This document shows positions 1-30,755 of a DNA stretch of 30,755 nt, piece after piece (within the stretch, counting starts at the first letter, position 1; each line of letters starts with the position of its first letter). The notes beneath the pieces were generated by a model that worked only from the letters and a program-made list of their open reading frames with translations, made no database searches and was not told where the DNA came from. The DNA lies in the IMG/VR virus record IMGVR_UViG_3300010401_000069, positions 1-30,755 of that record. The stretch is one strand, 5' to 3'. The position numbers were made by a program, and so were the translations under genes. This DNA is from a virus.

Positions 1-247
1 CCTCCCGCCTCTCGCGGGCACGGCCGTGGATCAGGTAGTGTATCGAGGTGTGGTCGCGGTCCCCGAGGAAGTGCCCGATCTGGGACAGGCTCATGTGCTT
101 CTCGTGCCTCAGGAAGCGCGCCACGGCCTTCCTGGCTGGGATCACCCTCTGGCAGCGGCTGGGCCCGCGCACCGCCTCCATCGGCAGCCCGTGCCTCTCG
201 CAGATTTCATTGACCCGCCGCCTGGTCTCCGCACCCGGCGTTTCCAT
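1..247 (-). CDS. Orphan DnaA domain IV-like DNA-binding protein (3' end outside window)
   Basis: The ATG at 247 follows a very strong Shine-Dalgarno (GAGGAGGT, 5 nt spacing). The frame is open for 82 codons to the window edge, so the C-terminus is missing. The protein matches the C-terminal DNA-binding domain of the replication initiator DnaA: residues 29-31 (PSR) begin the basic-loop region, residues 53-62 (SLSQIGHFLG) form the helix-turn-helix entry, and residues 63-68 (DRDHTS) correspond to the DnaA signature GGRDHTT that reads DnaA boxes. Only about 28 residues precede the domain, so there is no AAA+ ATPase; it cannot act as an ordinary initiator. It lies 14 nt after the last virion gene and would be made late. 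Inference: it binds DnaA boxes, competing with or recruiting host DnaA, or acts as a regulator. Family assignment is strong; function is open. Confidence 0.85.
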   Translation of the reverse strand, partial: METPGAETRRRVNEICERHGLPMEAVRGPSRCQRVIPARKAVARFLRHEKHMSLSQIGHFLGDRDHTSIHYLIHGRARERRE

Positions 248-261
248 CCGCACCTCCTCTG

Positions 262-1320
262 TTAGCGGTTGCCTCCCCTGTCCCCTTCCAGCCGGTCTGG
301 CGGCGCGATCATCGCGCTCATTCCGGTAGGAGGAGGCTGCCCGGCCAGGAAGAACCTCCTCAGGAAGTCCGGGCCCTGGACATGCGCGATGGGCCCCGTC
401 GGTGCCTGCGCCCCGAGGCCGGGGGGCCTCGACGGCGGTATGGGCGCCACCCCGAACCCTGCCGGCCGCGATGGCGGCATGGGTGCCTGCACCGTCGGAT
501 AGGGCGTGAAGCGGGGGTCTTGCTGCCCGCCTGCCAGAACCCTCTCGCCTGACGCCGGCGCCGCCGGCGCCACGGCTCCCGGTCCCGGAGGCGCCGTGGG
601 GTCCATGGGCGGCTGCGGCCGCTGCGGGGGTGTTCCGGGGGCCACGTAGGGCGCACCGGAGGTCAGCATGGGCGTGGACGGCGAGGGGTTGCCGAGCAGG
701 GGGTTGCCGAGTGGCTGCGCGCCCAGCCTGGGGTCGCCGGCCGGCGGGAGCTGTCCTCCCGCGCCTTGCGTGAATTCAGGGATGCTGTTCGGGTTGAGGC
801 GCGGCGCGGGCGGCGTGGCCGCCGCGACCGCCTGGGGCGCCAGCGCCGGCGTCGGGGTCGGGCCTACCGGCGTCGCCGCGGAGAATGACGGGCTCAGGGA
901 CAAGATGCTGGGCGCGCCCGCGCCAGGCACCGGGGAGTAGACGTCGCGGCTGAGCGCCTGGGTCACGTTGCCAGGCGCCGCCGGCGTCGGGGCCGGGGGA
1001 GGCACCTGAGGCACCTGCTGCGGCATGACTTGCGGTGCCTGCTGCGGCATGACCTGCGGAGCGCCAGGCCCCGACCTGCGGATCGGGGAGGTGAAGGCGC
1101 CCGCCGCCGGGCCGGCGCGCCAGGGCTCGTCGGCGCGGTTGGCCGCTCCGACGGAAGGGACCAGCGGTGCCTGCGGTGGCTGCGGTGGCTGCGGCGGCGG
1201 GGCCGGGCCCATGCCCAGAGCCCTGCGCACATAATCCCGAGGGATGGGCTGGTCCGGGGCGAGCCCCAGCTTCTGGCGCCAGCCCTGCTGCGACGACGCG
1301 ACGTAGCGGTCATCAACCAT
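262..1320 (-). CDS. Pro/Ala/Gln-rich putative virion protein
   Basis: This is a 352-residue protein with a clear GGAGG five bases before its ATG. The first 35 residues look folded (VDDRYVASSQQGWRQKLG). Most of the rest is Pro, Ala, Gln and Gly, including tandem APQVMPQQ-type units near residues 90-105 and repeated PPSRP motifs near the C-terminus. The composition suggests an intrinsically disordered protein. It is the last of three consecutive Pro-rich products after the ejection-protein genes and overlaps the preceding gene by 8 nt. Inference: a minor virion or ejection-associated component. No recognisable catalytic motif is visible and I cannot assign a function. Confidence 0.75.
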   Translation of the reverse strand: MVDDRYVASSQQGWRQKLGLAPDQPIPRDYVRRALGMGPAPPPQPPQPPQAPLVPSVGAANRADEPWRAGPAAGAFTSPIRRSGPGAPQVMPQQAPQVMPQQVPQVPPPAPTPAAPGNVTQALSRDVYSPVPGAGAPSILSLSPSFSAATPVGPTPTPALAPQAVAAATPPAPRLNPNSIPEFTQGAGGQLPPAGDPRLGAQPLGNPLLGNPSPSTPMLTSGAPYVAPGTPPQRPQPPMDPTAPPGPGAVAPAAPASGERVLAGGQQDPRFTPYPTVQAPMPPSRPAGFGVAPIPPSRPPGLGAQAPTGPIAHVQGPDFLRRFFLAGQPPPTGMSAMIAPPDRLEGDRGGNR

Positions 1321-1708
1321 TCCATCCTCCGTAAAGCTGGTTCATGGCGCCGACCGGGAAGGTCGTGCCGCCGTCGCTGCCCGCCAAATAATCCGGGTTC
1401 AGCTGGTAAGAGTTCGTGTGCGTGTCCCAGTGGTAGCCGGGCGGCGTGGGAACACCTGCCCAGCTGTTGTAGACCGCGCCATGCCCATCGGCGGGCGGGA
1501 TGTAGGTCGGGATCGTCGGGACCGGGGGCGGTGGCGGCGAGGGCGTCCCGTCGGAGGCGGGCGGTGCCTGCGGCGCCGGCGGCGAGACCGGCGTCGGCGG
1601 CGACATGCTCACGCCGGGCGGCATCTGCACCCAGGACGGCCACGTCCTCCCTGGCTGCGTGACTTGCGAGAGGTCGCTCGCGATGGCGCTGTCGCCTCGA
1701 TCACCCAT
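1313..1708 (-). CDS. Pro-rich hypothetical protein, 131 aa
   Basis: The ATG at 1708 has GGGGAG about 8 nt upstream and lies 3 nt after the stop of the preceding gene; the end overlaps the next gene by 8 nt. Residues 36-70 are strongly Pro-rich (PPTPVSPPAPQAPP and similar). The C-terminal third is aromatic and Gly-rich (GYHWDTHTNSYQLNP), resembling short surface-exposed structural segments more than an enzyme. No family is recognised. Its context within the virion block suggests a small structural or ejection-associated protein. Confidence 0.7.
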   Translation of the reverse strand: MGDRGDSAIASDLSQVTQPGRTWPSWVQMPPGVSMSPPTPVSPPAPQAPPASDGTPSPPPPPVPTIPTYIPPADGHGAVYNSWAGVPTPPGYHWDTHTNSYQLNPDYLAGSDGGTTFPVGAMNQLYGGWNG

Positions 1709-1711
1709 CGG

Positions 1712-2164
1712 TTATCTCCCCAGGAGCCCGGTCATCCCCGGGATGAAGGAAAGCGGGACGTGCGGCGGTGTGCTCCCCAGCGGGAACCCCCTGGGAAGCG
1801 GCAGCATGGGGGTTCCGTTGGGCATGAGCTGCGGCTGCTGAGACCTGGCGTCCGGGTAGGGCGGACGCACCCCCGGGTGAGGCACCGGTGGCGGCTGCAC
1901 CATCATCTGCGGGTTGTTCGCCGAGAACTGTGGCCTCTGGGACATCCCCGGCTTGGGGGGCCTGGGCTGCTTCATCGGTGCCTGCTTCGGAGGCGCCACG
2001 GCGGCCGCTACCTGCGCCGAGGTCATGCCTGGGGAGTGCTTGGCGCCCGAGCCTGGAGACCCCTGTTTCCCCGAGGAGGTCAGGGTCATGGTCTTGCCGC
2101 CCGGCGTCGGGGTCTGCGTGCCGAGCATCGACGAGAAGTCGTTGGTGATGCCGAGATTGGGCAT
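1712..2164 (-). CDS. Pro/Gln-rich hypothetical protein, 150 aa
   Basis: The start codon overlaps the stop of the virion lysin gene as TAATG, so it is probably translated by re-initiation. The protein is rich in Pro, Gln, Met and Ser with a basic stretch near residues 57-72 (PPKQAPMKQPRPPKPG). It has no obvious membrane segment or catalytic motif. It shares the Pro-rich bias of the next two genes, although no clear homology between them is visible. I infer a disordered virion-associated protein; the function is unknown. Confidence 0.7.
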   Translation of the reverse strand: MPNLGITNDFSSMLGTQTPTPGGKTMTLTSSGKQGSPGSGAKHSPGMTSAQVAAAVAPPKQAPMKQPRPPKPGMSQRPQFSANNPQMMVQPPPVPHPGVRPPYPDARSQQPQLMPNGTPMLPLPRGFPLGSTPPHVPLSFIPGMTGLLGR

Positions 2165-3606
2165 TAGGCGAGCCTCGGTCGCTTCATGGTGGTGGGCACG
2201 GGCTGCGCAGCACGCGGGTCGAGGTAGTTGAAGTCCGCGCTGGTGCCGATGGCGCCGAGCAGCTGCGTCATCCCTGGAGCACCAGCCGTGATGCTGTCGG
2301 GGGTGATACCGCCGATCACGGCGTCGCCTATCGGCTGCGATGCCAGCTGCCCGAGCTGCGCCCCGAGCCCCGGGTGCCCTTGTTGATACTCAAGAGGCAG
2401 CGCGTTGGGTGCCTGGCTCGGCGCCGGCATGGGCAGGGTGACGGGGTGCGCGTCCTGCGAGGTGTCGGTGACGACGCTTGAGCTGCTGCCGCCTCCTCCG
2501 AAGGACGACGCCAGCGAGGCACCCAGGTTCGCCCAGGGCGAGGGCTGCGCCGCGACCACGGTGGGCGTGCCGGAGGGCGTGGCGGCTGGTGCGGCAGCTG
2601 CGACTGCGGTGGAAGAGGTCGTGCCTCCGGCGCCCGATGCCGTGCCTGCGCTCTTGCCCTCGATGGCCGCCTGGATCATGACCGGCGAGTAGGCTTTGCC
2701 GGCCTCGCCCTGCTCCTGGACCACGAGGGCGCGCATGAACCTCGCTGCGCTCGCCGGGTCGTTGAAGTTGATGTTCTGGTCCGGGCGAAGGCCGGCGAGC
2801 TGGGCGACGTGCCTGGCGGCGCCCCAGTTTCCTCCCGTCCAGCCGCCATCGGCCGCGATGATGTCGTTCGGGGTCAGGCGGCCCGCATCGTATTTCTTCT
2901 TGAGGAGCGCATAGCCTGCGGCCCAGCCGGCTTCCGGCGAGGCGAACTTGATCTGCGGCGTGCCTTGGTCGGTGTTCACCGAGGGCCCGAGGACGCCGGC
3001 ATAGGTTCGCTCGGCGCCGGGGAAATACTTGATGTTCAGCGGGTTGTTGTTGCGCATCCCCGCCGGGGCGTTGGCCGGCATGACGAAGGCTGGTTGCTGC
3101 TGCTGCTGCTGCTGCGCGGCCATCATCTGCTGGGCCGGCTGCTGCACCTGGGCGTAAGCGTTCCAGACGTTTTGGGGGTTCCCGGTGGCGCGTGCCTGCG
3201 TCAGGCTCGCCAGGAGCTGGGGCGTTGTCTCCAGGGGTTGAGGAGTAAGTTGGAAGTGGTTGAACTCGGACGGGTGCTGGTAGCCGTAGGGGTTGTAGAG
3301 CCCGTGCGAGGTGGCGATGTCATACCATTGCTTGGCGGTCGGAGACCCCGCCGCGCCGATGCCGGTGACGTCGCCCGCTCCCCCGTAGAGATGCGAGGAC
3401 TTCCCCGAGACGTCATAGGCCGAGGGGTGATCGCTTTCGCGCCGCACGCCGCTGAGAAGCCTCACTGGAATTCCCTGGGCGATGGCGTCGCGCATGGCCC
3501 CGGCGAGCCGGCTCGCCATCGCCGGGTGCATCTCGGAGACGTCGTAGGGCCGCCCCGGATGCTGGCTCAGGGACGAGAGATATGCCCGGTCTTCGGCGTC
3601 GGTCAC
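2164..3606 (-). CDS. Virion-associated lysin: M15-type peptidase plus RNNNP-type domain
   Basis: The GTG start overlaps the previous stop as GTGA. The N-terminal domain (about residues 15-120) has the peptidase M15/VanY signature: SSHLYGGAGDV gives zinc ligands His72 and Asp79, and EFNHF gives catalytic Glu114 and third ligand His117. This family cleaves D-Ala-containing or L-Ala-D-Glu peptide cross-links of peptidoglycan. A short polyQ linker (about 165-171) leads to a second domain (about 183-315) beginning GMRNNNPLNIKYF, resembling the RNNNPGNI motif of phage structural lysozyme or transglycosylase-type proteins. The C-terminal 160 residues are Ala/Ser/Pro-rich. It lies among ejection proteins, distant from the lysis genes, so it is probably packaged and opens the wall during entry. 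The M15 assignment is good; activity of the second domain is inferred. Confidence 0.82.
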   Translation of the reverse strand: MTDAEDRAYLSSLSQHPGRPYDVSEMHPAMASRLAGAMRDAIAQGIPVRLLSGVRRESDHPSAYDVSGKSSHLYGGAGDVTGIGAAGSPTAKQWYDIATSHGLYNPYGYQHPSEFNHFQLTPQPLETTPQLLASLTQARATGNPQNVWNAYAQVQQPAQQMMAAQQQQQQQPAFVMPANAPAGMRNNNPLNIKYFPGAERTYAGVLGPSVNTDQGTPQIKFASPEAGWAAGYALLKKKYDAGRLTPNDIIAADGGWTGGNWGAARHVAQLAGLRPDQNINFNDPASAARFMRALVVQEQGEAGKAYSPVMIQAAIEGKSAGTASGAGGTTSSTAVAAAAPAATPSGTPTVVAAQPSPWANLGASLASSFGGGGSSSSVVTDTSQDAHPVTLPMPAPSQAPNALPLEYQQGHPGLGAQLGQLASQPIGDAVIGGITPDSITAGAPGMTQLLGAIGTSADFNYLDPRAAQPVPTTMKRPRLA

Positions 3607-6206
3607 GGAGGCGGCCTCGTGCCTCTGCGCGTCATGGGCACGTCCACGATGAAGGGCGTGCGATCAGGCCGGGGCGCCCCCGGCGGGAAGCGGTAGTTCT
3701 TCTCGGCCTGCTCGTTGGCGATGATGGCGGCGGTCGGAACGCGCCCCATGAGCGCATCCCAGTAGCCGGGCGGCATTCCGGCTATGGCCCGCTTCATCTC
3801 CGGGCTTGTGACTTTGCCCGCGAAGCCTCTGATGGCCCCTGCCGATGTGAGGGCTCCCCATTTCTCGCCCAGTGCCTGCTTGGACATGTCGGCGAACCCC
3901 CTGAGCATGGAGCCGATGCCGATCCTGTGGACCAGGCCGCTCCTGGCAGGAGGGGTATCGAAGTGCTCGCCGAGCCTGCCGGCGGTCTCCAGCCGATCAA
4001 GGGGCCACATGGAGCCGGGTGCCTGCGGGGCCACCCCTCCGAAGAGCTGGTCCTTCATCCCCGGCGACCAGTAGTTCAAGTCCTTGGAAAGGTCTTCCGG
4101 CCTGAAGCCGCCGCCGGCAGTCTTGGACTGCCCCAGCGATGCCGCCACATGCGCACCGATGGCCCCCCGAAGATTGCCGAGCCCGGCCTGTGTCAGGGCG
4201 TTGGCAAAGGGCTCGTAGCCGCTGGGGCTATTGCGGTTGCTGTAGACGGCGGCGTCTGCGGCATCCCCTTCCTTGGGTCGGGTGCCCCATTGCGGTTGTC
4301 CTCTTTCGTAGTGGGTGGGCGCGCCGCCTATTCCGTAGAGCATGTCGAGGACGCGCTGCTGCGTCTTGTAGTTCGAGCGGGCGGCGTCGAACTGGTCGGC
4401 GAGCGGCTGGCCGCCTTTCTGACGCGCCAGCTCCCGGATGGCGTCCAGCGTCCCGCTCTTCACGACGCTGAGGTTCTCCTTGCCGGCGGTCAAAGCGTCC
4501 GGGCCCATCTGGGCCGTGGTGCTTGAGAGGAACCTCTTCAGGAGCCCCAGAGGCACGGTCAACGCCGGCGGCCCGACGAAAGTGCGCGGGTCTTGCCCCA
4601 TGAAGACGGCTGGTCTTTGGTTTGGTCTGAAGTTCGAGCCGAAGGGCGTCGCGCTTTCGATGTTGGACTGCACAGTGCTTGCGAGCGCACGCTCCTGGGG
4701 CTGCGGCAGCTGGTTGCCGGCCATCACTTCTGCGGCGCCCCGAAGGATCGGGGTGACGTTCGTCTCGGTGTCGAGCGGAACCCGCCCGTAGAACCGATCA
4801 TAGGGCTCGCTCTGCATGCTCTTGATGACAGGCACGGCGGCGCGCGCGGCCGTGATCGCGAGGTCGCCGACGCTCTCCTTGGTCCCCACCGTGGGCAACG
4901 GCCCCCTGCCTCTCATCAGATCGTTGACGCTGGCGTCGCGCGCTTCCTGAGTGGCTGCGAAATGGCGGTCGACGTCACGCTGAAGAGGGCGCCCCACCCC
5001 CGTTTGCGAGCGCAGCCAGTTGATGATCGACTGCCATTCCGGGTTCACCATCGCGCGCGTGCTGGCGAGGTTGGGGAGGTTGGCTATCTCCCTTTCCTGG
5101 CGCGTGGCGCCCCATGGAACGCCCATGAGGCCCGGAGCCGGAGCCCCCGGCATTCCTCCCTTCTCGCGCGCATACTTGTCCTTGGCCAGCTCTGCGCCGG
5201 CATCGAAGAGCCCACGGCTTTCCGGGGTGCGCATGTCCGCTGCCGTCGCCCGAACGATCTTCGTCTTGGCCGCGCCGGGCGCGCTGGAGCCGGCGGCGCC
5301 GCCGGCCAGAGACCCGGCCTCGCGCCAGCGTTCGCCCAGGGTGGCGGCGGCGATGTCGCCGCCGGCGTGACTGCCGAGCACGCCGGTGATCGCGGCGACC
5401 GGCTTGCCGGCAAGAGCAGCCTCGGCGATCTCGCGCAGCATGCCTGCGTCCTGGGGAAGCTCCGGCGCGCTGATGCTCTTCCTGAGCTCCTGCCCAGGCA
5501 CGGGGATGTCGCCGGCTGTTCCGCTCTCGGGGCTGATGCCGTGCTTGGCGGCGTTGTAGCCGTGCGCGGCGAGATCGACGGCGGCCAGCTGCGGAGCCGC
5601 GACATATGGCGCCACGCGAAGCCCGGTCTCGCCGATGTCCTGCATGGAGATGTCCGTGCCGGGGACTTTGACCTTGTTGAACTCGCCGGTGCGTCGTTCG
5701 AGCCAGTCAACCACCGGGTTGAAATCGGCCTTGGCGGCCAGGCGCCCGAAAGCGCCCTTCTCGTAGTGCATGGTGGGGCTGTAGACATAGCCCGGCGTCT
5801 CGTAGGGGGTGCCCTGCTTCTGTGCCTGCTCGCTGTAGGTCGCGTGCAGGAGGTTCTCGATGCCTTGGCGGTGCTTCTCTGCCTCTTCGAGGCTCATCTG
5901 CTTGTTCGGGTAGTTGAAGAAGTGCCCGTTGCTGAGCGACATCCTCGACCAGCCGCCATCGGCCGAGAAATCCTCGGGCCTATACCGACCGGGATCGTCC
6001 GGAAGGAGCTTTTTGCCATCTCCACTGAGCGTGAAATCATGCGGCAGCAGAGGGTCTGGCGGGGGAGGCTGCGACCCTGCTTGCGGCGGCGTCTGCCAGA
6101 TGCCCGTTGGCGCATGACCCTGTGGTGACGCCCCCCAGACGCCACTCGTCGGCGGTGGCGCTTGCGGTGGCGGCGCTCCCCAGACGCTCGGCGTGTCTTC
6201 GGCCAT
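3603..6206 (-). CDS. Large internal virion (ejection) protein, 867 aa
   Basis: AGAGGT sits 6 nt before the ATG. The N-terminus carries three imperfect Trp-containing units (SVWGAPPP, GVWGASPQG, GIWQTPPQ) in a Pro-rich segment. The remainder mixes Ala/Gly-rich amphipathic stretches (about residues 190-300) with globular segments. No catalytic motif stands out. Size, position next to the virion lysin and after the gp14-like gene, and composition match the large ejection proteins of podoviruses that form the channel across the envelope. That role is inferred from synteny; I see no sequence signature that proves it. Confidence 0.8.
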   Translation of the reverse strand: MAEDTPSVWGAPPPQAPPPTSGVWGASPQGHAPTGIWQTPPQAGSQPPPPDPLLPHDFTLSGDGKKLLPDDPGRYRPEDFSADGGWSRMSLSNGHFFNYPNKQMSLEEAEKHRQGIENLLHATYSEQAQKQGTPYETPGYVYSPTMHYEKGAFGRLAAKADFNPVVDWLERRTGEFNKVKVPGTDISMQDIGETGLRVAPYVAAPQLAAVDLAAHGYNAAKHGISPESGTAGDIPVPGQELRKSISAPELPQDAGMLREIAEAALAGKPVAAITGVLGSHAGGDIAAATLGERWREAGSLAGGAAGSSAPGAAKTKIVRATAADMRTPESRGLFDAGAELAKDKYAREKGGMPGAPAPGLMGVPWGATRQEREIANLPNLASTRAMVNPEWQSIINWLRSQTGVGRPLQRDVDRHFAATQEARDASVNDLMRGRGPLPTVGTKESVGDLAITAARAAVPVIKSMQSEPYDRFYGRVPLDTETNVTPILRGAAEVMAGNQLPQPQERALASTVQSNIESATPFGSNFRPNQRPAVFMGQDPRTFVGPPALTVPLGLLKRFLSSTTAQMGPDALTAGKENLSVVKSGTLDAIRELARQKGGQPLADQFDAARSNYKTQQRVLDMLYGIGGAPTHYERGQPQWGTRPKEGDAADAAVYSNRNSPSGYEPFANALTQAGLGNLRGAIGAHVAASLGQSKTAGGGFRPEDLSKDLNYWSPGMKDQLFGGVAPQAPGSMWPLDRLETAGRLGEHFDTPPARSGLVHRIGIGSMLRGFADMSKQALGEKWGALTSAGAIRGFAGKVTSPEMKRAIAGMPPGYWDALMGRVPTAAIIANEQAEKNYRFPPGAPRPDRTPFIVDVPMTRRGTRPPP

Positions 6207-6216
6207 GTCTTACCTC

Positions 6217-7983
6217 TTAGCTACCTGGTGTAGCCGGGGCGGGGACGTAGATGGGTTGGCCGCCAGGTCCGCCTGGCACCAGTATCCAGGAAGGCTTTGA
6301 AGCTGGTGCCTGCGGTGCCTGAGCCGGTGCCTGAGCTGGCTCCGAGATCGCCGGCGAAGTTGCCGGCGGCGGTGGGGCGATGGCTCCTGGGGCGGGGGCT
6401 GGAGCTGCTGCTGGAGCTGGGGCTGGAACCGCACCGGGTGGCCCTGACGGCGAGACCTTGGGCGCGATGATCGTGCCGATGCCGCCAAGCTCTCCCTGCT
6501 TCTTGGCGACATCCTCCTTGATGGTCTGCCAGCGGCCATGCTCGCGGGTGTCGAACTCCTCGGGCCTGAGGATGTCGTTGGGCCCGTAGCGCCCAAGCAC
6601 GCGGGCGGCCTCCTGGGCGCTCTCCATGGCGCGCTTGGCGTAGACCTGCTGCCGCGCGAGGTTGTTCAGAAGCACCGCTGCGGGCTGGTCGGCGTCGCCG
6701 GTGATCGCGGCGAAGGGCTTGATCTCGGGGCCGGCGAACCTGGCATTGGCCTCTTTAACGAGTTCCGGCAGCTCGGCCTGGAGCAGGTGGTTCAGGGCGT
6801 CGCGCGCCATGGCGTCGTTTGTGACGTAGATTTTGTGCTCCGAAAGCAGCCGGTTGGCGAGGTTGACCGCCTGATCGGGAGCCGTCTTGCTCAGGTTCCG
6901 ATACTGGGCGAGCAGAATGGCCTGGGACACCCGGTCGTCGAGCTGCGCCATGGGCTTCTCGGCGTCGGCGTATCTGGCGAAGCGTGCCTGCTCCTGCTCG
7001 TCGCGCTTTCCGCGCGCCGCTGCATCGGTTGGGCTTTCGGTGATCCTGGTGCCGACGCCCGGGGTGTAGCTGGTTTCCGGGATGGGCTGCGCGTAGGTGC
7101 CTGGCAGCGGCGAGGCACGGGTGACGCTCCAGCCGCCTCCCGGAGTGGGCGTGGCGCCTGGCGGCATCGCCGGCGCCCCTGCCTGCGGCTGTGCCAGAAC
7201 TCCCGTATTGGGGTCGGGCGCGGTCGGCGCCCTGGGAAGAAGGCTGGGGTCGATGATCTTGCCCTCTTGGGGTTTTCCCAAGGTCTCGCCGCGTGCCTTG
7301 GCCAGGGCCTCGGCCTCGCTCATCCCCAGATCGCGATTGTCGATGTATTGGCGCGTCGCCGGGCCGGCATCCACCACACCCTTGGGAGGCGGCTCGCTGT
7401 GCGTCATATACCACTTGTCGAGGTTGGCCTTTCTCCCGGCCGGGGAGGGGTCGTCCACATACTGGTAGCGGCCCCGCTGCTCCTCGCCCGCCTTGAGCTT
7501 TCCGCCTTCCTGTGCCTGCGACTTCTGGCCCTCCTGCGCCGCGATCAAATCGGCTTGTGCCTTGGCCGATACGGGCCCGACGGCCGGCGGATAAGGCTTG
7601 TCCCAGGGGACACCTGCCTGGGCCAGACGCGCAGCGTTGCGCTGCCAGGCATCCGGCGTGTCGCGGTCGTCCCATTTCTCCGGGGTGAGCTTGATGGCGA
7701 GCTTCAGCGCGTCCTCTGCCGAACCACCATGGAGGAGGTGGTTGGCGATGATCGAGACCTTGTTGGGGTCGTTGTCCACCAGCCTGCCGAAAGAGGCGGT
7801 GGCGGCCTGCACCGCCGCCATCTGCCTGCGCTTCTCCTCGACCTGGAGCTGCTCCAGGAACATGCGCTGCTGGAGCAGGTAAGCCTCCGCTCTAGTCTTA
7901 GGACTAAAGTTGTTGGCGAGCTGCGACGCGAGGCTGCTCAGCGCCTCCGACATCGAGTTGTCCTGCATCCTCAGAACGGGCAT
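6217..7983 (-). CDS. Internal virion (ejection) protein, 588 aa
   Basis: The ATG at 7983 lies 2 nt after the preceding stop, with only a weak ribosome binding site, suggesting coupling. Residues 10-60 form a charged helical segment (NNFSPKTRAEAYLLQQRM, LEQLQVEEKRRQ) likely to be a coiled coil. The middle is helical and charged. Residues 505-575 are Pro/Ala/Gln-rich (PAPAPAAAPAPAPG and similar), a feature shared with the late structural genes that follow. By order (gp14-like gene before, large ejection protein and lysin after) it probably belongs to the internal-core or ejection set. No enzyme motif is visible. Confidence 0.78.
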   Translation of the reverse strand: MPVLRMQDNSMSEALSSLASQLANNFSPKTRAEAYLLQQRMFLEQLQVEEKRRQMAAVQAATASFGRLVDNDPNKVSIIANHLLHGGSAEDALKLAIKLTPEKWDDRDTPDAWQRNAARLAQAGVPWDKPYPPAVGPVSAKAQADLIAAQEGQKSQAQEGGKLKAGEEQRGRYQYVDDPSPAGRKANLDKWYMTHSEPPPKGVVDAGPATRQYIDNRDLGMSEAEALAKARGETLGKPQEGKIIDPSLLPRAPTAPDPNTGVLAQPQAGAPAMPPGATPTPGGGWSVTRASPLPGTYAQPIPETSYTPGVGTRITESPTDAAARGKRDEQEQARFARYADAEKPMAQLDDRVSQAILLAQYRNLSKTAPDQAVNLANRLLSEHKIYVTNDAMARDALNHLLQAELPELVKEANARFAGPEIKPFAAITGDADQPAAVLLNNLARQQVYAKRAMESAQEAARVLGRYGPNDILRPEEFDTREHGRWQTIKEDVAKKQGELGGIGTIIAPKVSPSGPPGAVPAPAPAAAPAPAPGAIAPPPPATSPAISEPAQAPAQAPQAPASKPSWILVPGGPGGQPIYVPAPATPGS

Positions 7984-7987
7984 GTCA

Positions 7988-8680
7988 TCACCACTGCGCT
8001 TTCGAGATGCCGCTGCCGATCAGAGAGCCCGCGAGACCGCCCAGCGTCTTGGATATGTCGGCGAAGCTCTGCGTGCCTGGGCCGATGGTGAAGTGCTCCG
8101 GCTCCACCTGCTGTTCGGTTCTGTAAGTCTGAAGATCGGCGTTGCGGATGTTGCCTTCGAGATTGATCTGGTTGCCCCCTTGGGCGAAGCGGATCGGTAT
8201 CTCGGTGCCGGCGCCGTAGGTGGACCCTCCGAAGGAGTTCGCGGTCGCCAGGGCCGCGATGCGCTGGCGTGCCTGCGAGCTGGCGGCGCTCACCTGCTTG
8301 GCGAGATCGCTCCCGGAGATCGAGGTCGGGTCGCTGCTCTGGCCCGAGAGCGCCACCGACGCCGTGACGTTCGGGTCGTGGGTCTGGGGGCCCGGCGCGA
8401 GATAGAGGTTGTTCAGCCGCTGCTGCTCGGTCTGCTGCACCTGGTTATAGGCGGCTGGGGACACCTTCTGGAGGGTGTCCTGGCGGGCGTTCTCGGCCAG
8501 CTGCCGGCGCTTGTTCTCCTCGGCAGTCTGCTCCTGGTGGATCTGGGTCTGGTAGGCGACCCATTGGGCGTTGGCGTTGTTCTGGGCGTCGATGACGGCC
8601 TGCTGGTCGCCGGCGGCCTTCATGCCCCCAGCGATGGCCAGCCCGCCCGAAATCAACCCGCCGACGAGGGGGTCGCACAT
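7988..8680 (-). CDS. T7 gp14-like internal virion protein B
   Basis: The ATG at 8680 overlaps the preceding stop as TAATG and has GGGAG 7 nt upstream. The N-terminus (MCDPLVGGLISGGLAIAGGM) is a short Gly-rich hydrophobic segment typical of gp14-like ejection proteins, followed by a long Gln/Ala/Glu-rich helical region (about residues 25-95) likely to be a coiled coil. The C-terminus is again Gly-rich and hydrophobic (TLGGLAGSLIGSGISKAQW). In T7-like phages such proteins leave the capsid and insert into the outer membrane. The assignment rests on the N-terminal pattern, length and neighbours. Confidence 0.72.
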   Translation of the reverse strand: MCDPLVGGLISGGLAIAGGMKAAGDQQAVIDAQNNANAQWVAYQTQIHQEQTAEENKRRQLAENARQDTLQKVSPAAYNQVQQTEQQRLNNLYLAPGPQTHDPNVTASVALSGQSSDPTSISGSDLAKQVSAASSQARQRIAALATANSFGGSTYGAGTEIPIRFAQGGNQINLEGNIRNADLQTYRTEQQVEPEHFTIGPGTQSFADISKTLGGLAGSLIGSGISKAQW

Positions 8681-9678
8681 TACACGGCTCCCGTGATGCC
8701 AGTGCCCTGGTCAGGGTTCTTGATGGGCGTCGTGGTCGTGTTGCCCTGCGCCATCGAGAAGTTGTAGGGGCTGGTCAAGGCACCGGCGAGGTTGGCGGTG
8801 CCGACGGCGATGGGCGCGAACATCGCCCCGGCCGGGTTCAGCAGCGGCGTGGTGAGCTGCGCGTTGGCGACCATGTTCTGCGCCGTGTTCGCGGCGGTGG
8901 TCGGGTCTTCGGTCGCGTAGAGCTGGTTGATGGCCTGCTGCTGGTAGTCCTGGATTTGCTTGCGAAGCCCCGCCGTCTGGGTGTCGGCCTGCGAGGCGAT
9001 CTGCGCCCGGTTCAGCTCGTCCTGCTTGGCCAGCTGGGCCACGCTGGTGTTGGCGGTCGAGGAGTTGAGCTGTCCTGCTCTCGCCAGATCGTAGCTGAGC
9101 TTGGAGCGCGCATCCGAATACTGCTGTGTTTCTTGCGGCAGGTAGTAATCGAGCGTGGCCTGCCGGAATTTGTCATACATGGTGTTTTCGAAGCCGCCGA
9201 CCATCTTGTCGGAGGTGCCGCCATACCAGATTTGACGCTGCGCCAGATCGTCCGGTGAGCCGGCGGATGTGACGAGGTTCCCGCTGCTGTCCCAGATGCC
9301 GTATTGCTGCGCCCCTCCGCTGGAGGGCAGGGAGCCCCAGGTGTAGCCGCCGGCCAGCGACGATCCGACGTCCACCCAGCTCTTGGTGGCGTCGTCCCAG
9401 GCTTGCGGAGAGCCTCCTCCCCAGTTGCCGTAGGTGCCTGTGGTCGACGAGGCACCGGCCGGGATCGCAGGCACCTTGCCGCTGGTGATCCCCGAGAGAT
9501 CAAGCATGGTGGCGTCGGAGGGATGCCCGCCAAAGATGTCGGTGATCTGGGAGAGCCCCTGCTCCAGGCGGGCCGAGCGTTCGATGTTCGCCTGCTTGGC
9601 TTCAGCCGCCTGCTGCATCTGCATCTGGACCATCTGGTCATTGGTCGAGACCGGTCCGGATTTGCCTTTGCCGCCCAT
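8680..9678 (-). CDS. Putative internal virion/structural protein, 332 aa
   Basis: The start overlaps the GNAT gene stop as TGATG, with AAGGA 7 nt upstream. The N-terminal 50 residues are helical and Gln/Met-rich (DQMVQMQMQQAAEAKQ). Residues 75-150 are Gly/Ser/Trp-rich (TYGNWGGGSPQAWDD). Residues 165-255 are helical and Gln-rich, likely coiled coil. No family is recognised with certainty. Its place between the acetyltransferase-like genes and the gp14-like gene indicates a virion or ejection component. Confidence 0.75.
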   Translation of the reverse strand: MGGKGKSGPVSTNDQMVQMQMQQAAEAKQANIERSARLEQGLSQITDIFGGHPSDATMLDLSGITSGKVPAIPAGASSTTGTYGNWGGGSPQAWDDATKSWVDVGSSLAGGYTWGSLPSSGGAQQYGIWDSSGNLVTSAGSPDDLAQRQIWYGGTSDKMVGGFENTMYDKFRQATLDYYLPQETQQYSDARSKLSYDLARAGQLNSSTANTSVAQLAKQDELNRAQIASQADTQTAGLRKQIQDYQQQAINQLYATEDPTTAANTAQNMVANAQLTTPLLNPAGAMFAPIAVGTANLAGALTSPYNFSMAQGNTTTTPIKNPDQGTGITGAV

Positions 9679-10169
9679 CAGAGTTTCCTTCGAAACATGA
9701 CGCCGAAGGGCATGAAGCCCGCTTTCGCGAACAGGTTGTGGAGGGTTCGCACCTCCTTCATTCCGGAGGCGACGGGGGCATGGAAGGCACCAGCTCCGGC
9801 TCGCTGTCCTTCCTGGACGGCAAGCACGACGAGCCCTCGCCCGATGGCGGAACGTCGGAAATCAGGGTGGACATAGAGTTCCAGAAGAACCTGACAGGGC
9901 TTCCTGGAGAAGGTTCGGTCGAACCAATACGAGACGAAGCCGACAATGCTTTCATCGACGATGGCGAGGATATGAGGACGTTCATCAGAGATGATGCCTC
10001 CAAAAACTGTGTTGGTGACGGCTTCCTCATCGAACTCCAGGTAGTCCTTGTAGACGGCCTCCTCGTAGAAGAGCTTGTAAAGCTCCATCAGCTCAGGAAG
10101 ATCATCCCCCGTTGCGAAGCGGAAGGTGACTTCTTCTTTCAGGTCTCGAAGGGTGATTGGCTTGTTCAT
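9678..10169 (-). CDS. GNAT-family N-acetyltransferase-like protein, 163 aa
   Basis: The frame is open further upstream, but the residues before MNKPITLRDLKEE are out-of-frame readings of the neighbouring gene, so I place the start at ATG 10169. No good Shine-Dalgarno is present and the gene overlaps its upstream neighbour by 68 nt, implying re-initiation. The GNAT pattern is clear: an N-terminal TFRFATGDDLPELMELYKLF element, a central beta strand LLELYVHPDFR, and the acetyl-CoA loop RRSAIGRGL (R/Q-x-x-G-x-G) leading into a helix, then the family's late LHNLFAKAGFMPFG segment. The substrate is unknown. A second GNAT-like gene lies directly upstream, so the two may form a packaged pair or modify virion or host proteins. 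Confidence 0.82.
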   Translation of the reverse strand: MNKPITLRDLKEEVTFRFATGDDLPELMELYKLFYEEAVYKDYLEFDEEAVTNTVFGGIISDERPHILAIVDESIVGFVSYWFDRTFSRKPCQVLLELYVHPDFRRSAIGRGLVVLAVQEGQRAGAGAFHAPVASGMKEVRTLHNLFAKAGFMPFGVMFRRKL

Positions 10170-10635
10170 CGGAGTGCCACGCAAAGAGAATGAAATCTTC
10201 GCGTCGGGCGCCGAATTCCGACAAGACGGCCTCGGGCTCTGCACCAAGGGCCATCAGCCACCGCTTGGTGTCGGAACGCTTGAACAGCGCCCGGCATTCT
10301 GCCCGGTGGAACCCGGCCCCGAGCAGCATCGGGACCATAGTGCGACGCACATGCTTTGTCATCCGCAGCACCGCCCGGGGCCAGCCGGGCGTGCCGAAGG
10401 CCCAGACACCTGCGCAGGTCGGGGTCATCGCATAGGCCCCCAGCGCCGCGACCGGGCCGTCGTCCCAGAACAACCACCCAGAGCTTTGGGCAGTGAGGCG
10501 GTAGATCACGTCGGCGAGCACAGGCACCGAGTAGCGGGAGCCATGCACGGCCTCCATCTCCTCCTGGTCCGCAGGTCTCAGGTTCTCCAGCACATGCACC
10601 AAGGGCGGCATGGTGACGCCGGTCACACGGATCAT
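10102..10635 (-). CDS. DUF2833/T7 gp13-like (GNAT-fold) internal virion protein A
   Basis: The ATG at 10635 overlaps the nozzle gene stop as ATGA. The sequence follows the phage gp13-like family: an N-terminal LENLRPADQEEMEAVHG segment, a central strand pair SGWLFWDDGPVAALGAYAM, a TPGWPRAVLRMTKHVRR segment where GNAT enzymes bind acetyl-CoA, and a late ECRALFKRSDTKRWLMALGA region. T7 gp13 is a minor internal virion protein required for maturation. The canonical R-x-x-G-x-G loop is not conserved, so catalytic activity is doubtful. The C-terminal 22 residues (after FAWHSDE) are encoded in the overlap with the next GNAT gene and look low-complexity. Confidence 0.72.
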   Translation of the reverse strand: MIRVTGVTMPPLVHVLENLRPADQEEMEAVHGSRYSVPVLADVIYRLTAQSSGWLFWDDGPVAALGAYAMTPTCAGVWAFGTPGWPRAVLRMTKHVRRTMVPMLLGAGFHRAECRALFKRSDTKRWLMALGAEPEAVLSEFGARREDFILFAWHSDEQANHPSRPERRSHLPLRNGG

Positions 10636-12158
10636 GAGCTGTCGCTCGCCGCGTAGTGGACGACCATCTTGCTGAGAGTGGCGGGGCCCGGCGCCTGGTG
10701 CGTCGCCTTGATCTGGAGATGCGTGCCTCGGCCGCTGATCGGGATGCGGCCGCCCATCGGCGTGGGGCCTTCCATCGTGCAGATTTGATCGAAAGGAGGA
10801 CTGTCCTGCGCAGGATCAAAGCTCATCTGGATGTTCCAGGGGGAGCCGGCCTGCGCCCGGCAGACGGCATCGAAGCCCTGATAGAACTTGAAGGCCGTCG
10901 GCTTCTCGAAGCTCAGCCCCGGCGTCAGCACCTGGACCGGGCAGCTGTCATAGACGAGCGCGCCATAGCCGCCGAAGCGCCAGATGTTGCTGGAGGTGTC
11001 GGCCAGGTAGATGTAGGGGTCCGCAAACGCCATCCCATTTTTCGCGATGTTGAAGCCGGGGAGGTAGGTGCTCCAGGCCGCGATATTGGGCGAGGCGAAG
11101 TTCGAGAGCACGAAAATGGTGTCATAGCAGGCGATCCACATGCGGCCTGTCCTGGGGGACAAGACCGCCTGCGTGCCTCCCATGTCGTTGGCCGCGCCGC
11201 TCCAGCCGCGCGTCGCGATCAGGTTCTGGATAATTTCGTCGATGGGCGAGCCCACGTCGGCGACGGCGGCCGTGGTGGTCAGGTCGCGTGCCCGCAGAGA
11301 CCTGATGCCGTGGCTTCCCAGGAAATACACGTCGTTCGCCACATACTGGCGCACGCTGGCCCTGGCCAAGGTGCCTGCGTCCCGCAGCGTCTGATAATAC
11401 TGGTTCAGCGCAGGATTGGGGTCCAGGAACCAGAGCTGCGCGCCCAGCGACGAGAACAGCGCCATCTTGTCGTAGTAGACTTCCAGCGCGATCATGTTCT
11501 CGCTGTCGCTGTCGGTGGCGCCCAGCGAGATGAAGCCCGAGCCGTTGTGGTCGACCGTGCCGTCGGTGCCGGGTGGCGGATCGACCCATTTGGTCGGGTC
11601 GCCCAGCGCCGAAAAGAACAGGTAACGGCCGTTTAACCCATAGACTTTCTCTTTGTAAGTGCGCACGGAATATGCACGTCCATCGGCCTCAGGCACGTAA
11701 ATGCCGTCATAGTAAGAATAGACGCCCGTGGCGCCGCCGGCAGTTCCCAGGAACGATATGAAGAGCTTGCCGTTGTAGATGTCCCAATCGGTCATCTCGG
11801 CGAGGGTCACTCCCGAGGGGGCCGTGTGCGTGATGCGCCCGTATTCCTGGCCCGTGCCTCCGGCACCGGGCGGGACCAGGCCGGAACCTCCCTGGTTGTA
11901 GACGAGGACCGGGTAATTGTTGATCGCCGCCAGCCCGCAGAAGCCCGTGGGGGAGATGGCCCATTTCTGCTCGAAGCGCGAGCGTTTCTCGATCTCGCCG
12001 CCTTGCGTGATATGGCAGTTCTGGAGGGTGCGCAGCGTGCCTGCCGGCGCGGTCAGGACATCCTTGCGGGTGTCGAGGCCGTTCATGAACGAGGCTATCT
12101 CGTAGTAGAGGATGTTGCCGCCGCCCCCTTGAGAAGCGGTCTTGATGCCCTTCGCCAT
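10632..12158 (-). CDS. Tail nozzle / packaged-DNA stabilisation protein (gp10/gp12-like)
   Basis: The 508-residue protein begins 6 nt after the adaptor stop. The segment MNGLDTRKDVLTAPAGTLRTLQNCHITQGGEIEKR (about residues 28-62) is characteristic of a conserved podovirus tail/stabilisation protein. The remainder is beta-rich with repeated blades such as YNGKLFISFLG, GLNGRYLFFSALGDP, TGRMWIACYDTIFVLS and DPYIYLADTSSNIWRFGG, consistent with a beta-propeller like P22 gp10 or T7 gp12. It would form the distal tail tube that plugs the packaged genome. Length is close to P22 gp10 (about 470 residues). The order adaptor then nozzle supports the call. Confidence 0.78.
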   Translation of the reverse strand: MAKGIKTASQGGGGNILYYEIASFMNGLDTRKDVLTAPAGTLRTLQNCHITQGGEIEKRSRFEQKWAISPTGFCGLAAINNYPVLVYNQGGSGLVPPGAGGTGQEYGRITHTAPSGVTLAEMTDWDIYNGKLFISFLGTAGGATGVYSYYDGIYVPEADGRAYSVRTYKEKVYGLNGRYLFFSALGDPTKWVDPPPGTDGTVDHNGSGFISLGATDSDSENMIALEVYYDKMALFSSLGAQLWFLDPNPALNQYYQTLRDAGTLARASVRQYVANDVYFLGSHGIRSLRARDLTTTAAVADVGSPIDEIIQNLIATRGWSGAANDMGGTQAVLSPRTGRMWIACYDTIFVLSNFASPNIAAWSTYLPGFNIAKNGMAFADPYIYLADTSSNIWRFGGYGALVYDSCPVQVLTPGLSFEKPTAFKFYQGFDAVCRAQAGSPWNIQMSFDPAQDSPPFDQICTMEGPTPMGGRIPISGRGTHLQIKATHQAPGPATLSKMVVHYAASDSS

Positions 12159-12164
12159 CGCTGC

Positions 12165-12929
12165 TTACGAGGTCGCCGGGATGTAGTCGATATAGGGGGT
12201 CGGCATCCCCGAGCCCGCGACCGGCCCCATATGGCCGCCGTCACGGCTGAGAGACCTCATGGGCCTCTGCTGGGCGCCGAGGCGCGCCACCAGCATCCGC
12301 CGGTAGGAGTTGGCCTTCTGGAGCTTCATCGCGGCGCCTTCGCTCTTCTGCACCGAGAGGATTTCGGCGGCCGCCATCAGTACGATCAGGGTGGCGTCGA
12401 TCACGCAGGTGTCGGTGTCCACCGCCAGCGGCATGAGCGGTGCCTGGCCCTCGCAGCGCACCGAGCCCACCGTGCCGTTCGGCATCGGCCATATCTCGAA
12501 CTGCGACGCGACGGTCAGAGTGGGCGTGGCGCCCGGCGTGTAGACGGGCGCGTTACGCCATTTCTGGGGCGGCCAGCCCTTGTTGTTCTCGCCGCCATAG
12601 GTGGCGTAGGTAGCCGGCGAAATCCCGTAGGCGAGAGGCACCCAGTCGGTGCCTGACGGGCCCCAGATGCGGGTGATGCTGTCGAAGGGAAGCTCGGGCG
12701 GGTAGGGGTAAAGTCGCTGGCCGTTCACCATCGCGATGTCGCTGTAGAGCGTCAGATGCGGCCAGACGACCAAATCCCACTGCTCCCGCTGCACGCGGGC
12801 CAATTGGTAGTTGTAGAACGGGGTCGATGACGTGGTTTGTGCCGGCGTCATCGACTGGAAGGTCTCGGCCATCAGCTCGCTGCGCAGCTGGCTCAGAGGA
12901 ACCCCCACTCGCATCGAGCGCGGTGTCAT
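12165..12929 (-). CDS. Putative head-tail adaptor/neck protein
   Basis: The ATG at 12929 has GAAGGG 6 nt upstream. The protein (254 aa) contains many aromatic and polar residues near its N-terminus (STPFYNYQLARVQREQWDLVVWPHLTLYSD), typical of phage adaptor proteins that bind beneath the portal, a beta-rich middle with QFEIWPMPNG, and a helical C-terminal region (VIDATLIVLMAAAEILSVQK, KLQKANSYRRMLVARLGAQ). This layout resembles neck proteins encoded just before nozzle proteins. No precise family can be named from sequence alone. Confidence 0.65.
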   Translation of the reverse strand: MTPRSMRVGVPLSQLRSELMAETFQSMTPAQTTSSTPFYNYQLARVQREQWDLVVWPHLTLYSDIAMVNGQRLYPYPPELPFDSITRIWGPSGTDWVPLAYGISPATYATYGGENNKGWPPQKWRNAPVYTPGATPTLTVASQFEIWPMPNGTVGSVRCEGQAPLMPLAVDTDTCVIDATLIVLMAAAEILSVQKSEGAAMKLQKANSYRRMLVARLGAQQRPMRSLSRDGGHMGPVAGSGMPTPYIDYIPATS

Positions 12930-12939
12930 GGCTTGCCCT

Positions 12940-13377
12940 TCAGATCGCGGTGTCTACCGCGCCCGCATTGCCCGCATCTTCTCGCGGCGGCTTATGGATT
13001 TGGACCGGCGTGGGCCTGTCGTTCGGGGGCTTGCGCTTCGCCTTCGTGGGATCGACCGGCCAGCCAGGCACGAACCACTCCATGCTGAAGGTCTTGCCGG
13101 CGTAGACGGCCTCCACCGGGTCGCGCCCATACTTCAGGACCAGGCGCTCTTTCTCGCGGGGAGCTGTGTCGCGGGGCACGAGCGCCACGGGACGGATGTC
13201 GAATACGGCTTCTTCCCCGTGGACTTCCTGTAGCACCCTGATCTCGGTCCAGGGCACCGGGTCGTGGATGTCCCGATGCACGACCTGGAGCTTCTCTCCG
13301 GCGATGTCGATGGCGCAGGCACAGACGTGCTGCTTCATGTAGCCTTCGTCGTCTCGGTCGCGGCTGCTGCTGCTCAT
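12940..13377 (-). CDS. Hypothetical virion-region protein, 145 aa
   Basis: I use ATG 13377, not the upstream in-frame alternative at 13401, because AGGAG lies 7 nt before it. The N-terminus is Ser/Arg/Asp-rich, then a beta-rich domain follows (KQHVCACAIDIAGEKLQVVHRDIHDPVPWTEI), ending in a basic Pro-rich tail (TKAKRKPPNDRPTPVQIHKPP). CACAID includes two Cys close together but no clear zinc-binding set. It sits between capsid and neck genes, suggesting a head-completion or accessory capsid role, but no family is recognised. Confidence 0.7.
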   Translation of the reverse strand: MSSSSRDRDDEGYMKQHVCACAIDIAGEKLQVVHRDIHDPVPWTEIRVLQEVHGEEAVFDIRPVALVPRDTAPREKERLVLKYGRDPVEAVYAGKTFSMEWFVPGWPVDPTKAKRKPPNDRPTPVQIHKPPREDAGNAGAVDTAI

Positions 13378-13405
13378 GCAAGTTCTCCTGTTCAGAGGCA
13401 CTGAC

Positions 13406-13431
13406 CCCGGCGGTCTTCCGGGACCGCCGGG
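13406..13431. terminator. GC-rich intergenic hairpin, 10-bp stem
   Basis: CCCGGCGGTC is followed by a 6-nt loop and its exact reverse complement. It lies in the 110-nt gap between the 155-aa and 145-aa genes, just upstream of the latter's ribosome binding site. No T-tract follows on either strand, so it is more likely an mRNA-processing or stability structure than a complete intrinsic terminator. Confidence 0.5.
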
Positions 13432-13487
13432 AGCCAGGCACTACGCGGGAGAGGTAGCACAGGGGAATGACCCGCGTGGTGTTACGA

Positions 13488-13955
13488 TCAGCCTCTGGAC
13501 TTGCTGGTGTCGGGGTGATCCGGGTCCACCGGATGGTAATCGGGGTCGAAGGGGTTATTCTCGGCGACGCGCCTCTCGGCCTCCGAGCGTTGCGCCTTGC
13601 CGGCATCCGCGAGGCGGTTGGCCTCAGCCTGCGTCTGCTCGAACTCCTCCTCGTTCACCGGCTGCCCGGCGACGTAGTTGCGGCTCCCCGGAGGCGGGAT
13701 TTTCGAGCGTTCCATATCCTGGATTTTGGCGACCTCCTCGGCCGTCTCGGCGTGCCTCGCGGGCCCGACGGGCTCGCCGGCCGGGGTCTTGGGCTCCACC
13801 GGGAGCGTCGGTGAACGCACCACGGATTTTTCGGCGCGCTCGCTCTCGTACTCGGTGCCTTCGTGATGCACCTCCCCGGACGCCGACGACTTCTTGCTGC
13901 TGCTGCCGGAGGAAGCATGATGCGTGTCGGAAGCGTGTCCTTTATCCTTTGCCAT
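13488..13955 (-). CDS. Hydrophilic hypothetical protein downstream of capsid, 155 aa
   Basis: GGGAG lies 7 nt before the ATG. The N-terminal 45 residues are rich in Ser, His, Lys and Glu (GHASDTHHASSGSSSKKSSASG). The rest is charged and probably helical (AETAEEVAKIQDMERSK, EEEFEQTQAEANRLADAGKAQRSEAERR), ending NPFDPDYHPVDPDHPD. It has no hydrophobic core typical of an enzyme. Immediately downstream of the major capsid gene and its hairpin, it could be a head accessory, internal head or decoration-related protein; this is positional inference. Confidence 0.72.
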   Translation of the reverse strand: MAKDKGHASDTHHASSGSSSKKSSASGEVHHEGTEYESERAEKSVVRSPTLPVEPKTPAGEPVGPARHAETAEEVAKIQDMERSKIPPPGSRNYVAGQPVNEEEFEQTQAEANRLADAGKAQRSEAERRVAENNPFDPDYHPVDPDHPDTSKSRG

Positions 13956-13987
13956 GACGGCTCTCCCACTGGGGGGTCAAAGAGAGT

Positions 13988-14012
13988 GGCGCGGCGCTTC
14001 TGGCGCCGCGCC
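13988..14012 (-). terminator. Hairpin after the capsid gene, probable (attenuating) terminator
   Basis: GGCGCGGCGC, a 5-nt loop and the exact complement form a 10-bp all-GC stem starting about 10 nt after the capsid stop on the minus strand. The sequence after the stem (ACTCTCTTTG) is only moderately T-rich. This is the usual place for a partial terminator that keeps capsid mRNA above downstream levels; strength is not known. Confidence 0.55.
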
Positions 14013-14021
14013 TTCACTCAA

Positions 14022-15137
14022 TCACGCAATGTCAATGACCAGCGAAGAGTTCAGCTGCGAGGCGACCATCTGCCCCGTCGAGGTGATCGACTTGTAGAGC
14101 ACGAACACGTTGTAGGGGCGCGCCGGGGTATGGTCGTTGCGCCACTCGTCCTCCATGGCCATCAGGAAGACGTTCTTGGGGTCGATCCAATACATCCTCT
14201 TCTTGAAGCCGAGATCGTCCAAGGTCGGGTCGTAATAGACCTTGGTGCCTCCATCGAGAACGGTGTCGCCGACCGACACATCTTGCGTGTTGGCGAAGCC
14301 GGTCTGCGAGTAGTTGCCGTTGGCGCGTCTCTCGACCATCAGCGCATCGAGGAAGTCCGAGCCGCAGAAGGCAATCGACGGCTTGCCGCCGTAGCGGATC
14401 AGCTGGATGTATTCCTTCTGAAGCGCCTGAAGCAGCGCCCCGCCGTTGGTCGGGCTGGAGGTGACAGGGCCACCTCCAGAAATGGCGTCCCCAGGCACCG
14501 TTCCGATCTGGGTGGCCATGGCCGCCGTGCGCGCACGATTACGCCACCAGGTGAAGCCCGTCGCCGCCGTCTGGTCGATGCCGCCGACGGTGCCCACGCA
14601 TGGGTTTGCCTTGATCATCGAAGCGATGCCGGCGAGGGCCTTGGCGTCTGAGGTGCCGTCGGTCCAGAGCAGGGTGTTCATGCTGCGCGCATATTGCTCG
14701 CCCAGCGAGAACAGCTTCTGCTCCAGCAGGTTCACAAGCACCGTCATCTCACGCTTCGAGTGCTCGGTGGTCTTCTCGCCGTTGGTGTCGACGACGGAGA
14801 TGCCGTCGATCTTCAGCTCGGTATGCGTGAGCGTCAGGCCGATGTGGTGCTCGCGCCAGGGGTAGTTCGCCCGCTTGATGTTCGCCGGCGTGAAGAAGCT
14901 CACCGTGTCGTTGTGGGTGTAGCCCTTGACGACATCGTTCCCGGAGCCGTCGCCATAGGCGCCGACGACTGCGAGCGAGATGTTCCCTTTCCCGCCTGGG
15001 AAAGTCTTCTTGCGGTCTTCCAGGAGCTTCAGAAGTGGGCGCTCCTGGATGGTCTGGTCGAAGACGCCCCCCTTCTTGAAGTAGTAGTCCAAAGACGCAT
15101 TCGCGATTGATGCGATTTCACCGGCTGTAAAAGCCAC
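14022..15137 (-). CDS. Major capsid protein (probable HK97 fold)
   Basis: The protein has 371 residues and starts at GTG 15137 with GGAG 7 nt upstream. It directly follows a scaffold-like gene and precedes a strong hairpin. The N-terminal arm is helical (AGEIASIANASLDYYFKKGG), followed by a beta-rich region with an extended-loop candidate (about residues 50-105, including FTPANIKRANYPWREHHIGLTLTHTELKIDG). Then comes a long spine-helix candidate (TTEHSKREMTVLVNLLEQKLFSLGEQYARSMNTLLW). An axial-type domain with PSIAFCGSDFLDALMVERR and RMYWIDPKNVFLMAMEDEWRN follows. Size, order and secondary-structure pattern fit an HK97-like major capsid protein; no pro-head protease gene is seen nearby. Confidence 0.85.
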   Translation of the reverse strand: MAFTAGEIASIANASLDYYFKKGGVFDQTIQERPLLKLLEDRKKTFPGGKGNISLAVVGAYGDGSGNDVVKGYTHNDTVSFFTPANIKRANYPWREHHIGLTLTHTELKIDGISVVDTNGEKTTEHSKREMTVLVNLLEQKLFSLGEQYARSMNTLLWTDGTSDAKALAGIASMIKANPCVGTVGGIDQTAATGFTWWRNRARTAAMATQIGTVPGDAISGGGPVTSSPTNGGALLQALQKEYIQLIRYGGKPSIAFCGSDFLDALMVERRANGNYSQTGFANTQDVSVGDTVLDGGTKVYYDPTLDDLGFKKRMYWIDPKNVFLMAMEDEWRNDHTPARPYNVFVLYKSITSTGQMVASQLNSSLVIDIA

Positions 15138-15155
15138 GAGCTTGCTCCGTCAGGG

Positions 15156-16226
15156 TTATGCCCCGCGAGCGCGCTCCAATCCCAACATTGCCGCTTCCAT
15201 CATCGACTTGGGTTCCGGACGCGCGCCAGGTGCCGCAGAGCGGTTGGTGCTGCTCGGGACTGCCCTTGTGGCGCGTGGAACAGGTGCTGCCTGCCGGAAG
15301 ACGTTGTTCGCCCGCGCGTAGGCTTCCTGCGCGATCTGAACGGCGTGCTCTGGAGACTTCGGCGGTCCTTGCTCTCGGACGACGGCCCAAAGGAAGTTCC
15401 GAACGGTTTCTTCCTTGCGCCCATAGTCCGGGTCGGTCTGACGGATGCCCTGCTCCCAGTTGTAGACAGTCTGCTCGACAGCCTGAGCGAACTGCTGCTG
15501 CTGCTGGTGATTGGTGGTGTCGGTCATCACCTGCGTGGCGCGCGTGGCGCGCTGGTCAGACAATGCCTTCGCGTACCGATCACGGGAGATTTGACCCGCC
15601 AGCTCTTGCGTGATGCGCCCGGCCTGAACCTCGTATTGAAGATCGGACGGGAGCGTCAGCCCCAATGCGTTCGTCGCAAGCTCGACGTAGGGAGCCACAC
15701 CTTCCAGGAAGGCACGGAAATCGCCCCGCCGCATGGCCGCAGCCAGATCGAGCGTGAGCTGAAAGTCTTCCCTGGCGATGTCGTTACCGACAAGGAAGTC
15801 CCGCAGCACCTGCGTGACCTGGGCATCGGCCCTGAAGTGGTTGCGCTCGCCGAGCAGACGCTCGATGCGTTGCCGCGTGCCTGCCTTGTAGCTGGCAAGC
15901 TCCTCGGGCGTCGGGTCTTTGGAGAGGTCTGGCCCCTTGTCTTCCTTGCTGGAAGCACCGGGTCCGGAGCTATCTGCGCGTTCCGAGGTCGGCGATTTCT
16001 CGGCTGAGCCGCTTTCGTCGTCGTCTTCGGCCGGTTTGACGGCCTTCATGACGGCTTCGAGGAGCGTCTCCTTGGTTTCGCCCTGCGCCTCTGACGGGGA
16101 GGCTTTCGCGTCGGTGGTCGTGGTCGCGGTTGCACCCTCGCGTGCCTCGGTCGCTGGCTGGGTGCCTGCGTCGGGAACATGCGAGGAAGATGTGTCGGCA
16201 GGTGACGAGCTTACATCGTCTGCCAT
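15156..16226 (-). CDS. Capsid scaffolding protein
   Basis: This 356-residue protein is encoded just before the capsid gene. The first 110 residues are acidic and disordered (Ser, Asp, Glu, Thr, Pro). Residues 110-300 are helical and charged (YKAGTRQRIERLLGERNHFRADAQ, a later HQQQQQFAQAVEQ run), and the C-terminus is basic and Ser/Arg/Pro-rich (PVPRATRAVPSSTNRSAAPGARPEP). The pattern of an acidic, helical body with a basic C-terminus that binds capsid subunits is typical of phage scaffolds. AAGG lies about 12 nt upstream of the ATG. No protease motif is visible. Confidence 0.82.
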   Translation of the reverse strand: MADDVSSSPADTSSSHVPDAGTQPATEAREGATATTTTDAKASPSEAQGETKETLLEAVMKAVKPAEDDDESGSAEKSPTSERADSSGPGASSKEDKGPDLSKDPTPEELASYKAGTRQRIERLLGERNHFRADAQVTQVLRDFLVGNDIAREDFQLTLDLAAAMRRGDFRAFLEGVAPYVELATNALGLTLPSDLQYEVQAGRITQELAGQISRDRYAKALSDQRATRATQVMTDTTNHQQQQQFAQAVEQTVYNWEQGIRQTDPDYGRKEETVRNFLWAVVREQGPPKSPEHAVQIAQEAYARANNVFRQAAPVPRATRAVPSSTNRSAAPGARPEPKSMMEAAMLGLERARGA

Positions 16227-16293
16227 TTAACGTCCGCACCTTCAGGCCATGGCCTTGGCCTGTTGTCTTTGTGTAGCATCAGATTTCAGGCAC

Positions 16294-16308
16294 GCGCAAA
16301 TTTTGCGC
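16294..16308. promoter_or_regulatory. Perfect 7-bp inverted repeat upstream of scaffold gene
   Basis: GCGCAAA, one central base, TTTGCGC. It lies in the 113-nt gap between the 20-codon reading frame and the scaffold gene. It could be an operator or a small RNA hairpin. A weak promoter-like pair on the minus strand (TTGCGC and, 18 nt later, TACACA) overlaps its right arm, but similarity to consensus is low. Confidence 0.35.
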
Positions 16309-16339
16309 ACATCTCCGCGTTTGCCTGGCCATAGTATGT

Positions 16340-16402
16340 TTAGCAGCGGCCCCCGCCGCCGCGCTTGATCTTGCCCCCGCCTTGTCCCTTTTTCGTCGAC
16401 AT
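16340..16402 (-). CDS. Possible 20-aa basic Gly-rich peptide
   Basis: A 20-codon frame (MSTKKGQGGGKIKRGGGGRC) starts with ATG overlapping the stop of the 55-aa gene as TGATG, the same coupling used by many neighbours. It is highly basic and Gly-rich and ends in Arg-Cys. It is too short to judge by composition; the coupling and placement are the only evidence. It could equally be untranslated. Confidence 0.3.
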   Translation of the reverse strand: MSTKKGQGGGKIKRGGGGRC

Positions 16403-16569
16403 CATTTGCCTCGCTTTCCCTTCATTGCAGAAGACAGGCGCTTCGTGCCTGTGTCGGCCTTGTTGAACTCCTTCGCCACCTTCTGGGGGACGCCGACCTT
16501 CTTGGCGAACTTCGGATCGTGTGCGGCCGCAGCCATGGTTCTGGCCTGCTTCGGCGTCTTTGACGGCAT
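16402..16569 (-). CDS. Small conserved phage protein (MPSK...VGVPQ family), 55 aa
   Basis: ATG 16569 is preceded by AGGAGG with 5 nt spacing. The product begins MPSKTPKQARTMAAAAHDPK and continues FAKKVGVPQKVAKEFNKAD, then ends in a basic tail (MKGKRGK). This matches a widespread, uncharacterised small phage protein family that begins MPSKSKKQH and contains AKK-GIPQ-VGK-F--AD. Such genes are common near portal and capsid genes; the role is unknown, possibly a nucleic-acid-binding or head-associated protein given the high Lys content. Confidence 0.78.
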   Translation of the reverse strand: MPSKTPKQARTMAAAAHDPKFAKKVGVPQKVAKEFNKADTGTKRLSSAMKGKRGK

Positions 16570-16597
16570 CGGTGCCTCCTACTTCTTCATGGGCAAG

Positions 16598-16626
16598 CCC
16601 GGCGCGCCTCGCGAGAGCGCGCCGGG
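16598..16626. terminator. Strong GC hairpin between membrane-protein and 55-aa genes
   Basis: CCCGGCGCGC, a 9-nt loop that is itself partly palindromic (CTCGCGAG), and the exact complement. There is no T-tract on either side, so factor-independent termination is uncertain. It begins 29 nt upstream of the start codon of the 55-aa gene. Confidence 0.5.
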
Positions 16627-16652
16627 AGCAACCAGAGGGAGCCGGGATCAGA

Positions 16653-16674
16653 GGCTCAGACCCTGGTCTAAGCC
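16653..16674. terminator. Second hairpin in the same gap, one mismatch
   Basis: GGCTcAGACC, a 2-nt loop and GGTCTaAGCC give a 10-bp stem with one mismatch. It lies about 40 nt downstream of the membrane-protein stop on the minus strand. The paired hairpins suggest RNA processing or partial termination between the packaging and head gene groups. Confidence 0.45.
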
Positions 16675-16714
16675 GCTCGTCGGGTCGCCACCCTTCAAGC
16701 AGCTATGCAATCTC

Positions 16715-16921
16715 CTATCTCAGTCGCAATGACGGAGTGCCTCCCAGCAGCCCTAGCAGAAGGTAGATCAAAATGATGCAGGCGACGACCACGATCACCA
16801 CGCGGGCGACTTGCGGGAAGGGCGCCGGCAGCGGAAGCTGCGCCACGACGTAGAGCAGCAGCCAGACCACCAGGCCAAGCACGACGATGTAGATCACTAA
16901 AGCGAGAAGGCCCTCGATCAT
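16715..16921 (-). CDS. Two-TM small membrane protein (Thivi_2564-like)
   Basis: ATG 16921 is preceded by GGAGGT with 6 nt spacing. The 68-residue product has two hydrophobic helices, about residues 4-27 and 40-61, separated by a short loop QLPLPAPFPQVAR. Length, the PLP-PF loop and the LIYLLLGLLGG ending fit the Thivi_2564 family of small membrane proteins often encoded by phages. It is a possible second holin or pinholin, but it lies away from the lysozyme, between portal and head genes, so a lysis role is only a guess. Confidence 0.75.
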   Translation of the reverse strand: MIEGLLALVIYIVVLGLVVWLLLYVVAQLPLPAPFPQVARVVIVVVACIILIYLLLGLLGGTPSLRLR

Positions 16922-16944
16922 GGCGCACCTCCATGTTCGTGCTT

Positions 16945-19245
16945 CTAGGCAACGGCCCGTCCCCCACTGGCGATATGGAGCCCTGGCGGGCCGCCTCCTG
17001 GCGGTCCTGCTGGTCCCGCTGGCGGCGGCCGTCCTGTTTGATCGCCTGGCCTTTGGGCTCCTGGCGGCGGGCCTTGAGGCGCGTTAGCGGCGCCCGCCGG
17101 CCCTTGCGCGGGCCCCGCCCCAGGCATCCCGGGCGGTGGAATTGGGACACCCGCAGCCGCCCGCGACGCCATGCCGTTCAGCGCCATGATCGAGGGCAGC
17201 ATGCTCTGGAACGCTTGCGTGATGTCCAGCTTGTCGTCCAGGCGCTTGATCAGCTCTTTGGCCAGAAACTCCGGCTTGATCCCCGGGATTTGCATCAGGA
17301 TAGGGAAGAGCCGCTCAGCGTTGGCGATTTCCTGTGCCTGGTTCGGGCGGCCCGTGCTTCCGGCTTCGATCTTAACCCACACCTCATCAGCGATCTGCTG
17401 ACGGCTCATTTCGGGCCAGACAGCCCCGATCCCCACGACGCGCTTGGCCGTGTCCACGCTGCACTCCTGGAGGAGTATTTGCGAGCCACAGCGGGCGATC
17501 CCTGTTAGCATGTCGTCGATGTCGTCAATGTTAGAGCCCATCGCGGTGGCCCTGGAGGCTTCGGCAATGTTCGATTGGGTGGCGTTCATGCCGCCCTTCG
17601 TGCCGCCGATGTTCGCGTCCTGAATACCAGAGACCCGCATCATATCCCCGAACAGCTGCTCGGTTTCGTAGAGATTTGGATCAATGGGTGGCCCCCTAAA
17701 CGATTGCAGAAGGTCATCGACTTTCTGGCCCGGCTGAAGCCCGTTGAGTTCGATGACAGCATTATCCGGATGGCTCTCGAGCTTGTCCAAATCCTCCTGG
17801 TCGAGACTGCCAGACGAGACGACGGTTTTGGGACGCGCGGCCCGACGATGTTCGCGGAGACCCTGACGAGCACGGTTGTAGTCCGACTGCATGTCGCGGA
17901 TGAGCTTCACATCGCTGGGCGGGAAGATGTTCGTCTCATGGTCCACGTCATTGAGCGTCAGCACGAACCAGGGCCAAAACCTGTCGGTATAAACTTCGGG
18001 AGCAGCGGGCTCACGAAGGAAATCCGGATAGCCGTCACAGAGGACGTAGACCATCCCGTCCTTACGATTGTAGAGTTCCCAAATGCAGCATGAGCGGGCG
18101 TCGTTGCCCTCGCGGGTGTCGCTCTTCGCCCCGCCTCCCTTGTCCTCGATGATGGTGTAGCCGCCCCGGTTGGAGACACTGGTGTTGTCGCCATCCGTGC
18201 CTCGATAGGCATTGAAGTTCTTGCCGACGTCGACCTCGTAGATTTCTTTCACATCGTTGGGAGAGAGGATGAACTCCTGCGCCACCCAGTCGGCGCCCAG
18301 GAACTCCCGCAGATGCATGGTCTTGGGATCGGGGATGATGCTCATGGAGGTCGGGTAGTCCATCGTCAGGCCCTCCCGAACCACCACCTCCACCTGCGTG
18401 GAGAGATCGTTCAGGAGCAGGCGCATCTGCTCGGCCTCCGCTGAGCTAGGGTCAGTCTCGTTGTCGGCGATGTCGGCCGAGAGCCGCTCCAGGGTAGCGA
18501 GGCGATTGGAAATATCGGCGATGCGTGCCTCGATCTCGGGCTTCTTCTGCATCACCCGCTCGAAGCCAACCTTGACGTAGCCCACCCCAGTGGTCGAGGC
18601 ACGGCGCACCGTCATCTTCATCATCTGTTTGAAGTCTTGCGGCAGCTGGTCGATGTTCTGCCTGAACAGGTATTCCAGGGTCTTGGCGATCTTGTCGAGC
18701 TGCTGCTCCATCTCCTTCACCTGAGCGGCGTCCTGGAGAATGGGCGCCGCAGTCGCCTGCGCGGCCCCCATCGCGGCCGGGTCCATCATCCCCATCGACT
18801 GCTGCTGGATCATCTGCGCCGCGCTCTGCTGAAGGGCGACCAAGGTGCTCTGATCCCCGTCCCAGGCGGTGTTCATGATCCGCTTGCGCCGATAGGCGAT
18901 AAATTTGGGGTTCTTGGCGTAGAAGAACGCCACCCGCTGCGAGACGATGCGCAAGGTCAGGTTGGCGACGTAGCGGTCATCCTTGGCGTCCGTGGACCAT
19001 TGCAGCCCCGTCACATAGTCCTGGTCCTTGCGCATCTGCTCGAAGACCGGGGCCCAGTATTTCTTGGCCCGCTTGATGCGGTCGGACCATTTGTTGACCA
19101 GCTCCTTGCGGGGCTCGTCGACATCGGGCTCCTCGCGGTTGATCTGCTGCGTGTCCTCCTGCTGGGCGAGGAGTTCCAATGGTGCCTTGCCACTGAGGAA
19201 GGCGGCCTCGATCTCCTGCTGAAGAGGGGACTGCTCGACGGGCAT
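16945..19245 (-). CDS. Portal protein
   Basis: The ATG at 19245 overlaps the terminase stop as TGATG and has GGAGGT 5 nt upstream; the in-frame TTG at 19251 is less likely. The 766-residue product has the portal pattern: an N-terminal helix KWSDRIKRAKKYWAPVFEQMRKDQDYVTG, a clip/stem region with WELYNRKDGMVYVLCDG, then DVKLIRDMQSDYNRARQGLREHRRAARPK and the crown/barrel region with long helices. The C-terminal 90 residues are Gly/Pro/Ala-rich and disordered. The portal ring is the DNA entry and exit vertex, engaged by the terminase encoded just upstream. Length is typical of podovirus portals. Confidence 0.9.
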   Translation of the reverse strand: MPVEQSPLQQEIEAAFLSGKAPLELLAQQEDTQQINREEPDVDEPRKELVNKWSDRIKRAKKYWAPVFEQMRKDQDYVTGLQWSTDAKDDRYVANLTLRIVSQRVAFFYAKNPKFIAYRRKRIMNTAWDGDQSTLVALQQSAAQMIQQQSMGMMDPAAMGAAQATAAPILQDAAQVKEMEQQLDKIAKTLEYLFRQNIDQLPQDFKQMMKMTVRRASTTGVGYVKVGFERVMQKKPEIEARIADISNRLATLERLSADIADNETDPSSAEAEQMRLLLNDLSTQVEVVVREGLTMDYPTSMSIIPDPKTMHLREFLGADWVAQEFILSPNDVKEIYEVDVGKNFNAYRGTDGDNTSVSNRGGYTIIEDKGGGAKSDTREGNDARSCCIWELYNRKDGMVYVLCDGYPDFLREPAAPEVYTDRFWPWFVLTLNDVDHETNIFPPSDVKLIRDMQSDYNRARQGLREHRRAARPKTVVSSGSLDQEDLDKLESHPDNAVIELNGLQPGQKVDDLLQSFRGPPIDPNLYETEQLFGDMMRVSGIQDANIGGTKGGMNATQSNIAEASRATAMGSNIDDIDDMLTGIARCGSQILLQECSVDTAKRVVGIGAVWPEMSRQQIADEVWVKIEAGSTGRPNQAQEIANAERLFPILMQIPGIKPEFLAKELIKRLDDKLDITQAFQSMLPSIMALNGMASRAAAGVPIPPPGMPGAGPAQGPAGAANAPQGPPPGAQRPGDQTGRPPPAGPAGPPGGGPPGLHIASGGRAVA

Positions 19246-20810
19246 CACCAACCTCCAACCGTGCGATGCTCACGCTCGGTCTTGCGCTCGCGAGCGGCGC
19301 TGTCGATCACCCAGCCCATGGTCATGTGCCTCGGTGCCTCGGCCTTCTTCTTCAAGGCACGCTGGCCTCTTTGCTTGTGGAGGCCAATCCCGAAGAGCGC
19401 GATGGTGTCCACGAAGTCGTCATGCGAGCCTTGCGGGAATTTCAGCATCTGGTCGTGTGCCTCGGCCCACCAGGCCGGGAAGACCGGGAAGACCACCTTC
19501 ATCATCGACATGCGTGCCTGGATGCTCTGGGCGCGCTGTTGCTTGTCCCCAATCGGAGGCAGCTCCTCGATGGAGCAGAACACCCGCTTCTCCAGCATCC
19601 TCTTACGCAAGAAAGGCCCGATGCTCTTCGAGATGTGGTCCTTGCCGGCCCACCAGAACAATGGCTGGTATTTCTCCATCATCAGGATCATGTATTCGAC
19701 CACGGTCGCGGTGTCGGCCTGCTTCCAGAACAGGTCGGGCATCACCCACATCTGATCGTGCTCGTCGACCCCAACTGCCATCAAGCACGTCTTGTCCCGG
19801 CCTTGTTCGAGGGAGACCGCATGGTCCGAAGCACAGTAGAAGCGAAGTCGATCCTTGGGTGGTATGCGATCCATGCGCGGGTAGGTGCGCATGTGGACGG
19901 CCTTAAAGAAGCTCCCGTCCTCGGGGGTTGGGCGGCCCTGATAGAGGGCCTGGAACCCTCGAACATCCGTCTGGCGGATGCTATCCAGATAATCCTTGTC
20001 GAAGCGTTCGGGCCAGAGAGGCTCACCCTCCTTGCGTCCCATGACGTCATTCTTGCGGGCCAGGGCGGGCATGTCGATGACATGCCATTTGGTAGCTTCT
20101 GCCAAGGAGTAACACGGGTTCTGTGGGTCCGTCAGTCGCCCGATCAGATCGTCTTCGTGCCAGCGCGTCTGAATGATGACGATACTTCCGGCCTTCGTCA
20201 TCAGGCGCGTCTGCAAGACCTGGGTATACCAAGACCAAAGCTGTTCCCGGATGGTTGGGCTGTCGGCCTCCTTCCGATCCTTGGTAGGGTCGTCAAGCAG
20301 AATGACATCGGCACCTCTGCCGGTGGCGCCAGAGCCTCGACCAAGGAAGAAAATGACGCCACCGGCTTCGGTCTCCAGCCGGTCGACCGACGCTGAGCCG
20401 GCTTTCAGCTTCACGTCGGGGAAGACCTGCTGGAAGAGGGGGTTCTCGATCAGGTCGCGCACCGCGCGGCCGTGATCCCAGGCGAATTTCTCAGAGTAGG
20501 TCGCGACGATGATGGATTTCTCGGGGTTCCTCCCGACGAACCAGGCCGCGAACATGTGCGAGGCCAGACGGGTCTTTCCGTGCCTCGGAGGCATGGAAAT
20601 CTGGAGCCGCTTGAAATCGCCTTTCTCCACCTTCTCCAGCGCGGCGCCCAGCACTCGGTGATGTCTTGCTGGCCGGTAAAGGCTGATGGTCACGTCGTCG
20701 CGGTCGTCAGGCACGGGCGACATGAACATGGCGAAAGCCACAAGGTCTTCACGCGCCCGAAGGATCGCCTTCTTGCGCAGCAGGAGCCTTGTGGTGGATG
20801 CAGAGGTCAC
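19245..20810 (-). CDS. Terminase large subunit
   Basis: A GTG start overlaps the preceding stop as GTGA. The ATPase domain has Walker A PPRHGKT (residues 74-80), Walker B VILLDDP (169-175) and the coupling motif IIQTRWHEDD. The RNase H-like nuclease domain has its first acidic residue in ASDHA (Asp329) and the late acidic cluster HDDFVDT (Asp464, Asp465, Asp468). Length (521 aa) is normal. It translocates DNA into the prohead through the portal and cuts the concatemer. No small terminase subunit is recognisable next to it. It is coupled to the portal gene downstream. Confidence 0.93.
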   Translation of the reverse strand: MTSASTTRLLLRKKAILRAREDLVAFAMFMSPVPDDRDDVTISLYRPARHHRVLGAALEKVEKGDFKRLQISMPPRHGKTRLASHMFAAWFVGRNPEKSIIVATYSEKFAWDHGRAVRDLIENPLFQQVFPDVKLKAGSASVDRLETEAGGVIFFLGRGSGATGRGADVILLDDPTKDRKEADSPTIREQLWSWYTQVLQTRLMTKAGSIVIIQTRWHEDDLIGRLTDPQNPCYSLAEATKWHVIDMPALARKNDVMGRKEGEPLWPERFDKDYLDSIRQTDVRGFQALYQGRPTPEDGSFFKAVHMRTYPRMDRIPPKDRLRFYCASDHAVSLEQGRDKTCLMAVGVDEHDQMWVMPDLFWKQADTATVVEYMILMMEKYQPLFWWAGKDHISKSIGPFLRKRMLEKRVFCSIEELPPIGDKQQRAQSIQARMSMMKVVFPVFPAWWAEAHDQMLKFPQGSHDDFVDTIALFGIGLHKQRGQRALKKKAEAPRHMTMGWVIDSAARERKTEREHRTVGGW

Positions 20811-21349
20811 TTCGGCTTCTTGTGGCCCCGGTTGGAGTGCTCCTCGTCGTGGTCCTCGTCTTCCTTACGGTATTGGCCATATTTTGCGTGATTGCCGGTG
20901 TTCTTATCCACCGAGGCCGCCCCTGAGACCGCGCCCTCCAGCGCCGTGATCCGTGCATCGAGGCCCGCGATGGTCCCGTCCATGTTGTCCATGCGGGTGT
21001 CCTGCGCGGTGTCCTTGCTCTCGCAGTTGGTGACGCGCTGCGCCAGCTGGTCGAAGCTCGCCTGAATATCTCCGGGGTCGATCTGCACGCCGGCGACCGT
21101 GACGTAGAGGGTCTGCGCGGCGTTCCACGCGGCGCCCATGTTGTTGGTCACAGTCACCGCCGAGAAATCCCCGGCCCAGGCACTGCTCGCCTCGGTGTCC
21201 TTGAGCACGCGCCCGTCAAGCACCAGGCCGGTGTTGGCGGTGTCGTAGTTCTGCGGGTTCAGGAACCCCGGCGTCGGCACGTCCACGGTGGCGCCGTCCG
21301 CGACCGCATCGTGCAGGCGCAGCGACCAGGCATAGGATTTCACGGCCAT
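20807..21349 (-). CDS. Unknown protein with beta-rich N-terminus and coiled coil, 180 aa
   Basis: GAGGAGGT sits 7 nt before ATG 21349. The N-terminal 90 residues look beta-rich and compact (SYAWSLRLHDAVADGATVDV, NTGLVLDGRVLKD, QTLYVTVAGVQIDPGDIQ). Residues 95-140 form a heptad-like helix (FDQLAQRVTNCESKD, IAGLDARITALEGAVSG). The C-terminus is highly charged (YRKEDEDHDEEHSNRGHKK). It occupies the position where a small terminase is often found but has no helix-turn-helix, so I do not call it one. A trimeric fibre-, decoration- or head-associated protein is plausible; the function is unknown. Confidence 0.75.
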   Translation of the reverse strand: MAVKSYAWSLRLHDAVADGATVDVPTPGFLNPQNYDTANTGLVLDGRVLKDTEASSAWAGDFSAVTVTNNMGAAWNAAQTLYVTVAGVQIDPGDIQASFDQLAQRVTNCESKDTAQDTRMDNMDGTIAGLDARITALEGAVSGAASVDKNTGNHAKYGQYRKEDEDHDEEHSNRGHKKPK

Positions 21350-21361
21350 GTGAGAACCTCC

Positions 21362-21763
21362 TCAGGAGACGCGGACGGGTGAGGATTTCACCCGCATCTT
21401 GCCCTTGCCGGGCGGTTTCCTGGGCCCTGCGCCGATCTTGGGCCCCGCCATGGGCGGCGGCCCCGCGCCCATGCCGGCGGGCCCGATCCCCGGAGGGGGC
21501 CTCAAGGCTGGAGGCGCCCCGAGACCCCCTCCCCCTGGAGGCGGCAATCCGGGGGGTGGCGGCCCGCCTCCACCCATCATTCCCGGAGCACCCCCGCCCC
21601 CAGAGACTGGCGGCAGCGGCGGCGGACCCCCACCGCCACTCATGCCACCAGGATGCATGGTCAAACTCGCCGGCGCTCCGTGAGAGGCGGCCAGCCCTGC
21701 GAGAAGCTGCGAGATGCCGGGGCCGGCACCGGCTCCCCCGGGAAGACTGGGCGGAAACGGCAT
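21362..21763 (-). CDS. Gly/Pro/Met-rich low-complexity protein, 133 aa
   Basis: ATG 21763 has AGGAG 7 nt upstream and gives a start MPFPPSLPGGAG; a longer frame to 21817 lacks this signal. Nearly the whole protein consists of Gly, Pro, Met and Ala in irregular GGGGPPPP-type runs, ending in a short basic tail (RKPPGKGKMRVKSSP). It resembles the Pro-rich products at the other end of the virion block, and the portal C-terminus. Probably disordered; no function can be assigned. The clear ribosome binding site and 12-nt spacing to the next gene argue that it is translated. Confidence 0.65.
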   Translation of the reverse strand: MPFPPSLPGGAGAGPGISQLLAGLAASHGAPASLTMHPGGMSGGGGPPPLPPVSGGGGAPGMMGGGGPPPPGLPPPGGGGLGAPPALRPPPGIGPAGMGAGPPPMAGPKIGAGPRKPPGKGKMRVKSSPVRVS

Positions 21764-21779
21764 GGTGGTTCTCCTGTGT

Positions 21780-22256
21780 TCAGAGGGTCTTGATGCGAGG
21801 CACGTATCCTCCAGCAAACTGCACCCGCTCGCCGTTTCGGCGAGGCACGATCTCGGGGGGCTTATCCCACATCCCTATAGCCTCGTAGCAGCCCTCCAGA
21901 TCGCCGGCGTTGAACTTCTTGACGAAGGTCGAGCCGGCGAAGCCGCTGGGACCAATGTTGAAGCAGATCGACACGAAGGCATCGAACTGAAACTGCGTCA
22001 TCGGCTTGTGGATGCTCGTGTTCACGCAGTCTTCGAACTGATCCAGGTCTTGATCGAGGATTTCGGCGGCCTGCTTCTCCGTGATGGTCATCCCGGAGAC
22101 CACTTTGGGCGGCCCGGCCGCAGAGGTGTGCCCGACGCCGATGGTCCAGACGCCCACGCTGTCCTTGTAAGCCGTGAGCTTGCAGCCCTCGCGCTCGGTC
22201 AAGACGTCTAGCCCGTCGTCGGAGATGGCCATCGGTGCCTTGGTCTTCTTGGTCAT
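21780..22256 (-). CDS. Endolysin, T4-type lysozyme (GH24)
   Basis: The ATG at 22256 overlaps the holin candidate's stop as ATGA. The catalytic triad of T4 lysozyme is present with exact spacing: Glu23 (REG), Asp32 (YKDSVG) and Thr38 (VWTIGVGHT). The C-terminal lobe has FDAFVSICFNIGPSGFAGSTFVKKFNAGD, typical of the family. It cleaves the MurNAc-GlcNAc bond of peptidoglycan. No signal peptide or SAR helix is visible, so it needs a holin for release; the adjacent one-TM gene fits. Length (158 aa) is normal. Confidence 0.93.
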   Translation of the reverse strand: MTKKTKAPMAISDDGLDVLTEREGCKLTAYKDSVGVWTIGVGHTSAAGPPKVVSGMTITEKQAAEILDQDLDQFEDCVNTSIHKPMTQFQFDAFVSICFNIGPSGFAGSTFVKKFNAGDLEGCYEAIGMWDKPPEIVPRRNGERVQFAGGYVPRIKTL

Positions 22257-22489
22257 GGCTCTCTCGTGCCTCCCACGGCGCTCGGCGCGCATTCTTTGAG
22301 GATGGCGAGCACCAGCTCCATATGCGTCTTGTCACGTTCGCGGGCGTTCTTGGAAGCCTCGCTCGTCAGATACGTGGTGAAGCCGAGGAAGCCGATGTTC
22401 ACCGCCAGGAGCGCCACCGCCAGCGGCGTGCTCTTCATCGCGTCGATGGTGGAGGTCGCAACCTCCGTGATGCCGCCGTTACTGGCCAC
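22253..22489 (-). CDS. Holin candidate, single-TM protein, 78 aa
   Basis: A GTG start at 22489 is favoured; a shorter form from ATG 22438 is possible, and neither has a strong Shine-Dalgarno. One hydrophobic helix spans about residues 22-43 (PLAVALLAVNIGFLGFTTYL), followed by a charged helical tail (ASKNARERDKTHMELVLAILK). The gene is coupled to the lysozyme through an ATGA overlap. Small size, one TM helix and position are consistent with a holin; an alternative is a spanin-like inner-membrane protein, although no Rz1-type lipoprotein gene is seen. Confidence 0.7.
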   Translation of the reverse strand: MASNGGITEVATSTIDAMKSTPLAVALLAVNIGFLGFTTYLTSEASKNARERDKTHMELVLAILKECAPSAVGGTREP

Positions 22490-22898
22490 GATGGGTTATC
22501 CAGTCGATGAAATCGGCCATGGTCAGGGGCGCCTTGCTCTCCAGGGCGCGTATCCGGTTCTCGAAATCCAGAAGGACGTCGTTCAGGCTCACTTCCGCGG
22601 TGCCTGGCGCCGGTGCCTGCGGTGCCTGCTGCGTGGGGATTTCCGGAAGCTCTACTGGAGGCTCCCTCCACTTCACGTCCCTGGTGAACTCCTCATAGGG
22701 CGGGAACTCGTCGAAGATCAGGTTCGGCCTGGTGTGCCCGATGAACTCGATGACACCTTCGCCCTTGGAACCATCCCAGTGGAGCGCCGAGATGCCCATC
22801 CCTCGCAGGGCATCGAATTTCCGCGTGCCGTGCCTGCCGTCGATGGTAATGGCGTCGTCGAGCACGTTGATGTCGATCTTGCTGCGGGTCTCAGCCAT
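22479..22898 (-). CDS. Tail-fibre-region accessory protein, 139 aa
   Basis: I use ATG 22898 (MAETRSKIDINVLDD), which overlaps the preceding stop by 8 nt. Residues 1-75 form a compact beta-rich domain (DAITIDGRHGTRKFDALRGM, ISALHWDGSKGEGVIEFIG). This resembles small podovirus proteins encoded beside tail fibres that have an 'HWyg..GeIEf' core. It continues with a Pro/Ala linker and a C-terminal helix (VSLNDVLLDFENRIRALESK). The role may be fibre assembly or chaperoning; neither the family name nor the function is certain. Confidence 0.65.
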   Translation of the reverse strand: MAETRSKIDINVLDDAITIDGRHGTRKFDALRGMGISALHWDGSKGEGVIEFIGHTRPNLIFDEFPPYEEFTRDVKWREPPVELPEIPTQQAPQAPAPGTAEVSLNDVLLDFENRIRALESKAPLTMADFIDWITHRGQ

Positions 22899-23199
22899 TG
22901 ATGCGGAGCCTCTGTTGCGCAACCCGGCCAATGCCTTGCGATATGCCGTCCACGACCGCCTCGACGGTGCTGTTCCGGAAGGTTTCGAGAGCTGCGCCGG
23001 TGGCGCGTGCCTGCTGAGCGTTCTCGACCAGGAGCATAGGAAGGACAGCGATGGCGCAGTGCCAGTTGTCCACGAACTCCTCGCTCTGGGGGTTCTTGCC
23101 GATGACGCGGGTGAACCACGGGCACTTATGGCATACCTTCGACACGTCCTTCTGATGCAGAGGGCAAATCTGGCCTTCCAGGGCGCGCGGGGTCATCAT
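22891..23199 (-). CDS. Conserved phage Cys/His protein (CAIA-LPMLL-ENA family), 102 aa
   Basis: The start codon overlaps the collar-fibre stop as TGATG. The N-terminal half contains CPLH, CHKCPWF and a later WHC, a possible zinc-binding set (Cys and His at about residues 12, 15, 23, 26 and 48). The segment CAIAVLPMLLVENAQQARATGAA followed by LETFRNSTV matches a conserved hypothetical family found near the tail fibre and lysis genes of many short-tailed phages. Its function is unknown. The presence of this gene supports the podovirus affiliation. Confidence 0.78.
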   Translation of the reverse strand: MMTPRALEGQICPLHQKDVSKVCHKCPWFTRVIGKNPQSEEFVDNWHCAIAVLPMLLVENAQQARATGAALETFRNSTVEAVVDGISQGIGRVAQQRLRING

Positions 23200-24122
23200 C
23201 ACTGCTTCTGAGCCAGGATCACGTCGACATACTGGATCGCCAGCGTGAGCGGGTGGTTGTGGGCGGCGTTGCCGCCATTGCTGATCGCGGCGGCGATGCT
23301 GTTCACGCCCTGGCTGAAGTTGACGGTGCCGATGGCGCTGCTGGAGCTGTAGGGCGTGTACCAGGGGCCGTCATTGAACTGGTTGCGCATCTGCGCCAGG
23401 CCGAAGCCGGAAGGCGAGGTGGGGAAGTAGTTGGAGCTGGAATTCCCCGGGTAGACCGTGATGGTGGCATTCCCCTGGGTCTGGAGGCTCGTCGGCATCT
23501 CGGCGGCGCTCAGCGTGTGCCCGCCGGTGTTGGTCTGCGCCATCACGGCCGAGAAGGCATTGGTGCCTCCGGCGACGCCGCCGGAGCCGGAGACGACGCG
23601 CAGCGCCTTGTCGTTCTGGGTGGTGATCTTGGTCCAGCCCGTGGGCGCGGCGCCCATGTAGAACAACATGATGGCGCCGGCAGGCACCGAGGCCACCGGC
23701 GGGATGGTGGCGGCGATGGCCGCGTCCACATAAGCCTTGGTGGCCGCCTCGTTGGGGTTCGCCGGCGCGCCCGGGAGCGTGAGGCTCCCGGACAGCACGC
23801 CGCCGGTCAGGAGCAGGTATTGCGGGAAGCTGTCGGTGACGAGGGCGATGCGGTCCCATTGCGCGGCGTTGAAGGCCGCCGGCGTCACGGCGCTCTTGGC
23901 GCGGTAGAGATTGCCCGCCTGCACCACATAGGCGCCGATGGCGTAGCTGGCGCCGGCCGAGAAGAAGCGGATGGCGATCAGGTCGAGGGGGTTCTTCGAG
24001 CCGTCGATCACGCCCAGCTGGAGATCGGGCCAGTTCGTATACAGCTCGCCCGGCGTGCGTGATCCCGATGCCGGCCGGTTGCCGGCCACCGAGGAGCGGA
24101 TCGTCTGAACCCGGTTCGTCAT
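23199..24122 (-). CDS. Tail fibre/collar-domain protein, 307 aa
   Basis: ATG 24122 has GGAGA 9 nt upstream. Residues 50-90 (ASYAIGAYVVQAGNLYRAKSAVTPAAFNAAQW) resemble a small carbohydrate-binding module of the Y-G-V-G-Y-W type. A NPNEAATKAYVDAAIA segment, usual before fibre domains, follows. The C-terminal half is a phage tail collar domain: GAIMLFYMGAAPTGWTKI and DKALRVVSGSGG, ending NAAHNHPLTLAIQYVDVILAQKQ. It is a likely receptor-binding or fibre-tip protein attached to or alternating with the large fibre encoded upstream. Confidence 0.87.
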   Translation of the reverse strand: MTNRVQTIRSSVAGNRPASGSRTPGELYTNWPDLQLGVIDGSKNPLDLIAIRFFSAGASYAIGAYVVQAGNLYRAKSAVTPAAFNAAQWDRIALVTDSFPQYLLLTGGVLSGSLTLPGAPANPNEAATKAYVDAAIAATIPPVASVPAGAIMLFYMGAAPTGWTKITTQNDKALRVVSGSGGVAGGTNAFSAVMAQTNTGGHTLSAAEMPTSLQTQGNATITVYPGNSSSNYFPTSPSGFGLAQMRNQFNDGPWYTPYSSSSAIGTVNFSQGVNSIAAAISNGGNAAHNHPLTLAIQYVDVILAQKQ

Positions 24123-24161
24123 GTGACGCTTTCTCCGATCATCTGATCGGCGGGGCTGTGG

Positions 24162-27100
24162 TCATACCATCAGCTCCTCGACGCGGCCGTTGACGTTGAC
24201 CACGCCGCAGGCCGCGCTCGCGTTGCTGGTGTTCTGGTTCAGGCAATAGGCTTGCGAGGCGCTGTTCGGCAGGTCCATGGACTGCATCGAGATCGCGCCC
24301 TGGGCGGCGAGGCCGCCCGATGCCGAGGTCGCCGAAACAACCTGCGATGAGAGGTTGCCGACCCCGACCTTGCTTAGGGCGACCGTGCAGGTCGTGTTCG
24401 TGCTTGCGAGGACAGAGCTGTTCGCGGCCGCCGCATACGAGACTACGGTGAAGTTTCCCTGGAACTGCATCGAATAGGTGATGCGAGAGCCGTTGGTCTC
24501 GACCGGCGTGACCGAGGTCGAGTTCCCGCCGGCGCCCTGGTTGATGGCGCTGAAGCCCACCCGGTCGCCCGGCATCGGCACGCCGGGCTGGTAGAGCACG
24601 ATCTTGGAAGGCGCCGCCGTGTAGTTGCCAGCCGTCGCCTGCGGAGCGAATTCGAGGAAGCCCAGGACAGAATACGGGCGGCTGGACAAGCCGCTCGTGC
24701 CGTAGAAGGCGCCGGCGAGGGTCGCCGCCCCGCTGATGAGCGTGGTCGAGACGACATCCTGGCCCGGCTTCAGCGCCCTGATCTGCCAGGTGCCGCTTGC
24801 GACAGACGATTGGTAGAGCGCCAACGACACGGCGCCGCCGGAGATGAAGGCCACCAGCCACAACCGGAAATAGGTGTTGGCCGGGATGCCCATGGTCGAC
24901 CCGGCCGGCAGGGTGATCGAGAGCGGCAGGGTCCGCACCGCCCAGGTCGGCACCGATGTCGTGAGGCTGATGTCGCGGACCGGGAAATAGGCCGGGTTCG
25001 TGGCCGAGAGGGGGTTCCCGTCAGCCCCGTTGACGGTGACGGTCAGGGCATTCGAGGCGACGCTTGCCGCAATCGAGATGTTGCTCGCGATGCCCATGCT
25101 GGCGACGAATTGCGGTGCCGTCGTGATGATCGGCCCGGCGGTGGTGGCGCCGCCGCCCGAGGCGAGGCTGACGCCGCCCGTCGAGTTTGCGCCGAGAGTG
25201 ACAACGCCCGTTCCCTTGGCGTCGATCACTGCATTTTCGTTGGCCGCGCTCGAACTCGCCTGTAGCGAGGCACCGCTGCCGGCGGCCAGCGAGCGGACAT
25301 TGAAGCCGGTCACGCATGAAGCGACCGAGGCATCGACATTGAGGCCGGGATTGGTGACGCCCTGGCGCCCGACGCTGAGCGCGTTGGCGCTCGCGCTTTG
25401 CCCGAGGACAGTTGTGAAGGCGCCGCTCGCCGGCGTCACGCCGCCAATCGGCGTAGCGTTGATGGTCGAGCCGTTGAGGGCCAAAGGCGCCGGATTGGAG
25501 CGGTTCCAGGCCGTGGCGCCGTCCGAATAGAGGGTGAAGCCCTGGCGAGAACCAGAACCCAGCACGACGGTGCCTGCGGCCACCCCGTTCAGGGTGTCGG
25601 TGCCTGCGGCCTTGATGGTGAGGGTGCTGGTGCCTGAGGCCGCGCCTCCCGCGTCCTCGAAGACGATGGATTGCCCGGCGCTCACGGCGTTGGCGGCCGG
25701 CAGGGTCCAGGTCCGGGGCACCGTGAGCGGCGAGGTGGTGACGACGTAGCGATCCGTCGCCAGGACCGTGTAATTCGCGTCTCCGGGGGTGGTTCGCGAG
25801 ACGCTGGCCGCAGGGCCCGGAATGCCTTGAGGTCCGGTCGGCCCGGTCGGCCCGGCAGGCCCCTGGGAGCCGGTGGCGCCGGTATTTCCGGGAACGCCCT
25901 GTGGTCCCTGGGCTCCCGTCTGCCCGAGGTCGCCTTTGGGCCCCTGAGTGCCCTGTAGACCCTGAGGACCAGTCGGTCCCGTCGGTCCCGCAGGGCCCAC
26001 CGGCCCCGCAGGGCCCACCGGACCCGTGATGATGTTGTCGGAGGGGCCCAAAAAGAAGATGCAGTGGGATTTCGCGTCTGCACGCGGCGCATTGTCGAAA
26101 ATCACGCTTTTTCCGTCGGCCGAGAGCGTGAAATCCACGCCGGGCTCTTGCGGAACGCCGTCCAGGACCACCAAAAGTTGTGAAGTGTCGGTCGCGATCT
26201 GCTGGACGCTGGTCATATCCAGCAAAACAAAGGTCGTGGTGCTCCCGTCGAAGGTCCAGGGCTTGATTTTCGCGATCAGGACGGTCGCGGCGGCGAATTT
26301 CGACGCCGGAACCAGAATATCGAAGCTGACGATCTGCCCGGCGGTCGCCGGAGCGGTCAAAGTGACGGTGGAGGCCCCCGCAGCGACCGTAAAGTCGTTA
26401 TTTGGCGTCTTTCGGACGCCGTTGACGTAGGTTTCGATGCCTTCATTGCCCGAAGGGTCAAGAACATGCGCCTTTCCGAACATATCGGCGATTGAAGTGT
26501 AAAAAACCGTCTGTCCGGCAGTCGCAGTATAGAACAAAGAGGCCGTGACGGACTTTGTAGGTGTTCCAAACTCCTGCCAAGTCGTTCCATTCCACACATA
26601 CATCTGCTGTTGAGTGGTATCGTAGTAGATCGAGCCCATATCGAGGGCCGATCCGTCCTGTTGCTTAGTCGGAGGAGCCGGATACGGACCCAAATAGAAG
26701 TAATACAGCATCCCGCCCACGGCCGCATGGGCCTGATAGGCCCACCAGCGGCTCGACCAGTGCTCGCCGGTGATGGCGTTGAGGGCGAGCACGTTGGGCG
26801 GGATGACGTCGGGCATCCGCTCGGCCCACTCGATGGCCACCTGGGCGTAGTCCTGGGCGGTCGCGGCGGCTCCCTGGGGGTCGACACCGTAAAAACCGCC
26901 CGCATTCACCCCCAAGCTGCCCACCGGAAGGTCGTTGGGCGCCGGAAGGGCCAGGATTTGGGGTGTTTCAGGCAGGTTCGAGAGGCGCTCGACCCTGGCG
27001 CGCACCACCTCGGAGGTGGTTGAGACGCTCTGTGCCTGGGCATTGACCTGCTGCACATAGGCTTCGACGGCCTCGAAGATGGCCTTGCTGCTCTCGGATG

Positions 27101-27380
27101 CCTGTCGGGCCCTGGCAGCCTCGGCGCGGATGTCGGCGAGGAGGCCCTCCATGCCCGTGACCACCCCCTTGGCGAGGGCCGTCGTGGTGTCGGGCCTCAG
27201 TTGCTCAGGACCAATGGTGCCGTTGCGAACGATGCCGTCGTCCCGAACCACCGTGCGAAGGAATTGCAGCAACTCGTTGAAAAAACGCTCATGCTCGGCG
27301 ATCTGAGCGCCGATCTGGTAGGGCTGGACGGTGCCTTGGTCGAAATCCGTGACGCGGTTCGGCAGCTGGGGAATGGTCAT
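24162..27380 (-). CDS. Large tail fibre with collagen-like segment, 1072 aa
   Basis: The ATG at 27380 overlaps the preceding stop as ATGA. Residues 1-160 contain helical segments ([19 protein letters not shown], then a coiled coil [20 protein letters not shown]). Residues 240-450 are beta domains including [21 protein letters not shown] and [16 protein letters not shown], a type also found in T7-like fibres. Residues 453-524 are 24 uninterrupted Gly-X-Y triplets. [16 protein letters not shown] unit near residue 650 is typical of fibre shafts. The rest is a large beta-rich distal part. The middle portion (about 26030-26720) is visibly less GC-rich than both flanks, suggesting domain exchange. 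It binds the host surface. Confidence 0.88.
25809..26024 (-). repeat. Collagen-like repeat, 24 Gly-X-Y triplets
   Basis: The 216 nt encode 24 consecutive Gly-X-Y units, many GPA, GPT, GPV and GPQ, with one GPKGDL unit. In phage fibres such segments form rigid triple helices and are recombination-prone. Confidence 0.93.
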
Positions 27381-27565
27381 GCCGGCGGTGCTCTCGTGGG
27401 CGAGGCGATAACCCGGGTGCCGCTGTAGATCATGTTGGTGGCTGCGGCCGCAGCGTCGGCCTGGGCGCTGAGATCGGCGCGGCGCGCCAGGGACCAGAGG
27501 CGCAGAGCCTCCAGATCGTCGGGCGTCGGGGGGTCATTCACGGTGGGCGGCGGCGTGTCGGTCAT
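27377..27565 (-). CDS. Small protein coupled to the tail fibre, 62 aa
   Basis: The ATG at 27565 opens a 62-codon frame ending in an ATGA overlap with the tail-fibre gene. TGAGG lies about 10 nt upstream. The first 15 residues are Pro/Thr-rich, followed by a helix ([29 protein letters not shown]) and a short basic tail. No family is recognised. The overlap strongly suggests it is translated, either to drive fibre translation or as a fibre-attachment accessory. It is the first gene after the long intergenic region, so the operon promoter probably lies upstream of it. Confidence 0.7.
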
Positions 27566-27688
27566 CCGGCGTGCCTCAAAAACGAGGGCGAGCGGGGATG
27601 GCCATGCCGAGCGGCCAATGGTGTCTGACGGCCGAAAGCTACACGCTTCGTGCCTGAGGAGGCAAGCTTTCTGGATTTGTTCTTTGTT

Positions 27689-27706
27689 CTTTGATCCAGA
27701 TCAAAG
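27689..27706. promoter_or_regulatory. FNR/FixK/CRP-type palindrome
   Basis: CTTTGATC-CA-GATCAAAG is an 8+8 inverted repeat whose core TTGAT-N4-ATCAA (27691-27704) equals the FNR/ANR consensus and is close to FixK boxes of alphaproteobacteria. It is preceded by two heptads TTTGTTC in register with its left arm (27676-27689). No T-tract follows, so it is not a terminator. A matching -10 element at the expected distance is not evident on either strand, so activity is unproven. Confidence 0.5.
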
Positions 27707-27757
27707 GCGCCCCGGCCTGCCGAGCATTGGGGGCTGATGGGTCCGGGCCGGAGCGCC

Positions 27758-27775
27758 TGCCTGTCACGGCAGGCA
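27758..27775. repeat. 6-bp inverted repeat
   Basis: TGCCTG, 6-nt spacer, CAGGCA. It may be an operator or RNA hairpin. It includes one copy of the genome-wide enriched hexamer AGGCAC at its right edge. Confidence 0.4.
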
Positions 27776-27818
27776 CAGAGATAGGGTGCGGCCGCAGCCG
27801 TTCCAGGGGGCAGATTTC

Positions 27819-27827
27819 TGTGGATAA
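27819..27827 (-). promoter_or_regulatory. Consensus DnaA box
   Basis: The minus strand reads TTATCCACA, an exact match to the bacterial DnaA box. It is the only perfect copy I found in the window (near matches with 7 of 9 bases occur, for example near 22497). It is intergenic, and the same phage encodes a DnaA-domain-IV-like protein at 1-247. Confidence 0.6.
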
Positions 27828-28160
27828 CTGGCACGCGGCTTGCAATAGAGTTCCCTAAAGCACCGTCCGGTGTCCCTTTCGGCGGCAGCGGCATGCATGA
27901 ACCACCTGCCGATGCATCGATCTCACCTCGTGCAAAGTCGGGCCGAGGCAGGGATGCAGAGGGATCGGGTCAGCGCCGGGTCACCCCAACAGACCCTGCT
28001 ACCCCTGCCGCTGTCCCCTTAGCCGACTACACACTTCCACCTCTCCGGCCCCCGACTGCTTGCACAATGCACACAGTTTGAAAAGTTGAGACACGGCGAA
28101 TTTGGTCCAGCTGCCTGGCCCGAGCCCGTGCGCCCGAGCGCACACCCCCGGGGGCGCACA

Positions 28161-28248
28161 CGCGCGCGCCCCTGCGCGGCCGCGCCTGCGCGCGCGCATT
28201 ATGCGCACGCCCGCGCGCGCCCCTGCGCGGCCGCGCCTACGCGCGCGC
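28161..28248. repeat. Pair of 37-bp GC direct repeats
   Basis: 28161-28197 and 28212-28248 are the same 37-bp sequence with one G/A difference. Each is made of (CG)n flanking a CCCCTGCGCGGCCGCGCCT core. The intervening 14 bases contain ATTATGCGCACGC. The alternating purine-pyrimidine tracts could adopt Z-DNA. Confidence 0.85.
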
Positions 28249-28373
28249 GGGCGCAGGCACGCACGCGCACGCGCCCTCGCGTGCCTGCGCGCATGCGCCT
28301 ATGCGTGCCTGCGCTCGCGTGCCTGCGCGCGCGAGGCACGGTGCCTGCGCCAGCACAGCCCCGCCCTGGAAAC

Positions 28374-28667
28374 CTAGCTTCGCTTGTCCCCCGGCTGGCC
28401 AGGGGCGCCCTGGCCCTGGCGCCGCGCCCTCGCCTTGGCCCTGGCGACGACGCTGGCGCCTCCATGCCATCGGCAGACGCCAAGCCCTCGCATGGCGAGG
28501 CGGCCGCAGTGATCGCAGGGCCGCGCCCCTGGCGCCCCGATCCACGTCCTCGCCCTCGCCAGGGCGAGGGCCAGCGGGAGCTCCACGGCGCCACCCCATG
28601 TTCGCTGGCGCGGCGGGGCGCTCGCGCTGCGGCGGCCAGGGCGCCATTCGTCGCGTGTCATGCTCAT
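28374..28667 (-). CDS. Small HGG-motif zinc-finger-like protein, 97 aa
   Basis: ATG 28667 has GAGG a few bases upstream; a longer frame to a TTG at 28703 is less likely. The core CDHCGRLAMRGLGVCRWHGG has CxxC, then Cys-x-x-His-Gly-Gly, the pattern of the small HGG-type proteins common in phages (C..., G, C-x-x-HGG-x-S) that probably bind one zinc ion. The N-terminus includes MTRDEWRPGRR, and the flanks are Arg/Ala-rich. The coding sequence lies within a region loaded with GGCGCC and GCCCTCGCC repeats, which explains its biased composition (LALALARARTW). The function is unknown; these proteins are often near terminase genes and may bind nucleic acid. Confidence 0.65.
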   Translation of the reverse strand: MSMTRDEWRPGRRSASAPPRQRTWGGAVELPLALALARARTWIGAPGARPCDHCGRLAMRGLGVCRWHGGASVVARAKARARRQGQGAPGQPGDKRS

Positions 28668-28990
28668 GCGCCCTCGATAGCCGGGCGAGGGCGCCAAGGG
28701 CAAATCGACGCCAGGGCGTGCGGGAGCCCCGTACAGCGGTTTTAGGCCCTGGCGGCCATCACCCTAGCCGGGCCTGCCAGAACTCGCCTGTAGCCTCGCC
28801 CCGCCGCACGGCAAAGGGCATTCCAAGAGACGGGGCGAGGCGCCAGGGCGCGCCAGGGGTTGAGGGCGCCGCCGGCGGCCAGGGCGCCCCTGGCGCCAGG
28901 GGTTGAGGGCGCCAGGGCCCCTAGGAACGCCAAGGGCGCCCTTCCGGCCGGAAGGGCGCCCCATGGCAGGCCGGGAAAGGGTTGAGGGCG
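28668..28990. repeat. Repeat- and palindrome-rich intergenic spacer
   Basis: No gene is supported in this 323-nt gap after the vWA gene. It holds two exact copies of the 20-mer CGCCAGGGGTTGAGGGCGCC (28851-28870 and 28894-28913), a third partial copy (GGGTTGAGGGCG, 28979-28990) that touches the vWA stop, many GGCGCC palindromes and the perfect palindrome at 28934-28961. Confidence 0.8.
28934..28961. terminator. Perfect 28-bp palindrome downstream of vWA gene
   Basis: GGGCGCCCTTCCGG is followed directly by its exact reverse complement with no spacer. It begins 30 nt after the vWA stop on the minus strand. As RNA it forms a very stable hairpin with a tight loop; no T-tract follows. It could also be a protein-binding or cleavage site. 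Confidence 0.6.
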
Positions 28991-30755
28991 TCAGGCGCCC
29001 CGGGGCGCGCCCCTATCGAGCACCCTGACGAGTTCCTTGATCCCGGCTTCGCTCAGCTGCGCAGGATTGGCAACGTAAATCGCATGGCCTGCGAAGGTCT
29101 GTTGGCAGGCGGCCATATCGTCGACCATGAGGCCGATGCCGATAACCTCAATTCCCTTGCGGCGCCAATTGACGCAGTTAAGGCGATTGCTTTCGGCAGG
29201 ATAGCCATCGTCGCCATCTGTCAACACAAGGATGATACGCCGCGTGACATGCGACTGTTGCAGTAAACGCTTTGCGCAAAACGAGACGGAGGGAAGTATA
29301 GCCGTGCCTGAATAGCCGCGCAGCGCGGCAATATCTTTCTTCGCTTCGTCATTCCAGGGCTTGTTGAAAGCTTTCGGCACGCTGACAATGCATCCGCCGC
29401 CTGTCGTGAAGGCAACCACTTCGAATTTGACTGCGGCCGCACGTAAAGCGTCACCCATATGCAGCGCCATTGCCCGGGCAGCGAGGGAACGCCCCGAAGT
29501 ATTCATTGAAGAGGACATATCGAGTAGTATCGTGACTGCGGCCTCTTTTGCTTCGTCCTCGATACGGCGCCGGTAAACTGTTTCGGCTCCGGTTGCCAGA
29601 CCCACGACGTTGCGCAGGTCGAGCCGCCCGCTGATCTGGTGCCGTTCGAACGCGACACGCTCAGGGGCTTTGACGGCCAAGGTGAGATGGCGCCGCAAAC
29701 GCATGGGGCTTTCAATCGCATTGGCGACCGCCGTGGCGCCGCCTTGTGGCAGTTGCCCGGGAAAGGTCTCGACGCGAGCCGGGGCGGCGTTCAGGCTTTG
29801 GTCGAGAGCCGCCATGTCTTCCGGCGCGGCGTTGCCGAGTTCGCTTAGGCTCGCCTCGCCGTAATCCTGCGCGACGTCCGAAACGTCATAGGCGACAAGG
29901 CGCCCTCCGAGACTGCCACGCTGGCCCTTGGCGGGCGCGTCCTGGCGCCCCTCCTGGCCCTCGCCGTCCTGGCCCTTGGCGCCCTGGCCCTGGCCCTGGC
30001 CCTGGCCCTGGCCCTGGCCGGCTTCGCCGTCCTCGCCCTCGCCCTCGCCCTCGCCCTCGCCCTCGCCCTCGCCCTCAGCGTCCTCGCCCTCGCCCTGGCC
30101 CTTGGCGCCCTGGCCCTCGCCCTCGCCGTCCTGGCCCTCGCCCTCGCCCTCGCCCTGGCCGGCCTCGCCGTCCTGGCCCTCGCCGTCCTCGCCTTCCTCG
30201 CCCTCAGGGCAGGGGCGCCCCTGTTGCGGGCGATCCGTCTGCGGCTGTTGCGGCTGTTGCGGCAATGCCGATGCCATGGCCTGCAAACGCTTCGCCAGGG
30301 CAAGGCAATCGGCCGTCGACTTGAGCTTGCCAAATTCGGCCAGGGCCAAGTCGAACATCGGCAACATGTCCTGGCGAACACGCTTGCGCCAGTCTTTCGG
30401 GAAGTTTGACACGTATTTGTGGCGCTCATGAAAGATGACGAGATTAAGCGCGAAAGCAAAGCTGTTAGGATTGGCAAGATCAAAGCCCGGCTTTTTGCTG
30501 TCGCGGTCCCATATGTAGGCATTCAACATCTGTAGCAGCTGCGAAGCCTCAGAGACGTTTACTAGATCGCCCTTAATGGCGCGGTATTCAATCCGGTTAT
30601 CCTCTAGTGCGTTCACAAGAGAATGAATGCCGGCAATAGTAGACTGTTTGACTGCATCGAAATCAGTCCACAGTGTGTGAAGCAACTCATGAACCGTATA
30701 CGCCGCGATTAGCTCGGCCTTCCAGCGCGGCAGCAAAGTATTCGGATCGAATGCA
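28991..30755 (-). CDS. CobT-like HELLH-vWA protein (5' end outside window)
   Basis: The frame is open to the window edge, so the start lies beyond it; residues are numbered from the TTG at 30736 (about 581 visible). Residues 16-20 are HELLH, the HExxH zinc-peptidase motif, followed by NALEDNRIE (42-50), which could provide the third ligand. Residues about 150-270 are a hydrophilic linker of GE, GQ and DG repeats. The C-terminal vWA domain has MIDAS residues DMSSS (from Asp406), SGTAIL and LVLTDGDDG (about 501-509). Cobaltochelatase CobT and related phage proteins have the same vWA-plus-acidic layout and work with a MoxR/CobS-type AAA+ ATPase, which may lie just upstream. Whether the HELLH is catalytic is unknown. 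A cobalamin role is unlikely without other cob genes. Confidence 0.82.
   Translation of the reverse strand, partial: AFDPNTLLPRWKAELIAAYTVHELLHTLWTDFDAVKQSTIAGIHSLVNALEDNRIEYRAIKGDLVNVSEASQLLQMLNAYIWDRDSKKPGFDLANPNSFAFALNLVIFHERHKYVSNFPKDWRKRVRQDMLPMFDLALAEFGKLKSTADCLALAKRLQAMASALPQQPQQPQTDRPQQGRPCPEGEEGEDGEGQDGEAGQGEGEGEGQDGEGEGQGAKGQGEGEDAEGEGEGEGEGEGEGEDGEAGQGQGQGQGQGQGAKGQDGEGQEGRQDAPAKGQRGSLGGRLVAYDVSDVAQDYGEASLSELGNAAPEDMAALDQSLNAAPARVETFPGQLPQGGATAVANAIESPMRLRRHLTLAVKAPERVAFERHQISGRLDLRNVVGLATGAETVYRRRIEDEAKEAAVTILLDMSSSMNTSGRSLAARAMALHMGDALRAAAVKFEVVAFTTGGGCIVSVPKAFNKPWNDEAKKDIAALRGYSGTAILPSVSFCAKRLLQQSHVTRRIILVLTDGDDGYPAESNRLNCVNWRRKGIEVIGIGLMVDDMAACQQTFAGHAIYVANPAQLSEAGIKELVRVLDRGAPRGA
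29981..30210 (-). repeat. Hexanucleotide tandem repeats in the vWA gene
   Basis: On the plus strand GCCCTG is repeated about six times (29981-30016) and GCCCTC about seven times (30034-30075), with interrupted runs to about 30210. They encode (GQ)n and (GE)n in the linker. Unit length is a multiple of three, so slippage would change linker length without breaking the frame. Confidence 0.9.

Follow-up and report, generated by a model that had tools for sequence, protein, structure and literature searches.

What would a phage do with the DNA-binding domain of the initiator DnaA when the AAA+ ATPase that normally goes with it is missing? This question is raised by a short gene at the left edge of a contig from a soil phage, whose kin are phages and a prophage of Rhizobiales. 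The window that we analysed is the whole 30,755-base IMG/VR record, so its edge is also the contig edge. Read on the minus strand, the gene starts at an ATG (245-247) and leaves the contig after 82 codons, at base 2, with the C-terminal end of the protein lying past the left contig edge. In DnaA, the AAA+ domain lies ahead of domain IV; since the unseen part of the gene is the C-terminal side, its leftward extension cannot rebuild the normal DnaA architecture. On the N-terminal side of domain IV we found no AAA+ ATPase, and just 14 nt separate the start codon from the stop of the previous gene, which bears out the original prediction that there is no room for this domain. The very strong ribosome binding site that had been pointed out is also there: AGAGGAGGT, with an AGGAGG core, lies in the 14 nt that follow gene 262-1320. 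GC at the three codon positions of the frame (0.65/0.49/0.92) follows the same coding pattern as in the neighbouring genes. Close relatives of the reading frame were found neither in IMG/VR nor in GTDB genomes, and a search of IMG/VR with two neighbouring late genes found none for these either, which left no way to follow the gene beyond the end of the contig. The original prediction had further placed it at the end of a late operon. It is indeed the last visible gene, it shares strand and operon with the virion genes, and its visible neighbours are virion genes, but the contig stops inside it, so that an operon end at this place is no more than possible.

Table 1. Coordinates of the features discussed in the text.
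Feature	Coordinates	Strand	Basis or remark
Predicted orphan DnaA domain IV protein, at least 82 aa	2..247	minus	Pfam, TIGR00362, PHROG, AlphaFold2, Foldseek
Predicted helix-turn-helix with DnaA-type recognition segment LSQIGHFLGDRDHTSIHYLIH, residues 54-74	26..88	minus	Predicted helices and alignment
Basic loop GPSRCQRVIPARK, residues 28-40	128..166	minus	Alignment
Shine-Dalgarno GAGGAGGT	252..259	minus	Direct reading of the sequence; about 4-5 nt before the ATG
Proline-rich late gene, C-terminal GMSAMI motif	262..1320	minus	Directly upstream of the DnaA-C gene in transcription
Late (virion) gene block	262..27380	minus	Profile matches; synteny with Mae-Yong1326-1 and the G047 prophage
Leader between the CobT-like gene and the late block, GC 0.72	27565..28990		1.4 kb
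Perfect DnaA box TTATCCACA	27819..27827	minus	447 nt upstream of the tail-fibre gene start

Using profile searches, we found that the frame matches DnaA domain IV, as had been claimed. Pfam PF08299 (Bac_DnaA_C) scores 39.6 bits against a curated cut-off of 31.5 (E = 5e-10), and the match covers residues 13-71 counted from the ATG at 247 (15-73 from a GTG at 253) and profile positions 6-64 of 69. No helix-turn-helix family other than Bac_DnaA_C was listed in the Pfam search of this frame, which leaves the assignment without a competitor of that kind. TIGR00362, the model of the full DnaA initiator, reaches 32.5 bits against an equivalog cut-off of 343.9, with the domain IV part alone matched, and all full-DnaA models match over domain IV only, far below their cut-offs. 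The sole PHROG match, to PHROG 27829 ('DnaA-like replication initiation protein'), is weak (E = 4e-4, 59 of 72 positions). A provisional form of the PROSITE signature PS01008 misses the window protein and matches E. coli DnaA.

Structure prediction, the check originally proposed against DnaA domain IV, points the same way. AlphaFold2, run on this one sequence, predicts five helices with a mean pLDDT of 84.4. A Foldseek search of the PDB ranks DnaA chains first (8btg, 3pvp, 2hcb, 1j1v, 3r8f and 1l8q); the best chain of every entry has a probability of 0.96-1.00, and most of them have TM-scores of about 0.67-0.74 and an rmsd of 1.5-2.1 Å. Their E-values are modest (0.28-1.4), perhaps not surprisingly for so short and helical a protein. 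The predicted helices of the helix-turn-helix span residues 54-61 and 66-74. When aligned to E. coli and Rhizobiales DnaA, the protein keeps D433/H434/T435 as D65/H66/T67, with S68 for T436, and in the basic loop R31 aligns with R399 and R39 with R407 (the E. coli numbering is our own count). With the contact roles of basic-loop and recognition-helix residues taken from the 1J1V complex, R399, R407, D433, H434 and T435 are box-contact residues of E. coli DnaA that the window protein keeps. The fold, the basic loop and the RDHT motif are thus common to the window protein and to DnaA domain IV as solved in 1J1V and 3PVP, whereas the window protein lacks the AAA+ domain and domains I-II and differs from E. 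coli DnaA by Q408->K, K415->R, P423->S and T436->S. Together, profiles and model confirm the gene as one predicted to encode a complete DnaA domain IV without an AAA+ domain.

Such stand-alone DnaA-C genes are already known in phages, prophages and bacteria, and the window protein joins them. The novelty that the original prediction saw in an orphan DnaA-C is overstated, because PHROG 27829 is already annotated and most of the sampled Rhizobiales carry a short DnaA-C besides dnaA. PHROG 27829 (72 aa, from phages) is domain IV alone and falls in the same length class as the window protein, although the match between them is weak and the function of this PHROG comes from annotation only. Stand-alone genes as in the window are annotated in Microcystis phage Mae-JY35 (161 aa), where RusA is encoded a few genes away, in Synechococcus phage Ssp-JY42 (138 aa) and in Pelagibacter phage HTVC204P (178 aa), where the gene shares an operon with a nuclease and an annealing protein and early and late genes converge; their proteins are longer (138-178 aa, with an N-terminal extension), are encoded at other locations and share 28-33% identity with the window protein. 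In Rhizobiales genomes, the window protein matches mostly short ORFs, several of which lie beside or near DUF1376 or HTH_36 genes of replication type or between a Mu transposase and DUF3164; many Rhizobiales prophages carry a DnaA-C gene of this kind, mostly next to replication genes. In most of the 61 Rhizobiales genomes sampled, dnaA is accompanied by another, short DnaA-C gene (130-280 aa). These chromosomal proteins resemble the window protein in being domain IV without AAA+, but they are on the host side, mostly carry RDRTT in the recognition segment in place of the window's RDHTS, and stand apart from it in a tree of DnaA-C domains. In the two neighbourhoods seen (L073 and L154), the short chromosomal gene adjoins a gene for a MucR-like regulator. 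Domain IV has also been reused outside DnaA in some subclass 2.1 TnpA-REP-type HuH proteins, which end in a Bac_DnaA_C tail whose target may have changed (PMC6006769); unlike the window protein, these tails are fused to a nuclease. One apparent orphan with three nearby boxes, in the fecal GenBank record 'Bacteriophage sp.' MT837670.1 (hit L070), was rejected: its dnaA is bacterial and full-length (about 437 aa), DnaA boxes lie close by and a dnaN-like gene follows, so that the entry is a bacterial origin region deposited under a phage name. In the open literature searched, we found no experimental paper on a stand-alone DnaA domain IV protein, and nothing direct on phage-encoded DnaA or domain IV proteins.

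The relative with the firmest support is a DnaA-C gene of 87-88 aa (ATG at 144438, to 144701) in a Rhizobiales prophage (UBKJ01000003, G047:C18). This prophage has virion proteins related to those of the window (identities of 58% for the major capsid protein, 59% for TerL and 49% for the portal), and its genes are ordered int-repressor-RuvC-DnaA-C-SNF2-RecB-SSB-dNMP kinase-DNA polymerase, followed by CobT/CobS and then the late block. In a tree of 84 domains, the window protein is sister to the prophage protein (support 100/86), and eight rows, mostly of phages and prophages, split from the host DnaA rows (support 96/82); the tree was built on 82 columns and the sister branch is very long, so it counts as moderate evidence. 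The full DnaA rows nearest by E-value (435-445 aa, from 0.9-Mb genomes) were considered as kin and rejected, because they fall elsewhere in the tree than the window. The prophage protein, which also matches PHROG 27829 (E = 4e-5), shares its size and a GPSR basic loop with the window protein, but it is encoded in an early replication cassette instead of the late block and its recognition helix has lost the DHT residues (RQVSS). No DnaA box was seen in this prophage.

We propose, at even chances, that the window protein is a stand-alone domain IV binder that acts on the phage's own DNA, in replication or in late-gene control. As a small helix-turn-helix protein it would bind double-stranded DNA in a DnaA-like manner, and without the ATPase it should be unable to open an origin. 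Judging from gene context, and weakly from the tree, it probably belongs to a phage and prophage DnaA-C lineage found mostly in replication and recombination cassettes, a setting that favours action on phage DNA over blocking of the host origin. On phage DNA it might label a control site or an origin that replication proteins of phage or host then use, or it might regulate the late transcript. Here the gene is read with the virion genes, and the single perfect box in the leader is the best candidate target. However, the sister protein has no DHT and its prophage no DnaA box, so the target of this lineage need not be a DnaA box. Two further findings count against the proposal: the window gene sits among late genes and outside a replication cassette, unlike most of its relatives, and the other orphan-bearing phages show no excess of DnaA boxes. 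Stand-alone DnaA domain IV proteins are widespread in alphaproteobacterial phages, prophages and chromosomes, and the window, with its kept contact residues and a candidate site in the same genome, could show whether they read the box, compete with the host or have changed target.

A protein of this architecture might instead be directed at the host. It would occupy boxes at the host oriC or at DnaA-regulated promoters in competition with host DnaA, and thereby stop host initiation or spare nucleotides for phage DNA. The missing AAA+ domain is what a dominant-negative form would be expected to show, and the box-contact residues are mostly kept. There is also a precedent: an E. coli prophage protein is reported to bind DnaA, and over-expression of its gene cluster to inhibit initiation (PMC4776307). 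This possible reading is simple, but it has no specific support beyond the domain architecture. The gene is read with the late genes, at a time when stopping host initiation has little use, its relatives lie in replication cassettes, and the sister protein has no DHT motif. We therefore regard an antagonist of host DnaA as rather unlikely and prefer action on the phage's own DNA.

For such action, the late block and its leader offer a candidate site. The block encodes a collagen-containing tail-fibre-like protein, lysozyme, TerL, portal, major capsid protein, an SU10-type adaptor, an acetyltransferase, internal and lytic proteins and several large late proteins. No convincing gene was seen in the 1.4-kb leader upstream of it (27565-28990), which carries the one perfect DnaA box of the window, against 0.01-0.04 expected from order-1 to order-3 Markov models for a box that was looked for after the fact. 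The sole sibling covering the site (L003) has the same box at 513, in a stretch that is nearly unchanged, while no perfect box was found in the leaders of nine or more other relatives, some of them partly covered and several without the DnaA-C gene. These observations are suggestive only, and we treat the box as a lead to the target of the window protein. Together with the late position of the gene, it makes late-gene control possible. In a specific form of such control, the protein would bind this single box and tune late transcription by feedback, which would accord with Caulobacter, where DnaA doubles as a transcription factor (Hottes et al. 2005, cited by PMC9437464). Against this stand a single site found after the fact, a box that could serve host DnaA instead, and the lack of any sigma-70-like promoter seen near it, and we consider feedback control distinctly unlikely. 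That the box reader in the late operon and the leader box form a protein-site pair, through which DnaA occupancy in the host would govern late expression or the change from replication to packaging, is a long shot.

The leader is GC-rich and repetitive, and its segment TGTGCGCCCCCGGGGGTG...AAATTCG resembles the leaders of four relatives (L053, L014, L018 and L019); this shared segment is possibly an origin, a promoter or a packaging site. Beyond the leader, the CobT-like gene (28991-30754) has a VWA domain and a long acidic EGEG repeat. It lies on the late-gene strand in the window and on the opposite strand in L053, L062 and the G047 prophage, which suggests an inversion or another arrangement.

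We also asked how the gene is distributed among the relatives of this phage. The major capsid protein is 60% identical to that of Microcystis phage Mae-Yong1326-1 and 44% identical to that of Rhizobium phage RHph_N65, and a terminase search of IMG/VR gave 47 related loci. No Bac_DnaA_C match was found in 46 related records, mostly fragments, two of which are about 48 kb. Other small genes sit between RuvC and SNF2 in two relatives that are near-complete, indicating that this slot is variable. A diverged DnaA-C ortholog in this slot, sought with a custom HMM and by eye, was rejected; the proteins there are other small ones. This sporadic presence and variable slot would suit a degenerate passenger of host origin, a fragment captured from dnaA or from a chromosomal orphan that does nothing for the phage, but the strong ribosome binding site, intact frame, coding GC pattern, conserved recognition residues and sister gene in a related prophage make a passenger very improbable.

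Two further features of the late block were seen. At the end of its visible part, the otherwise dissimilar genes 262-1320, 1712-2164 and 2164-3606 share a motif near the C-terminus, GM[TS]x[LM][LMI], in the variants PGMTGLLGR, GAPGMTQLLGA and TGMSAMI. The motif recurs in the corresponding genes of relatives and in others at that end (L061 7412-9915, L054 12556-15777, L059 250-1702 and L051 7742-8188), and is perhaps a shared peptide for anchoring or packaging. Inside the block, a GNAT acetyltransferase gene and an adjacent small gene lie at 9678-10247 and 10102-10635; an acetyltransferase is likewise encoded among the tail genes of HTVC204P and Mae-Yong1326-1.
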